Made by a program: the position numbers and the translations under genes | Assembly: GCF_000203915.1 (NCBI RefSeq) | Contig: NC_008390.1 | Coordinates: forward strand, 124,001-188,000 | Direction: 5' to 3' | Source of the DNA: Burkholderia ambifaria AMMD | GTDB taxonomy: Bacteria > Pseudomonadota > Gammaproteobacteria > Burkholderiales > Burkholderiaceae | DNA: 64,000 nucleotides | Part shown: positions 1 to 64,000 of the stretch, in pieces | Layout: every line of letters starts with the position of its first letter | How positions within the stretch are numbered: the stretch's first letter is position 1 | Notes under the pieces: model-generated | What the model saw: the letters and a program-made list of their open reading frames with translations, nothing else | What the model was told of the DNA's origin: nothing | Databases searched by the model: none

Positions 1-1480
1 GCTGCGCGAACAGGCGGGCCGACGCCTCGAGCGTGTCGGCCGGCGCCGCGAGCATCGCGCGCAGCGCATCGAGCGCCGCGCGGATGCGCGGTTCGCCCGC
101 GCCGAGGTCGGTCAGTTCGGCGAGCAGCGCCGCGGCCGCGTCGGGTTCGCGCGACACCGCGCGCAGCACGTCGAGGCACATCACGTTGCCGGAGCCTTCC
201 CAGATCGAGTTGACCGGCGCTTCGCGGAACAGCCGCGCGATCGGGCCGTCGTCGACGTAGCCGTTGCCGCCGAACACCTCCATCACCTCGCCGGTCAGCT
301 CGACCGCGCGCTTGCAGACCCAGAACTTCGCGGCGGGCGTGACGATCCGTTTCCACGCGCGTTCGCGCGGCGAGTCGTCGCGTTCGAACGCGTCGGCGAG
401 CCGCATCGCGAGCGCGAGCGCGGCCTCGCTTTCGAGCGCGAGATCGGCGAGCACGGTGCGCATCAGCGGCTGCTCGGCGAGCGCGCGGCCGAACGCATGG
501 CGCTGGCGCGTGTACGCGATCGCCTGCACGACGCCCTGGCGCAGCATCGCCGCGCTGCCGAGCACGCAGCTCAGCCGCGTGTAGGTGGCCATCTCGATGA
601 TGGTCGGAATGCCGCGGCCTTCGTCGCCGAGCATGATGCCCCACGCGTCGTTCAGCTCGATCTCGCTGCTCGAGTTGCTGCGGTTGCCGACCTTGTTCTT
701 CAGCCGCTGGATCTCGACCGCGTTCTTCGTGCCGTCCGGCCGCCAGCGCGGCACGTAGAAGCACGACGGGCCACCGGCCTCGGTGCGCGCGACGACCAGG
801 TGCGCGTCGCACATCGGCGCGGAGAAGAACCACTTGTGGCCGCGCAGCCGGTATTCGCCGCCGCGCCCGCCCGCGCCGACGGCAGTCGCGAGCGTCGTGT
901 TCGCGCGCACGTCGGAGCCGCCCTGTTTCTCGGTCATCCCCATGCCGAACCAGATCGAGCGCTTGTCGGCGACCGGCACGTCGCGCGGATCGTAGTCGTC
1001 GCTGTACAGCTTGTCGCGCAGCAGGTTCCACAGCGCGGGCTCCTTCTGCAGCACCGGAATCGCGGCCTGCGTCATCGTCGCCGGGCACAGCGTGCCGGCC
1101 TCGATCTGGCCGTGCAGGTAGAAGCCGGCGGCGCTCGCGGCCCAGCGGCCGGGGCGCGTATCGCGGAACGGGAGCGACACGAAGCCTTCGTGGCGGTACA
1201 GGCCGAGCAGCGTGTGCCAGGCCGGATGGAAGTCGACGCGGTCGATGCGCCGGCCGCGCCGGTCGAACGCGTTCAGCTCCGGCGTGTGGCGGTTCGCTTC
1301 GTCGGCGAGCTGTGCGGTGTCGGCGCTGCCAAGGCGCGCGCCGTATGCGTCGAGCTGCGGCACGGCCCAGTCGGCGCCCGCGCGGGCCAGCGCGTCGCGC
1401 AGCGCGATGTCGGTGGCGAAGAGGTTATAGTCGACCAGTTCGTCGAACTGGTTCGTGACTGCATGGTTCGACTCGGTCAT
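1..1480 (-). CDS. AidB-type acyl-CoA dehydrogenase, C-terminus cut by window edge
   Basis: A flavin-dependent acyl-CoA dehydrogenase of the AidB/isovaleryl-CoA-dehydrogenase-like branch. The frame reads from ATG at 1480 down to base 1 with no stop, giving about 493 residues; AidB proteins are about 540, so some 50 C-terminal residues lie outside. The middle reads KNKVGNRSNSSSEIELNDAW, then GEGRGIPTIIEM-type sequence (GDEGRGIPTIIEM), both hallmarks of AidB rather than ordinary beta-oxidation enzymes. Further on are RQRHAFGRAL and FGGNGYVDD, the flavin and active-site segments of the superfamily. In E. coli AidB belongs to the adaptive response to DNA alkylation; the physiological substrate is unclear. 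A TetR-family gene is divergent 119 bp away and is the likely regulator. The family call is firm, the role is inference. Confidence 0.9.
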   Translation of the reverse strand, partial: MTESNHAVTNQFDELVDYNLFATDIALRDALARAGADWAVPQLDAYGARLGSADTAQLADEANRHTPELNAFDRRGRRIDRVDFHPAWHTLLGLYRHEGFVSLPFRDTRPGRWAASAAGFYLHGQIEAGTLCPATMTQAAIPVLQKEPALWNLLRDKLYSDDYDPRDVPVADKRSIWFGMGMTEKQGGSDVRANTTLATAVGAGGRGGEYRLRGHKWFFSAPMCDAHLVVARTEAGGPSCFYVPRWRPDGTKNAVEIQRLKNKVGNRSNSSSEIELNDAWGIMLGDEGRGIPTIIEMATYTRLSCVLGSAAMLRQGVVQAIAYTRQRHAFGRALAEQPLMRTVLADLALESEAALALAMRLADAFERDDSPRERAWKRIVTPAAKFWVCKRAVELTGEVMEVFGGNGYVDDGPIARLFREAPVNSIWEGSGNVMCLDVLRAVSREPDAAAALLAELTDLGAGEPRIRAALDALRAMLAAPADTLEASARLFAQ

Positions 1481-1599
1481 CGGGCTGTCTCCGGTCTCGT
1501 GCTTCGCGGTCTGCTGCGCGGGTGCCGTGCCACTGGCGATCGCGCGCCAGCGCCGGCTTCCGGTCAAACGTGTATCCGCTGAATTTCAGAGTAGCAAAT

Positions 1600-2268
1600 A
1601 TGCCGCCGCGACATGTTCAGGTTCCGGCGCCGCCCGGCCAGCCGGCGGCGCAACCCGCGCCCGCGTTGCGCCGCCGGCCGCGCCAGTCGCGCGCGCAGGC
1701 CACGTCCGACGCGCTTCAGCAGGCCTTCGTTCAGCTTTTGCTCGAGCGCGGCTACGCGAAGGCGACGATCCGCGAGATCGCGGCCGTCGCGGGCGTAAGC
1801 ATCGGCACCTTCTATGAATACTTCGGCGACAAGCAGAGCCTCGCCGCGCTGTGCATCCACCGGCGCGTGCAGGCGCTGGCAGACCGGCTGCGCGACGCGG
1901 CGCACGGCTTGGGCGGCGCGCCGCGCGCCGAACTCGCGGCCGCGCTGGTGGATGTGCAGGTCGATGCGATCGGCGCCGACGCCGCACTGTGGGGCGCTTT
2001 CTTCGCGCTGGAGCGGCAGGTGTCGCCGCTCGCTGCGTATCGCCGGCATTACGACGCGTATGTCGCGCTGTGGCGCGACGCGTTCGCGCAGGCCGCCGAT
2101 CCGCCGCCGGCCGCGCGGCTCGACGGGGTCGCCCGGATGGCGCATACGATCTGCTACGGCGGCGTGTCGCAGGCGCTGCTCACGCTCGGGCCCTCGCTCG
2201 ATTTCATCGCACTGCGCGCCGAGCTTCAGGCCGTGCTGCGCGCCTATCTGGCGGCCGCAGGCGAGTGA
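1600..2268 (+). CDS. TetR/AcrR family transcriptional regulator
   Basis: A 222-residue one-component repressor. After a Pro/Ala/Arg-rich leader of about 25 residues comes the TetR helix-turn-helix: LLERGYAKATIREIAAVAGV followed by SIGTFYEYFGDK, the recognition-helix signature. The C-terminal ligand domain is alpha-helical and has no recognisable ligand signature. I chose the ATG at 1600 because it gives a normal N-terminus; an upstream in-frame start at 1522 would only add unrelated Arg-rich sequence. It is divergent from the AidB-type acyl-CoA dehydrogenase gene, so control of that gene and of itself is the simplest reading. The ligand may be an acyl-CoA, but nothing in the sequence shows it. 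Confidence 0.88.
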   Translation: MPPRHVQVPAPPGQPAAQPAPALRRRPRQSRAQATSDALQQAFVQLLLERGYAKATIREIAAVAGVSIGTFYEYFGDKQSLAALCIHRRVQALADRLRDAAHGLGGAPRAELAAALVDVQVDAIGADAALWGAFFALERQVSPLAAYRRHYDAYVALWRDAFAQAADPPPAARLDGVARMAHTICYGGVSQALLTLGPSLDFIALRAELQAVLRAYLAAAGE

Positions 2269-2500
2269 TGCGCGCGGCGGCCACACGGCCCTAGGGGTAA
2301 TGCCTGATTCGCATGCGTGGCCGGCGGCACCACGGTGGCGTCGCGCCTTTCTGCTGCAGGGCCATGAGAAAAATGCATGGCCTCCATGACGAACTTTCGG
2401 TTGTCCACGGTTATTGGCTCGGGCTAAATCATCCCGCATGAGCCGGGCCGCGCGCGTTGCGTTGCGCGGGCCAGCCGAAAGGACATCAGAAGGAGGAGTC

Positions 2501-3655
2501 ATGCGAAGCGCCACCACGCCTCGTTCGAAACTGCCGGACGTCGGGACGACGATCTTCACGGTGATCGGCCAGCTTGCCGCGCAGCACGATGCGCTGAACC
2601 TGTCGCAGGGCGCGCCGAATTTCGCGCCCGATCCGGCGCTCGTCGAGGGCGTCGCGCGCGCGATGCGCGACGGCCACAACCAGTACGCGCCGATGGCCGG
2701 CCTCGCGTCGCTGCGCGAGCGGCTCGCGGAGAAGACCGAGGCGCTGTACGGCACGCGCTACGACCCGGGCACCGAGATCACGGTGATCGCGAGCGCGAGC
2801 GAAGGGCTCTACGCGGCGATCAGCGCGCTCGTGCATCCGGGCGACGAAGTGATCTATTTCGAGCCGTCGTTCGACAGCTATGCGCCGATCGTGCGGATGC
2901 AGGGCGCGACGCCGGTCGCGATCAAGCTGTCGTCCGGGCATTTCCGCGTGAACTGGGACGAAGTGGCCGCGGCGATCACGCCGCGCACGCGGATGATCAT
3001 CGTCAACACGCCGCACAACCCGACCGCGACGGTGTTTTCCGCCGACGATCTCGAACGGCTCGCGCAGCTCACGCGCGATACCGACATCGTGGTGTTGTCC
3101 GACGAAGTCTACGAGCACGTCGTGTTCGACGGCGCGCAGCACCAGAGCGTCGCGCGTCATCGCGCGCTGGCCGAGCGCAGCGTGATCGTGTCGTCGTTCG
3201 GCAAGTCGTTCCACGTGACGGGCTGGCGGGTCGGTCATTGCCTCGCACCGGCCGAGCTGATGGGCGAGATCCGCAAGGTGCACCAATTCATGGTGTTCTC
3301 GGCCGATACGCCGATGCAGGTCGCGTTCGCGGAGATCCTCGCGCGGCCCGACAGCTATCTCGGCCTGTCGGCGTTCTACCAGGCCAAGCGCGACCTGCTC
3401 GCGCGCGAGCTGGCCGATTCGCGCTTCGAGCTGCTGCCGAGCGAAGGCTCGTTCTTCATGCTCGCGCGGTTCCGGCACTTCTCGGACGAGCGCGACAGCG
3501 ACTTCGTGCTGCGCCTGATCCGCGATGCGCGCGTCGCGACGATTCCGCTGTCGGCGTTCTATGCCGACGGCACCGACGCGGGCGTGATTCGCCTCAGTTT
3601 CTCGAAGGACGACGCGACGCTGATCGAAGGCGCGCGGCGGTTGCGGTCGCTGTAA
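2501..3655 (+). CDS. Methionine-type PLP aminotransferase (YbdL-like)
   Basis: A fold-type I, class I/II pyridoxal-phosphate aminotransferase of 384 residues, close to E. coli YbdL (386), which transaminates methionine and other bulky amino acids with 2-oxo acids. The Schiff-base lysine is K235 in SSFGKSFHVTGWRVG, which matches the YbdL-type motif. Other PLP-site elements are NTPHNPTA (near residue 170) and LSDEVYEHVVFDG (near 200). The ATG at 2501 follows a strong AGGAGGAG ribosome site at 2490-2497. An upstream in-frame start at 2414 would precede that site and lacks support. The next gene downstream is an amino-acid-binding protein, suggesting amino-acid uptake and deamination together. 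Substrate preference is inferred. Confidence 0.9.
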   Translation: MRSATTPRSKLPDVGTTIFTVIGQLAAQHDALNLSQGAPNFAPDPALVEGVARAMRDGHNQYAPMAGLASLRERLAEKTEALYGTRYDPGTEITVIASASEGLYAAISALVHPGDEVIYFEPSFDSYAPIVRMQGATPVAIKLSSGHFRVNWDEVAAAITPRTRMIIVNTPHNPTATVFSADDLERLAQLTRDTDIVVLSDEVYEHVVFDGAQHQSVARHRALAERSVIVSSFGKSFHVTGWRVGHCLAPAELMGEIRKVHQFMVFSADTPMQVAFAEILARPDSYLGLSAFYQAKRDLLARELADSRFELLPSEGSFFMLARFRHFSDERDSDFVLRLIRDARVATIPLSAFYADGTDAGVIRLSFSKDDATLIEGARRLRSL

Positions 3656-3658
3656 ATC

Positions 3659-3674
3659 GCGGGCGCGAGCCCGC
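3659..3674. terminator. Short GC-rich hairpin after the aminotransferase gene
   Basis: A perfect 6-bp stem (GCGGGC / GCCCGC) with a GCGA tetraloop starts 4 bp after the aminotransferase stop. No U-tract follows, so it may only stabilise the transcript 3' end or weaken read-through into the binding-protein gene. Functional status is uncertain. Confidence 0.3.
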
Positions 3675-3771
3675 ACCCAAGCAGGCGACATGTACGTCGC
3701 ACCGAAGGCCACGGATGGGACCGGAGCACGCGCCGAAGCGCGGCGCCGGTCGACAAGTCAGGAGATTCACG

Positions 3772-4560
3772 ATGAAGCACGGACACACCCTGAAACTCGC
3801 GTTCGCACTCGCATGCGCGCTCGGCGCCGGTGCGGCGTTCGCCGACGGCCAGACCCTGCGTTTCGGCCTGGAGGCGCAATACCCGCCGTTCGAATCGAAG
3901 GCGCCGAACGGCGACCTGCAGGGCTTCGACATCGACGTCGGCAACGCCGTTTGCCAGAGCGCGAAGCTGTCGTGCAAGTGGGTCGAGACGTCGTTCGACG
4001 GATTGATTCCCGCGCTCAAAGGTCGCAAGTTCGACGCGATCAACTCGGCGATGAATGCGACCGAACAGCGGCGTCAGGCGATCGACTTCACGACGATCAT
4101 CTACCGCGTGCCGACGCAACTGATCGCGCGCACCGGCAGCGGCCTGCTGCCGACGCCGGAATCGCTGAAGGGCAAGCGCGTCGGCGTGCTGCAGGCGTCG
4201 ATCCAGGAAACCTACGCGAAGGCGCACTGGGAGCCGGCCGGCGTGTCGATCGTCGCGTACCAGGACCAGAACCAGGCGTACGCGGATCTCGTGGCGGGCC
4301 GCGTCGACGCGACGCTGGTGCTCGCGCCGGCCGGCCAGCGCGGCTTCCTGTCCCGTCCGGACGGCAAGGGCTTCGCGTTCGTCGGGCAGCCGGTGCGCGA
4401 CGACAAGATTCTCGGCAGCGGGATCGCGTTCGGCCTGCGCAAGGGCGACGACGCGCTGAAGGCGAAGCTCGATGCGGCGATCGACAAGCTGAAGGCGGAC
4501 GGCACGGTGAAGTCGCTCGGCCAGAAGTACTTCGGCGACATCGACATTTCTACCCGGTAA
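3772..4560 (+). CDS. Periplasmic amino-acid ABC transporter substrate-binding protein
   Basis: A 262-residue family 3 solute-binding protein of the Lys/Arg/Orn/His type. A signal peptide with hydrophobic core LAFALACALGAG ends at AFA, cleaved before D25. The mature start DGQTLRFGLEAQYPPFESK and the GFDIDVGNAVC segment are the classic beta-1 and ligand-loop motifs of polar amino-acid binders. LKGRKFDAINSAMNATEQRR carries the Arg/Thr contacts usual in this group. The ATG at 3772 follows AGGAG at 3760-3764. No permease or ATPase gene lies nearby, so it must use a transporter encoded elsewhere. It sits 11 bp upstream of the FAD dehydrogenase gene and is probably cotranscribed with it. Confidence 0.9.
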   Translation: MKHGHTLKLAFALACALGAGAAFADGQTLRFGLEAQYPPFESKAPNGDLQGFDIDVGNAVCQSAKLSCKWVETSFDGLIPALKGRKFDAINSAMNATEQRRQAIDFTTIIYRVPTQLIARTGSGLLPTPESLKGKRVGVLQASIQETYAKAHWEPAGVSIVAYQDQNQAYADLVAGRVDATLVLAPAGQRGFLSRPDGKGFAFVGQPVRDDKILGSGIAFGLRKGDDALKAKLDAAIDKLKADGTVKSLGQKYFGDIDISTR

Positions 4561-4571
4561 GCGGGCGCGCG

Positions 4572-5993
4572 ATGCAGAGCTTCGATACGGCTGCGGGGAA
4601 AAGCGGTTGCGGCGCGGCGGACGACGCGCTCGAGGCGGCGCTCGTCGCCGGCCTGGGCGACGCACTCGTCACGCGGGCGGCCGACATCGATCCGCACTAC
4701 TTCACCGCGTACAACGAGCCGGCCGGCGTGCGGCCGCGCGCGCTGGTGCGGCCGCGCAGCGTCGACGACGTGTCACGCGCGCTTGCGCTGTGCACGCGGC
4801 TCGGGCAGCCGGTCGTGCCGCAGGGCGGCCTCACGGGGCTCGCGCGCGGCGCGGTCGCGCTGGGCGGCGAGGTCGTGCTGTCGCTGGAACGTTTCGCCGG
4901 CGTCGAAGCAATCGACGCGGCGGCAGGGACGATGACGGTGCGCGCCGGGACGCCACTGCAGACTGTGCAGGAAGCGGCGGATGCGGCGGGCTTCACGTTC
5001 GGTGTGGATCTCGGCGCACGCGGTTCGTGCCAGATCGGCGGCATGCTCGCGACCAACGCGGGCGGCACGCGCGCGATCCGCTACGGCATGATGCGCGAGC
5101 AGGTGCTCGGCCTCGAGGCGGTGCTGGCCGACGGCACCGTGGTGTCGTCGATGAACCGGATGCTGAAGAACAACGCGGGCTACGACCTGAAGCAGCTGTT
5201 CATCGGCAGCGAAGGCACGCTCGGCGTCGTCACGCGCGCGGTGCTGCGGCTGCATCCCAAGCTCGGCGCGCCGGCGACCGCGCTCTGCCGGGTGCATGGC
5301 TACGATGCCGTCGTCGCGTTGTGGGATCGCATGCGCGCGCTACCGGAGATCGTCAGTTTCGAAGCGATGTGGCCGGCTTTCTATGACTACGTCGCGCGTC
5401 ATACGCCCGGCGTGGTCGCGCCGTTCGCGGGCGACGGCAGCTTCGCGGTACTGATCGAGTGCGCGACGAGCGCCCCGCGCGGCGATGCGCGCGAGGCGCT
5501 GGAAACCGCGCTCGCGGATGCGCTCGACATGGGACTCGTCGACGATGCCGCGCTGGCGACCTCGGAGCGGCAGGCGCGTGACCTGTGGACATTGCGCGAG
5601 GGCCTCGCAATCGATGCGCTGCCGCATCTGGTGAACTTCGACGTGAGCCTGCCGACCGGCGAACTCGGCCTGTTCGCCGAGCGCTGCGAAGCGGCATTGC
5701 GCGCGCTTTGGCCCGATATCGTGTGTCTGTGCTTCGGCCACGTCGGTGACGGCAACGTGCATATCGGCGTATCGCTCGCCGACATGCGCGACACGGATGC
5801 CGACGCGATCGATCGGTGCGTGTATGCGGTTGTCCGCGAGATGGGCGGCTCGGTGTCGGCGGAGCACGGCATCGGCATGCTCAAGCGAGCCTATCTCGGC
5901 CACACGCGCGGCGAAGCCGAAATCGGCCTGATGCGGCGCCTGAAGGCCGCGCTCGATCCCGCAGGCCTACTCAATCCCGGCAAGGTGCTTTGA
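4572..5993 (+). CDS. GlcD/D-2-hydroxyacid-type FAD-linked dehydrogenase
   Basis: A 473-residue FAD-dependent dehydrogenase of the VAO/PCMH superfamily (GlcD, D-lactate and D-2-hydroxyglutarate dehydrogenase group). The N-terminal FAD-binding domain has PQGGLTGLARGA and SCQIGGMLATNAGGTRAIRYG. The C-terminal FAD-oxidase domain has GHVGDGNVHIG and EHGIG, the conserved His/Glu elements near the active site, and ends LNPGKVL as full-length members do. It would oxidise a D-2-hydroxy acid and pass electrons to the respiratory chain. Starting 11 bp after the binding protein, it may handle a 2-hydroxy acid derived from the 2-oxo acid made by the upstream aminotransferase; that link is inference. Exact substrate is not readable. 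Confidence 0.88.
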   Translation: MQSFDTAAGKSGCGAADDALEAALVAGLGDALVTRAADIDPHYFTAYNEPAGVRPRALVRPRSVDDVSRALALCTRLGQPVVPQGGLTGLARGAVALGGEVVLSLERFAGVEAIDAAAGTMTVRAGTPLQTVQEAADAAGFTFGVDLGARGSCQIGGMLATNAGGTRAIRYGMMREQVLGLEAVLADGTVVSSMNRMLKNNAGYDLKQLFIGSEGTLGVVTRAVLRLHPKLGAPATALCRVHGYDAVVALWDRMRALPEIVSFEAMWPAFYDYVARHTPGVVAPFAGDGSFAVLIECATSAPRGDAREALETALADALDMGLVDDAALATSERQARDLWTLREGLAIDALPHLVNFDVSLPTGELGLFAERCEAALRALWPDIVCLCFGHVGDGNVHIGVSLADMRDTDADAIDRCVYAVVREMGGSVSAEHGIGMLKRAYLGHTRGEAEIGLMRRLKAALDPAGLLNPGKVL

Positions 5994-6019
5994 GCGGCGC
6001 GAGCCGAGGGTGATGCGCG

Positions 6020-6592
6020 TCAGACGTCGACCCAGCGCAGCGCGCCGATCTTCAGGTGTTCGACGACGCTGCGGGCCCAGTCGAGCTCCGCGTTGAGCAG
6101 CACGAGCGCATGCTCGTTCTGCAGCAGGAACAGGCGCGGCACCTGGTCGTTCTGCGCGGCGTTGCGCAGCGACTCGAGACGTTCGCGCTCAGCTTCGAGC
6201 GCGGCGATACGGCGCTCGAGTTGGTGGCGAGCGTCCTCCGCGTCGAGCAGCGGCAGGAATGCAAGGCCGGCGCCGAACGCCGGAAACTCGCGCGCAGGCT
6301 CCGCGAGCAGCGCATGCAGCCACGCCTGGCCGGCCGTGTGCCCGGCCTCGGTCAGCGTGTACAGCGTGCGCTCGGGAAACGCGCCATCGCGCTCGGTGTC
6401 GTGCACGGCGATCAGTCCGTCGCGCAGCAGACGGTCGATCGTCTGGTAGAGGCTCGTGCGCTGCCGCACGTTGACGACTTCGTCGTAGCCGCGCGCCTTC
6501 AACTGCTGCAGCATCCCGTACGGATGCATCGGCGTTTCGGTGAGCGTCGCGAGGACCGCGAGGGCGAGCGGAGACGGGCGGCTCGATGTCAT
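6020..6592 (-). CDS. PadR family transcriptional regulator
   Basis: A 190-residue PadR-family repressor. The N-terminal winged helix reads LAVLATLTETPMHPYGMLQQLKARG, followed by QRTSLYQTIDRLLRDGLIAVH and the wing RTLYTLTEAGHTAG, all standard PadR signatures. The C-terminal half (about 105-190) is helical with a coiled-coil stretch ERRIAALEAERERLESLRNA used for dimerisation. PadR regulators usually sit beside the gene they control, but neighbours here are the GlcD-like gene (convergent) and cadR. A CTAGT-type palindrome just upstream of its start suggests autoregulation. The inducer and any further targets are unknown. Confidence 0.88.
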   Translation of the reverse strand: MTSSRPSPLALAVLATLTETPMHPYGMLQQLKARGYDEVVNVRQRTSLYQTIDRLLRDGLIAVHDTERDGAFPERTLYTLTEAGHTAGQAWLHALLAEPAREFPAFGAGLAFLPLLDAEDARHQLERRIAALEAERERLESLRNAAQNDQVPRLFLLQNEHALVLLNAELDWARSVVEHLKIGALRWVDV

Positions 6593-6605
6593 GAATAGTT
6601 GTTTT

Positions 6606-6638
6606 ATACCTAGTAAGAATATGACTAGTATTAACTAG
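6606..6638. promoter_or_regulatory. Probable PadR operator with CTAGT repeats
   Basis: The 68-bp gap upstream of padR is AT-rich, unlike its surroundings. It contains the inverted repeat CTAGT-ATTA-ACTAG at 6625-6638 and a further copy, ATACCTAGT, at 6606-6614, which pairs with ACTAGTAT at 6624-6631 with one bulged base. On the minus strand TATAAA lies inside this region and may be the -10 of padR. Three spaced half-sites over a promoter fit an autorepressor site. This is seen in the sequence; binding is inference. Confidence 0.55.
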
Positions 6639-6660
6639 ACCATCATATTCCACAAGGGTT

Positions 6661-7092
6661 TCAGCCGAGGTGCGAGCGCTTCGCGGCCGGCGCGACGGTT
6701 TCCATCGTCGCCAGACCATGCACGATTCCGCAATCCTCCACCGAATGTTCGCCGACGCACTGGCGGCGCAATTCGGTGAGCTGGTCGCGTAGATGCGTCA
6801 GTTCGGCGAGGCGCGCATCGACGTGGCCGATGTGCTCGTCGAGCAGCGAGTTGACCGAATCGCACGGGTCGGCCGGCGTGTCGGTGAGTTGCAGCAGCGT
6901 GCGGATTTCGTCGTGCGCCATGTCGAGCGCGCGGCAGTTGCGGATGAAGCGCAGCCGTTCGACGTGCACGTCGGTGTAGTTGCGGTAGTTCGCATCGGTG
7001 CGCTCCGCATCGGGCATCAGCCCCTCCCGCTCGTAGAAGCGGATCGTTTCGGGCGTGCAGCGGGCCGCCTTGGCCAATTCGCCGATCTTCAT
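6661..7092 (-). CDS. cadR: Cd(II)/Pb(II)/Zn(II)-responsive MerR-family regulator CadR
   Basis: A 143-residue MerR-family metal sensor. The N-terminal winged HTH is MKIGELAKAARCTPETIRFY followed by EREGLMPDAERTDANYRNY. A long dimerisation helix follows, and the metal-binding loop holds C77 (PADPCDS), C112 and C121 (RRQCVGEHSVEDCGIVHG), the cysteine arrangement of CadR/PbrR proteins that sense Cd, Pb or Zn. A His also lies in the last segment. It is divergent from the cadA-type ATPase gene and would bind the stretched promoter between them, bending it to an active form when metal binds. Family call is firm; which metal dominates cannot be told. Confidence 0.92.
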   Translation of the reverse strand: MKIGELAKAARCTPETIRFYEREGLMPDAERTDANYRNYTDVHVERLRFIRNCRALDMAHDEIRTLLQLTDTPADPCDSVNSLLDEHIGHVDARLAELTHLRDQLTELRRQCVGEHSVEDCGIVHGLATMETVAPAAKRSHLG

Positions 7093-7112
7093 GGCTTTCT
7101 CCGTTGCAAGGG

Positions 7113-7143
7113 TTGACCTTGTAGTGGCTTCAGGGTGTTAACT
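7113..7143 (+). promoter_or_regulatory. MerR/CadR-type promoter of the cation ATPase with 19-bp spacer
   Basis: The -35 TTGACC (7113-7118) and -10 TTAACT (7138-7143) are separated by 19 bp instead of 17. The spacer carries the dyad ACCTTGTAG / CTTCAGGGT, the operator form used by CadR, PbrR and ZntR. Such overlong spacers are the hallmark of promoters that MerR-type activators untwist. The predicted start of transcription falls near 7150, upstream of the ATG at 7174. Confidence 0.85.
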
Positions 7144-7173
7144 CTACACCGTCAAGCCATAGAGGAGGTTGTC

Positions 7174-9852
<2,679 letters not shown>

Positions 9853-9862
9853 GGCGCGGGTG

Positions 9863-10246
9863 ATGAGCTTTCTTAAACGGATCCTAGGCGGCCACGGGCG
9901 TGGTCATGGCGGCGGACACGGTGGTGGTGGCCATGGCGACGGGCATCATGGCGGAGCGGGCCGGGAAGGCCACGACGGCCACGACGGCCACGACGGCCAC
10001 GATGCGCGCGGCCGCGACCGTCACGGCTGGGGCTGGCAGCCGTCGGCCGATGCGCAGGGCAGTCCGGGCGGCAACGTGCCGCTGCGCCAGCTCGCCTGCG
10101 CGGGCTGCGGCGCGATCAACGCGGCGGATGCGCGTTTCTGTGCGCAGTGCGGCGCATCACAGCGCGGCAACGCGTGCAGCCGCTGCCACGCGGCGCTGGC
10201 CGCCGACGCGCGCTTCTGTCCGAACTGCGGGACGCAGGCCGGGTAA
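9863..10246 (+). CDS. Small His-rich double zinc-ribbon protein
   Basis: A 127-residue protein beginning 10 bp after the cation ATPase, so probably translated from the same mRNA. Residues 10 to about 55 are Gly/His-rich, including four GHD units encoded by a 9-bp DNA repeat near 9970. The C-terminal half has two zinc ribbons: CAGCGAINAADARFCAQCG and CSRCHAALAADARFCPNCG, each with two CxxC pairs. There is no signal peptide or clear membrane helix, so it is probably cytosolic. Placement after cadA and the shared His-rich character suggest metal buffering or delivery, but no function is established. GTG at 9860 precedes ATG 9863 in frame; either could start. Confidence 0.75.
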   Translation: MSFLKRILGGHGRGHGGGHGGGGHGDGHHGGAGREGHDGHDGHDGHDARGRDRHGWGWQPSADAQGSPGGNVPLRQLACAGCGAINAADARFCAQCGASQRGNACSRCHAALAADARFCPNCGTQAG

Positions 10247-10343
10247 GGCTCGCTCGCGGGGTTTGTTCCCGGCGTGACAGCCGATTTCGACGACGGCATG
10301 GCGCCTGTAACGGCCCTAATGTCGCAACGGGGCGCTGGCTCGC

Positions 10344-10470
10344 GCTCGACAGCTCGACAGCTCGACAGCTCCACGGACCGACGGACCGACGGACCGAACG
10401 CCCGAACGCCAGAACGCCAGAACGCCAGAACGCCAGAACGCCAGAACGCCAGAACGCCAGAACGCCAGAA
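10344..10470. repeat. Compound 8-bp minisatellite (three adjacent repeat families)
   Basis: Three different 8-bp units follow one another: GCTCGACA three times (10344-10367), GGACCGAC about three times (10375-10397) and GAACGCCA/C nine times (10396-10467) plus a partial unit. The array fills the space between the zinc-ribbon gene and the convergent GyrI-like gene. Burkholderia genomes carry similar 8- and 9-bp variable-number repeats that differ between strains. An 8-bp unit would cause frameshifts in coding DNA, which fits its intergenic location. Confidence 0.92.
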
Positions 10471-10491
10471 TCCCCGCCCCCAGCCCGCCGA

Positions 10492-10971
10492 TCAACGCAG
10501 CGGCAAATGAATCTCGGTGCGCAGGTCGGCCGGCGCCGCATCCATCGGGGTATTCAGATACAGCTCGAACGGCGGCGCGTCGGCGGCTTCGCGGCCCGAG
10601 TGACGCAGCCAGTCGCCGTACAGCCACTGGTAGGCCGCCTTCAGGTCCGCATAGGGTCCCGTATGCATCAGCACCGCATACTCGCCACCGGCGACCGTCA
10701 CGCGCTCGACGGGCGGCGTCGGCTCGACATCCGGCGCGCCGTCGGCCGGCACGAAGCACGCTTTCGCGCGCAATTGCGCTTGCGGCGTGGTATCGGGATC
10801 GTCGTAGAAGATCCCGATCATCTTCGCGCCGGGGCCGATCAGCCCGTGCTGCGCGACCCACGCGCCGATCTGCCCGAACGCGTCGCCGATCTTCAGGTAC
10901 GCGCCCGTATGCGGCACCGCATAACCGCGCAGTTCCGGCAGCCGCCGGATCTCGACTTGATGCCTGAACAT
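10492..10971 (-). CDS. GyrI-like (SbmC/Rob C-terminal-like) small-molecule-binding protein
   Basis: A 159-residue cytosolic protein with the GyrI-like/SHS2 effector-binding fold. It starts MFRHQVEIRRLPELRGYAVP, has GAKMIGIFYDDPDTTP and CFVPADGAP in the middle, and ends VERVTVAGGEYAVLMHTGPY then WLYGDWLRHSGREAADAPPFELYLN, the usual paired repeats of this family. Such domains bind organic molecules; some members inhibit DNA gyrase (SbmC) or hydrolyse cyclopropanoid toxins. It has no DNA-binding domain. The ATG at 10971 is preceded (minus strand) by AGGAAG. An in-frame extension to 11196 encodes unlikely Arg/Gly-rich sequence and is not adopted. The neighbouring mscS-like gene is divergent, 418 bp away. 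Confidence 0.82.
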   Translation of the reverse strand: MFRHQVEIRRLPELRGYAVPHTGAYLKIGDAFGQIGAWVAQHGLIGPGAKMIGIFYDDPDTTPQAQLRAKACFVPADGAPDVEPTPPVERVTVAGGEYAVLMHTGPYADLKAAYQWLYGDWLRHSGREAADAPPFELYLNTPMDAAPADLRTEIHLPLR

Positions 10972-11389
10972 GTCTTCCTCTCCTCTCTGTAACGGATAAA
11001 TCGGACGGTGGACTCGCCCCGTCGCACCATCCGCCCGATCGACTCGCCGCACAGCGCGCGACGCGTGTCGCATGGGGATCCACGCCACCGTTCCGCCTTT
11101 CGTCTCGACGCTCCCGCGTGCATCCCCTGCACGAACCGAGGCCACGGTAGCACGCCGCCGATCGACAAATCTCGCGGAGATACGTAGGACCACCAAATCC
11201 GCCCCTTTTTATTCCGAACAAATTGGGTCTCGTCCCCGTCGATCTTGTCTAAAGTTAAAGACGGTGAAATCGGGTGAACGTGTCATTTTTCTCGGGTAAG
11301 TTGGTCGGGCCGCACCGCACGGTTTTCGAAGTACGCAGGTAGTTCGTCGATGTCCAATGGCAACGCCACGTTTTTCGGGAGAATAAGAA
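10972..11389. other. 418-bp divergent intergenic region
   Basis: It separates the GyrI-like gene from the mechanosensitive-channel gene. The part from about 11180 to 11300 is distinctly AT-richer and must hold the promoters, but I find no convincing -35/-10 pair. TTGTCT at 11245-11250 is followed at 17 bp by a poor -10. I see no coding potential or repeats in it. Confidence 0.5.
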
Positions 11390-12853
11390 ATGGATGCTTC
11401 CAGCTTCATCACGTCGCTGCAGACCACGCTAGGCGGATACCTGCCCAAGATCGCCGGTGCGATCGGCATCCTGGTGATCGGCTGGCTGATCGCCGTGGTG
11501 GTGCGGGCCGGCACGCTCCGGCTGCTCAACGCGCTGAAGGTCGATCAGCGGATCACCGAAAGCACCGGCCAGGGCGCACGCGTCGAGCGGATCATCGCCG
11601 GCGGGCTGTTCTGGCTCGTGCTGCTCGTCACCGCGGTGGGCATCTTCAACGTGCTCAACCTGTACGCGGTATCCAATCCGTTCTCGCTGCTGGTCACGCA
11701 CATCGTCAACTACCTGCCGAACCTGATCGGCGGCGCGGCGCTGACGCTGATCGCGTGGTTGATCGCGTCGCTGCTGCGCAGCCTCGCGAACCGCGCGCTG
11801 CGAGCGAGCAAGGTCGACGACAAGCTGTCCGAAAGCGCGGGCATGCAGCCGATGAGCGGCTATCTCGGCGACGTGCTGTTCTGGCTCGTGATCCTGATGT
11901 TCCTGCCGGCGATTCTCGGGTCGTTCGCGCTGTCCGGCCTGCTGTCGCCGGTGCAGGGGATGGTCGACAAGCTGCTCGCGATCGTGCCGAACCTGTTCGC
12001 GGCCGCGGTGATTGGCGTCGTCGGCTGGATCGTCGCGCGCGTGCTGCGCGGCCTCGTGACGAACCTGCTGGTCGCCGCCGGCGCCGACCGCCTCACCGCG
12101 AGTCTGGACAGCCCGACGCCGGTGCGCGTGTCGAGCCTGGTCGGCACCATCGTCTACGTGTTCGTGTTCGTGCCGACGCTGATCTCGGCGCTCGACGCGC
12201 TGAAGATCGACGCGATCTCGATTCCCGCCACCAACATGCTGAACCAGTTTCTCGGCGCGGTGCCGGACATCGTCGCGGCGATCGTGATCGTGCTGGTCAC
12301 GTACTATTTCGCGCGCTTCGTCGCGTCGCTCGCGCAGCGGCTGCTGGAAGCCGCCGGCGTCGACGGGCTGCCGGCCATGCTCGGCGTCGAGCGCGTGTTC
12401 TCGGGGATCCTGCAGCCGTCGGTGCTGGTCGCGCGGCTGATCGTGTTCTTCGCGATGCTGTTCGCGGCGGTCGAGGCCGCGAACCGGCTCGGCTTCACGC
12501 AGGTGCGCGACGTCGTCACGCTGTTCATCGAATTCGGCGGCCACGTGCTGATGGGCGGCGTGATCCTCGTGATCGGCGTGTGGCTCGCGGGCCTCGCGCG
12601 CCGCGTGATCGAGCAGGCCGACCGCGAACACAGCGTGCTGTTCGCGCGGATCGCGCAATTCGCGATCCTCGGCCTCGTGTTCGCGATGGGGTTGCGCGCG
12701 ATGGGCATCGCCAACGAGATCGTGCAGCTCGCGTTCGGCCTCGTGCTCGGTGCAATCGCGGTGGCGGTCGCGCTGTCGTTCGGCCTCGGCGGCCGCGAAG
12801 CGGCCGGCAAGCTGCTCGACCGCTGGTTCAACCAGCGCGGCGGCGGCCAGTAA
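11390..12853 (+). CDS. CmpX-like mechanosensitive ion channel family membrane protein
   Basis: A 487-residue polytopic inner-membrane protein of the TM_helix/CmpX group, distantly MscS-like. The N-terminus FITSLQTTLGGYLPKIAGAI followed by ILVIGWLIAVVV is the repeated membrane unit of this family. Related units recur near residues 95 (LLVTHIVNYLPNLIGGAALT), 190 (IVPNLFAAAVIGVVGWIVARV), 285 and 380, so the protein is built of about five internal copies. The end VALSFGLGGREAAGKLLDRW is the family's conserved terminal segment. In Pseudomonas, CmpX affects envelope stress and c-di-GMP; a role in tension or osmotic response is inferred. AGGAG is not visible but GGGAGAA precedes the ATG. Confidence 0.85.
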   Translation: MDASSFITSLQTTLGGYLPKIAGAIGILVIGWLIAVVVRAGTLRLLNALKVDQRITESTGQGARVERIIAGGLFWLVLLVTAVGIFNVLNLYAVSNPFSLLVTHIVNYLPNLIGGAALTLIAWLIASLLRSLANRALRASKVDDKLSESAGMQPMSGYLGDVLFWLVILMFLPAILGSFALSGLLSPVQGMVDKLLAIVPNLFAAAVIGVVGWIVARVLRGLVTNLLVAAGADRLTASLDSPTPVRVSSLVGTIVYVFVFVPTLISALDALKIDAISIPATNMLNQFLGAVPDIVAAIVIVLVTYYFARFVASLAQRLLEAAGVDGLPAMLGVERVFSGILQPSVLVARLIVFFAMLFAAVEAANRLGFTQVRDVVTLFIEFGGHVLMGGVILVIGVWLAGLARRVIEQADREHSVLFARIAQFAILGLVFAMGLRAMGIANEIVQLAFGLVLGAIAVAVALSFGLGGREAAGKLLDRWFNQRGGGQ

Positions 12854-12868
12854 GCGGCGTCGTGTCGC

Positions 12869-12897
12869 CCATCCGGCCGCTTCGTGCGGCCGGATGG
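12869..12897 (+). terminator. Hairpin after the mechanosensitive channel gene
   Basis: A perfect 12-bp stem (CCATCCGGCCGC / GCGGCCGGATGG) with a 5-nt loop starts 15 bp after the stop codon. There is no U-tract, so it may act as a Rho-assisted or 3'-protecting structure rather than a strong intrinsic terminator. Confidence 0.5.
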
Positions 12898-13065
12898 CGC
12901 GCGGATGAAGGAGCGCAGGACGATCGCGCGCCGCGGCCGGCGTTGCCGCCGGCGAAACGCCCGCCCTCATCTTTGCCGAATTTCGATAACACGTCCTTTA
13001 ATGACTCTCTAGCATCGATTCTCAGTCGCGCGGGCCGGCAGGCCGGCGCCTTTCAGGAGAATCCG

Positions 13066-14478
13066 ATGAAAGCAGAGTCGAATGGCCGGCCCGCCGCCGG
13101 CGCCAAGTCGTCCGGCCAGCCCGCGCTGCAGCAGACGCTCGGGACCTGGCAACTGTGGGGCATCGCAGTCGGCCTCGTGATTTCCGGCGAATACTTCGGC
13201 TGGAGCTACGGCTGGGCGAGTGCCGGCACGCTGGGTTTCGTGATCACCGCGGTGTTCGTCGCGGCGATGTACACCACCTTCATCTTCAGCTTCACCGAAC
13301 TCACGACGTCGATCCCGCACGCGGGCGGCCCGTTCGCATATGCGCGCCGCGCATTCGGCCCGGCGGGCGGCTATCTCGCCGGCGCGGCGACGCTCGTCGA
13401 GTTCGTGTTCGCGCCGCCCGCGATCGCGCTGGCGATCGGCGCGTATCTGCACGTGCAGTTTCCGGGGCTCGAACCGAAACACGCGGCGATGGGTGCGTAT
13501 CTCGTCTTCATGGCGCTGAACATCGTCGGCGTGCAGATCGCCGCGACGTTCGAGCTGGTCGTCACGCTGTTCGCGATCTTCGAGTTGCTGGTGTTCATGG
13601 GCGTCGTGTCGCCGGGCTTCGCGTGGAGCAACTTCATGAAGGGCGGCTGGTCGGGCGCCGATCATTTCAGCGTCGGCGCCTTCCACGGAATGTTCGCGGC
13701 GATCCCGTTCGCGATCTGGTTCTTCCTCGCGATCGAAGGCGTCGCGATGGCCGCCGAGGAGGCGAAGAACCCGAAGCGCTCGATCCCGATCGCCTACGTG
13801 GCCGGCATCCTGACCCTCGTCGCGCTGGCGATCGGCGTGATGGTGTTCGCCGGCGGCGCGGGCGACTGGACCAAGCTCGCGAACATCAACGACCCGCTGC
13901 CGCAGGCGATGAAGTACATCGTCGGCGCGAACAGCGGCTGGATGCACATGCTCGTGTGGCTCGGGCTGTTCGGGCTGGTCGCGTCGTTCCACGGGATCAT
14001 CCTCGGCTATTCGCGCCAGATCTTCGCGCTGGCGCGCGAGGGCTACCTGCCCGAATGGCTCGCGAAGGTGCATCCGCGCTTTCGCACGCCCTATCGCGCG
14101 ATTCTCGCGGGCGGCGTGGTCGGGATCGCCGCGATCTACAGCGACGAGCTGATCCAGTTCGGCGGCCAGACGCTCACCGCGAACATCGTGACGATGTCGG
14201 TGTTCGGTGCGATCGTGATGTATATCGTAAGCATGGCCGCGCTGTTCAAGCTGCGCCGTTCGCAGCCGGACATGGCGCGGCCGTTCCGCGCGCCGCTGTA
14301 CCCGTTCTTCCCGGCGTTCGCGATCGTGGCGGCGCTGGTCTGCCTCGGGACGATGGTGTACTTCAACGGGCTGGTGGCGATGGTGTTCGTCGGCTTCCTC
14401 GCGCTCGGCTACGCGTACTTCCTCGCGACCCGTTCGCAGCGCGCGAGCGCGCCGGGCGACGTGGCGCTCGAGGAGTGA
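13066..14478 (+). CDS. eat: Ethanolamine permease (APC family)
   Basis: A 470-residue amino acid-polyamine-organocation transporter with about 12 membrane helices that imports ethanolamine. It shows the ethanolamine-permease signatures ISGEYFGWSYGWASAGTLGF and ELTTSIPHAGGPFAYARRAFG in the first third, then WFFLAIEGVAMAAEEAKNPK in the middle, the APC loop. The ATG at 13066 follows AGGAGA at 13055-13060. It lies directly upstream of eutB and eutC in the same direction (111-bp gap), so import and cleavage of ethanolamine are genetically coupled. No sigma-54 box is visible before it, unlike the dehydrogenase and eutR genes 7-10 kb downstream. Confidence 0.93.
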   Translation: MKAESNGRPAAGAKSSGQPALQQTLGTWQLWGIAVGLVISGEYFGWSYGWASAGTLGFVITAVFVAAMYTTFIFSFTELTTSIPHAGGPFAYARRAFGPAGGYLAGAATLVEFVFAPPAIALAIGAYLHVQFPGLEPKHAAMGAYLVFMALNIVGVQIAATFELVVTLFAIFELLVFMGVVSPGFAWSNFMKGGWSGADHFSVGAFHGMFAAIPFAIWFFLAIEGVAMAAEEAKNPKRSIPIAYVAGILTLVALAIGVMVFAGGAGDWTKLANINDPLPQAMKYIVGANSGWMHMLVWLGLFGLVASFHGIILGYSRQIFALAREGYLPEWLAKVHPRFRTPYRAILAGGVVGIAAIYSDELIQFGGQTLTANIVTMSVFGAIVMYIVSMAALFKLRRSQPDMARPFRAPLYPFFPAFAIVAALVCLGTMVYFNGLVAMVFVGFLALGYAYFLATRSQRASAPGDVALEE

Positions 14479-14589
14479 GGATGGCGAACCCGCACGGCCG
14501 CGCCTGACGGCATCCGGCGCGCCCCGTCGAACGGGCGTGCCGTCGGCGTCCGGCGAGGATGGGCAAGGACTGGCAAGGAGATTCGAACG

Positions 14590-15987
14590 ATGGCCTATAC
14601 GGAGACGATCGGCCCGCGCACGTACCGCTTCGCGGACCTGAAGACGCTGCTCGCGAAGGCGAGCCCGTTGCGTTCCGGCGACCAGCTCGCCGGCGTGGCG
14701 GCGGCGAGCGAGGAGGAGCGCGTCGCCGCGAAGATCGCGCTCGCGGGCGTGCCGCTGAAGGCATTCCTGAACGAGGCGCTGATTCCGTACGAACACGACG
14801 AGGTCACGCGCCTGATCCTCGACGATCACGACGCGGCCGCGTTCGCGGAAATCTCGCACCTGACGGTCGGCGATTTCCGCAACTGGCTGCTGTCGCCCGT
14901 GGCCGACGGCGCCGCGCTCGAGCGGATCGCGCCGGGCCTCACGCCGGAGATGGTCGCGGCCGTGTCGAAGCTGATGCGCAACCAGGACCTGATCGCGGCC
15001 GCGCGGAAGCGCCGCGTCGTCACGCGCTTTCGCAACACGGTCGGGCTGCCCGGCCGGATGTCGGTGCGGCTGCAGCCGAACCACCCGACCGACGACGTGA
15101 AGGGCATCGCCGCGTCGATGCTCGACGGGCTGATGTACGGCTGCGGCGACGCGATGATCGGCATCAACCCGGCGACCGACAGCCTCGCGGCGATCGTGAA
15201 GCTGCTCGCGATGATCGACGGGTTCCGCGAACGCTACGGCGTGCCGACGCAGTCGTGTGTGCTCACTCACGTGACGAACACGATCGCCGCGATCGAGAAG
15301 GGCGCGCCGGTCGACCTGGTGTTCCAGTCGATCGCGGGCACCGAGAAGGCGAACGCGAGCTTCGGCATCTCGCTCGCGCTGCTCGGCGAGGCGCGCGAGG
15401 CCGCGTTGTCGCTCGGGCGCGGCACCGTCGGCAACAATCTGATGTATTTCGAGACGGGCCAGGGCAGCGCGCTGTCGGCGAACGCGCACTTCGGCGTCGA
15501 CCAGCAGACCTGCGAGGTGCGGGCGTACGCGGTCGCGCGCAAGTTCGACCCGTTCCTCGTGAACACGGTGGTCGGCTTCATCGGGCCCGAATACCTGTAC
15601 GACGGCAAGCAGATCATCCGCGCGGGGCTCGAGGATCACTTCTGCGGCAAGCTGCTCGGCGTGCCGATGGGCTGCGACATCTGCTACACGAACCACGCGG
15701 AAGCCGACCAGGACGACATGGACACGCTGCTGACGCTGCTGGGTGCGGCCGGCATCAACTTCATCATGGGGATTCCGGGCGCGGACGACGTGATGCTGAA
15801 CTACCAGAGCACGTCGTTTCACGACCAGCTCTACGTGCGCGAAGTGCTCGGCCTGCGTCGCGCGCCCGAGTTCGAGGAATGGCTGGAGACGATGGAGATC
15901 GCCGACGCGCACGGCGCGCTGCGTGTGGCGAGCGCACGCGTGCCGCTGCTCGCGGGCGCGAACGACTGGATGGGGATTTCCGCATGA
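14590..15987 (+). CDS. eutB: Ethanolamine ammonia-lyase large (catalytic) subunit
   Basis: The 465-residue alpha subunit of adenosylcobalamin-dependent ethanolamine ammonia-lyase, which splits ethanolamine into acetaldehyde and ammonia. It is colinear with E. coli EutB (453): LAGVAAASEEERVAAKIALA near residue 35, GLPGRMSVRLQPNHPTDDVK near 152, the radical-enzyme barrel strand GINPATDS, FFETGQGSALSANA-type sequence (YFETGQGSALSANAHFG) and CDICYTNHAEADQDDMD. The start is preceded by AAGGAG. The gene overlaps eutC by ATGA, consistent with equimolar synthesis of the alpha6beta6 enzyme. No carboxysome-like shell genes are present, so the reaction is cytosolic. Activity needs adenosylcobalamin made or taken up elsewhere. 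Confidence 0.96.
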   Translation: MAYTETIGPRTYRFADLKTLLAKASPLRSGDQLAGVAAASEEERVAAKIALAGVPLKAFLNEALIPYEHDEVTRLILDDHDAAAFAEISHLTVGDFRNWLLSPVADGAALERIAPGLTPEMVAAVSKLMRNQDLIAAARKRRVVTRFRNTVGLPGRMSVRLQPNHPTDDVKGIAASMLDGLMYGCGDAMIGINPATDSLAAIVKLLAMIDGFRERYGVPTQSCVLTHVTNTIAAIEKGAPVDLVFQSIAGTEKANASFGISLALLGEAREAALSLGRGTVGNNLMYFETGQGSALSANAHFGVDQQTCEVRAYAVARKFDPFLVNTVVGFIGPEYLYDGKQIIRAGLEDHFCGKLLGVPMGCDICYTNHAEADQDDMDTLLTLLGAAGINFIMGIPGADDVMLNYQSTSFHDQLYVREVLGLRRAPEFEEWLETMEIADAHGALRVASARVPLLAGANDWMGISA

Positions 15988-16778
15988 GCGACGCCGTCGA
16001 AAAGAATCCGTGGGCGCAGCTGAGGTCGTTCACGAACGCGCGGATCGCGCTCGGCCGCGCGGGCAACAGCCTGCCGACCGCGCCGCTGCTCGCGTTCAAC
16101 CTGTCTCACGCGCAGGCGCGCGACGCCGTGCACCAGCCGCTCGACGCGGACGCGCTGCGGCGTGAGATCGAGGCGGCCGGCTTGCTGCCGACGCTCGGCG
16201 TGCAGAGCGCCGCGCCCGACCGCGACCACTATCTGCGCCGGCCCGACCTCGGCCGCAAGCTGTCGGACGACAGCCGCGGGCTGCTGGCCGGCTACGGTGC
16301 GGCGCTCGACGACGCGCCCGACGTGGTGTTCGTGGTCGGCGACGGGCTGTCGGCGTTCGCGGCCGCGAAGCAGGCGCTGCCGCTGCTGCAGGCCGTGCGG
16401 CCGCGGCTCGACGCGGACGGCTGGCGAATCGGCCCGGTGGTGGTCGCGACGCAGGCGCGCGTCGCCCTCGGCGATGAGATCGGCGAGCTGCTGCGCGCGA
16501 AGGTCGTCGCGATGCTGATCGGCGAACGGCCGGGGCTCAGCTCACCCGACAGTCTCGGCGTGTACCTGACGTGGGCGCCGAAGGTCGGCTGCCACGACGC
16601 GCTGCGCAACTGCATCTCGAACGTGCGGCCCGAAGGGCTCCCGCATGCGGCCGCCGCGCACAAGCTGCATTACCTGATGACGCACGCGCGCCGGCTCGGG
16701 CTCACGGGTGTCGGGCTGAAGGACGACAGCGATGCGCTGCTGCCGCAGGCGGACGCGGAGCGGATCGGTGCGGAATGA
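15984..16778 (+). CDS. eutC: Ethanolamine ammonia-lyase small subunit
   Basis: The 264-residue beta subunit that binds cobalamin together with EutB. E. coli EutC (295) is longer mainly through an N-terminal extension used for solubility and microcompartment targeting; that extension is missing here, matching the absence of shell genes. Recognisable segments are NARIALGRAGNSLPT, DHYLRRPDLGRKL, VVGDGLSAFAAAKQALPLL, LIGERPGLSSPDSLGVYLTW and the end THARRLGLTGVGLKD. The start overlaps the eutB stop (ATGA). A 12-bp palindrome (CTGGCGCGCCAG, 16793-16804) lies between its stop and the convergent LysR gene. Confidence 0.96.
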   Translation: MSDAVEKNPWAQLRSFTNARIALGRAGNSLPTAPLLAFNLSHAQARDAVHQPLDADALRREIEAAGLLPTLGVQSAAPDRDHYLRRPDLGRKLSDDSRGLLAGYGAALDDAPDVVFVVGDGLSAFAAAKQALPLLQAVRPRLDADGWRIGPVVVATQARVALGDEIGELLRAKVVAMLIGERPGLSSPDSLGVYLTWAPKVGCHDALRNCISNVRPEGLPHAAAAHKLHYLMTHARRLGLTGVGLKDDSDALLPQADAERIGAE

Positions 16779-16808
16779 CGGGGCGGCGGTGCCTGGCGCG
16801 CCAGCCGT

Positions 16809-17699
16809 CTACTTGAACAGCCGCTCGCACAGGAAGTCGACGAACACGCGCAGCTTCGGCGACAACTGCCGGCTCGACGGCCACACGATCGAGAACTGCC
16901 CCGGCGCGATCCGGTAGTCGTCGAGCACGGTGACGAGCGCGCCGGTGTCCAGCGCGTCGCGCGCGAGGAAGTCGGGCATGTAGCCGATGCCGAGCCCAGC
17001 CATGACCGCGCCGCGCAGCGCTTCCATGTTGTTGCAGGTCATCGCGGTGCGCAGCTTAAGCGGCGTGCCGTCGGCGGCGGCGAGCGCCCAGTCCTGCAGC
17101 TTGCCGGTGGTCGGGAAGCAGTAGCGCACGCAATCGTGCGCTTCGAGATCGTGCGGCGCGCGCGGCGTGCCGGCCTGCGCGAGATACGCGGGCGTCGCGC
17201 ACAGCACGAACGCGAACGGGCCGAGCCGCCGCGACATCAGGCTCGAATCCGACAGCGGACCGCTGCGGATCACCGCGTCGAAACCGCCTTCGACGACGTC
17301 CACCATCCGGTCGTTGAAATCCAGGTCGAGCTCGACGTCCGGATAGCGCTGCCTGAATTCGGGCAGCACCGGCAGCAGGAACCGGTAGCCGATCACCGGC
17401 AGGCTCACGCGCAGCTTGCCGCGTGGGTGCTGCGCGGAGGCCGTCACGGTCGCTTCCGCATCGCGAAAATCCTCGAGAATCCGCTGGCAGCGTTCGTAGA
17501 AATGGCGCCCTTCGTCGGTCAGCGTGACGCGCCGGGTCGTGCGGTTGAACAGGCGCACGCCGAGCGACTGCTCGAGCCGCGCGATCGTCTTGCCGACGGC
17601 GGACGCGGAAATGCCGAGCGCACGGCCGGCCGCGACGAAGCTGAGCGCCTCGGCGGTGCGGACGAACGCGGCGATGCCGTTCAGGTTTTCCATCGACAT
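16809..17699 (-). CDS. LysR-type transcriptional regulator
   Basis: A 296-residue LysR-family regulator. The winged HTH is in MSMENLNGIAAFVRTAEALS and AAGRALGISASAVGKTIARLEQ, then LGVRLFNRTTRRVTLTDEG. The effector domain contains GKLRVSLPVIGYRFLLPVLPEF, LDFNDRMVDVVEGGFDAVIR and SLMSRRLGPFAFVLCATPAYL, typical of the large CrgA/YhjC-like branch. It is divergent from the MFS exporter gene with a 148-bp gap that is AT-rich around 17735-17770, so it very probably controls that exporter. It separates eutBC from the rest of the ethanolamine genes and shows no sign of belonging to them. Confidence 0.92.
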   Translation of the reverse strand: MSMENLNGIAAFVRTAEALSFVAAGRALGISASAVGKTIARLEQSLGVRLFNRTTRRVTLTDEGRHFYERCQRILEDFRDAEATVTASAQHPRGKLRVSLPVIGYRFLLPVLPEFRQRYPDVELDLDFNDRMVDVVEGGFDAVIRSGPLSDSSLMSRRLGPFAFVLCATPAYLAQAGTPRAPHDLEAHDCVRYCFPTTGKLQDWALAAADGTPLKLRTAMTCNNMEALRGAVMAGLGIGYMPDFLARDALDTGALVTVLDDYRIAPGQFSIVWPSSRQLSPKLRVFVDFLCERLFK

Positions 17700-17847
17700 A
17701 AGCGCGCCAGCAAGAAGAGACGAAGAGGCAGATTGCAGAATATTAGTCCGTTATATCCGGAATCTTGCACAGTTTTTCGTCGATTGAATCGGATTTATCT
17801 TTGATCGCTCTGGCGGCGCATCCGCGCCCGCTTTTCGAGGAGCGATA

Positions 17848-19464
17848 ATGGATCACCCGTTTTCACCCGATTCGGCCAGCTCGGCGCGCCGGCGCGCATG
17901 GGTGCTGGCCGCCGTCTGCATGGCCGCCGTCGCGCTGCCGCTGTCGTTTTCGGGCGGCGCGGTCGCGACGCCCGCGATCGGCCGCGACCTGCACGGCGGC
18001 CCGGTCGCGATGAACTGGATCACCAACGCGTTCATGCTCGCGTTCGGCAGTTTCCTGATGGCGGCGGGCGCGCTGGCCGACCAGTTCGGCCGCAAGCGCG
18101 TGTTCGCGATCGGCGTCGGCGGCTTCACGCTGATGTCGGTCGCGCTCGCGTTCGCACCGTCGATGCTCGCGCTCGACCTGCTGCGCGCCGCGCAGGGGCT
18201 CGCGGCGGCCGCGGCGCTGGCGGGCGGCACGGCCGCGCTTGCGCAGGAGTTCGACGGCGCGGCGCGCACGCGTGCGTTCAGCCTGCTCGGCACGACGTTC
18301 GGGATCGGGCTCGCATTCGGGCCCGTGCTCGCCGGCGGCCTGATCGCGCACTACGGCTGGCGCGCGATCTTCGTCACGGGCGCGGTGGCCGGCGCGCTGT
18401 CGCTCGCGTTCGGGCTGCCGCGCATGCACGAGTCGCGCGATCCGCACGCGACGGGGCTCGACTGGCCCGGCACGATCGCGTTCACCGCCGCGCTCACGCT
18501 GTTCACGTTCGGCGTGATCGAGGCGCCCGCGCGCGGCTGGACGGATCCGCTCGTCGTCGCGCTGCTGGCGGGCGCGGCGCTCGGCGCGTGCGCGTTCGTC
18601 GCGATCGAGACGCGCGTCGCGCGGCCGATGCTCGACCTGTCGCTGTTCCGGATTCCGCGCTTCGTCGGCGTGCAGGTGCTGCCGGTGTCGACCTGCTGCT
18701 GCTACATCGTGCTGCTCGTCGTGCTGCCGCTGCGCTTCATCGGCATCGACGGTTTCAGCGAGATCGACGCGGGCTGGCTGATGCTCGCGATCTCCGCGCC
18801 GATGCTCGTCGTGCCGTTCGTCGCGGCGACGCTCACGCGCCGGCTGTCGGCCGGCGTGATCTCGGGGCTCGGGCTGTTGCTCGCGGCGGCGGGCCTCGTG
18901 TGGCTGGACGTCGCGCTGCGCGGCGGCGCGGGGCCGGCGGCGATCGCGCCGATGCTCGCGATCGGCGTCGGGGCCGGCATGCCGTGGGGGCTGATGGACG
19001 GGCTGTCGGTCAGCGTCGTGCCGAAGGAGCGCGCGGGGATGGCAACCGGGATCTTCAGCACGACGCGCGTGGCGGGCGAGGGGATCGCGCTCGCGATCGT
19101 CGGCGCAGTGCTCGCGACGTTCGCGCATGGTGATTTGCGGCGGTTGGCGCCGGGCATGTCCGGCACGTCCGGCGCGACGCTGCGGGCCGCCGCGCGGCTC
19201 GCGACCGGCGATCTCGCCGGCGCGGCGGCCGTGTTGCCGGGCGTCGATCGTGCGGCGCTGCTCGCGAGCTATACGCACGCGTTCGACCGGCTGCTGATCG
19301 GCCTCGCGGTCGTCACGGTGCTGTGCGCGGGCGTCGTGTTCGCGTTTCTTGGCGCGCGGCCGGCGGTTGCGCAAGGGCGCGGCGATGAAGGTGAGCCGGC
19401 GCATGGCGAAGCGCCGGTGCGACGCCGGAGCGAACCGGCGTGTGCGGACGCAAACGGGCGCTGA
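17848..19464 (+). CDS. MFS drug exporter, 14-helix (DHA2/EmrB-QacA) type
   Basis: A 538-residue inner-membrane major facilitator with about 14 predicted helices. The motif-A loop reads GALADQFGRKRVFAIGVGGF after helix 2. Helix 5 has the antiporter motif C region GTTFGIGLAFGPVLAGGLIA. The C-terminal tail, about 40 residues after the last helix, is polar and Arg/Glu-rich. Proton-coupled export of an organic compound is the family role; the substrate is not readable. The ATG at 17848 has GAGGAG at 17837-17842. The divergent LysR gene is the likely regulator. No membrane-fusion (EmrA-type) partner is present, so it probably works alone. Confidence 0.9.
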   Translation: MDHPFSPDSASSARRRAWVLAAVCMAAVALPLSFSGGAVATPAIGRDLHGGPVAMNWITNAFMLAFGSFLMAAGALADQFGRKRVFAIGVGGFTLMSVALAFAPSMLALDLLRAAQGLAAAAALAGGTAALAQEFDGAARTRAFSLLGTTFGIGLAFGPVLAGGLIAHYGWRAIFVTGAVAGALSLAFGLPRMHESRDPHATGLDWPGTIAFTAALTLFTFGVIEAPARGWTDPLVVALLAGAALGACAFVAIETRVARPMLDLSLFRIPRFVGVQVLPVSTCCCYIVLLVVLPLRFIGIDGFSEIDAGWLMLAISAPMLVVPFVAATLTRRLSAGVISGLGLLLAAAGLVWLDVALRGGAGPAAIAPMLAIGVGAGMPWGLMDGLSVSVVPKERAGMATGIFSTTRVAGEGIALAIVGAVLATFAHGDLRRLAPGMSGTSGATLRAAARLATGDLAGAAAVLPGVDRAALLASYTHAFDRLLIGLAVVTVLCAGVVFAFLGARPAVAQGRGDEGEPAHGEAPVRRRSEPACADANGR

Positions 19465-19491
19465 GCACGGTGTCGGCGGGGCGACGGATTC

Positions 19492-19674
19492 CGGCGATGG
19501 CAGCGACACTGCACGCGCATGCCTTCATCGCCGGGGCCGCATGCCGACGGCTATCCGCACGGCGCCGTCACGCCAGCACCGGAGTGCGGCGATGGCAGCG
19601 ACAGCGCACGCGCATGCCTTCATCGCCGTGGCCGCATGCCGGCGACTATCCGCATCGCGCCGTCACGCCAGCAC
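19492..19674. repeat. Tandem duplication of an 88-bp segment
   Basis: Copy 1 (19492-19579) and copy 2 (19587-19674) align base for base at a 95-bp period with seven differences, about 92 % identity. Copy 2 runs 12 bp into the 3' end of the flavin-reductase-fold gene on the minus strand, so the duplication seems to have copied its end and trailer. Otherwise the space after the MFS gene holds no gene. Confidence 0.88.
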
Positions 19675-20091
19675 GAGCGGCGGCAGTCCCGCTTCGGCGC
19701 GCGCGTGTGCGCTTTCGACTTCGACGATCACGTAACGCTGCGCAGCCGGCCACAGGTGCGCGTGGCTTCCCGCGTCCTCGTCGATCGTTGCGCGCCCTTG
19801 CACGAGCCACGTCGTCTGCCGGACGAAATCGACGAACAGCAGCGCAATCGCCGGATTCACGAGCAGGTTGCCGATCGTGTTGAACAGGTTGTTGCCCGCG
19901 AAGTCGGGCAGCACGAGCGTCCGGCGATCGGGCAAGTCGACGAGCGGCGCGAACGAACCGTCCGCGCGCGGTTGCCGGCCGCGATACGAGCAGTCGCTGT
20001 CGCCCGCCGCGTTCGCGGTCGCGACGAGCAGGAACGCCTGTTCGCGGATGAACGCGACGGCATCGTCGCTGAGGGGGCCCGAATCGTTCAT
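19663..20091 (-). CDS. Pyridoxamine 5'-phosphate oxidase-family (split-barrel flavin) protein, short form
   Basis: A 142-residue protein of the PNPOx-like split-barrel fold, which binds FMN or related flavins. It has [56 protein letters not shown] and [22 protein letters not shown], in the order usual for the family. Start at 20091 chosen because the in-frame extension upstream is Arg/Cys-rich and noncoding in character. It is divergent from the aldehyde dehydrogenase gene; a longer relative lies just beyond that dehydrogenase at 22231. Both share the LLFxDFVR...GRAT core, so they are paralogues. True substrate unknown; ordinary PNPOx activity is not implied. Confidence 0.82.
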
Positions 20092-20224
20092 GGTGTTGGT
20101 CGGCGCGTGGCCGCGGCGTGCGGATTTGCGTTGCTCACGCAAGCGACATGCCATGCGGCGCGCGTGGCGCGCGGCGACGCCTGCACAGGTGCGCTGTGAA
20201 AAATCCGAACACCCGCCGCGCCGC

Positions 20225-20254
20225 TGTGCCGTCGCGGTGTTCAGAATCGGCACA
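20225..20254. promoter_or_regulatory. Inverted repeat upstream of the sigma-54 promoter (possible activator site)
   Basis: TGTGCCG (20225-20231) and CGGCACA (20248-20254) form a perfect 7-bp inverted repeat with 16 bp between. A second dyad, GAACACCCGC with GCGGTGTTC, overlaps it from about 20206 to 20242. They lie 75-120 bp upstream of the -24 box, where sigma-54 activators bind. Which activator uses them is not known. Confidence 0.5.
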
Positions 20255-20328
20255 CTCGTTTTCCGTGCGCCGGCACCGCGCCCGGCGGGCGGCCGGACGC
20301 ACCGCTCCTGTTCCGTTTTCGGCCCGTG

Positions 20329-20343
20329 TGGCACGCATGTTGC
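20329..20343 (+). promoter_or_regulatory. Sigma-54 (-24/-12) promoter of the aldehyde dehydrogenase gene
   Basis: TGGCACGCATGTTGC matches the RpoN consensus TGGCAC-N5-TTGC at every position, with GG and GC at the required distance. Transcription would begin near 20355, 54 bp before the ATG. It lies in the 317-bp gap between two divergent genes. Such a promoter needs an enhancer-binding activator; none is encoded in this window. Confidence 0.85.
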
Positions 20344-20408
20344 GTAAACCGTGCAGCGCGATCCAACCGGCGCTGCATTCACACAAGCACGATGAACAGG
20401 AGACATGT

Positions 20409-21935
<1,527 letters not shown>

Positions 21936-22230
21936 TCGCCGAAGCAGGGGGCGAAGTGCCGGGGCCGGCCGGGCGGCGGGGGAATGCTGCCTGGTTCGGT
22001 TGCCGGTTCACGATTTCCGGTTGCCAATTGCGGATTCCGCGCAAGGGTCGACGCTCGGGTGACGCATTGGCCGCCGTCGCCGAGCAGTGCCCGCAGCGAT
22101 GCAATGCGCCGCCGGCCGCTCGCCCGGCACTTCGCCGCTTTCGCCTCGAGACATTCGACTCGCGGCGTCGCCCACCCCCCGGCAGTCGCGCGGCCGCATC
22201 GCGCAGCGGTGGGCCTGACGGAAAACCAGC

Positions 22231-22776
22231 ATGGCAGAACCATCCCGATCCTATCCACGCCACCCGGTGTTCCACGCAGGCGAGCTCGACGCGCATCACC
22301 GGTTCGGCGTTGCCGACGAAGCCGAGCGGATGAGCGACGTCGTGACGACGCGGCTGAGCATCGGCGTGCGCCAGTTCGTCGAGTCGCAGCCGTTCATGTT
22401 CGTCGGCACGACTGGCGGCGAACCGACGCGCGTGACCTGCGACATCGTGCAGGGCGTGCGCGACGCGAACGGCGATCTGTGGCCGGTCGTGCGCGTGATC
22501 GACACGAAGACGCTGCGTTTCGCGCTGCCGCCGCCGCGCGGCGACGGCGACCGGATCGATGCGCGCGAATGCGACGGCCGCGGCGTCGGGCTGCTGTTCA
22601 TCGATTTCGTGCGCGGCATCCGCTACCGGATCAACGGCCGCGCGACGCTGCGGGCCGATCTGCCGGAAGCGGACGCGGCGCCCTGGCCGGCCGGGAGCCC
22701 GATCGTCGAGCTGGCGGTCGCGCAGGCGTACGGCAACTGCGGCACGCGCGTCGTGCGGCTGCAGCCGCGCACCTAG
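22231..22776 (+). CDS. Pyridoxamine 5'-phosphate oxidase-family protein, long form
   Basis: A 181-residue split-barrel flavin-type protein. A leader of about 35 residues (HPVFHAGELDAHHRFGVADE) precedes VVTTRLSIGVRQFVESQPFMFVGTTG, then CDIVQGVRDANGDLWPVVRVIDTKTLRFALP and VGLLFIDFVRGIRYRINGRATL, which mirrors the short paralogue at 19663-20091. The usual PNPOx catalytic residues cannot be assigned confidently. It follows the aldehyde dehydrogenase gene after a 295-bp gap that shows no other feature, and precedes eutR. Two such genes bracketing the dehydrogenase suggests a shared, undescribed role, perhaps in flavin or aldehyde chemistry. Confidence 0.78.
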   Translation: MAEPSRSYPRHPVFHAGELDAHHRFGVADEAERMSDVVTTRLSIGVRQFVESQPFMFVGTTGGEPTRVTCDIVQGVRDANGDLWPVVRVIDTKTLRFALPPPRGDGDRIDARECDGRGVGLLFIDFVRGIRYRINGRATLRADLPEADAAPWPAGSPIVELAVAQAYGNCGTRVVRLQPRT

Positions 22777-22794
22777 CGCGTGGCCGGGCCGCCG

Positions 22795-22810
22795 GCGGCA
22801 TGCATGCCGC
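22795..22810. promoter_or_regulatory. 16-bp perfect palindrome upstream of eutR
   Basis: GCGGCATGCATGCCGC reads the same on both strands. It lies 18 bp after the preceding stop codon and about 100 bp before the -24 box of eutR. It could be an activator site for that promoter or part of a 3'-end structure; sequence alone does not decide. Confidence 0.35.
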
Positions 22811-22909
22811 ACCCGCGCGGTGCGCGGCACGCCGCCTCCGGGTGCGCCCGCATGGCGCGCGGCGGCCGTACGGCGTGCAATGACGGGCTTGTCGCCGGGC
22901 CGCGCGGTT

Positions 22910-22924
22910 CGGCACGGGACTTGC
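22910..22924 (+). promoter_or_regulatory. Sigma-54-like promoter of eutR
   Basis: CGGCACGGGACTTGC matches TGGCAC-N5-TTGC at all positions but the first T, with GG and GC ten bases apart. Transcription would begin near 22936 and the ribosome site GTGAGGAG (22949-22956) sits before the ATG at 22962. The same promoter class drives the aldehyde dehydrogenase gene 2.6 kb upstream, suggesting one nitrogen- or carbon-linked control circuit. Confidence 0.65.
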
Positions 22925-22961
22925 GTGATGGACGCGGTCCCGGGCAGGTGAGGAGAACACG

Positions 22962-23996
22962 ATGGAGCAACGAACGGAGTGCATGGCCGAACCGACGGCC
23001 GAGGACACGCGGTGCAGCGCGCAGGGTGACGATGCGCTGGCCGGCCAGGCCGTGGTCAGCGTCGCGCACGACGCCGACGAGCAGGCGCGCAACCTGATCG
23101 GCTGGCGGCAGACCTACGACCAGCTCGCGGCCGGCCGCTTCGTCGGCACGCTGACCGAGCTGCCGCTCGACACGATGAAGCTGTTTCGCGAATCGACCAG
23201 CCACCTGCTGCGCCAGGCGTGCGAGGTGCGCGGCGACGCGTACTGGTTCGGCATCCCGCTGGTGAGCGACGGCACCGCACGCGTCGATGCATGCCGCATC
23301 GGCCCCGGCGCGCTCGCGTTCCGGCCCGGCAACGTCGAATTCGAATTGCTGACGCCCGCGCAGTTCTCGATCTACGGCGTCGTCGTGCGCGGCGACGTGT
23401 TGCGCCGTTACGCGGAGGAAGTCGAGCACCGCGCGCTCGACGAGCGGCTGTTCACGCAACACGTGATTCAGGTTGGCGACACGCGGCTCGCGCGCCTCTG
23501 CGCGCTGCTCGGCCGCCGGCTCGACGACGCGGCGGCCGTCGGCGGCCCGCTGCCCGACGCGCAGCGCGACGACCTGCAGGCCGAGGTGCTGGGCGCGCTG
23601 TTCGATGCATGCGCGCAACCGGCCGACGACGGCGCGGGCGGCGCGCCGTCGACACGGCGCTGGATCGTCGAGCAGGCGCGCGAGTACGTGCTGGCGCACC
23701 GTACGCGCCCGGTCGGCGTGCCCGAGCTGTGCGAGCAGTTGCACGTGAGCCGGCGCACGCTGCAGTACTGCTTCCAGGACGTGCTCGGCATGGCGCCCGC
23801 GACCTACCTGCGCACGCTGCGGCTGAACGGCGCGCGGCGCGACCTGTGCGGGCGGGCGGCCGGTTCGGTGCAGGACGTCGCGGAGGCGTGGGGCTTCTGG
23901 CATCTGAGCCAGTTCGCGACCGACTACCGGCGGCTGTTCGGCAAGCGGCCGTCGGAGACGCTGCGCGACCGCGCCGTGATGGTCGCGGCCGGGTAA
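22962..23996 (+). CDS. eutR: Ethanolamine-operon AraC-family regulator EutR
   Basis: A 344-residue AraC-type activator, close in length and layout to E. coli EutR (350). The N-terminal half has RQTYDQLAAGRFVGTLTELP, LFRESTSHLLRQACEVRGD and YWFGIPLV, which match the EutR-specific sensor domain that responds to ethanolamine plus adenosylcobalamin. The C-terminal double HTH has REYVLAHRTRPVGVPELCEQ, LHVSRRTLQYCFQDVLGMAP and WGFWHLSQFATDYRRLFGK. Likely targets are eat-eutBC and possibly the aldehyde dehydrogenase gene. Its own promoter looks sigma-54-dependent, which is not the E. coli arrangement. Separation from eutBC by about 6 kb is unusual and suggests insertion of the LysR/MFS pair. Confidence 0.92.
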   Translation: MEQRTECMAEPTAEDTRCSAQGDDALAGQAVVSVAHDADEQARNLIGWRQTYDQLAAGRFVGTLTELPLDTMKLFRESTSHLLRQACEVRGDAYWFGIPLVSDGTARVDACRIGPGALAFRPGNVEFELLTPAQFSIYGVVVRGDVLRRYAEEVEHRALDERLFTQHVIQVGDTRLARLCALLGRRLDDAAAVGGPLPDAQRDDLQAEVLGALFDACAQPADDGAGGAPSTRRWIVEQAREYVLAHRTRPVGVPELCEQLHVSRRTLQYCFQDVLGMAPATYLRTLRLNGARRDLCGRAAGSVQDVAEAWGFWHLSQFATDYRRLFGKRPSETLRDRAVMVAAG

Positions 23997-24059
23997 GCGT
24001 GGTGGCGGCGGCGTGTGCAGGCCGCTGAAGGTTCGATCTTTCCGGCGACTTCCGTTTTT

Positions 24060-25154
24060 CTATTCGGCCGCGGCGCCCGCTTCGCGCGGCGGCGGCCACG
24101 ACAGCGCATCCCAGTCGATCGCCTGGTAAGCGGCTTCGACCGCCGTCAGATCCTCCGGCCGCTCGCTGCGATGCAGCCCGCGCAATTCGGCCGGCACATC
24201 GAGCTCGACCGGCACGCAGTGCGGATAGTCGCGCACGCGCAGCGCCGGCCCGATCGTCGTGAAACAAGCGAGCGTCGGCACGTCGAAGCCGTCGGCGACA
24301 TGCAGCGCGGCCGTGTCGGGCGCGAACAGCACGCTCGCACCCTTGACCCAGGCAATGAAGTGCGCGGTGTCGGGCGCGTGGCGGCTCACGTCGACGTAGG
24401 CCGGATGCGCGATCGGACCGAACCCGACCACCGGCAGCCCGTAACGCTGCACGAGCCGCTCCACGAATGCCGCGCGCAGCGCCGACGGCACGCTGCGCAC
24501 CGCGGTGCTCGCCGTCGGGCAAAACAGTACGTACGGCCGCTGCCATTCGGCCGGCAGCGCGGGCAACGGCAGCCGCGCGAGCCAGCGATTGCGCTTCGCG
24601 GCGGCCGGCACCGTGGCCGGATCCACCCCGAGCGCGTCGAGGAAGAAATCGATCATCGGCTGCTGTGCGAACGCGGGCCAGTACAGGTGATTGCCGAGAT
24701 CGATGCACGGCGCGTGCGCGGGCAGCGCGTCGGCGGCGTACGGCAGCGCGCGTGACGGCGCGACGACGTCGGCTGCGAGCGCATACAGCGCTTCGACGTA
24801 GCGCGGTGCGCGGGCCGGCCGGTACAGCGTGAAGCGCACGCCGGGATGCATCGCGCGCAGCGCGGCGAGCGCGGTCAGCCCGATCACCGAGTCGCCGAGT
24901 GCGACACCCATCCCGTTGATCACGTGCACGTCCGACGCACGGCCGTAATCGCGCCGGAACGGCCGATGAACGGCATGCAGCAGGCCGAGCGCCGCCGCGG
25001 CCGGCACGCAGCCTTCCGCGCGATCGCTGCCGTGCTCGACGTCGTACGGCGCGACGAGCGTGCCGTCGGGCGCGAGCAGCGTGCCGGGGAGGACGAGCGC
25101 GTCGTCGTGCGACAACGCGAGACTGGCCGGTGCGGCGTGCATGCCCATGATCAT
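24060..25154 (-). CDS. GT9-like (heptosyltransferase-family) glycosyltransferase
   Basis: A 364-residue protein resembling the ADP-heptose LPS heptosyltransferase family (GT9). The first 80 residues are a leader unlike the family. VHVINGMGVALGDSVIGLTA is the N-terminal Rossmann strand and glycine loop, LTALAALRAMHPGVRFTLYR the helix after it. In the C-terminal half RPYVLFCPTASTAVRSVP and FIAWVKGASVLFAPDTAALHVADGFDVPTLACF resemble the nucleotide-sugar site (the PDTAxxHxA motif is typical of GT9). Its start overlaps the stop of the ThDP enzyme gene by ATGA (25151-25154), so the two are translationally coupled. A link between a ThDP carboligase/decarboxylase and a GT9 protein is unexpected. Acceptor and donor unknown. 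Confidence 0.75.
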   Translation of the reverse strand: MIMGMHAAPASLALSHDDALVLPGTLLAPDGTLVAPYDVEHGSDRAEGCVPAAAALGLLHAVHRPFRRDYGRASDVHVINGMGVALGDSVIGLTALAALRAMHPGVRFTLYRPARAPRYVEALYALAADVVAPSRALPYAADALPAHAPCIDLGNHLYWPAFAQQPMIDFFLDALGVDPATVPAAAKRNRWLARLPLPALPAEWQRPYVLFCPTASTAVRSVPSALRAAFVERLVQRYGLPVVGFGPIAHPAYVDVSRHAPDTAHFIAWVKGASVLFAPDTAALHVADGFDVPTLACFTTIGPALRVRDYPHCVPVELDVPAELRGLHRSERPEDLTAVEAAYQAIDWDALSWPPPREAGAAAE

Positions 25155-26854
25155 GCGCCGCGCGCCCGGCGGCCCTGCTCGCGGATCTGCTCGAGCGTCG
25201 CGGCCGGCGTGCTGGCGTCCTGCGGAATGCGGATCTCGATCAGCGCCGGCAGCCCGCAGGTCAGCGCGCGCTCCAGTGCCGGCGCGAAGTCGGCGGTGCG
25301 CTCGACCGTCTCGCCATGTGCGCCGAACGCGCGCGCATACGCGGCGAAATCGGGGTTCGTGAGCCCCGTGCCGTGCGCGCGCCCCGGATAGTTGCGCTCC
25401 TGATGCATGCGGATCGTGCCGAAATGCCCGTTGTTGACGACAATCGCGACGATGTTCAGCCCGTACTGCATCGCGGTCGCGAGTTCGTTGCCGGCCATCA
25501 TGAAGCAGCCGTCGCCGGCAAGGGCGACGACCGCCCGCTCCGGATACAGCGACTTGGCGGCGAGCGCGGCGGGCAGCCCGTAACCCATCGCGCCGCTGGT
25601 CGGCGCGAGCTGCGAGCGGAAATGCCGGTACGCGAAGTGGCGATGCAGCCAGATCGCGTAGTTGCCGGCGCCGTTGGTCAGGATCGCGTCGTGCGGCAGG
25701 CGCTCGCGCAGCTGCACCATCACGTCGCCGAGCTGGACGTCGCCGGGCATCGGCAGCGGCGCATGCCATTCGCGGTACGCGCGGTGCGCGTCGGCGGCCG
25801 TGCCGGCCCATGCGAGGTGCGCCGGCGGCTCGAGCGCGGCGAGCGGCGCCGCGATCTCCGGCATCCCCGACACGATCGGCAGGTCGGCCGCATACACGCG
25901 ACCGAGCTCGTCCGCGCCCTGGTGCACGTGGATCAGCGTCTGGCGCGTCTTCGGGATGTCGAGCAGCGTGTAGCCGCCCGTCGTCGCTTCGCCGAGGCGC
26001 GGGCCGAGCACCAGCAGCAGGTCGGCGTCGCGAATCCGCTTGCCGAGCGCGGGATTGATCCCGAGGCCGACGTCGCCCGCGTAGTTCGGGTGCGCGTTGT
26101 CGAAGGTGTCCTGGAAGCGGAACGCGCATGCGACCGGCAGTTGCCAGCGCTCGACGAAGGTACGCAGGTTCGCGCATGCGTCGGGCGTCCAGCCGCTGCC
26201 GCCGACGATCGCGAACGGCCGTTCCGCGCGCGCGAGCCGTTCGCGCAGTTCGTCGAGCTGCGCGGCCGACGGCGACGCCGCGACGCGTTTCGCGGCCGGC
26301 ACGACCGGCTGCGACGCGCACGCTTCGGACAGCACGTCCTCCGGCAGCGCGAGCACGACGGGGCCCGGGCGACCGGCGGTCGCGACGTGGAACGCATGGC
26401 TCAGGTATTCGGGAATGCGGCGCGGGTCGTCGATCTGCGCGACCCATTTCGCCATCTGGCCGAACATCCGCCGGTAGTCGATTTCCTGGAACGCTTCGCG
26501 GTCGAGGTGCTCGCGCGCGCACTGGCCGACGAACAGGATCATCGGCGTCGAATCCTGGAACGCGGTGTGCACGCCGATCGACGCGTGGGTCGCGCCTGGC
26601 CCGCGCGTGACGAACGCGATGCCGGGGCGGCCGGTCAGCTTGCCGACCGCCTCCGCCATGTTCGCGGCGGCCGCCTCGTGGCGGCAGACGACCGTCTGGA
26701 TGCGCGCGGTGTGATCCGCGAGCGCATCGAGTACGGCGAGGAAGCTCTCGCCCGGCACGCAGAACGCGCGTTCGACGTGATTGGCGAGCAACGCATCGAC
26801 GAGCAGTCGCGCGCCGGTGGTGGCGCTCTGCTCGAGATCCTTGGAATGCGACAT
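25151..26854 (-). CDS. ThDP-dependent enzyme, acetolactate synthase large-subunit-like
   Basis: A 567-residue member of the acetolactate synthase/decarboxylase family. The N-terminal Pyr domain has LLANHVERAFCVPGESFLAVLDAL, then CRHEAAAANMAEA with catalytic E60. The middle domain (about 190-330) is intact. The C-terminal PP domain has the ThDP/Mg motif GDG from residue 447 followed by MMAGNELATAMQYGLNIVAI and VVNN. No small regulatory ilvN-like subunit lies beside it, so it is probably not the biosynthetic enzyme. Possible reactions are carboligation or decarboxylation of a 2-oxo acid, perhaps sulfopyruvate-, oxalyl- or indolepyruvate-like, none of which is shown. Downstream coupling to a GT9-like glycosyltransferase hints at an unusual product. 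Confidence 0.85.
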   Translation of the reverse strand: MSHSKDLEQSATTGARLLVDALLANHVERAFCVPGESFLAVLDALADHTARIQTVVCRHEAAAANMAEAVGKLTGRPGIAFVTRGPGATHASIGVHTAFQDSTPMILFVGQCAREHLDREAFQEIDYRRMFGQMAKWVAQIDDPRRIPEYLSHAFHVATAGRPGPVVLALPEDVLSEACASQPVVPAAKRVAASPSAAQLDELRERLARAERPFAIVGGSGWTPDACANLRTFVERWQLPVACAFRFQDTFDNAHPNYAGDVGLGINPALGKRIRDADLLLVLGPRLGEATTGGYTLLDIPKTRQTLIHVHQGADELGRVYAADLPIVSGMPEIAAPLAALEPPAHLAWAGTAADAHRAYREWHAPLPMPGDVQLGDVMVQLRERLPHDAILTNGAGNYAIWLHRHFAYRHFRSQLAPTSGAMGYGLPAALAAKSLYPERAVVALAGDGCFMMAGNELATAMQYGLNIVAIVVNNGHFGTIRMHQERNYPGRAHGTGLTNPDFAAYARAFGAHGETVERTADFAPALERALTCGLPALIEIRIPQDASTPAATLEQIREQGRRARGA

Positions 26855-27018
26855 GGGCTGCCGTCTCCTTGGTAGCGGGACGTACAGCTTACGCCGGTTG
26901 GCGGGGCGCCGGTACGCCGGCCGGTGAAAAGTGTCGGATCGCGAAAGGAACGACCAGGAAACGCATGGAGCGAGCGTGAGCCACTGTGATGCAGCACACG
27001 CTCGCGGACCTTACCGCA

Positions 27019-28407
<1,389 letters not shown>

Positions 28408-28437
28408 TTTGATATCTGCCTTGCTTTGAGAATGATG

Positions 28438-29574
28438 CTAGCGCGCCTGCAATGGCAGGCACGCGGCCAGCCATGCGGGCGGCATGACGGATAACTGCCG
28501 CGCGACACGGGCATAGCGCCCGTCGAGCCGCGCGGCCAGATGAAAGAGTTCGGTGGCGTTTTTCGGGTCCCACTGCCCCGTGTAGCCCGGCAAGCCGGCT
28601 TCGCGGCGCTTCGCGTCGAACGGCACCGGCGAATTCACGAATTCCTCGTGGGTCTTCTCGCCGAGCGCGTACGGCACGAGCCAGTCGAGCGCGGCCGCGA
28701 GCGACGCGCCGTTCGCGCCGCGCTCGCGCAGCCAGTTGCGGTTGAAGCGGCGCGCGGCGAGCGCGGCCGTCACCAGCGGCTGCAGGTCGTACACCGCGTA
28801 ATGCAGCGCATCGCGTTCGTCGAAATCCCAGGTCTTGCCGTCCGGGCCGATGTTGTCGGCGAGATGCTCGACGAACAGCCGCTGCGCGGCGTTCATCATC
28901 TTGCGATCGCCGAGCGTGAACGCGGACAGCGCGATCAGCTTGATCCGGTGACTCTGCCAGTTGTTGCGCCACGTGCCGGTGAGCGGGCGCTTCTGCGCGT
29001 CGATCTGCGCGACATAGCCGGCGCCCAGCTTCGCGATGAACGCCGCGGTGGCGTTGCGCGTCTTGACCGGCAGCGCGCTCGCCGTCATGTCGTACGCGAC
29101 GATCAGGCTGTCGAAGCGCGTCTCGTCGATCGGGTTGAAGCTCGGCTGGTAGGTCGACACCCACGCGGACAGGAAGCGGTCGACGAGCTGCAGGTAGCGC
29201 GGCGCATTCGTCACGCGCCACGCGAGCGCGGCGTCGCGCATCAGCTCCATGTCCTTCAGCGCGTCGGCGCTCTGGTCGTAGATGCCTTCGTGCGGCAGCG
29301 TGCCCTCGGTGTGCACGCGCGGCATCGCCTTCGGCTGCTCGCCGATGCGCGCGTCGACGCTGCGGATCAGCGCCTGCACGCCCGGCTCGGCCTGGATCGT
29401 CTCGCTCGCCTGCAACGCGGGCGCCGCGCAGAAATTCATCGCCGCGCGCGCGCTGCCGGCCGTGCCGAGGCCGACGGTGACGAACGACAGCGACGCGACG
29501 AGCAGCGGCACGAAGCGGCGCGTGCGCGGCCGCTCCTGCGTTGCACCCTGGCCCGGAAACATCGGACGCACCAT
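28438..29574 (-). CDS. Secreted alginate-lyase-superfamily protein
   Basis: A 378-residue exported protein with an alginate lyase (alpha/alpha-toroid) fold. A signal peptide is visible: basic residues, then FVPLLVASLSFVTVGLG and cleavage near GSARA before AMNFC. Conserved toroid elements include TRFDSLIVAYDMTA, GTWRNNWQSHRIKLIALSAF with the Asn/Asn-His pair used for catalysis in this superfamily, and WDFDERDALHYAVYDLQPLV with another His/Tyr pair. ATG 29574 is preceded by AAGGAG on the minus strand; the upstream in-frame extension is rejected. It would act in the periplasm on an acidic polysaccharide, yet no exopolysaccharide genes adjoin it. It lies upstream of sdaA, an odd pairing. Confidence 0.82.
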   Translation of the reverse strand: MVRPMFPGQGATQERPRTRRFVPLLVASLSFVTVGLGTAGSARAAMNFCAAPALQASETIQAEPGVQALIRSVDARIGEQPKAMPRVHTEGTLPHEGIYDQSADALKDMELMRDAALAWRVTNAPRYLQLVDRFLSAWVSTYQPSFNPIDETRFDSLIVAYDMTASALPVKTRNATAAFIAKLGAGYVAQIDAQKRPLTGTWRNNWQSHRIKLIALSAFTLGDRKMMNAAQRLFVEHLADNIGPDGKTWDFDERDALHYAVYDLQPLVTAALAARRFNRNWLRERGANGASLAAALDWLVPYALGEKTHEEFVNSPVPFDAKRREAGLPGYTGQWDPKNATELFHLAARLDGRYARVARQLSVMPPAWLAACLPLQAR

Positions 29575-29659
29575 GCGGAACTCCTTGATTGGCTGGATCG
29601 CGTGTGATGTTAGCCGGATTGGCGGGCGAGCGTGAATCGATTGGCCGGGCGGCGAATGC

Positions 29660-29691
29660 AAAAACCGCACGCAACCGACGGTTGCGTGCGG
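29660..29691 (-). terminator. Intrinsic terminator of the gcv operon
   Basis: A perfect 12-bp stem (CCGCACGCAACC / GGTTGCGTGCGG) with a 3-nt loop is followed, on the minus strand, by five T. It sits 35 bp after the gcvP stop and closes the gcvTHP transcript before the alginate-lyase-fold gene. Confidence 0.92.
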
Positions 29692-29726
29692 TGTGGTCAC
29701 GATCGGACTCCGGCGTGCGGCAGGCG

Positions 29727-32654
<2,928 letters not shown>

Positions 32655-32719
32655 GGCGTGACTCTGGTCCCGCGCGGGCCGGCTGGCTGGCCGGCCGCGC
32701 GCGGTTCGGGTAAGGAAAA

Positions 32720-33100
32720 TTAGTCGATCAGCTTGCTGTATGCAGCGGCGTCGATCAGCTTGTCGGTCGATGCGCCGTCCGCGAGCTTGATCTTGAAGAG
32801 CCACACGGCGTATGCGTCGCTGTTCACTTCTTCCGGCGAGTCGGCGGCTTCTTCGTTGATGGCGATGATCTCGCCGGACACCGGCGAGTAGATGTCGGAT
32901 GCTGCCTTCACCGATTCGACGACGCCGACTGCGTCGCCCGCGCTCACCGACTTGCCGACTGCCGGCAGCTCGAGGAAGACGATGTCGCCGAGCGTGCTCT
33001 GCGCGTGATCGGTGATGCCGACCGTCAGCGTGCCGTCGGCTTCGGTGCGGATCCACTCGTGTTCGTCGGTGTACTTCAGATCGGCCGGGACGTTGCTCAT
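32720..33100 (-). CDS. gcvH: Glycine cleavage system H protein
   Basis: The 126-residue lipoyl carrier that shuttles the aminomethyl intermediate between GcvP, GcvT and the dihydrolipoamide dehydrogenase. The lipoylation lysine is K65 in [20 protein letters not shown], the H-protein signature. N-terminal [20 protein letters not shown] and C-terminal [14 protein letters not shown] are also standard. ATG at 33100 follows AGGAG (minus strand); an upstream in-frame start lies in the gcvT-gcvH gap and is not supported. It lies 65 bp before gcvP and 114 bp after gcvT. Confidence 0.97.
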
Positions 33101-33214
33101 CGGATGCTCCTGGATAAAAGGTATGTTCGTTATGCTGGCGCGCCGCCTGGGCGCGCCGGATGGGGTTGCGCCGGGCGCCATTTCCCGGCTTGCCGGGAGG
33201 TGGCCCCCCGGTCG

Positions 33215-34333
33215 TTACGCAGCGAGGACCTTGCCGTTGCGCACGAACGGCAGTTTTACCACGCGCGCGGGCAGTTGCTTGTCTCGAATCTGCACATGTA
33301 TGGTGTCGCCGACGTGGACCGCCGCTGGCACGCGTGCGAACGCGATCGATTCCTGCATCGACGGCGAGAACGTGCCACTCGTGATCTCGCCTTCGCCGTG
33401 CGGCGTGACGACCTTCTGGTGCGCGCGCAGCACGCCGCCCGCCTTGCCGTTTTCCTTTTGCAGGATCAGGCCGACGAACGCGGCGCGCGTGCCGTCGCGC
33501 TCGAGCGCGGCGCGGCCGACGAAGTCGCGCGGTGCCGACAGGTCGACCGTCCATGCGAGGCCGGCGTCGAGCGGGGACACGGTCTCGTCCATGTCCTGGC
33601 CGTACAGGTTCATGCCGGCCTCGAGGCGCAGCGTGTCGCGCGCGCCGAGCCCGCACGGGCGCACGCCGTTTTGCTGCAGCGCGGTCCACAGCGCTTCGAC
33701 GTGCACGGCCGGGACGATCACTTCGAAGCCGTCTTCGCCGGTGTAGCCGGTGCGCGCGACGGTGAGCTCGCCGAACGGCGTGCCGGCGACCCGTGCGGCG
33801 TTGAACGGCTTCAGTTCGCTGGTGGCGGCGCGCGCGGCGGGCACCGTCGTCCAGACCTTTTCACGGGCGTTCGGGCCCTGCACGGCGACGATCGCGAAAT
33901 CGCGGCGCGGCGCGATGGTCAGGCCGTAGCCGCCTTGTTCGTTGAGCTGGTTGAACCACGCGATGTCCTTCTCGGCCGTGCCGGCGTTGACGACGACGCG
34001 GAAGAAGTCTTCGGTGAAGTAATAGACGATCAGGTCGTCGATGACGCCGCCCTGCGGATTGAGCAGGCACGAGTAGAGCGCCTTGCCGGGGGTCTTGAGC
34101 TTGCCGACGTTGTTCGCGATCGCGTGCTCGAAGAACGCGCGCACGCGGCTGCCGGTGAAATCGACGACGCACATGTGCGACACGTCGAACATGCCGGCGT
34201 CGGTGCGCACGGCTTCGTGTTCTTCGATCTGCGAGCCGTAGTTGACGGGCATGTCCCAGCCGCCGAAGTCGACCATGCGGGCATTGAGCGCGCGATGCGC
34301 GGCGTTGAGCGGGGTGTGATTCAGTGCAGTCAT
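33215..34333 (-). CDS. gcvT: Aminomethyltransferase, T protein of glycine cleavage
   Basis: The 372-residue tetrahydrofolate-dependent aminomethyltransferase that releases ammonia from the lipoyl-bound aminomethyl group and forms methylene-THF. Typical segments are [50 protein letters not shown] and [20 protein letters not shown]. The last two make up the folate-binding and catalytic-Asp regions. First gene of the operon; transcription starts about 350 bp upstream and passes through the glycine riboswitch. Start at 34333 gives [16 protein letters not shown], the standard N-terminus; a start 15 bp upstream is possible but less likely. Confidence 0.97.
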
Positions 34334-34421
34334 CGAGGCCTCAGGCAAGGCGCTTGCGCGCGGGTCAGAACGGCCATGTGCCGACCGTCGCGGCCGTGTG
34401 CCTGCGAGCGATCCAGTCCAT

Positions 34422-34685
34422 GCCCCTCTGTCCTCGATACCTGAGAGATTGCGCTGCGGCCGTGAGCCTGCGAACGCGCGCCCCTTCGGTGGGCAGCTTG
34501 CCCGCGCCGCATGGGCGCAATGGGCTACTGCCGCTCTCCAGAGTGCGGGGAGTGCGGCCCGCGCAATGCGCGGACGGGATTCCCCGACGCGGTCGGTCCT
34601 TTTGCCTGAGAGTTTGCGGGTGTGCCCCTTCGGCGGCGCGACCGGCGTTCCTAGCTACGCGGTCACACGCTCTCCCGACGCGTGC
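34422..34685 (-). promoter_or_regulatory. Tandem glycine riboswitch of gcvTHP
   Basis: Two glycine aptamers lie in series in the 5' leader of gcvT. The first (about 34588-34685) begins CGGGAGAGCG and ends with CTCTCAGGCAAAAGGACC. The second (about 34422-34545) has CTGGAGAGCGGCAG and CTCTCAGGTATCGAGGACAG. These boxes are the conserved P1/P3 core sequences of the class. Glycine binding to the pair turns on gcv expression in known cases. About 90 bp remain between the second aptamer and the gcvT start for the expression platform; I see no clear intrinsic terminator there, so translational control is possible. Confidence 0.93.
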
Positions 34686-34690
34686 GGGCG

Positions 34691-34719
34691 ACTGTACGCG
34701 AGCGGGTGGGCGTTGTCAA
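34691..34719 (-). promoter_or_regulatory. Sigma-70 promoter of the gcv operon
   Basis: On the minus strand TTGACA (34714-34719) and TACAGT (34691-34696) are separated by exactly 17 bp. The expected transcription start, near 34684, coincides with the 5' boundary of the first glycine aptamer, which supports both calls. Confidence 0.88.
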
Positions 34720-34799
34720 TTTGAGCAAAAGAATGTCGCTTCGCGACAAGCGGCGGCGTGGGGCGCCGCCGCTTTTGCCGGCGCGGGCGGGCGCCGGCG

Positions 34800-35168
34800 T
34801 CACTCGCCGATCGCGCGCGCGGCCGTGTCGAGTTCCTGGTTCAGCACGCGCTGCTCGTCGCCGGACAGGCCGCCGTTGTGCTGGGTCGACATGTCGTTCG
34901 CTTCCTGGCGGATCACGTCGAGGCGGTGGTGCAGCTGCGCGCCGTACGGCGGCGGGTAGTAGCCGCCGTTGACGCGCGTGTCGATCCGGCGGTGCAGGTT
35001 GTCGATCCGGCCCTGGACCTCCTGCATGCGCTCGTTCGCGATGACCTGCGGATTCGGTCGCGCGGGAGGCGGCGGCGCCTGCCGGACCGGCCGCTGCGGT
35101 TGCACGACACACGCGGCGAGCGAGGAAACCAGGACGCAGCATGCCGCTGCGCGAATCAACCGTTGCAT
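34800..35168 (-). CDS. Small predicted lipoprotein, function unknown
   Basis: A 122-residue protein with a lipoprotein signal: basic MQRLIR, hydrophobic AAACCVLVSS, then lipobox LAAC with the lipidated Cys at residue 20. The mature part begins with a Pro/Arg linker (QRPVRQAPPPPARPNPQ) and continues as charged helices (ERMQEVQGRIDNLHRRIDTR) around NGGYYPPPYGAQLHHRL. No catalytic motif. Likely an envelope lipoprotein; its sorting cannot be decided. Start ATG 35168 has AGGAG six bases upstream; a GTG directly before it in frame is too close to that site. It is divergent from nothing: the gcv promoter lies downstream. Confidence 0.75.
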   Translation of the reverse strand: MQRLIRAAACCVLVSSLAACVVQPQRPVRQAPPPPARPNPQVIANERMQEVQGRIDNLHRRIDTRVNGGYYPPPYGAQLHHRLDVIRQEANDMSTQHNGGLSGDEQRVLNQELDTAARAIGE

Positions 35169-35393
35169 CACATTCTCCTGACGGTTTGGAGTCGGATCGA
35201 CTTTTTGAGAAACGCGTCAGACCGGCCGACCGCTGACTTTCGTTCCCGCACCATTTGTAACGGAATGTTCGGGGCAGGGCGCCGTGGGGCTGACGCAGGG
35301 CCGCCGCCGGCGTGCGGGGCGGCGCGCAATGGCGCGGATTGCCGCGGGATGGCGGCTTTGTGGCCGGGGCGGCATCGACCCGGCCGGCGGCCG

Positions 35394-36446
35394 TCAGACG
35401 ATGCGGCGCACGAATGGTACCCGACGGCCTTCGTGCTCGCTCTGCGCGGCAAGCTCGATGATCGTCATCACGTCGACCGCGTCCTGCGGCGTGACCGGGA
35501 ACGGTGCGCCGTCGTGGACCGACGCGGCGAGCGCGCGATAGAACTCCGCATACTGGCCGTCGAGCGTCGGCACCGGCCGCTCGACCTCGACCTCGCCTTC
35601 GAGCGTGCGCAGCACGCCGGGCGGGTTGCCGCCGCCGAACTCGACGTGATCGGGCGTGAGGCCTGCCTTCAACTGGTCTTCCTGCGTATCGAGCCCGAAC
35701 TTCTGATAGCTGCCGCACGTGCCGTGCAGCGTGAAGCGCGCGGGCTCGATCGCCGACAGCGCGCTCGCGTGCAGCGCGACGTCCTTGTCCGGATAGCCGA
35801 GCAGCAGGTGCACGAAATCGGGCGCCGTGCCGTTGTCGCGGCGCGTCTTGACCGTCGCGCTGACCGTGTCGGGCAGCCCGAACAGCGCGAGCGCCTGGTC
35901 GATCAGGTGTGGGCCGAGGTCGAGCAGCAGGCCGCCGCCGCGGGCGGGCTCCTCGCGCCAGCGCGTGCGCGGGGTCGGCCGGAAACGGTCGAAGTGCGAC
36001 GCGAAATACGTCAGCCGGCCGAGTTCGCCGGATTCGACGATGCGGCGCACGGTGAGGAAGTCGCCGTCCCAGCGGCGGTTGTGGAACGGCGCGAACAGGC
36101 GGCTGCGCGCGTTCGCGAGCCGCGCGAGCGTGAGCGCCTCGTCGGCGGTGAGCGTGACCGGCTTGTCGACGACGACGTGACGGCCGGCTTCGAGCACCTG
36201 GCGCGCGAGCGGGAAGTGGGTGTCGTTCGGCGTGGCGATCACCACGCAGTCGATATCGTCGAGGCCGAGCAGCGTATCGAGATCGGGGACGATGCGCGCG
36301 CCCGGATACGCGGCGCGTGCGCGATCGGGCTGCCCCGTCGCGATCGCGGCGACCTCCGTGCGGCCGCTCGCGGCGATCACGGGCGCGTGGAACGTCGCGC
36401 CGGCGAAACCGAAACCCATCAAACCAATCCTGAGCAATGACGACAT
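35394..36446 (-). CDS. Gfo/Idh/MocA family NAD(P)-dependent oxidoreductase
   Basis: A 350-residue dehydrogenase with an N-terminal Rossmann domain (RIGLMGFGFAGATFHAPVI) and C-terminal Gfo/Idh/MocA domain. VATPNDTHFPLARQVLEAGRH followed by VVVDKPVTLTADEA contains the cofactor-site Lys of the EKP-type motif, here DKP. The active-site segment GGGLLLDLGPHLIDQALALFG carries the conserved Asp and His. These enzymes oxidise or reduce sugars, inositols and related polyols; overall it resembles the YdgJ/YhhX group. No sugar-transport genes adjoin it, so substrate is unknown. Not linked to the sugar island 7 kb away by any sequence feature. Confidence 0.88.
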   Translation of the reverse strand: MSSLLRIGLMGFGFAGATFHAPVIAASGRTEVAAIATGQPDRARAAYPGARIVPDLDTLLGLDDIDCVVIATPNDTHFPLARQVLEAGRHVVVDKPVTLTADEALTLARLANARSRLFAPFHNRRWDGDFLTVRRIVESGELGRLTYFASHFDRFRPTPRTRWREEPARGGGLLLDLGPHLIDQALALFGLPDTVSATVKTRRDNGTAPDFVHLLLGYPDKDVALHASALSAIEPARFTLHGTCGSYQKFGLDTQEDQLKAGLTPDHVEFGGGNPPGVLRTLEGEVEVERPVPTLDGQYAEFYRALAASVHDGAPFPVTPQDAVDVMTIIELAAQSEHEGRRVPFVRRIV

Positions 36447-36669
36447 GGCAATCCCTGGCTGCGTACGAAACGAAAGGATGGCGCGCCGTGGCGGCGCGTG
36501 GATGACCGGCTATTTTGGCATGGCGCGGCGGCACGCATCGCGGCCGTCGGCAAAACGCGCGGCAGGAGGCGGCGGATGCGCGGTTGTGGCCGGCGTTTGG
36601 CGCGGCATCGGAAGGTGGCGCGCGGTTGGTCGTGCCGCCGGCGGCATGGGACCGCCGGCCGGCAGTCCG

Positions 36670-37392
36670 TCAGCGTGCCGCGTGACCCGGCGCCCGCTGC
36701 CGCGGCAGTGCGTCGGCCACTTGCGCGGCCCACGCGGCGCAGGCCACCGCGCCCGGATGAAAGCCGTCGGCGGCCATCAGGTGGCGTTCGAGCGGCAGCG
36801 CGACGCGCAGGAACGTGCAGTTCGGCTGGGTCGCGGCCCAGTCGGCGAGCGCGGCATTGAGCCGCTTCGCGCGCAGCCCGAGATACCACGCGAGCGGCTG
36901 CGGCAGCGCCGGAAAGCGCTCCATCGGCGGCACCGCCGACAGGATCACGTGCCCGACCTGGAAGCGCGCGGCGAGCAGCCGCACGAGTTCGGCCTGCTGC
37001 GCCTGCCAGCGGGCCGGCGGCACGCCGCCCGTCACGTCGTTGACGCCGAGCGAGGTCACGGCCACGTCGAACGGCTCGGCAGGCTCGGTCGCGAGCCAGT
37101 CGACGAGCTCCCGCGTGGTCAGCCCGGTGCGCGCGAGCAGCTTCCAGCGGACCCGGTGGGTGGCCGCGAGCGAGCGCGCCAGCTGCCCGGACAGCGCGTC
37201 GTGCTGCGACGCGACGCCCACGCCCGCGGCGGCCGAATCGCCGACCACCAGCACGCGTAGCGGCGGGCCGTCGCCGGCCACGCCGTCGCGCGGGCCGGCC
37301 GCCTCGGGCAGCCGCGGCGTGACACGGCGCACGTGGCGCCCCTGGAGGAACAGCAGCGGGCCGAGGGCGGCGGTGGCGAACGGGTATCCCAT
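36670..37392 (-). CDS. SGNH/GDSL-type hydrolase
   Basis: A 240-residue esterase/lipase of the SGNH superfamily. Block I is LRVLVVGDSAAAGVGV with nucleophile S53; block III is VTSLGVNDVTGG with the oxyanion-hole Asn; block V is AADGFHPG, the catalytic Asp-His pair. The N-terminus FATAALGPLLFLQGRHVRRV is hydrophobic and may be a membrane anchor or uncleaved signal, so an envelope location is possible. ATG 37392 gives a family-length protein; longer in-frame extensions are Arg-rich shadow sequence. It is divergent from rep. Substrate (acyl ester, phospholipid or acetylated polysaccharide) is not readable. Confidence 0.87.
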   Translation of the reverse strand: MGYPFATAALGPLLFLQGRHVRRVTPRLPEAAGPRDGVAGDGPPLRVLVVGDSAAAGVGVASQHDALSGQLARSLAATHRVRWKLLARTGLTTRELVDWLATEPAEPFDVAVTSLGVNDVTGGVPPARWQAQQAELVRLLAARFQVGHVILSAVPPMERFPALPQPLAWYLGLRAKRLNAALADWAATQPNCTFLRVALPLERHLMAADGFHPGAVACAAWAAQVADALPRQRAPGHAAR

Positions 37393-37673
37393 GAAATCGA
37401 TCCGGTAACGATGCTGGCGGGCGCAGCGCGCAGACGCGCCGACATGCGTCCATTGTGGCCGATCGGCCCGCGGATGGGGCCGGATTGGCCGATCGGACAG
37501 GGGACGAAAACGGCAGCCTGCCTGCGCGGCCCCCGTCCGGCGGGGCTCCCGAAAAGTGCGCCGCCGACGTGTTAACATGCGCGTCCTGCCCCGTGTGTCC
37601 GCCTGCATTCCAGGCCTGCCGCGCGCGGCATCCTCCCGGCGTCTCGCCGTCAACCGCAACATCATCCGCCATC

Positions 37674-39761
37674 ATGTCCGCAGGCCTCAACCCCGCTCAG
37701 AACGAAGCGGTGCGCTACCTCGACGGTCCCTGCCTCGTGCTCGCCGGCGCGGGCAGCGGCAAGACCCGCGTGATCACGCAGAAGATCGCGCACCTGATCG
37801 AAGCGAAAGGCTTCGAGCCGCGCCACATCGCGGCCGTCACGTTCACGAACAAGGCCGCCGCCGAAATGCGCGAGCGCGTGTCGAAGCTGCTCGAGGGCAA
37901 GACGCTCACCACGCCCGGCAAGGAAGGCCGCAAGGTGCCCGTCAATCAGCTCACCGTGTGCACGTTCCACTCGCTCGGCGTGCAGATCCTGCGCCAGGAA
38001 GCCGAGCACGTCGGGCTGAAGCCGCAGTTCTCGATCATGGATTCGGACGACTGCTTCGGGATGATCCAGGAGCAGATCGGCACCACCGACAAGGGCCTGA
38101 TCCGCAAGATCCAGAGCACCATTTCGCTGTGGAAGAACGGCCTGATCATGCCCGACGAGGCGATGACGATCGCGGCCAACGAGGACGAGCATCAGGCGGC
38201 GCTGGTCTACCGCAATTACGTCGCGACGCTGCATGCGTACCAGGCGGTCGACTTCGACGACCTGATCCGCCTGCCGGCCGAGCTGTTCGCGAAGAACGAA
38301 CAGGTGCGCGACCGCTGGCAGAACAAGCTGCGCTATCTGCTGATCGACGAATACCAGGACACCAACGCGTGCCAGTACGAGCTGCTGAAGCAGCTCGCCG
38401 GCCAGCGCGCCGCGTTCACGGCGGTGGGCGACGACGACCAGGCGATCTACGGCTGGCGCGGCGCGACGCTCGAAAACCTCGCGCAGCTCGGCAAGGATTT
38501 CCCGAAGCTGCACGTAATCAAGCTCGAGCAGAACTACCGGTCGACCGTGCGGATCCTGACCGCCGCGAACAACGTGATCGCCAACAACCCGAAGCTGTTC
38601 GAGAAGAAGCTGTGGTCCGAGCACGGGATGGGCGACTCGATCACCGTCACGCCGTGCAACGATGAGGAACACGAAGCCGAATCGGTCGTGTTCCGGTTGT
38701 CCGCGCACAAGTTCGAGCGGCGCGCGCAGTTCCGCGACTACGCGATCCTGTATCGCGGCAACTTCCAGGCGCGGATTTTCGAGCAGGTGCTGCGGCGCGA
38801 GCGGATCCCGTACGTGCTGTCGGGCGGCCAGTCGTTCTTCGACAAGGCCGAGATCAAGGATCTGTGCGCGTACCTGCGCCTGATCGCGAACGCCGACGAC
38901 GATCCCGCGTTCATCCGCGCGGTCACGACGCCGCGCCGCGGGATCGGCAACACGACGCTCGAAGCGCTCGGCTCGTTCGCAGGCCAGGCCAAGGTGTCGC
39001 TGTTCGAGGCCGTGTACATGGGCGGGATCGAGGCGCGGCTGTCCGCGCGGCAGGTCGAGCCGCTGCGCATGTTCTGCGACTTCATCCAGCGCCTGACCGA
39101 TCGCGCGGACAAGGAGCCCGCGACCGTCGTGCTCGACGACATGATGGAGGCCATCCACTACGAGGCCTACCTGTACGACGCGTTTGACGAGCGGCAGGCG
39201 CAGTCGAAGTGGCAGAACGTGCTCGAATTCCTCGAGTGGCTGAAGCGCAAGGGCACGAAGCCCGAGACGGAAGCCGTCGACGGCGAGGCGGAAGGGTTCC
39301 ACAACGCGGACGGGCTCGCCGATACCGGCAAGAACCTGCTCGGCCTGATCCAGACCGTCGCGCTGATGTCGATGCTGGAAGGCAAGGACGAGGATCCGGA
39401 CGCCGTGCGGCTGTCGACCGTTCATGCATCGAAGGGCCTCGAGTATCCGCACGTATTCCTGGTCGGCGTCGAGGAAGGCATCATGCCGCACCGCGGCGGC
39501 AGCGAGGACGACGGCCCGATCGACAGCGAGCGGATCGAGGAGGAGCGCCGGCTGATGTACGTCGCGATCACGCGCGCGCAGCGCAGTCTGCATCTGAACT
39601 GGTGCAAGAAGCGCAAGCGGGCGCGCGAGACGGTCGTGTGCGAGCCGTCGCGCTTCATCCCCGAGATGGGGCTCGACGAAGCGCCGCCGCCGACGCCGGA
39701 AGAAGCGCCGATGACGCCGAAGGACCGGCTCGCGAGCCTGAAGGCGTTGTTGCAGAAGTGA
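37674..39761 (+). CDS. rep: ATP-dependent DNA helicase Rep
   Basis: A 695-residue superfamily 1A 3'-5' helicase that helps replication forks pass protein blocks. Walker A is AGAGSGKT at 24-31, motif Ia AVTFTNKAAAEMRERV, motif II IDEYQDTN, motif III GDDDQAIYGWRGA, motif IV LEQNYRST, motif V VHASKGLEYP and motif VI YVAITRAQRSL. The length and the TTPRRGIG segment match Rep rather than UvrD or PcrA. The chosen ATG at 37674 gives MSAGLNPAQNEAVRYLDGPC, the standard Rep N-terminus; in-frame sequence upstream is noncoding. A strong terminator follows at 39802. Confidence 0.95.
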   Translation: MSAGLNPAQNEAVRYLDGPCLVLAGAGSGKTRVITQKIAHLIEAKGFEPRHIAAVTFTNKAAAEMRERVSKLLEGKTLTTPGKEGRKVPVNQLTVCTFHSLGVQILRQEAEHVGLKPQFSIMDSDDCFGMIQEQIGTTDKGLIRKIQSTISLWKNGLIMPDEAMTIAANEDEHQAALVYRNYVATLHAYQAVDFDDLIRLPAELFAKNEQVRDRWQNKLRYLLIDEYQDTNACQYELLKQLAGQRAAFTAVGDDDQAIYGWRGATLENLAQLGKDFPKLHVIKLEQNYRSTVRILTAANNVIANNPKLFEKKLWSEHGMGDSITVTPCNDEEHEAESVVFRLSAHKFERRAQFRDYAILYRGNFQARIFEQVLRRERIPYVLSGGQSFFDKAEIKDLCAYLRLIANADDDPAFIRAVTTPRRGIGNTTLEALGSFAGQAKVSLFEAVYMGGIEARLSARQVEPLRMFCDFIQRLTDRADKEPATVVLDDMMEAIHYEAYLYDAFDERQAQSKWQNVLEFLEWLKRKGTKPETEAVDGEAEGFHNADGLADTGKNLLGLIQTVALMSMLEGKDEDPDAVRLSTVHASKGLEYPHVFLVGVEEGIMPHRGGSEDDGPIDSERIEEERRLMYVAITRAQRSLHLNWCKKRKRARETVVCEPSRFIPEMGLDEAPPPTPEEAPMTPKDRLASLKALLQK

Positions 39762-39801
39762 CGTGCGCGCGGGCCTTCGTTTCGGCCTCCGCAAAACAAA
39801 A

Positions 39802-39835
39802 CCCCCGCGATGCGTGTGCGCCGCGGGGGTTTTTT
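39802..39835 (+). terminator. Bidirectional intrinsic terminator between rep and the cytochrome gene
   Basis: Stem CCCCCGCG / CGCGGGGG (8 bp) with a 12-nt loop, followed by six T on the plus strand and preceded by AAAACAAAA, which supplies U-runs for minus-strand transcripts. It can end both rep and the convergent cytochrome gene. Confidence 0.92.
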
Positions 39836-39849
39836 CTGGCCGGCAGGCG

Positions 39850-40758
39850 TTACTTCGACGCGTTGACCATGTAGTCGACGGCCGCCTTCACGTCGGCGTC
39901 GGACGCGTTCGACCCGCCCTTCGGCGGCATCGCGCCCTTGCCGTGCAGCGCGTAGTTGTAGACGGTATCCATCGACTCCTTCAGGCGCGGCGCCCAGTCA
40001 TCCTTGTTACCGAACTTCGGCGCGCCAAGCACGCCGGCCGCGTGACACGCCTGGCACACCTGCGTGTACAGCGCCTTGCCGGCCGATGCGGCGTCGGCGC
40101 TGGTCGGTGCGGCCGCGGGCTTTTCGCCAGCTTTCGGAATCGCGGCGATCGCGGCCATTGCGGCGGCGGCTTGCGCGTTGGATGCGTCGGCGCCCGATGC
40201 GCCTGCCGTGGCCGCCGCGCCCGCCGCGCCGCTGGCTGCCGGCGCCGCATTGGCGGCCGGGGCAGCCGGCTCGGGGAAGTTCGCGCCGTCGTTGTTCGCC
40301 ATGTAGACGATTGCACGGGCGATTTCATAGTCGCTGACGTCGTCGGGGTTCGTGCCGCCGCGCGGCGGCATCGCGCCCTTGCCGGACAGCGCCGTCTTCA
40401 GCAGCGTGTCGAAGCCCTGCGAGATGCGCGGCGCCCAGTCGTCCTTGTTGCCGACCTTCGGCGCGCCGGCGGCGCCCGTGCCGTGACAGGTCACGCACAC
40501 GGCCTTGTAGACTTCCTCGCCGGTCTTGTACGTGCGGGGCGCGTTGGCGTCTTTCACGTCGACCTTCGCGATCGGTGCGATGCGCGCGGCGACCTGTTCG
40601 TCGGAGAGCGCGTCCGTGCCTGCGCCCGCACGGAACGCATGGTTGGCATAGGTGGCAAACAGGACGATCACGGCGATCGGAATCGCGAACGACGCAATGA
40701 TGACGGCAATCAGCTGCCCGGGAGTTTTGACGGGAGATTCGTGGGGTGCTTCGCTCAT
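39850..40758 (-). CDS. Membrane-anchored di-haem cytochrome c (two cytochrome c5-type domains)
   Basis: A 302-residue protein with one N-terminal membrane helix (LIAVIIASFAIPIAVIVLFA, residues 16-35) that holds two periplasmic cytochrome c domains. Domain 1 has haem site CVTCH at 88-92 and ligand Met in GKGAMPPRGG; domain 2 has CQACH at 235-239 and GKGAMPPKGG. The two share AGAPKVGNKDDWAPR / LGAPKFGNKDDWAPR, so they arose by duplication. They are joined by an Ala-rich, flexible linker of about 60 residues (165-222). It probably carries electrons between respiratory complexes. Start at 40758 chosen to place the helix near the N-terminus. Confidence 0.9.
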   Translation of the reverse strand: MSEAPHESPVKTPGQLIAVIIASFAIPIAVIVLFATYANHAFRAGAGTDALSDEQVAARIAPIAKVDVKDANAPRTYKTGEEVYKAVCVTCHGTGAAGAPKVGNKDDWAPRISQGFDTLLKTALSGKGAMPPRGGTNPDDVSDYEIARAIVYMANNDGANFPEPAAPAANAAPAASGAAGAAATAGASGADASNAQAAAAMAAIAAIPKAGEKPAAAPTSADAASAGKALYTQVCQACHAAGVLGAPKFGNKDDWAPRLKESMDTVYNYALHGKGAMPPKGGSNASDADVKAAVDYMVNASK

Positions 40759-41010
40759 GCTTGCCTCGTCTCCATTAATAGGAATTGTGAGCGCGGTGCA
40801 ACGGCAAATGGCAGTCCAATGAAGCACGGACGATTATAGACGGAACGTTTACATCACGGCGAGCGGTGCGAGGGCGCGTGTTTACCCGCACGAAACGGGG
40901 CCGGGTGGGGATTCGGGCGGGCAAGGTGGACGCGTCATGGGAAACCGGGTATCCTTGCCGTCTTGCCAATGGTGGGCGGCCGGTTTATCAGGGTCGGTTC
41001 ACTGTCACAC

Positions 41011-41086
41011 GCGCCCGTAGCTCAATGGATAGAGTACTGCCCTCCGAAGGCAGGGGTTGCTGGTTCGATCCCAGCCGGGCGCGCCA
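41011..41086 (+). tRNA. tRNA-Arg (anticodon CCG)
   Basis: A 76-nt cloverleaf: acceptor stem GCGCCCG / CGGGCGC, D-arm TAGCTCAATGGATAGAGTA, anticodon stem CTGCC / GGCAG around loop CTCCGAA (anticodon CCG), T-arm GGTTCGATCC and encoded CCA at 41084-41086 after discriminator G. It decodes CGG, a frequent codon in this GC-rich genome. A toxin-antitoxin pair lies 94 bp downstream. Confidence 0.97.
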
Positions 41087-41179
41087 AGTCTAGCCTAGTA
41101 AGGCCCTTGGTGGTTTCGTTACTTCAGCGTTTTCCCCGCTGCCCCGCGGCAGGCACATTGGCCTGCGGACCTTGTGCGG

Positions 41180-41464
41180 TCAAGCTGCTTGCAAATCGCG
41201 CAGCGCTTCGGGATGAAGTGCTGCAACTCGCAGCAAGGTCTGCGCGGCGCCGGTTGGTTCTCGGCGCCCTTGTTCCCAATCCTGCAGCGTCCGTACCGAC
41301 ACCCCGAGCAGTAAAGCGAAAGCGCTCTGCGACAGGCCAACTTTCGTGCGTGCCAGCGATGCCACGGTCGGTTCCACCTTGGTCACGCGTGCGCGTTTTC
41401 CCGCCTTCATCTCGCTAACCGACTTCAGCAGGTCGGCCTGGAACTGTTCGAGTTCCTTATCCAT
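41180..41464 (-). CDS. HigA2-like HTH antitoxin
   Basis: A 94-residue antitoxin. The N-terminal part (MDKELEQFQADLLKSVSEMKAGKRA has the acidic helix and linker) would wrap the toxin. The C-terminal XRE-type HTH reads RTKVGLSQSAFALLLGVSVRT followed by LQDWEQGRREPTGAAQTLLRV, the form seen in HigA2/NadS-type antitoxins. Its gene follows the toxin gene, the reverse of the usual order but standard for higBA, and overlaps it by 8 bp (41457-41464). Start at ATG 41464; a GTG five codons upstream is possible. It should repress its own operon through the palindrome at 41781. Confidence 0.88.
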   Translation of the reverse strand: MDKELEQFQADLLKSVSEMKAGKRARVTKVEPTVASLARTKVGLSQSAFALLLGVSVRTLQDWEQGRREPTGAAQTLLRVAALHPEALRDLQAA

Positions 41465-41771
41465 TTTCGACCTCTTCACGTAACCGGTTGAGAAAGTCTA
41501 CCGGCAGATTGTCAAATTTCGCCTTTGTGTAAGCGATCAGGAGCCAGATACATCCATCGTCGAGCACGTTGTAATAGATGACTCGCGCGCCACCGCGCTT
41601 ACCCATACCGGCGCGCGACCATCGAACTTTGCGCAAGCCGCCGCTGCCAGGAACGACGTCCCCGGAAAGCGGATTGTTGGCCAGCCAGAGGATGAAGGCT
41701 TCTCGCTCACCGTCGCGCCAGATGTCAGCGGCATACCGCTGGAATACTTCTGTTTCGATGACCGTGTACAT
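41457..41771 (-). CDS. HigB2/RelE-type mRNA-interferase toxin
   Basis: A 104-residue RelE/HigB-superfamily toxin, first gene of the toxin-antitoxin pair. It contains ETEVFQRYAADIWRDGEREA, then NNPLSGDVVPGSGGLRKVRW and GKRGGARVIYYNVLDDGCIW. The GSGGLRKVR ... GKRGGARVIYY pattern is that of HigB2 toxins, ribosome-dependent mRNases. Basic residues proposed for catalysis (Arg/Lys in those two segments) are present, so it looks active. ATG 41771 follows a palindromic operator. In-frame upstream starts would overlap the operator and are rejected. Confidence 0.88.
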   Translation of the reverse strand: MYTVIETEVFQRYAADIWRDGEREAFILWLANNPLSGDVVPGSGGLRKVRWSRAGMGKRGGARVIYYNVLDDGCIWLLIAYTKAKFDNLPVDFLNRLREEVENG

Positions 41772-41780
41772 CGGAAGATT

Positions 41781-41797
41781 ATACGGCAATGCCGTAT
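41781..41797. promoter_or_regulatory. 17-bp palindromic operator of the toxin-antitoxin operon
   Basis: ATACGGCA-A-TGCCGTAT is a perfect palindrome with 8-bp arms around one central base, 10 bp upstream of the toxin start. Its AT-rich ends can overlap a -10 box. HTH antitoxins bind such sites, so it is the probable autorepression operator. Confidence 0.82.
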
Positions 41798-41991
41798 GTG
41801 TCGCAACGCGAATCCATGTGCATGGGTAGCCGACGGCGTGATGAGTAGTTTTCAGGCATGCTGGGCCATTCCAGCGCGTTCCGGTCCCCCGAAACGGTGT
41901 CGTGCCGCCACCCCGTCATGCGAGAATCCCCCCACCGACAACTCCAAGCGTCGATCGCGGCGGCCGTCCGCGCATCGCGCCGACTCTCCCG

Positions 41992-43578
41992 ATGGCAGCC
42001 ATCCCGTCTCTCCCGAGCGCAGGCGATGCCCGCGCGCTGACCGATGCGCAGCAGGCGCTCCTCACGCGCCTGCTTACCTATTCCCCCGACGACCCCCACG
42101 CCGCGCAGCCATACAGCCGCCGCCTAGCCGAAGCGGAAGGCTGGACGCACGCTCACGCACTGGCCGTGATCGACGAGTACAAGCGCTTCGCGTTTCTCGC
42201 GCAGGCCGCCGGACACCCGGTCACACCGTCGGTCGCGGTCGATGCCGCATGGCATTTCCACCTGCAATACACGCTCGAATACTGGGACGTGTTCTGCGCC
42301 CGCGTGCTGCGCGCGCCGCTGCATCACATGCCCGGCACCGGCGCGCCGGACGAAGCCGCCGTGTACGCGCGGCGCTACCAGGACACGCTCGATAGCTATC
42401 GCCGCCTGTTCGGCTGCGAACCGCCCGCGTCGATCTGGCCGCGTCCCGAACCCCGACCGACCGACGCCGGAGCACCGCACACGAATGCAACGAATGCAGC
42501 GCCAAGCACGAACAGGCCGACAGAACCGCCGTCCGCCGCCATTCCGGCAGGCCGCCGTATCTGGCGCGACCGGCTGCCGAAGGCCATCGTGCCGGCCGCC
42601 GCCGCGAGCGTGATCGCGACCGCCGCATCGGCGCGCGATTTCGATGTCCTGAACTACACGGGGCCGCAGTTTCTCGCGTTCTACCTGCCGGTCTGCATCG
42701 TCGCGCTGCTGCTGATCGTGGTGCTGCAGCAGATCGAATACCGCTGCCGGCGCCGACGCGCGCAAGCCTTCTCGTCGGGCCTGACGCCCGAGGAGGCTGC
42801 CTATCTCATGGGCGACGAATCGCGGGCCGTGCAGGTCGCGACGCTGTCGCTCGTCCAGGCGGGCGCGATCGACCTGTCGATGGGCGGGCGGCTGGGCGCG
42901 CGCGCGCGCAGCGTCAATCCGACGCGGGGTGGTGCATATGCAGACGAGTGCGATTGGCTCGCCGCGCGACCGGAGGGCGAGGCCAGCTTCGGCGCGTTCC
43001 GTCAGCGGCTTGCGCGGCGCGTGTCCAATTACGCGAACGCGCTGCGCGGGCGTAGGGGCGGGTGGCTGTGGGAAGCGGGCGAGATGCGGGCCGCCCGAAT
43101 GGCTTCGCGCGCGATCGCGCTGGCCGTGCTCGGCACGGGCGCGGCGAAACTCGCGGTCGGGCTGAGCCGCGGCCGGCCAGTGCTGCTGCTCGTGATCAGC
43201 ATGGCCGTGTTTGCGATCGCGTACCGGATCGTCACGCGACGCCTGACGGGATTCGGCCGCGGCGGCCTGACGGTCGGTGCGAGAACGGCGCTCGCGGAAC
43301 ACCAGCGCGCACGCCGTGACGAGCCCGATTCACCGGACGCGGTGCTATGGGCGACCGCATTGTTCGGCGCGGGCGCGCTGGCCGGCACCGCGTGGGCCGC
43401 GCATTCGATGGCGCTAATGGAGCCGCCGCCGGTGCCGCCCATGGCCGCGCGCGGCGGCGGCTCGTCCGGCTCCACGTCCAGCTCCTCCGACTCGAGCTCG
43501 AATTGCTCGTCGTCGAGTTCATGCAGCTCCAGCTCGTGCAGCTCGAGCAGTTGCGGCGGCTGTTCGTCGAGCAGCTGA
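41992..43578 (+). CDS. TIGR04222-like membrane protein with Ser/Cys-rich tail
   Basis: A 528-residue protein of unknown function. Residues about 20-140 resemble the glycine-rich-domain-like (GRDP/DUF1399) fold: SYRRLAEAEGW-type start and VDAAWHFHLQYTLEYWDVFC. Residues about 205-275 hold a membrane helix (FLAFYLPVCIVALLLIVVLQ) followed by EIEYRCRRRR-like basic sequence and GLTPEEAAYLMGDESRAVQV, the TIGR04222 motif. Two more helices follow (about 395-420 and 460-480). The last 50 residues are almost entirely Ser and Cys with GGSSGSTSSS at the start. Relatives have a Gly/Cys-rich tail; its role is unknown. Chosen ATG 41992 avoids a Pro/Arg-rich upstream extension. No partners nearby. Confidence 0.7.
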   Translation: MAAIPSLPSAGDARALTDAQQALLTRLLTYSPDDPHAAQPYSRRLAEAEGWTHAHALAVIDEYKRFAFLAQAAGHPVTPSVAVDAAWHFHLQYTLEYWDVFCARVLRAPLHHMPGTGAPDEAAVYARRYQDTLDSYRRLFGCEPPASIWPRPEPRPTDAGAPHTNATNAAPSTNRPTEPPSAAIPAGRRIWRDRLPKAIVPAAAASVIATAASARDFDVLNYTGPQFLAFYLPVCIVALLLIVVLQQIEYRCRRRRAQAFSSGLTPEEAAYLMGDESRAVQVATLSLVQAGAIDLSMGGRLGARARSVNPTRGGAYADECDWLAARPEGEASFGAFRQRLARRVSNYANALRGRRGGWLWEAGEMRAARMASRAIALAVLGTGAAKLAVGLSRGRPVLLLVISMAVFAIAYRIVTRRLTGFGRGGLTVGARTALAEHQRARRDEPDSPDAVLWATALFGAGALAGTAWAAHSMALMEPPPVPPMAARGGGSSGSTSSSSDSSSNCSSSSSCSSSSCSSSSCGGCSSSS

Positions 43579-43605
43579 CGCACGAAGCTCCGTGCGCCGC
43601 CGTCG

Positions 43606-46392
43606 TCAATCGATCGCGGCGTCCGCGATCGCCGTTTCCGGCGCGCTGGCACCAGCCTCCATGTCCGCCGCGTCGATGATCGCGACCCAGTCGAACGCGG
43701 GCATCGCGGCCAGCTGGTCGGCGGTGGCCGCGTACTCCTGCGCCGACGTACTCAGATAGCGCAGCCGGTCCGTCCATTCGGGCAACGGTCCGGACGACGT
43801 CGTCAGCACGACACTCAGCAGATCCCGCTCGTCACGCGCCGCGACGATGCGCAGCGCGGCTTGCACGCGCTCGGCGTCGCCGGCGGCGTCGAGGATCAGC
43901 GCACCGGGAATCGGCGCATCCCGCGGCGGCAACCGCACCGCCGTGCCTTCGCCTTCAGCGCACATCCGGTAGATCTCGCGAATCAGCGGCAGGCGCGCCT
44001 GCAGCGCGTCGTGCTTGCGCACGCGTGCCTGCGCGGTACGCGCGATCCGCCGGCGCAGCGCCGGCTGCGTGACCACGCGCTCGAGCGCGTCGTCCCATGC
44101 GTGCGCGGCATCGCCGGCGAGCAATGCGTCGTCGCCGTCGTTCAAGGTAATGCGCAGGGCCGGCCGGTCGCTCGCGACGACAGCGATGCCGGCGGCCGCG
44201 AATTCCTGCCGCTGGATCGCGCTGGCCGCGCCATCGTCGGCATCGGCGAGCGGCATCAGTGCGACGTCCCAGTCGAGCGCGCGCAACTGCTGCGCGTAGG
44301 CGCGGTATCCGTCGGGCGCGGGCCGGAACTCGGCGGCCGGATGATCCGCCCAGCCGGCCGGCACCTGCGCGCCGAGGAACTGCACGGCGATGCGGCCGGC
44401 ATGGCGCTCGCAGAGCGCACGCAGCGCGGCGTCCACCCGCGCGAAGTTGGCCGGCAGCAGCGATGCGCCGGCGACGCCGATCGTCACGCGTGCATCGCCG
44501 CGTGCGGGCACCGGGCGCAGGAACAGGTCGAGATCGACGCTGTCGGGCAGCACGAACACGTTCGGATTCCACGGCCGGTACTGGCGTGCGAGATCCGGCG
44601 TCGGGACGATGATCGCGTGCGCGTTGCCGAGCGTGAACGCGATGCCGGTCCACGTCGAGTCGGCCTGCGTCGTCGGCTGCGCGGCGAGCGGAAGATCGGT
44701 CGCGTAGATCACGGGCTTGTCGAACTCGAAGATCGCGCTGAGCGCCTTCAGCGGCAGCAGGCCCGGCGTGTGGCGATCGAGCAGCACGGCATCGGCCGTG
44801 GCGATCGCCGCGCTGTCGGCCAGGCCGCTGACGAGCGCCCAGTCGTCCTCGAGCCGCGCGAACGGCAGCGCGAAACGGCGCTGCACGGACGCACCGTCGA
44901 CCGGATCGATCGCGTACGCGACGAGGCGCTTCTTCTGCTGCGCGCGCGTCGCGGGCGGTTCGCCGGGTGCTGGAACCGCGGCGGCCGGCCGCCGGCCCTG
45001 TTCGGCGAGTCGCGCGTACAGCGCGCCGCGTCGCGCGGGCTCGGCATCGACGGGCAGCGCGTGTACCGCCGCATTCACGTGACGATACGTGGCGGCGATG
45101 GCGTCCGAGCGCACCACCAGCGCATCGGCGCGGCGGATCGCGTCGCGCATGGCGGCGAGCCGGCGCGCGCTGCCGGCGATGTGCGGATCGTCGAGCGAGA
45201 AGGCATCGAGCGGCCGGTCGAGGTCGCAGACGACCGGCTTGCCGAGCGCGAACATCTGCTCGAGCGCGGCGCCCGACAGCAGGCTCGGCGTCGCGTCGTG
45301 CAGGACGATCACGTCGGCCCGTTGCAGCACGTCGAGGTCGATGCCGTTCGCGCCGACGGGAAAGTCCACGGTCCATTCGCGGGCGGGCAGCGCGAACCGC
45401 GCCGCGATCTGCGCTTGCGCGGCCGGCTCCGCGCACACGACGGCCATGCGCCGCGTCGCGGGCGCGGTCGCTCGCGCGGCGGCCGCACCGTTCGGGCCGC
45501 CGCGCACATCGAGCTCATCGGCGCGCACCTGGGTCTTGTCGACGAACTGCCGCAATTGCCGCCAGAACGTCGTCTCTTCTTCGCGATACACGTCGCGCGC
45601 TTCGTGCACGGTCGCCTTCGCGTGCGCGATTTCATGCGGATCGAGCCCCCACGCGATGCCCTTGCCGCCCATCACCCAGCGTTCCGCGTTCGGCATCGAC
45701 GCGTCGTTCAGGATGCAGACGACCGGGCAGCCGCACAGCAGCGCCTCGAAGGCCGCGGTGGACCACTCGTACAGGTACAGGCATTCGACGCGGCGAAACA
45801 GCTCGGCGAGCTCGTGCGCGGAGCGCGGCGCCACGCGGCCCGAGATCTCGATCGAGTCGGCCGTCGCCGGATGCAGGTTGCCGCCGCGGCGCAGATGCCG
45901 GTTCAGGAACACGGCCGTGCCGCTGCGGGCCGCGTCGTCGACGCCGTCGCAGTGAAAGATGCGCGTATCGACGAGCGGCATTCTCAGCAGGTCGGCGTGC
46001 CATCCATCGGGCACGATCGACGGCCCGAACGCGAACACGAGATCGGTCGGCGCGAGGGCGATCGGCTTCGCGTTGATGCGGCCCGGCTCCGCGAGCAGGT
46101 AGCGCGCGACGCAGCGCGCGTTGAACGGGTTTTCGTCGACGATTTCCGGATAGACGGCGACCGGGCTGCGACCCGCGGCGCCATGCACGTGCGCGACTTC
46201 CGGCGTCAGCAACGGCGTGCGCAAGTCGCGGTGCACGACCGTCGTGTTGACATAGGCCTCGCAGCCGAGCAGGTTCAGCGCGTGGCACAGGTAGTGCATC
46301 GCGCGCACGCCGCCGGAGGTCTGCAGGTACGGCGGCGCGAAGACGTAGTACGGATGGCCGAGCGACGCGAAGATGCGGGGTGAGTCGTTCAT
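43606..46392 (-). CDS. Large multidomain glycosyltransferase (GT4-like C-terminus)
   Basis: A 928-residue cytosolic protein, last gene of a six-gene minus-strand cluster. Residues about 1-330 form a glycosyltransferase-like lobe (FASLGHPYYVFAPPYLQTSGG with LFRRVECLYLYEWSTAAFEALLCGCP, a GT-B donor-site pattern). About 370-560 is a second Rossmann-like part (ADVIVLHDATPSLLSGAALE, FALGKPVVCDLDRPLDAF). About 560-850 is a GT4-like domain (VTIGVAGASLLPANFARVDA, WDVALMPLADADDGAASAIQ, ASDRPALRITLNDGDDALL). The tail (850-928) is unassigned. It may therefore transfer more than one sugar. It overlaps the aminotransferase gene by ATGA. A role in the flagellin glycan is inferred from position. Confidence 0.8.
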   Translation of the reverse strand: MNDSPRIFASLGHPYYVFAPPYLQTSGGVRAMHYLCHALNLLGCEAYVNTTVVHRDLRTPLLTPEVAHVHGAAGRSPVAVYPEIVDENPFNARCVARYLLAEPGRINAKPIALAPTDLVFAFGPSIVPDGWHADLLRMPLVDTRIFHCDGVDDAARSGTAVFLNRHLRRGGNLHPATADSIEISGRVAPRSAHELAELFRRVECLYLYEWSTAAFEALLCGCPVVCILNDASMPNAERWVMGGKGIAWGLDPHEIAHAKATVHEARDVYREEETTFWRQLRQFVDKTQVRADELDVRGGPNGAAAARATAPATRRMAVVCAEPAAQAQIAARFALPAREWTVDFPVGANGIDLDVLQRADVIVLHDATPSLLSGAALEQMFALGKPVVCDLDRPLDAFSLDDPHIAGSARRLAAMRDAIRRADALVVRSDAIAATYRHVNAAVHALPVDAEPARRGALYARLAEQGRRPAAAVPAPGEPPATRAQQKKRLVAYAIDPVDGASVQRRFALPFARLEDDWALVSGLADSAAIATADAVLLDRHTPGLLPLKALSAIFEFDKPVIYATDLPLAAQPTTQADSTWTGIAFTLGNAHAIIVPTPDLARQYRPWNPNVFVLPDSVDLDLFLRPVPARGDARVTIGVAGASLLPANFARVDAALRALCERHAGRIAVQFLGAQVPAGWADHPAAEFRPAPDGYRAYAQQLRALDWDVALMPLADADDGAASAIQRQEFAAAGIAVVASDRPALRITLNDGDDALLAGDAAHAWDDALERVVTQPALRRRIARTAQARVRKHDALQARLPLIREIYRMCAEGEGTAVRLPPRDAPIPGALILDAAGDAERVQAALRIVAARDERDLLSVVLTTSSGPLPEWTDRLRYLSTSAQEYAATADQLAAMPAFDWVAIIDAADMEAGASAPETAIADAAID

Positions 46393-47597
46393 GAAAGGGA
46401 GGGCTCGAGGTGCGGCGAAGCAGGACGGACGGCCGGTCGCGCGCCGCTGCGGTAGAAGTCGGATACCACCTGAAGGACACGGTCTTGCTCGGCGTCGCTC
46501 ATCGCGTGGTACAGCGGCAGGCGCACGAGCCGGTCGGCGACGTCGTCGGTCACCTGCATGCCGGAGCCGCAGCGGCCGTAGTGGCGGCCCGCCGGCGAAC
46601 TGTGCAGCGGCACGTAATGGAACACGGCGAACACGCCCGCGGCGCGGATCCGCTCGAGCAGCGCGGTGCGCTCGCCGAGGTCGCGCGCGAGGAAATAGAA
46701 CAGATGGCCGTTGCCAGCTTCGCTCAGCGGCGTCGCGGGCAGCGTGAGGTGGCCGGCGTCGTGCAGCGGCCGCAGCGCATCCTCGTAGCGCTTCACGGTC
46801 GCGCGCCGCTGCGCGGTGATCACGTCCGCGTGCTCGAACTGCGCGTACAGGAACGCGGCGATCAATTCGCCGGGAAGATAGGACGAACCGAGGTCGACCC
46901 ACGTGTACTTGTCGACCTGGCCGCGAAAGAACTGGCTGCGGTTGGTGCCTTTCTCGCGGATGATCTCCGCGCGCTCGACGAGCCGCGCGTCGTTGACGAG
47001 CAGCGCCCCGCCTTCGCCGGCGATCACGTTCTTGGTCTCGTGGAAGCTCAGGCACGCGAGGTGGCCGAGGCTGCCGAGCGGCTTGCCCTTCCAGGTCGAC
47101 TGGATCGCCTGCGCGGCGTCCTCGACGACCCACAGCCGGTAGTCGTCGGCGAGGTGCGCGATCGTGTCCATGTCGCACGACACGCCCGCATAGTGGACCG
47201 GGACGATCGCGCGTGTGCGCTCGGTGATCGCGGCGGCAACGAGTTTTTCGTCGAGATTCAGCGTATCGGCACGGATGTCGACGAACACGGGCGTCGCGCC
47301 GCGCAGCGCGAACGCATTGGCGGTCGACACGAACGTATAGGACGGCATGATGACTTCGTCGCCCGGGCCGACGTCGGTGAGGATCGCCGCCATCTCGAGC
47401 GCGGCCGTGCACGAGTGCGTGAGCAGCGCGCGATGGCACCCGATGCGCGTTTCCAGCCACTGGTGGCACAGCTTCGTGAATGCCTGGTCGCCGGCGAGTC
47501 CGCCCTGTTCGACCGCCTTCGCGATGTAGTAGAGCTCCTTGCCGACAATGAACGGACGGCCGAACGGAATGCGGTCGAGATTGGGAGGAGCGAACAT
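46389..47597 (-). CDS. WecE/RffA-like dTDP-4-amino-4,6-dideoxy-sugar aminotransferase
   Basis: A 402-residue PLP aminotransferase of the DegT/DnrJ/EryC1/StrS family, strongly similar in motif to E. coli WecE, which makes dTDP-4-amino-4,6-dideoxygalactose from the 4-keto sugar. It has PFGRPFIVGKELYYIAKAVE, GDEVIMPSYTFVSTANAFAL, VPVHYAGVSCDMDTIAHLAD and VVEDAAQAIQSTWKGKPLGS. The PLP lysine is K189 in SFHETKNVIAGEGGALLVND, and EKGTNRSQFFRGQVDKYTWV is nearly the WecE signature. No dTDP-glucose synthase or dehydratase (rmlA/B) lies in the window; these must come from elsewhere. Its product is probably N-acylated, but no acyltransferase is evident here. Confidence 0.9.
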   Translation of the reverse strand: MFAPPNLDRIPFGRPFIVGKELYYIAKAVEQGGLAGDQAFTKLCHQWLETRIGCHRALLTHSCTAALEMAAILTDVGPGDEVIMPSYTFVSTANAFALRGATPVFVDIRADTLNLDEKLVAAAITERTRAIVPVHYAGVSCDMDTIAHLADDYRLWVVEDAAQAIQSTWKGKPLGSLGHLACLSFHETKNVIAGEGGALLVNDARLVERAEIIREKGTNRSQFFRGQVDKYTWVDLGSSYLPGELIAAFLYAQFEHADVITAQRRATVKRYEDALRPLHDAGHLTLPATPLSEAGNGHLFYFLARDLGERTALLERIRAAGVFAVFHYVPLHSSPAGRHYGRCGSGMQVTDDVADRLVRLPLYHAMSDAEQDRVLQVVSDFYRSGARPAVRPASPHLEPSLS

Positions 47598-47658
47598 GAC
47601 GGAAACTCCGCGAAGGCGTGAAGAGGGGCAACGGGGCCGGCGGCTTGCGCGTGCGCGC

Positions 47659-48309
47659 TCAGCCATCCTTCCGGACGAGGATCGTGAATTCGTACAGCCC
47701 GTAGTCGTGCAGCAGCGCGACGTGGCGCGAGTAGCGGCGTTTGCAGCGATCGAACAGCGCGCACGGATCGGCGTAGTACAGCCGCTCGGGACGCATGTGC
47801 GGCGGATCGGAATACGACGTCAGGCAGTTGAACGCGAAGCCGAGACGGCTCGTCGCGTGCAGCGTGTCGAGCGTTGCGTGGATATAGTCGAGCCACGCGT
47901 CGTCGCCGTGGCCGCGATGCACGTTGAAGATGCCCGACGCGATGCCGTAGTCGGCGACCGACGACGGCGTGTCGCCGACGTGGAACGCGACGTCGGCGCG
48001 ATCGCGATAGCGCTGCCGGGCCGCATCGATCATCTCCGGCGACACGTCGTTGCCCGCATACGCATGGCTGCGCCCGGCCGCGTGCTCGTCGAGAAAATCC
48101 ACCAGCGCGCCGTAGCCGCATCCGAGGTCGTTGACCGAGAAGCCGTCGGCGGCGGGCGCGACGATCTTCGTCAGTTGTGCGAACCGCAGCCGCTGGCCGT
48201 CCTCGCCGTTCCAGTCCACGCCGCGTGCGGTCTGGCCGTGCTCGGCCAGGCGCGCGCCGTAATAGGCGGCGACGTCTGCCAGCAGGCCCGAGTGTCGGGA
48301 ATCGTGCAT
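47659..48309 (-). CDS. Class I SAM-dependent methyltransferase
   Basis: A 216-residue Rossmann methyltransferase. SAM motif I is SVNDLGCGYGALVDFLDEHA, motif II the acidic YAGNDVSPEMIDAARQRYRD, motif III around VAFHVGDTPSSVADYGIASG and FNVHRGHGDD. The C-terminal half has no clear substrate lid. The gene is 61 bp upstream of the aminotransferase gene and 10 bp after wbqC, in one transcript. Its substrate is probably the sugar or its acyl group, inferred only from position. Confidence 0.86.
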   Translation of the reverse strand: MHDSRHSGLLADVAAYYGARLAEHGQTARGVDWNGEDGQRLRFAQLTKIVAPAADGFSVNDLGCGYGALVDFLDEHAAGRSHAYAGNDVSPEMIDAARQRYRDRADVAFHVGDTPSSVADYGIASGIFNVHRGHGDDAWLDYIHATLDTLHATSRLGFAFNCLTSYSDPPHMRPERLYYADPCALFDRCKRRYSRHVALLHDYGLYEFTILVRKDG

Positions 48310-48319
48310 CGCGTAATCC

Positions 48320-49027
48320 TCAGTGTCGGCCGGTCACGACATGCCGGTGCGCATCCGGCCCGCAATGAAACAGCACGTCGAGCACCGTCACGCCGTGGAC
48401 GAACTCGCCCCACAGCTGCGCGTACGGCGGATAGGCCGGATAGTCGAACCAGCGCACCGCGACCTGCGCGGCGGCGAACCGGCTTTCGTCGAGATAGTCG
48501 CGTGCGGCGGGGCCGGACAGGTATTCGGTCGCGCCGGCCTGCAGGCACAGGTTCAGCAGCTTGTCGGTGCGATCGCCTTCCAGCGTGTAGTCGGACGACG
48601 ACGACATGCGCGTGGCGATGCCGAGCTGCCGGTTGACCCAGGTCAGCATCGCGAGATTCAGCGCGCTCAACGTGTCGTGCGGGCCGTGCAGGTAGAGCGC
48701 TTCGAGCTCCGGCGCGTAGCGCGCGAAATGCGGCGCGCGCGCGTAGTTCTGGCGCAGCCGCGTCCAGTGCTGTTCGGCCCACTCCGTGCCGTCGATCTCG
48801 GTTTCGCGAATGCTCTGGTGATAGCGCCCCTTCACCCGGACCGGCACGGTCAGCCACTGCACGCCTTGCGGCGTCTTGATCTGGTTGCGGTTGCGCCAGT
48901 CGCGCCGCGTGTACTGCGCGTCGTCGTACAGGATGAACTCGTCGGTCGCGGCGATCAGGTCGAAGTAGCCCTTCCACGGGATGTAGTTCGACTGGACGAT
49001 CGCGATGCGTTTCGGCTGCGCAGTCAT
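48320..49027 (-). CDS. WbqC family protein
   Basis: A 235-residue member of the WbqC family, found in many O-antigen and flagellar-glycan clusters. The N-terminus RIAIVQSNYIPWKGYFDLIA and IKTPQGVQWLTVPVRVKG are family signatures, as are AELEALYLHGPHDTLSALNL-like (APELEALYLHGPHDTLSALN) and the end SGPAARDYLDESRFAAAQVAV. The family may be N-acyl or aminoacyl-transfer-like, but function is not settled. It is 5 bp after the FAD oxidoreductase gene, so cotranscribed. In this cluster, a candidate for modifying the aminosugar made by the WecE-like enzyme. Confidence 0.85.
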   Translation of the reverse strand: MTAQPKRIAIVQSNYIPWKGYFDLIAATDEFILYDDAQYTRRDWRNRNQIKTPQGVQWLTVPVRVKGRYHQSIRETEIDGTEWAEQHWTRLRQNYARAPHFARYAPELEALYLHGPHDTLSALNLAMLTWVNRQLGIATRMSSSSDYTLEGDRTDKLLNLCLQAGATEYLSGPAARDYLDESRFAAAQVAVRWFDYPAYPPYAQLWGEFVHGVTVLDVLFHCGPDAHRHVVTGRH

Positions 49028-49032
49028 GTCGT

Positions 49033-50418
49033 TCAGACCGGAATGTGACCGTACCGGTACATGTCGACGAGCTCGGGCGGAATCCCCCAGTCGGTCGCGC
49101 CGAGCCGGTCGTGCAGCGCTTCGAGATCCGCGCGGATCGCGCGTTCGAGCTGCTCGACCATGCGGTTGCGCGCGGGCACGAAGTCGTGCTGGTACGCGGC
49201 GTTGATCTGGTGGCGGACCGTCTTCGCGATCGCCGCGTCGCGCGACAGGTTGCGGATCAGCGGCCGCTCCGGTGCCAGCTGCGCATAGCGCGGATCGATC
49301 GGCAGCCCGCGCATCGCGGCGACGAGGTCGCGGCACAGCACCGGCGACAGGTGGAAACCGTCGCGCTTGGTGCCGCCGAGAATCCACAGGTCGCGCACGC
49401 TGGTTTCGCCGATCAGCGGATACAGGTCGGACGTCGTCGGCCGCCAGCCGACGTTCACGTTGACGAGATTCGCACGCGAGAACCGCGAGTTGATCTGGTC
49501 CATCGCGGATTTGAGCAGCGTGTACGCGCTGCCGGCGTGCCCGTGCTCGTGCGGCACCGGGCTGATGTAGTTGCTGGCGCCGACGAGCGTGCGGTCCGGC
49601 CCGTACGGCGCCGAATAGACGCCGCACGCGAGGCCGCGGTTGGTCGTGCGCACGCAGTGCGTATGCACGTTCTCGTTGCTCTGCAGTTCGATCGACATGC
49701 CGATCCCGTAGAACAGCCGTTGCACCGGCAGCTCGGGCAGGCTCGCCTGCAGCACGCGCGTCAGGTTCGCGCCGTTGCAGAGCACGAACCGGTCGGCGTC
49801 GAGCGTCGTGCCGTCGCTCAGGCGGGCACCGGCGACGCGCCCGCCCGCGACGTCGATGCGTTCGACTTCGGCCGACACGAACGTGACGTTGCCGGCCGCG
49901 GCCACGCTGGCCTGGAGCGCATCGAGAAACTGTTTCGGGTTCGCCCAGCCTTCGCGCTTCAGATACACCGCGTTCAGCGCGCGGAACTGCGGCAGCGGCT
50001 GGTAGTTCGGGATGCCGGCCGGATCGACCGCCTCGCACGGTTCCTCGAACTCGCGGCAAAAGCGCCGCAGCGCCGCGAAATTCTCGTCGTCGAGCGCGTC
50101 GGTCGCCGCGTTGTTCAGCACGTAGGTGCCGAAGCCGTGCGCGACCGCGCGATCCGGCGTGCAGATCTCCGCAAATACGTCGGGCCACGCGGCAGTCGCC
50201 GCGCGGCTCAGTTCGAACTTGAAGCGGTCGATCGGCGTGCCGAGCGAATCGCCTTCCAGTTCGGTGAACGAGTTGAGCATCGCGGCGGCCGCGCGGGTCG
50301 CCGAGCCGGGGCGCTGCGCCGGGCCGACGACGACGAGCTCGATGCCCGGCTCCGCGCGTTGCCAGGCACGGGCCGTCATCAGCCCGAGGATGCCGTTGCC
50401 GAGGATCGCGATCTTCAT
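49033..50418 (-). CDS. FAD-dependent oxidoreductase of the D-amino-acid oxidase family
   Basis: A 461-residue flavoprotein of the DAO/glycine oxidase family. The N-terminal dinucleotide motif is IAILGNGILGLMTARAWQRA (GxGxxG). RLSDGTTLDADRFVLCNGAN is the second conserved FAD segment, VGWRPTTSDLYPLIGETSVRD and WILGGTKRDGFHLSPVLCRD the third, typical of DadA/ThiO-like folds. A C-terminal extension of about 80 residues is not assigned. It overlaps the TylF-like gene by ATGA at its start. In a sugar cluster it may oxidise an amino-acid-derived or amino-sugar donor; the substrate is unknown. Confidence 0.85.
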   Translation of the reverse strand: MKIAILGNGILGLMTARAWQRAEPGIELVVVGPAQRPGSATRAAAAMLNSFTELEGDSLGTPIDRFKFELSRAATAAWPDVFAEICTPDRAVAHGFGTYVLNNAATDALDDENFAALRRFCREFEEPCEAVDPAGIPNYQPLPQFRALNAVYLKREGWANPKQFLDALQASVAAAGNVTFVSAEVERIDVAGGRVAGARLSDGTTLDADRFVLCNGANLTRVLQASLPELPVQRLFYGIGMSIELQSNENVHTHCVRTTNRGLACGVYSAPYGPDRTLVGASNYISPVPHEHGHAGSAYTLLKSAMDQINSRFSRANLVNVNVGWRPTTSDLYPLIGETSVRDLWILGGTKRDGFHLSPVLCRDLVAAMRGLPIDPRYAQLAPERPLIRNLSRDAAIAKTVRHQINAAYQHDFVPARNRMVEQLERAIRADLEALHDRLGATDWGIPPELVDMYRYGHIPV

Positions 50419-51200
50419 GGGCGCACCCCGCCGCCTTCAGGGAAGCTCAGGTAGCAGAGCGACGGATACGACTTCGCCTTGTGGATCCGGTGCGGATGCT
50501 TGCCGAGCAGCTCGCGCACGTAGTGGATCCCTTCGGCCGGCGTCTGGCCGCCGCGCGTGAGTTGCCAGAACGCGACCACGCCGCCCGGCACGAGGCGCTT
50601 CATCACCGTCTCGAACGCCTGCCGGGTCGGGCCCGGCACGTTCAGGTCGAACCACGCGAGCGCGACCGGCTCGCCCGGATGCGCTTCCTCGTAGGCGGCC
50701 AGCGTGTCGCGGCAATCGCCTTCCCACACGTGGTGCTTGCCGTTCACGTGGCCCATCGCGTTGTTGCGCTCGTGCAGCGACAGCAGGTTGCGCAGCAGGT
50801 CCGCATAGTCGCCGGCGAGCGAGTACGTGCCGTCGGAGAACAGCTTGCGGTCGCGCGAATCGCCGTCGGAGAAGCCCGCGTAGCCGGTGAACGTATCGAA
50901 CGCGTGAATCCGGCGCTGGAAGTTCAGCGGCTCGAGGATCGCACGGAAGTTTTCGCACAGCACGGCGGTCTGGCCGCGCCAGGTGCCGAGATCGAGGATC
51001 GAACCCGGCAGCGGCACGATCTGCTCGTAGACCTCGAACGTCGCGAGGATCCGCGCGAGCAGCGAGCCGCGCACGAACAGGCCGAGCGAGCGTTCGAACT
51101 CCTCTTGCGTCGCCGGATAGGTCTGCATCAGGTCGAACAGTTCGCGTCGTGCGGCGAGCTGGTCGTCGTTCGAGTTGGAGATGATTGAGGACTCGTGCAT
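50415..51200 (-). CDS. TylF/MycF-like O-methyltransferase
   Basis: A 261-residue SAM methyltransferase of the TylF/macrocin O-methyltransferase type, which methylate sugar hydroxyls. SAM motif I is LPGSILDLGTWRGQTAVLCE, followed by RRIHAFDTFTGYAGFSDGDS, a TylF-style acidic loop with metal-binding residues, and ALAWFDLNVPGPTRQAFETV. This is the first gene of the minus-strand operon; the next gene starts inside its end (ATGA). Of two in-frame ATGs I chose 51200, because GGAG lies 8 bases ahead, too close to the ATG at 51206. A methylated sugar product is inferred. Confidence 0.85.
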   Translation of the reverse strand: MHESSIISNSNDDQLAARRELFDLMQTYPATQEEFERSLGLFVRGSLLARILATFEVYEQIVPLPGSILDLGTWRGQTAVLCENFRAILEPLNFQRRIHAFDTFTGYAGFSDGDSRDRKLFSDGTYSLAGDYADLLRNLLSLHERNNAMGHVNGKHHVWEGDCRDTLAAYEEAHPGEPVALAWFDLNVPGPTRQAFETVMKRLVPGGVVAFWQLTRGGQTPAEGIHYVRELLGKHPHRIHKAKSYPSLCYLSFPEGGGVRP

Positions 51201-51603
51201 ACACATGGCTCCAGGCGCTGAGGGTGGCTTCGGGGCATCCCTGGCCGCGGGCCGGCAAGCGGCTTGCGCCCTGCGCGATCGGCCGCGCGGTGGACGCCTC
51301 CAAGTCTGTGAACGAGTCTAGCGACCCGCGCGCCAATCAAATGCCGGATTAGCGGGCCGTTTTCCCCCGCATTTCGGGGAATGCCGGCACAGCCGGGGCC
51401 GGGCGCGTGCCGCGACCTTGATCGTCGTCAAGCCGCCGATCGCACCTTCAGATGAAAAGCGACCAAATCCGCCACCTGCTCCGCCGATTGGAACGGCGGG
51501 CCCGCGCCGAGAATGCTGGCATGTCGAGGGCCGTCCGCGCGTGTGCGATGCCGGCCTCCGCGCGGTTGCGCGCTCCGTACCGAACTCACGCTGGCTTACC
51601 ACG
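51201..51603. other. 403-bp divergent regulatory region of the sugar island
   Basis: It lies between the minus-strand sugar operon and the plus-strand GT41 operon and is AT-richer than its surroundings in two places (about 51325-51350 and 51440-51495). It must hold promoters for both directions. A sigma-28-like element is found on the plus strand (separate entry); for the minus strand I find no convincing box. No coding potential is seen. Confidence 0.55.
51464..51490 (+). promoter_or_regulatory. Candidate sigma-28 (FliA) promoter of the GT41 operon
   Basis: CAAA (51464-51467) and GCCGATTG (51483-51490) are exactly 15 bp apart, compared with the flagellar consensus TAAA-N15-GCCGATAA (3 of 4 and 6 of 8 matches, perfect spacing). 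Transcription would start near 51500, about 100 bp before the first GT41 ATG. It would tie the glycosyltransferases to late flagellar gene expression. Sequence-based only. Confidence 0.5.
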
Positions 51604-53400
51604 ATGACTGATCTCACGCTGTCCGACTCCCCCGTCGCCACGATCGAAGCGGCGCTGGCGCACCACCAGGCCGACCGGCTCGAGGAAGCCGAGACGCTGT
51701 ACCGCCGGATTCTCGACGCCGAGCCGCGGCACGCGGACGCGCTGCATCTGCTCGGCCTGATCGGTCACCAGTACGGGCGCTATCACGAGGCGACGGAACT
51801 GATCATGGCGGCGATCGAGATCAAGCCCGACGCGACCTATTACTACAACCTCGGCAACGTGATGCAGGCGAACAATCGGCCGGCCGCCGCCGCCGAGTGT
51901 TTCCGCCTCGCGATCGAGCTGCGGCCCGGCTACGTCGACGCGTACAACAACCTCGGCAACGCGCAGCGGCTCGCGGGCCACGCACGCGAGGCCGTCGACG
52001 CGTTCTGCCAGGCGATCGCGCTGCAGCCCGACCACGGGCAGGCATACAACAACCTCGGCAACGCGCTGCTCGACCTGAACGAGATCCCGGCCGCGCTCGA
52101 GGCGTACCAGCACGCGGTTGCGCTGCGTCCGGAGCTGCCGGAGCCGCGCAGCAACCTGCTGTTCGCGTACCACTACAGCGACGCGTTCGACCCGCACGCG
52201 TACCTCGACGAAGCCGCGCGCTTCGATGCGCTCGTCACGCAGCGCGCGCAGCCGTACTCGACGTGGCAGGTCGACCTGGGCGCGCGCATCGGGCGGCCGC
52301 TGCGCGTGGGCATCGTGTCGGGCGACCTGAAGGCGCACCCGGTCGGCTATTTCATCGAAGGGATGCTCGCGCACGTGAAGCGCGAGCGCATCGAACTGCA
52401 TGCGTATCCGACGCGCGAGATCGAGGACGACGTGACCGCGCGCATCAAGCCGCGCTTCGCGTCGTGGACGTGTATTGCCGGCCTCGACGACGCGGCGGCT
52501 GCCGCGCGCATTCACGACGACGGCATCGACGTGCTGATCGACGCATCCGGCCATACGATCCACAACCGCCTGCCGCTGTTCGCGTGGAAGCCCGCGCCGC
52601 TGCAGGTGAGCTGGCCCGGTTATTTCGCGAGCACCGGCATGCGCGCGATCGACTACGTGCTCGGCGATCGCCACGTGATGCCGGCCGACGAGGCCGCGCA
52701 TTTCGTCGAACGCGCGTGGCACCTGCCCGATAGCTACTTGTGCTTCACGCCGCCAGCTGTCGAGCTCGACGGCGGCCCGCTGCCGATGCTCGCGAACGGT
52801 TATCCGACCTTCGGCTATTTCGGCAAGCTCGCGAAGCTCACCGATCACGTGATCGACGTATGGTCGCGCGTGCTGCGCGACGTGCCGAACGCACGACTGT
52901 TCGTGAAGGCGCCGCATCTCGACGATCCGCGCGAGCAGGACGCGCTCGCGGCCCGCTTCGCCGCGCACGGCATCGATGCGGCGCGTCTGCTGTTCGAAGG
53001 CCGGTCGCCGCGCGACGAATATCTGGCCGCCTACCGGCGCGTCGACCTGATGCTGAGCCCGTTCCCGTACCCGGGCGGCACGACGACGGCCGAGGCGCTG
53101 TGGATGGGCGTGCCCGTGCTTGGCCGCCGCGGCGCGCGGTTCCTGTCGCACATCTGCGAAAGCCTGCTGCAGGCGGCGCGCCTGCCCGAATGGATCGCGG
53201 ACGACGACGACGCGTATGTCGCGAAGGCCGTCGCGTTCGCACGCAATCCGGCCGAGCTGGCCGTGCTGCGCACGACGCTGCGTGCGCAGGTGCTGGCGTC
53301 GCCGCTGTGCGATGCGCCCCGCTTCGCGCGTCATTTCGAGGAGGCGCTGCACGAAATGTGGGTGCGCCGCGTCGACGCCGCACCGGGAGCCGCAGCGTGA
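51604..53400 (+). CDS. TPR/GT41 (O-GlcNAc-transferase-like) glycosyltransferase 1
   Basis: A 598-residue protein with about five tetratricopeptide repeats (residues 5-205; [40 protein letters not shown]) and an OGT-type catalytic region from about 232. That region begins [20 protein letters not shown], with H245 in the HPVG motif at the place of the OGT active-site His, and has [38 protein letters not shown] and [20 protein letters not shown], the UDP-sugar site. Members O-glycosylate Ser/Thr of proteins; in bacteria some act on flagellin. First gene of a six-gene operon; GTGA overlap with the next. The target protein is inferred from the neighbouring flagellar cap genes. Confidence 0.88.
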
Positions 53401-54338
53401 ACGGCCAGTCCGTCCTCGTTACCGGCGGCGCGGGCTTTCTCGGCTCGCACCTCTGCGAGCGGCTCGTGCACGCCGGCTACGACGTGATGTGCGTCGACAA
53501 CTTCCACACCGGCAGCAAGCGCAACATCGAACACCTGATCGGCCAGGTCAATTTCGAGGTGATCCGCCACGACGTGTGGCTGCCGCTCTACGTCGAAGCG
53601 GACCGCGTGTTCAACATGGCGTGCCCGGCGAGCCCCGTGCACTACCAGAGCGACCCGGTGTCGACGGTGAAGACGGCCGTGCTCGGCGCGATCAACATGC
53701 TCGGCCTCGCGAAGCGCTGCGGCGCGCGCATCCTGCAGGCGTCGACGAGCGAGGTGTACGGCGACGCGCAGCAGCATCCGCAGCAGGAAAGCTACTGGGG
53801 CAACGTGAATCCGAACGGGCTGCGTGCGTGCTACGACGAAGGCAAGCGCTGCGCCGAGACGCTGTTCTTCGACTATCACCGTCAGCATGGCGTCGATATC
53901 CGCGTGGTGCGGATCTTCAATACCTACGGGCCGCGCATGCGCGCGGACGACGGGCGCGTCGTGTCGAACTTCATCATGCAGGCGCTGCGCGGCGAGCCGA
54001 TCACGCTGTACGGCGACGGCAGCCAGACGCGTTCGTTCTGCTACGTCGACGATCTCGTCGAAGGGCTGTTGCGGATGATGAACCAGGACGACGACACCGG
54101 CCCGATCAACCTCGGCAACCCGAGCGAGATCACGATCCGCGAGCTGGCCGAATGCGTGCTGCGGCTCACCGGTTCGAAAAGCCGCATCGAATATCGCCCG
54201 CTGCCGGCCGACGATCCGCTGCAGCGCCGTCCCGACATCGGCCGCGCGCGCCAGCGTCTGGACTGGCAGCCCGGCATCGCGCTCGAGGACGGCCTGAAGG
54301 AGACGATCGCCCATTTCCGCAAACAGGTGAATGCATGA
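53397..54338 (+). CDS. UDP-glucuronate decarboxylase-like NAD-dependent epimerase
   Basis: A 313-residue extended short-chain dehydrogenase closest in motif to UDP-xylose synthase. [15 protein letters not shown] (7-20) binds NAD. The catalytic set is S118 in [11 protein letters not shown]146 and K150 in ACYDEGKR, the UXS version of Yxxx[21 protein letters not shown] and [20 protein letters not shown] are also UXS hallmarks. It would convert UDP-glucuronate to UDP-xylose or an intermediate such as UDP-4-keto-xylose. The start is GTG at 53397, overlapping the previous stop (GTGA). The following C-methyltransferase-like gene suggests the product is further modified. Confidence 0.88.
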
Positions 54339-55540
54339 GCCCCGACCTGATCGACGCCCCTTGCCCCGTCTGCGCGCATACGGTTGCCGCGCCGTTCTTC
54401 CCGGGCGGCGAGCGCACGCTCGCGACGCTCGCGTGGCCCGCATCCGCCGAAGCGGCGCGCGGGCTGCCGCGTCATGCGCTCGACTTCGTCCAGTGCCCGC
54501 AGTGTTCGCACGTGTGGAACCACCGGTTCAGCTACGACGCGATTCCGTATCAGAGCAACCCGAACCGGATGTTCAACAGCGGCGGGATCTGGAAAGGCCA
54601 TCTCGCGGCCACGCGCGACCTGCTGCTCGGCACGCTGCCGACTGAACCGACGGTCGTCGAGATCGGCTGCGGAGAAGGCCATTTCGTGCGCGGCCTCGCG
54701 CAGGCGAGCCGCGGCGGGCGTTTCGCCGGCTTCGATCCGAACGCGAGCGCGGGCACCGGCAACGGCATCGAATTCCACGCGCGGCTGTTCGAACCATTGG
54801 CCGACATGCCCGCGTTCCGCCCCGACGCGATCGTGATCCGGCACGTGCTCGAACACCTGACCGAACCCGCGAAGCTCGTCGAGCAGCTCGCATGGGGCGC
54901 GTCGCGCCAGCCGAACGCGTGCTGGCTGTTCGCGGAAGTACCGTGCATCGATCGCGTGTTCGAGACCGACCGCCTCGCCGACTTCTTCTACGAGCACGTA
55001 TCGCAGTTCACGACGGAGTCGTTCCGCACGCTGATGGCGCGCGCCGGCGAGATCGTGACGCTCGCGCACGGCTACGACGGTGAAGTCGTCTATGCGCTGG
55101 TACGGCTCGGCGTGCCGGCGCACGCGCGCACGCGCGCCGACGCATCGCTGCGGTTCGCGGCGCGCTCGGTCGAGAACCGCGCGGCGATCGCCGGGCAGCT
55201 CACCGAGCTTGCCGGGTCGGGGCGGCGCGTCGCGATCTGGGGCGGCACCGGCAAGGCCGCCGCGTTCATCCATCACTTCGATGCCGATGCCGCGCGCTTC
55301 CCGCTCGTCGTCGATTCCGATCCCGACAAGGTCGGCACCTATGTGCCGGGCACCGGCCAGAAGATCGAATTCCGCGACGCGCTGAAGGCGGCGCCGGCCG
55401 ACGTGATCATCATTCCGACGCAATGGCGCGCACGCGACATCGTCGCCGAGATGTCGCGCGAAGGGATCGCGGCGGCGGCCGTGATGATCGAGCACGACGG
55501 CCGACTGATCGACTTCGGGCGCGAACCGCATCCGTATTGA
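54335..55540 (+). CDS. Sugar C-methyltransferase-like protein (Methyltransf_13/14 architecture)
   Basis: A 401-residue SAM methyltransferase with three parts. Residues 10-57 hold a zinc-finger-like CPVC (10-13) and CPQC (54-57). Residues about 105-230 form the SAM domain with [17 protein letters not shown] and [18 protein letters not shown]. Residues 265-401 form a second Rossmann-like lobe ([34 protein letters not shown]). This zinc-SAM-lobe order is that of nucleotide-sugar C-methyltransferases such as TylCIII and NovU, which build branched sugars. It overlaps the decarboxylase gene (ATGA). The pair could make a C-methylated pentose from UDP-glucuronate; this is inference. Confidence 0.85.
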
Positions 55541-55552
55541 GCGGCGCGCGCG

Positions 55553-58054
55553 ATGGAGCCGATTGAACTGCAATTGCGCGCGGCGCTCGCGCATCACGAG
55601 GCTGGACGTCTCGGGGAAGCGAAGGCGTTGTACGACGCGATCCTGCACGCGGAGCCCGGGCAGCCCGATGCGATGCACTTCCTCGGGCTGCTCGCGTGCC
55701 AGCTGAAGCAGTACGACGCGGGCCTTGCCCTGATGGAGCGCTCGCTAGCCGCGCGGCCGGACGCGTCATATTTCAACAACCTCGGCAACATGCTGCGCGA
55801 ATGCGGGCGGCTCGACGACGCGATCGCGCACTACCGTCGCGCGGTGGCGTTGCGTCCGGACTATCCGGAAGCGCACAACAACCTCGGCAACGCGCTGCGC
55901 GACGCGCGCGATCCGGCCGAGGCGATGCAGAGCTGTTCGCGCGCGATCGAATTGCGTCCCGGTTATGCGGAGGCATACAACAACCTCGGCAACGTGCTGC
56001 AGGACCTGGGCGAGCTGGATGCGGCCGCGGCGAGCTACGGCAAGGCGATCGCCTTCCATCCCGCGTATGCGGAAGCGCACAGCAACCTCGGCAACGTGCT
56101 GCGCACACAGGAGCGGCACGCGGACGCGATCGTTCATTACCGCCGCGCGATCGAATTGAGTCCTGCGCTGCCCGCCGCGTGTCACGGCCTCGGCCTGTCG
56201 CTGTGGGCGCTCGGCGAACTGAGCGAAGCCGTGAGCGTGCTGGGCGCCGCCGCGGCCGGGTCCGACGACGCGAGCCTGCACAACAACTACGCGGGCGTGC
56301 TGCGCGACGCGGGTGACCTCGACGCCGCCGCGGCGCACTACGCACGCGCGATCGCGCTCGATGCGTCGCTAGCCGCCGCGCATGCGAACTTGAGCGGCGT
56401 GCGCCGCCGTCAGGCGCGTTATGCGCAAGCGCTCGTGCATGCGCAGGAGGCGATCCGCATCGCACCGCATCTCGCCGATGCGCACAACCAGGCGGGCAAC
56501 GCTCACCACGGCCTGGGCGATCTCGTCGCGGCGCAAGCGTGCTACCGCACCGCGCTCGAGCTGAATCCGGCCGACAGCGGCACGTGCCACAACCTGTCCG
56601 TCGTGCTGCTCAAGCGCGAGCGGCACGCCGATGCGCTCGCGTATTGCCGGCAGGCGCTGGCGGGCGGCCGCCCGACCGTGTCGATGTACGTGAATCTTGG
56701 CGACATCCTGCGTGCGCAGGGCAACGTCGACGCCGCGGTGCCCGCGTATCGCGATGCGCTTGCGCTGGTGCGCGACGACGCGAGCGACGATGCGGCGGAG
56801 GTGCTCGGCCGCCTGCTGTTCGCCGCCGCGGCATCGGCGACCGTATCCCCCGCCGACTATCTGAATGACGCGCGCCGCTACGGCCGCCACCTCGCGGCGC
56901 GTTCGACGCGCTATACGCATGACGTGCGCGCACGCGCGGCCGACGCGCTGCACCGCCCGCTGCGGGTCGGCTTCGTATCGGGCGACTTGCGGCAGCACCC
57001 GGTCGGGATCTTCGTCGAAAGCGTGTTCGCGCATCTCGATCGCACGCGCGTTGCGCCATACGTGTACACGACGTCGGACGAAGCGGACGCGATCACCGCA
57101 CGGCTGAAGCCGCATGCGGCCGTCTGGCGTTCGATCGCCGGTTGCGATCCGCGAGCCGCCGCCCGCACGATTCACGACGACGGCATCGACGTGCTCGTCG
57201 ACCTCGCCGGCCATACGCAGGCGAGCGGCCTGGCCGCATTCGGCTGGAAGCCGGCGCCCGTGCAGGCGAGCTGGCTCGGCTTCTTCGCATCGACGGGCTG
57301 CGACGCGATCGACTATTTCATCGGCGACGCGCGGACGTTGCCGGCCGACGAGGCGCATCACTTCGTCGAGCAACCGTGGCATTTGCCGGACAGCTACCTG
57401 TGCTTCACGCCGCCGTCCGACGACGTCGCAGTCGGCCCGCTGCCGATGGCCGCGAACGGCCACGTCACGTTCGGCTGTTTCGGCAAGCTCGTGAAGCTCG
57501 GTGACGACGTCGTGCGCGTGTGGTCGCGCGTGCTGGATGCGCTGCCCGGTGCACGGCTGTTGCTGAAGGCGCGCGAGCTTGAACAGGCGGCGGTGCGCGA
57601 CGCGACCGCCGCGCGCTTCGCGCGGCACGGGATCGACGCGAGCCGGCTGCTGTTCGACGGCGCATCGCCGCGCGCGGAGTATTTCAACGCGTACAACCGG
57701 ATCGATGTCGCGCTGAGCCCGTTCCCGTACCCGGGCGGCACGACGACGGCCGAAGCGCTGTGGATGGGCGTGCCGGTGCTCGGGATGAAGGGCGGACGGT
57801 TCGTCACGCACATCTGCGAGAGCCTGCTGCACGCGGCCGGGATGCCCGACTGGATCGCCGGCGATGAGGACGACTATGTCGCGAAGGCGGTCGCCGCCGC
57901 GCAGGGCGGCGCGCGGCTGGCGGCGTTGCGCGCGACGCTGCGCGAACGCACGCTCGCGTCGCCGCTGTGCGATGCGGCACGCTTCGCACGCAATCTCGAA
58001 GATGCCTTCGCCGGCATGTGGACACGCTATACGGAAACGGCACAGACAGCATGA
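55553..58054 (+). CDS. TPR/GT41 glycosyltransferase 2
   Basis: An 833-residue OGT-like protein with about 12 TPR units (residues 5-425) and catalytic region from about 470 (LRVGFVSGDLRQHPVGIFVE, H482 in [43 protein letters not shown]). The TPR stretch 17-206 is nearly identical to the same stretch of the next protein, and the C-terminal part ([36 protein letters not shown]) also matches. Between about residues 210 and 430 the two differ, so their protein-binding surface differs. It starts 12 bp after the methyltransferase gene and overlaps the next gene by ATGA. Confidence 0.88.
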   Translation: MEPIELQLRAALAHHEAGRLGEAKALYDAILHAEPGQPDAMHFLGLLACQLKQYDAGLALMERSLAARPDASYFNNLGNMLRECGRLDDAIAHYRRAVALRPDYPEAHNNLGNALRDARDPAEAMQSCSRAIELRPGYAEAYNNLGNVLQDLGELDAAAASYGKAIAFHPAYAEAHSNLGNVLRTQERHADAIVHYRRAIELSPALPAACHGLGLSLWALGELSEAVSVLGAAAAGSDDASLHNNYAGVLRDAGDLDAAAAHYARAIALDASLAAAHANLSGVRRRQARYAQALVHAQEAIRIAPHLADAHNQAGNAHHGLGDLVAAQACYRTALELNPADSGTCHNLSVVLLKRERHADALAYCRQALAGGRPTVSMYVNLGDILRAQGNVDAAVPAYRDALALVRDDASDDAAEVLGRLLFAAAASATVSPADYLNDARRYGRHLAARSTRYTHDVRARAADALHRPLRVGFVSGDLRQHPVGIFVESVFAHLDRTRVAPYVYTTSDEADAITARLKPHAAVWRSIAGCDPRAAARTIHDDGIDVLVDLAGHTQASGLAAFGWKPAPVQASWLGFFASTGCDAIDYFIGDARTLPADEAHHFVEQPWHLPDSYLCFTPPSDDVAVGPLPMAANGHVTFGCFGKLVKLGDDVVRVWSRVLDALPGARLLLKARELEQAAVRDATAARFARHGIDASRLLFDGASPRAEYFNAYNRIDVALSPFPYPGGTTTAEALWMGVPVLGMKGGRFVTHICESLLHAAGMPDWIAGDEDDYVAKAVAAAQGGARLAALRATLRERTLASPLCDAARFARNLEDAFAGMWTRYTETAQTA

Positions 58055-58668
58055 ACGATATCCAGCAGGCCCTGCAGGAGGCCCTCACGCACCATCAGGC
58101 CGGACGTCTCGGGGAAGCAAAGACGCTGTACGACGCGATCCTGCACGCTCAGCCCGGGCAGCCGGACGCGATGCACTTCCTCGGGCTGCTCGCGTGCCAG
58201 CTGAAGCAGTACGACGCGGGCCTCGCGTTGATGGAGCGCTCGCTCGCCGAGCGACCGGACGCGTCGTATTTCAACAACCTCGGCAACATGCTGCGCGAAT
58301 GCGGGCGGCTCGACGACGCGATCGCGCACTATCGTCGCGCGGTGGCGTTGCGTCCCGACTATCCGGAAGCGCACAACAACCTCGGCAACGCGCTGCGCGA
58401 CGCGCGCGATCCGGCCGAGGCGATGCGGAGCTGTTCGCGCGCGATCGAACTGCGCCCCGGCTACGCGGAGGCATACAACAACCTCGGCAACGTGCTGCAG
58501 GACCTGGGCGAACTGGATGCGGCCGCGGCAAGCTACGGCAAGGCGATCGCCTTCCATCCCGCGTACGCGGAAGCGCACAGCAACCTCGGCAACGTGCTGC
58601 GCGCACAGGAGCGGCACGCGGACGCGATCGTCCACTACCGCCGCGCGATTGAACTGAACCCTGCGCTG
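55604..58668 (+). repeat. Near-identical 567-bp segments in two adjacent GT41 genes
   Basis: Bases 55604-56170 and 58102-58668 line up at a constant offset of 2498 bp with scattered, largely synonymous differences, whereas the DNA right after them diverges. They encode the same six or so TPR units. The sharp loss of identity suggests recent duplication or gene conversion limited to this part. Confidence 0.85.
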
Positions 58669-60537
58669 CGCGTCGCGCATCGCGGGCTCGCCATTGCGCT
58701 GCGGGCGACCGACGATTTCGACGGCGCGCTCGAGCATGCGCGCGCGGGGCTCGAACCGGACGATGCGGAAGGCCATTGCATGCTCGGGCGGTCGCTGCGC
58801 AGCATGAACGACTTCGACGGCGCGGCGCGCTTGTTCGAGCGCGCGTGCGAGATCGATCCCGGCTACGCGCCGGCATGGTGCCGGCTCGGCGAGCTGCGTT
58901 GCCAGCAGGGCGAATACGAGGAATCCCTGCGCCTGTGCCGGCACGCGATCGAACTCGATCCCGAACTCGCGGATGCGTACAACTTCCTCGGTCTCGCGTA
59001 TCACAACCTCGACCGGATGGCGGCGTCGGAGCTGAGCCATCGCCACGCGATCGACCTGAATCCGGACGACGCGGACGCGCACCACAATCTCGCGGCCGCG
59101 CTGTTCCGTCTCGACAAGCTCGACGAGGCGATGAGCGAATACCGGATCGCGCAGGAACTCGGCGTCGATCCGGTGAAGATTCAGCTGACGCTCGGCGACA
59201 TCCTGTGGGCCAAGCGCGATTTCTCCGGTGCGGTCGCGGCGTTCCGCGAAGCCGTCGAACACGATCCGCATCGCGCTTACGCGCGGCTGCTGTTCAACAT
59301 GTCGAGCTCGCCGGCGTTCGCGCCCGAGGAGTGGGTCGTCGATGCGCAGCGCTACGGCGACTACCTGGCGCGCGACGCGCGGCTGCTGTCGCATGACCGC
59401 GAACAGCGTGCGCGGCAGGCGCGCGGCCGGCCGTTGCGCGTCGGCTTCGTGTCCGGCGACCTGCGTCAGCATCCGGTCGGGATTTTCCTCGAAAGCGTGC
59501 TCGCGCATCTCGATCGCACGCGCATCGAGCCGCATGCATACGTGACCTTCGTGGTGGAAGACGACGTGACCGCGCGGCTGAAAACGGGCTTCGCGAGCTG
59601 GAAGAAGCTCACGTGCCTGAATCGCGACCAGGCCGCGCGGATGATCCACGACGACGGCATCGACGTGCTCGTCGATCTGGCCGGCCACACCAACTGGAGC
59701 GGGCTGCCCGTGTTCGCGCACCGGCCCGCGCCGGTGCAGGCGAGCTGGCTCGGCTTCTTCGCGACGACCGGCTGCCGCGCGATCGACTACTTCATCGGCG
59801 ACCCGCATACGCTGCCGGCCGACGAGGCGCATCACTTCGTCGAGCAACCGTGGCATTTGCCGGACAGCTACCTGTGCTTCACGCCGCCGGCTTACGACGT
59901 CGCGGTCGGCCCGCTGCCGATGGCCACGAACGGTGGCGTGACGTTCGGCTGCTTCGGCAAGCTCACGAAGATCAGCGACGACGTGATCGCGCTGTGGTCG
60001 CGCCTGCTGCACGCGCTGCCCGATGCGCGGCTGATGCTGAAGGCGCACGAGCTCGGCGCGAGCGACCTGAACCGCGCGACGCTCGAGCGTTTCGCGCGGC
60101 ACGGCATCGGCGCGCATCAGCTGATCCTCGAAGGCGGTTCGCCGCGCGCCGAGTATTTCAACGCGTACAACCGGATCGACATCGCGCTGAGCCCGTTCCC
60201 GTATCCGGGCGGCACGACGACGGCCGAAGCGCTGTGGATGGGCGTGCCGGTGATCGGGATGAAGGGCGGCCGCTTCGTCACGCATATCTGCGAAAGCCTG
60301 CTGCATGCGGCCGGGATGGGCGACTGGATCGCCGCCGACGAGGACGCGTATCTCGCGAAGGCGATCGCGTTCGCGGGCGATCGCGACGCGCTGGCGGCAT
60401 TGCGCGCGACGCTGCGCGAACGCACGCTCGCGTCGCCGCTGTGCGACGCGGCGCGTTTCGCACGCAATCTCGAGGATGCGTTCCACGGGATGTGGGCGCG
60501 CTACGTGGCCGGCGACACGGACGGCGCACGCACATGA
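58051..60537 (+). CDS. TPR/GT41 glycosyltransferase 3
   Basis: An 828-residue OGT-like protein. About 12 TPR units occupy residues 5-420; the first six duplicate those of GT41 protein 2, the later ones do not (RATDDFDGALEHARAGLEPD, GRSLRSMNDFDGAARLFERA). The catalytic region begins about 460 with LRVGFVSGDLRQHPVGIFLE (H474) and has LAGHTNWSGLPVFAHRPAP, WLGFFATTGCRAIDYFIGD and [20 protein letters not shown]. All OGT motif residues appear intact, so it should be active. ATGA overlap at both ends gives tight coupling with its neighbours. Confidence 0.88.
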   Translation: MNDIQQALQEALTHHQAGRLGEAKTLYDAILHAQPGQPDAMHFLGLLACQLKQYDAGLALMERSLAERPDASYFNNLGNMLRECGRLDDAIAHYRRAVALRPDYPEAHNNLGNALRDARDPAEAMRSCSRAIELRPGYAEAYNNLGNVLQDLGELDAAAASYGKAIAFHPAYAEAHSNLGNVLRAQERHADAIVHYRRAIELNPALRVAHRGLAIALRATDDFDGALEHARAGLEPDDAEGHCMLGRSLRSMNDFDGAARLFERACEIDPGYAPAWCRLGELRCQQGEYEESLRLCRHAIELDPELADAYNFLGLAYHNLDRMAASELSHRHAIDLNPDDADAHHNLAAALFRLDKLDEAMSEYRIAQELGVDPVKIQLTLGDILWAKRDFSGAVAAFREAVEHDPHRAYARLLFNMSSSPAFAPEEWVVDAQRYGDYLARDARLLSHDREQRARQARGRPLRVGFVSGDLRQHPVGIFLESVLAHLDRTRIEPHAYVTFVVEDDVTARLKTGFASWKKLTCLNRDQAARMIHDDGIDVLVDLAGHTNWSGLPVFAHRPAPVQASWLGFFATTGCRAIDYFIGDPHTLPADEAHHFVEQPWHLPDSYLCFTPPAYDVAVGPLPMATNGGVTFGCFGKLTKISDDVIALWSRLLHALPDARLMLKAHELGASDLNRATLERFARHGIGAHQLILEGGSPRAEYFNAYNRIDIALSPFPYPGGTTTAEALWMGVPVIGMKGGRFVTHICESLLHAAGMGDWIAADEDAYLAKAIAFAGDRDALAALRATLRERTLASPLCDAARFARNLEDAFHGMWARYVAGDTDGART

Positions 60538-62798
60538 CGGGCGCTGTCGTGGAACGGTTGAACGCGGCGTTCGTGCACCATCAGGCCGGGCGCTTCGACG
60601 ACGCTCGCATGCTGTACGAGGCGATCCGGCGCGACGAGCCGGATCAGCCGGATGCGACGCACTTCCTCGGGCTGCTCGCGTGCCAGCTCGGCCAGTTTCC
60701 GGCCGGCCTCGCGCTGATGGAGCGCGCGATCGCGCTGCGCGCCGATCCCGTCTACCTGAACAACTTCGGCAACATGCTGCGCGCGCACGGCCGGCTCGGC
60801 GATGCGATCGGCGCGTACCGGCGTGCGATCGCGCTCGCGCCCGACTATGCGGAAGCGCACAGCAACCTCGGCAACGCGTTGCGCGACGCGGGCGACGCGG
60901 ACGCCGCGATGCTGAGCTGCGCGCAGGCGCTCGCGCTGCGCCCCGATTACGCGCCGGCGTTCAACAACCTCGGTAACGCACTGCAGGACAAGGGCGAACT
61001 GGACGCCGCGGCGCGCGCGTACGAGAAGGCGATCGCACTCGATCCCGGCTACGCGCAGGCCCGCTTCAACCAGGGCAACGTATTGCGTGCGCAGCGCCGG
61101 CCCGACGAGGCGATCGCGTGCTACCGCGAAGCGATCGCGCTGCAACCGCACCTGCATGCCGCGCATCACGCGCTCGGCGTGCTGCTGTTCGAGCGCGATG
61201 ATCGCGAGGCCGCGATCGCGAGCCTCACCCGCGCGGCGGAATCGGGTGAAGCGGACTGCCTGTTCCACCTCGCGGCCGCGCTCGAGCGTGCAGGCGATCT
61301 CGACGGCACGGTGGCGAGCCTGCGGCGTGCGCTTGCCGCGGCGCCCGATCGTGCGGACCTGCATCACCACCTCGCGCAGACGTTGGTCCGGCAGGGCAAG
61401 CGGCGTGAAGCGCTCGACAGTTGCCGGATCGCGCTGTCGCTGCCGAACCCGACCGCGCAGATGCACGCAGTGATGGGCGACATCCTGTGCGCGATGTGGC
61501 ACCTCGATGCGGGGCTCGCGAGCTACGATCGTGCGCTCGAAATCGATCCCGCGTTCCGCAACGCACACTCGGGCCGCATGTTCCACGCGGCCGGCACCGA
61601 CCGGCTGTCGCCCATGCAACTCCTCGAACGCGCGCGCGAATTCGGCGCGCGGATGGCCGCGCAGGCGTCGCCGCGTACGCATGTGCCGCGGCCGGCCGCC
61701 GGGCGCGTGTTGCGTGTCGGGTTCGTGTCCGGAGACCTGAAGTCCCATCCGGTCGCGGTGTTCCTGCTGAGCGTCGTCGCGGCGCTCGATCCGTCGCGCA
61801 TCGCGGCGGTGGCCTACGCGACGCAGTCGGTGGAGGACGACACGACTGCGGCGCTCAAGCGCCATTTCGCGCTGTGGCGCGACATCACCGCGCTCGATGA
61901 TCGCGCGGCCGCCGACCTGATCGTGAATGACCACATCGACGTGCTGGTCGATCTGAGCGGCCATACCGCGTCGAACCGGCTGCCGTTGTTCGCATGGAAG
62001 CCGGCACCGGTGCAGGCGACCTGGCTCGGCTATTTCGCGACGACCGGCATCGCCGCGATCGACTACGTGATCGGCGATCGCCACGTGCTCCCCGACGACG
62101 AAGCGCATCACTTCGCCGAGCGGCCGTGGCGGCTGCCCGACAGTTACCTGTGCTTCACGCCGCCCGCACAGCCGCTCGACGTCGGGCCGCTGCCGGCCGA
62201 GCGCGAAGGTGTCGTCACGTTCGGATGCCTGAACAATGCGAACAAGATCGGCGACGCCGTCGTCGCGCTGTGGTCGCGCGTGCTGCATGCGGTACCCGGT
62301 TCGCGCCTGTTGCTGAAGTCGGCGCAGCTCGACGAAGCCGCGCTGCGCACGAGCCTCGCCGCGCGCTTCGCGGCACACGGTATTCCGGCAGAGCGCCTGC
62401 TGCTGCGCGGCGGATCGAAGCGGCTCGCGCACATCGCCACGTACAACGACATCGACATCGTGCTCGATCCGTTCCCGTATCCGGGCGGCACGACGAGCAT
62501 GGAAGGACTGTGGATGGGCGCGCCGTTCATCACGCGGCGCGGCGACCGCTTCCTGTCGCATATCGGCGAAAGCATCCTGCATACGCTCGGGATGCCTGAA
62601 TGGATCGCGGACAACGACGACGACTATGTCGCGAAGGCGGCCGCGTTCGCGCAGGATCTGCCGCATGTCGCGGCCGTGCGGGCCGGGCTGCGCGAGCGGC
62701 TGCTGCGCTCGCCGCTGTGCGATGCTCCGCGCTTCGCCCGCCATCTCGAAGCGGCGTTCGCGCAGATGGTCGACGCGGCGGCGGTGGCCGCGCGCTAG
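60534..62798 (+). CDS. TPR/GT41 glycosyltransferase 4
   Basis: A 754-residue OGT-like protein, last of the operon. About ten TPRs (residues 5-350) keep the same order as its neighbours but are more divergent ([40 protein letters not shown]). The catalytic region starts about 391: LRVGFVSGDLKSHPVAVFLL with H405 in HPVA rather than HPVG. Further on are [39 protein letters not shown] and GGSKRLAHIATYNDIDIVLD. The changes at the Gly after HPV and in the PGGTTSMEG motif suggest a different donor or acceptor. A hairpin terminator follows its stop. Confidence 0.87.
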   Translation: MTGAVVERLNAAFVHHQAGRFDDARMLYEAIRRDEPDQPDATHFLGLLACQLGQFPAGLALMERAIALRADPVYLNNFGNMLRAHGRLGDAIGAYRRAIALAPDYAEAHSNLGNALRDAGDADAAMLSCAQALALRPDYAPAFNNLGNALQDKGELDAAARAYEKAIALDPGYAQARFNQGNVLRAQRRPDEAIACYREAIALQPHLHAAHHALGVLLFERDDREAAIASLTRAAESGEADCLFHLAAALERAGDLDGTVASLRRALAAAPDRADLHHHLAQTLVRQGKRREALDSCRIALSLPNPTAQMHAVMGDILCAMWHLDAGLASYDRALEIDPAFRNAHSGRMFHAAGTDRLSPMQLLERAREFGARMAAQASPRTHVPRPAAGRVLRVGFVSGDLKSHPVAVFLLSVVAALDPSRIAAVAYATQSVEDDTTAALKRHFALWRDITALDDRAAADLIVNDHIDVLVDLSGHTASNRLPLFAWKPAPVQATWLGYFATTGIAAIDYVIGDRHVLPDDEAHHFAERPWRLPDSYLCFTPPAQPLDVGPLPAEREGVVTFGCLNNANKIGDAVVALWSRVLHAVPGSRLLLKSAQLDEAALRTSLAARFAAHGIPAERLLLRGGSKRLAHIATYNDIDIVLDPFPYPGGTTSMEGLWMGAPFITRRGDRFLSHIGESILHTLGMPEWIADNDDDYVAKAAAFAQDLPHVAAVRAGLRERLLRSPLCDAPRFARHLEAAFAQMVDAAAVAAR

Positions 62799-62830
62799 TC
62801 GATCCGGCACGGTGCGGATTTGCATCGTGC

Positions 62831-62855
62831 CGGCATCCGTGCCGTTTCTTTTTTC
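62831..62855 (+). terminator. Terminator of the GT41 operon
   Basis: Hairpin CGGCA-TCCG-TGCCG (62831-62844) is followed by a T-rich run (TTTCTTTTTTC). An alternative, longer stem CCGGCACG / CGTGCCGG (62804-62833) overlaps it. Either would end plus-strand transcription 30-60 bp after the stop. Confidence 0.7.
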
Positions 62856-62862
62856 TTCACGC

Positions 62863-62889
62863 AAAAAAATAGCCGCCCGAAGGCGACTA
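62863..62889 (-). terminator. Terminator of the fliD-fliT transcript
   Basis: On the minus strand the stem TAGTCGCC / GGCGGCTA (7 of 8 pairs, loop TTCG) is followed by seven T. It sits 54 bp after the fliT stop, back to back with the GT41 terminator. Confidence 0.82.
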
Positions 62890-62943
62890 GACGTTACGAC
62901 ATCGGCGCACGCTCGACGGCGGCGCGCGTTGTTGTTCGGGGGC

Positions 62944-63240
62944 TTACAGCATGCCGGTCGCCTGATAGAGGCCGGCCGCGCGAATGCGCTCGCGCGATGC
63001 GGTGAATTGCTGCGCGAGCTGATCGCGATCGGCCTGCGCGTCCTGCGCGATCGACGCATCGATCTCCATGATCCGCCGGATCGTGTCGAGCGCTTCCGGC
63101 GTCTGCTCGGGCGATAGCCCCATCAACAGCGGCGAGCGCGCGTCGGCCAGCGCCGCGACGCGTTCCCAGTCGCGCAGCGCGGTGGCCGACTGCATCGCGT
63201 GGGTCAGATGGAGCGCTTGATTCAGCGTATCGGTCGTCAT
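62944..63240 (-). CDS. fliT: Flagellar protein FliT (FliD export chaperone)
   Basis: A 98-residue all-helical protein of the FliT family, the export chaperone for the filament cap FliD and, in enterics, an antagonist of FlhDC. It has DTLNQALHLTHAMQSATALR, WERVAALADARSPLLMGL and IMEIDASIAQDAQADRDQLA, with helix breaks as in FliT. It lies 35 bp after fliD in the same direction, the standard arrangement. Start ATG 63240. Family assignment rests on size, helix pattern and synteny. Confidence 0.85.
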   Translation of the reverse strand: MTTDTLNQALHLTHAMQSATALRDWERVAALADARSPLLMGLSPEQTPEALDTIRRIMEIDASIAQDAQADRDQLAQQFTASRERIRAAGLYQATGML

Positions 63241-63275
63241 GGTCGTCGTCCGGATGCGGCCTGCGAACAGGCGGC

Positions 63276-64000
63276 TTACTTGTTGGTGGCGAGCGCGCCG
63301 GCGCTGTTCGTGCCGCCGAACAGCTGCGTCAGATACTTCGTGTTGTTCGCCATCGTCGCCATCAGGTTGTTCAGCGCGGTGAACTGCGCGTTGTACTGCG
63401 CGGTCAGCTGATCCGAATAGTTCTTCAGCTGCGTCGCCTGGTTGGACAGGTTCTTCAGGTCCGCATTGAGCGCCGTGGTGCGCTGGTCGATCAGGCCGTT
63501 CGCCTGCGTGTACGTGTTGACCAGCTTGTTCAGCGTCTGGCCGACGCCGTTCGTCGTGTTGAACAGCGCGGCGACGGTCGGGCTGTTCGACGTGAGCGCG
63601 GTGTTCAGCGCGGTCGAGTCGACCTGCAGCGTCCCGTCGGCCTGCAGGTTGATGCCGATCGCCGCGAGCGAATAGGTCGTGCTCGGGCTGCCCGTCTTGA
63701 CGCCGCCGCTGATCGCGGTCGCGAGGCCGCTCGAGATCGTGTTGAGCATCGCGTCGCCGAGCAACGGACCTGCCGTCGACGTGTTCGGATCGTACGACGA
63801 CAGCGACTTCGCGGTCGTCACGTAGCCGTTGTATGCGTTGACGAATGCGTTGATCGCGCTCGTCGTGGCCGTCGTGTCCTGCGACAGCGTGACCGTCTGG
63901 GTCGTGTTCAGCGCGGCCGGCGTCAGGTTCAGCGTGACGCCCGTCAGCACGCCCGACACGCTGTTGGACGCGCTGCTCACCGGCGTGCCGTCGACGGTCA
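63276..64000 (-). CDS. fliD: Flagellar hook-associated protein 2 (filament cap FliD), C-terminal part
   Basis: The last 241 residues of FliD; the frame is open to the window edge and the N-terminus lies outside. SGVLTGVTLNLTPAALNTTQ followed by INAFVNAYNGYVTTAKSLSS is the start of the FliD_C domain. LTSNSPTVAALFNTTNGVGQ and DLKNLSNQATQLKNYSDQLT then form the C-terminal helices that coil into the filament cap, ending KYLTQLFGGTNSAGALATNK. FliD caps the growing flagellum and aids flagellin folding. Its presence places the neighbouring sugar island in a flagellar context. Confidence 0.95.
   Translation of the reverse strand, partial: TVDGTPVSSASNSVSGVLTGVTLNLTPAALNTTQTVTLSQDTTATTSAINAFVNAYNGYVTTAKSLSSYDPNTSTAGPLLGDAMLNTISSGLATAISGGVKTGSPSTTYSLAAIGINLQADGTLQVDSTALNTALTSNSPTVAALFNTTNGVGQTLNKLVNTYTQANGLIDQRTTALNADLKNLSNQATQLKNYSDQLTAQYNAQFTALNNLMATMANNTKYLTQLFGGTNSAGALATNK

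Follow-up and report, generated by a model that had tools for sequence, protein, structure and literature searches.

The four tandem GT41 glycosyltransferase genes described here likely belong to a flagellin-typing glycosylation cassette, in which O-glycosylation with at least two donor classes would be linked to the type of the flagellin FliC. In the frame of the analysed window (64,000 nucleotides of Burkholderia ambifaria AMMD), the exchanged allele extends from ~41.09 kb (41090) to ~65.98 kb, with the high-coordinate border past the window end. This single chromosomal allele of ~25 kb combines a flagellin consisting of the D0/D1 core only, the cap protein FliD, FliT, a convergent array of TPR-GT41 enzymes and genes for nucleotide sugars.

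The operon comprises six open reading frames on the plus strand, none of them disrupted. It starts with GT1 (51604..53400, 598 aa), followed by a UXS-like UDP-glucuronate decarboxylase (53397..54338, 313 aa, GTG start; 413 bits against human UXS1 compared to 142 bits for the next family) and a sugar C-methyltransferase with a weak likeness to TcaB9 (CMT, 54335..55540, 401 aa). GT2 (55553..58054, 833 aa), GT3 (58051..60537, 828 aa) and GT4 (60534..62798, 754 aa) complete it. Adjacent genes overlap by 4 bp throughout, apart from CMT and GT2, which are separated by 12 bp. Just past GT4, on the minus strand and convergent with the operon, follow fliT (62944..63240, 98 aa, PF05400) and the 3' part of fliD (63276..64000; 475 aa in all, frame end at 63276). 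The earlier note had described four TPR-GT genes of these lengths, tightly packed with one decarboxylase and one C-methyltransferase beside the flagellar cap genes, and reading frames, domains, packing and location were all confirmed. The gene fliC lies just outside the window (contig C2:188894-189715, corresponding to 64894-65715 in the window frame) and encodes an unusually short flagellin of 274 aa without outer domains. On the other side of the operon, all on the minus strand, a methyltransferase of the TylF/Methyltransf_24 type (50415..51206) is divergent from GT1, followed by an FAD-dependent oxidoreductase of the DAO family (49033..50418), a WbqC-family protein (48320..49036), a further methyltransferase (47659..48309), a WecE-type dTDP-4-amino-4,6-dideoxygalactose transaminase (46389..47666; 613 bits, cut-off 375) and a 936-aa protein with the glycosyltransferase-like domains PF13524 and PF13439 (43606..46416). 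A search of the whole genome yielded eight GT41 segment matches, two per gene and every one inside the operon, and found no GT41 gene outside of it. A sigma-28-like (FliA-type) promoter above background was not found upstream of GT1, since the best score was 10, a value reached or exceeded in 76 of 127 window segments of 500 bp.

All four enzymes carry N-terminal TPR repeats and the Pfam domain Glyco_transf_41 (PF13844; 130-152 bits compared to a cut-off of 25). The catalytic motifs had been described as intact in all four with variation in the fourth, which holds true: GT1-3 match SGDxxxHPVG exactly, GT4 has SGDLKSHPVA in its place, and PFPYPGGTT is present in all. Since the E-values against solved GT41 enzymes amount to 3e-97 for GT1 and 1e-109 for GT4, a chance match is ruled out. 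In this comparison, which covered GT1 and GT4, the closest solved relative of both was SPINDLY, a protein O-fucosyltransferase, before OGT. The nucleotide pockets fall into two classes, with one signature common to GT1-3 (HPGKKYYTT in GT1) and another in GT4 (HPNNKHYTT). GT4 comprises all five SPINDLY pocket residues N661, K665, H728, Y744 and T748, while GT1-3 show Gly at 661 and Tyr at 728. The equivalent of K665, described as essential for SPINDLY (PMC9715652), is a Lys in all four GTs and in every pocket signature listed. At the position of hOGT C917, where OGT proper has a small residue leaving room for GlcNAc, GT1-GT4 have a Tyr, which is read as unfavourable to GlcNAc on the basis of section 12 of PMC9715652; according to the same section, UDP-GlcNAc may not suit bacterial GT41 members with solved structures. 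Judging from these residues, the donor of GT1-GT4 is probably not GlcNAc. Since the active-site Tyr argues against this donor, the label "OGT-like" given to the enzymes in the earlier note is best taken in the sense of GT41 rather than O-GlcNAc transferase.

Four copies had been taken as out of the ordinary. A comparison of gene number across relatives showed four GT41 genes in 13 of 65 Burkholderia genomes and three in another 11, so that four copies are no peculiarity of this genome. All 24 Burkholderia genomes with a FliC of 272-274 aa that lacks outer domains and is at least 80% identical to this FliC have three to four GT41 genes, and more than two were found in none of the 39 with a long FliC (384-529 aa where measured). 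In a table compiled by hand from several separate searches, FliC of 272-283 aa occurs with three to four GT41 genes at the locus, or with one in two cases, and FliC of 384-474 aa with one in 25 of 30 and otherwise none; for FliC of 495-529 aa a GT41 gene at the locus was found in 0 of 8. The TPR proteins of the long-type loci (mostly 646-742 aa) appear GT-like by BLAST and were rejected as GTs for lack of a GT41 catalytic domain. This domain was absent from 19 of the 191 hits (including one in locus L232), which were left out of the GT counts.

Vertical descent alone as the cause of the link between flagellin and array is ruled out by the rpoB tree, on which the allele type changes 17 times, at least eight of these changes being forced by supported branches. 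The genes fliC, fliD and those of the GTs are exchanged as one unit. In eight independent pairs, the array followed in the same direction in 6.9 on average and in the opposite direction in none (median p 0.0156). Within the allele, the identity of FliC covaries with that of the GTs (r 0.77-0.89), compared to a weak covariation with rpoB (0.15-0.31). Five sister pairs differ in the whole allele at an rpoB identity of 97.7-99.5%; in genomes G056 and G055, for example, rpoB is 99.5% identical, the alignable stretches of fliC-fliD are 67-82% identical, and the array is missing in G055. The flagellin link proposed before is thus supported indirectly, in that the array accompanies one flagellin type across many exchanges.

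Phylogenetic trees place GT1, GT2, GT3 and GT4 in four separate ortholog clades, each kept in its own position in 21, 22, 22 and 13 Burkholderia genomes, respectively, which rules out a recent tandem duplication as their origin. GT2 and GT3 share a gene-conversion tract in the N-terminal TPR half: codons 41-205 of GT2 (55673..56167, plus strand) are identical to the matching part of GT3 by 98% in protein and 95.2% in DNA, compared to 75% for the catalytic domains. This likeness is maintained by gene conversion. A fourth GT41 and UXS+CMT occur together (18/18 loci vs 0/31), and a scar of CMT was observed in seven of nine three-GT Burkholderia loci of one type. A GT4 scar was weak (95-96 bp at 70-72%, in only three of the nine loci) and was not used as evidence. 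Since the Paraburkholderia-type loci L024, L027 and L028 combine UXS+CMT with a fourth GT from another clade, the link to these genes is not strict for GT4 as such, and the claim retained is that a fourth GT41 accompanies them. Of the earlier suggestion of several glycans, target sites or steps, the distinctness of the enzymes stands: there are four clades and two pocket classes, and the fourth GT travels with its own sugar genes. This distinctness is more in line with multiple sugars or multiple steps than with redundancy of the copies.

In the proposed cassette, the TPR superhelix of each GT would dock the short FliC in the cytoplasm before export, and the GT41 domain would then add a sugar to Ser/Thr of FliC. 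GT1-3 may use one donor class, plausibly dTDP-linked and derived from the WecE-type branch, and GT4 another, plausibly the product of UXS/CMT, for a further site or an added sugar. The common N-terminal TPR half of GT2 and GT3 points to what is probably the same flagellin address, with the remainder differing. Against the cassette count the lack of a prominent sigma-28-like promoter upstream of GT1, the short flagellins that occur without an array (see below), and a review in which one glycosylation site per flagellin is given for two Burkholderia species (PMC3958885).

A division of sites is not the only arrangement conceivable. GT1 could place the first sugar and GT2-GT4 could extend the same glycan, with TPRs recognising glycosylated flagellin. 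The separate ortholog lineages, a fourth GT that brings donor genes of its own, resembling an extra step, and the fixed gene order agree with such a chain; the GT1-like enzyme (by best match) leads the array in Burkholderia and, outside this genus, in most arrays with three GTs, and is second in the Paraburkholderia-type four-GT loci. However, the common TPR half of GT2 and GT3 rather suits one protein address, and the acceptors of known GT41 enzymes are, to our knowledge, side chains of proteins. ApHMW1C is described as also forming Glc-Glc links (PMC9715652, section 12). On balance, a sequential chain is possible but rather doubtful.

Since array and fliC lie inside one exchanged block, physical linkage alone could hold them together, and the array might modify another surface or cytoplasmic protein while co-travelling with the adjoining fliC. 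In 21 of 21 further genomes of the family, picked solely on the basis of FliC (identity of at least 72%), two to four GT41 genes are convergent with fliT. The persistence of this layout in three more genera (g13, g20, g25) at a FliC identity of 72-79% argues against mere linkage. The same holds true for position 211 of FliC, which is Thr in 43 of 43 array-linked flagellins and Arg in 44 of 44 compared without the array, including the short ones of genus g10, and for a similarly built TPR-GT enzyme that binds flagellin in Caulobacter (PMC7591256). Linkage as the sole cause is therefore improbable. An array is not a requirement of short flagellins in general, and the rule fails outside the clade of ~72% identity. 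No GT41 gene by fliT was found in six of six g10 genomes with short FliC (68-69% identical), three of which (G140, G235, G240) show GT41 matches elsewhere in the genome; GT41 matches were found in 109 of 200 genomes, none of them from genus g24 (short FliC, 40-44% identical); and G008 and G015 carry a short FliC with one unrelated GT41.

That the four genes are tandem copies of equal activity serving dosage is very unlikely. GT2 and GT3 do have nearly identical TPR halves, and their catalytic domains share 75% identity, but the position-kept clades, the class-specific pocket residues and the joint gain and loss of the fourth GT with UXS+CMT all stand against it. A more speculative extension of the cassette reading, held tentatively, is that protein outer domains were traded for GTs. 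As longer flagellin goes with fewer GT41 genes, a glycan coat would replace the missing D2/D3. The TPR "address" might further be mobile as a module: gene conversion would copy it from one enzyme to another, so that one flagellin epitope is recognised by two catalytic domains.

The choice of acceptor and donor by GT41 enzymes is poorly understood. In this array, four paralogs presumably act on a common substrate, they fall into two pocket classes, and donor genes are gained and lost along with a fourth enzyme, which amounts to a natural experiment. Sister species that differ in the whole allele can be compared directly for motility, phage sensitivity and the surface of the filament.

A literature search, which was without some key Burkholderia papers, found no paper describing this cassette. 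The single GT41 gene beside fliT in long-flagellin Burkholderia, which we take to be the B. cenocepacia-type flagellin glycosylation system (Hanuszkiewicz 2014), resembles it in adjoining fliC-fliD-fliT, in a DegT aminotransferase and in the same chromosomal place. These loci differ in having a long flagellin and a single GT, which is co-directional and belongs to a distant clade, and no UXS/CMT matches were listed for them. In Pseudomonas aeruginosa, a-type and b-type flagellins each have their own glycosylation island, a feature in common with this cassette, whose glycosylation genes likewise adjoin fliC and are allelic with flagellin type; the islands there use other glycosyltransferase families, and both types occur in one species. 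Flagellin glycosylation islands of Enterobacteriaceae also contain GT41 (SPINDLY-domain) enzymes, but are described with one to three GTs each, most of their GT41 enzymes having methyltransferase domains (PMC4875605). Caulobacter FlmG (596 aa) likewise combines a TPR part, which binds flagellin in two-hybrid assays, with a C-terminal glycosyltransferase, but is described as a single enzyme for six flagellins with pseudaminic acid as donor (PMC7591256). Arabidopsis SPINDLY, the solved enzyme closest to GT1 and GT4, shares the equivalents of Lys665 and Tyr744 with all four GTs; it differs as a plant enzyme using GDP-fucose (PMC9715652), and GT1-3 are without equivalents of its Asn661 and His728.

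All 24 Burkholderia genomes with a FliC of 272-274 amino acids, 80-100% identical to that of the window, carried three or four GT41 genes. The comparison comprised 65 genomes including the window, with GT41 counted as two segments per gene; GT41 genes were present in 57 of them, and FliC sorted into length classes. Eight segments were found in 13 and six in 11 of the 24 genomes (G017: seven), and the fourth gene of G045 was located on a separate contig. G008 and G015 possess a different short FliC (59-62% identical) with one unrelated GT41 each, and the remaining 39 genomes showed a long FliC and zero to two GT41 genes. Counted at the flagellar locus of 64 genomes (G050 omitted, FliC not extracted; G045 entered as three), a FliC of 272-283 amino acids was accompanied by four GT41 genes in 12 genomes, three in 12 and one in 2, a FliC of 384-389 by one in 22 and none in 5, a FliC of 472-474 by one in 3, and a FliC of 495-529 by none in 8 genomes. 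In the last class the contig of G057 reaches merely 0.7 kb past fliT, and G001 and G057 carry GT41 on a different contig. Since the species are not independent, the p-value for length and count was set aside.

The short FliC aligns over its full length with solved flagellins of 271-286 amino acids, and from this end-to-end alignment we read it as D0/D1 only. According to the accessible text of PMC12445082, 66 of 67 sampled beta- and gammaproteobacterial flagellins have outer domains, and flagellins without them are known in other groups. Long-type loci such as L114, L115 and L116 contain a TPR protein of ~646-659 amino acids without GT41 catalytic domain on the strand opposite the flagellar genes. 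In G058 (locus L149) the single GT41 and a DegT gene lie ~90 kb from fliC, apparently shifted from the usual place.

Independently of GT genes, 200 genomes of the family were searched with FliC, and all 21 outside the genus at ≥72% identity were fetched; each showed 2-4 GT41 genes convergent with fliT. G134 and G218 each comprise four short fliC copies; a second copy of G134 (L223) is solitary, the fetched stretch lacking fliD, fliT and the array. In genus g10 (short FliC 68-69% identical), none of six genomes had GT41 within the 9-18 kb flank past fliT, and three of them showed GT41 matches elsewhere. GT41 matches, taken as presence and not as numbers per genome since the scoring limited how many candidates could be counted, occurred in 109 of the 200 genomes, none of them belonging to g24 (short FliC, 40-44% identical).

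Mapped onto an rpoB tree of 64 genomes (no rpoB match in G053), the short/long label required 17 changes; supported branches forced 8 changes in the careful tree and 11 in a quick one. Shuffled labels gave a mean of 20 changes, and 44 of 500 shuffles were as low as observed; the flagellin label therefore depends little on the species tree. Among 8 independent pairs of unlike flagellin type, an average of 6.9 showed the array differing in the same direction as the flagellin, and not one in the opposite direction (median p 0.0156). Four of five sister pairs are ~90-98% identical up to a point 240-280 bp upstream of fliC, where the similarity is lost; in G012/G023 the change is softer. At the other border, the long-flagellin genomes G055, G007 and G023 resume identity to the window at ~41.09 kb; G006 and G046 did not within the stretch compared, and for G056/G055 no far border was found within 55 kb. 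Within the allele (20 genomes), FliC identity tracks that of GT1-3 and FliD (r 0.77-0.89); rpoB correlates weakly with these five proteins (0.15-0.31, p <0.05 for four of five). Altogether, tree, pairs, borders and identities show that fliC-fliD-fliT-array behaves as a single allele handed between species. At the rim of the exchanged block, window positions 41902-43578 encode a 558-aa protein that matched no Pfam family; its DNA has counterparts of 73-79% identity in the short allele of G009 and in five long alleles.

The operon layout proposed in the earlier note was confirmed: GT1, UXS (UDP-glucuronate decarboxylase homologue), CMT (sugar C-methyltransferase), GT2, GT3 and GT4 run in the same direction with 4-bp overlaps and a single 12-bp gap, convergent with fliT-fliD-fliC. 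No further GT41 gene was found across the 7.53-Mb genome. UXS best matches human UDP-glucuronate decarboxylase (413 bits; next family 142), CMT weakly matches sugar C-3-methyltransferases (45 bits), and the nearest named relatives of GT2 belong to Burkholderia sp. Bp9142, sp. Nafp2/4-1b and B. latens, which places the window in Burkholderia, presumably within the cepacia-complex kind. Divergent from GT1 runs a series encoding a TylF-like methyltransferase, a DAO oxidoreductase, a WbqC protein, a methyltransferase, a WecE-type transaminase (613 bits, cut-off 375) and a 936-aa glycosyltransferase-like protein. Upstream of GT1 no site stands out like the TAAAGTTT box of fliC; in L081 this box is perfect before fliC and its -10 weak.

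Catalytic-domain trees of 172 and 104 rows placed GT1, GT2, GT3 and GT4 in separate clades (21, 22, 22 and 13 Burkholderia members), so that the four enzymes are indeed different, as had been claimed. Three Paraburkholderia-type relatives join GT4, none of the three GTs of G011 or G060 belongs to any of these clades, and the GT41s from long-flagellin loci group apart in a distant clade. At SPINDLY positions 495, 496, 661, 662, 665, 728, 744, 748 and 749 the window enzymes read HPGKKYYTT (GT1-3) and HPNNKHYTT (GT4), with K665 and Y744 equivalents kept in all four. All 16 rows of the GT4 clade have His at 728; outside this clade the residue is confined to G015 and SPINDLY. The G015 enzyme (L106) shows Gln 662, His 728 and Cys 744, which we take to be the human OGT residues, and based on this match it may be of the true O-GlcNAc transferase type. 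The accessible part of PMC9715652 confirms the Cys in the human OGT pocket, describes SPINDLY K665 as essential and reports a clash of Tyr at 744 with GlcNAc. From the conserved residues and split signatures, GT1-GT4 are predicted to use small donors that lack a 2-N-acetyl group and fall into two nucleotide classes.

In the window, GT2 and GT3 share 161 of 165 residues at 41-205, where their DNA is 95.2% identical and 138 of the 157 sites open to silent change have the same codon. Their agreement is 34% in the TPR segment that follows and 75% in the catalytic segment. In seven other genomes, GT2 orthologs share 72-83% of codons in 41-205. In the G009 group (five four-GT genomes) the paralogs are 91-96% alike over residues 1-205, and GT2 differs from the window GT2 by 17-22%. 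Agreement of the TPR halves amounts to 85-96% in 13 four-GT and 78-80% in nine three-GT genomes. The pattern suggests that one TPR half has evolved in concert in the 13 four-GT genomes and that the sequence behind it has diverged. In the three-GT loci L096-L104, GT2 (732 aa) is ~100 residues shorter, roughly three TPR repeats missing.

Within the flagellar loci, UXS+CMT was found in all 18 assessable four-GT41 loci (12 from Burkholderia, the window among them, and 6 Paraburkholderia-type; G045 excluded, contig end) and in none of 31 with two or three GT41s, 29 of these also checked by tblastn. Since UXS+CMT and GT4 occupy separate operon places, their shared absence suggests a functional tie, unless loci without both were acquired whole; the tie is limited by three of the six Paraburkholderia-type loci, whose fourth GT belongs to another clade. 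Of nine three-GT Burkholderia loci of GT1-GT2-GT3 type, seven retain a C-terminal remnant of CMT between the first two GTs and therefore seem to descend from a CMT-bearing form.

Ser/Thr in ≥95% of 43 array-linked and ≤10% of 44 other flagellins was found at FliC positions 52, 211 and 219. Position 211 is Thr in 43/43 array-linked flagellins and Arg in 44/44 others, including the array-less short FliC of g10; G008 and G015, in neither set, have neither residue. Because twelve columns separate both sets, three of them Thr, these positions are candidates only.

The literature searches, mostly without subscription papers, yielded no paper that describes the array or ties it to a flagellin type, nor is the array mentioned in the accessible parts of PMC5773237, PMC12645811, PMC3443583 and PMC5987112. 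For two Burkholderia species, a table in the accessible part of PMC3958885 gives glycosylated flagellins with one site each. Among known systems, FlmG represents a precedent (PMC7591256, as far as accessible), and enterobacterial GT41 islands comprise 1-3 GTs according to the available text of PMC4875605.
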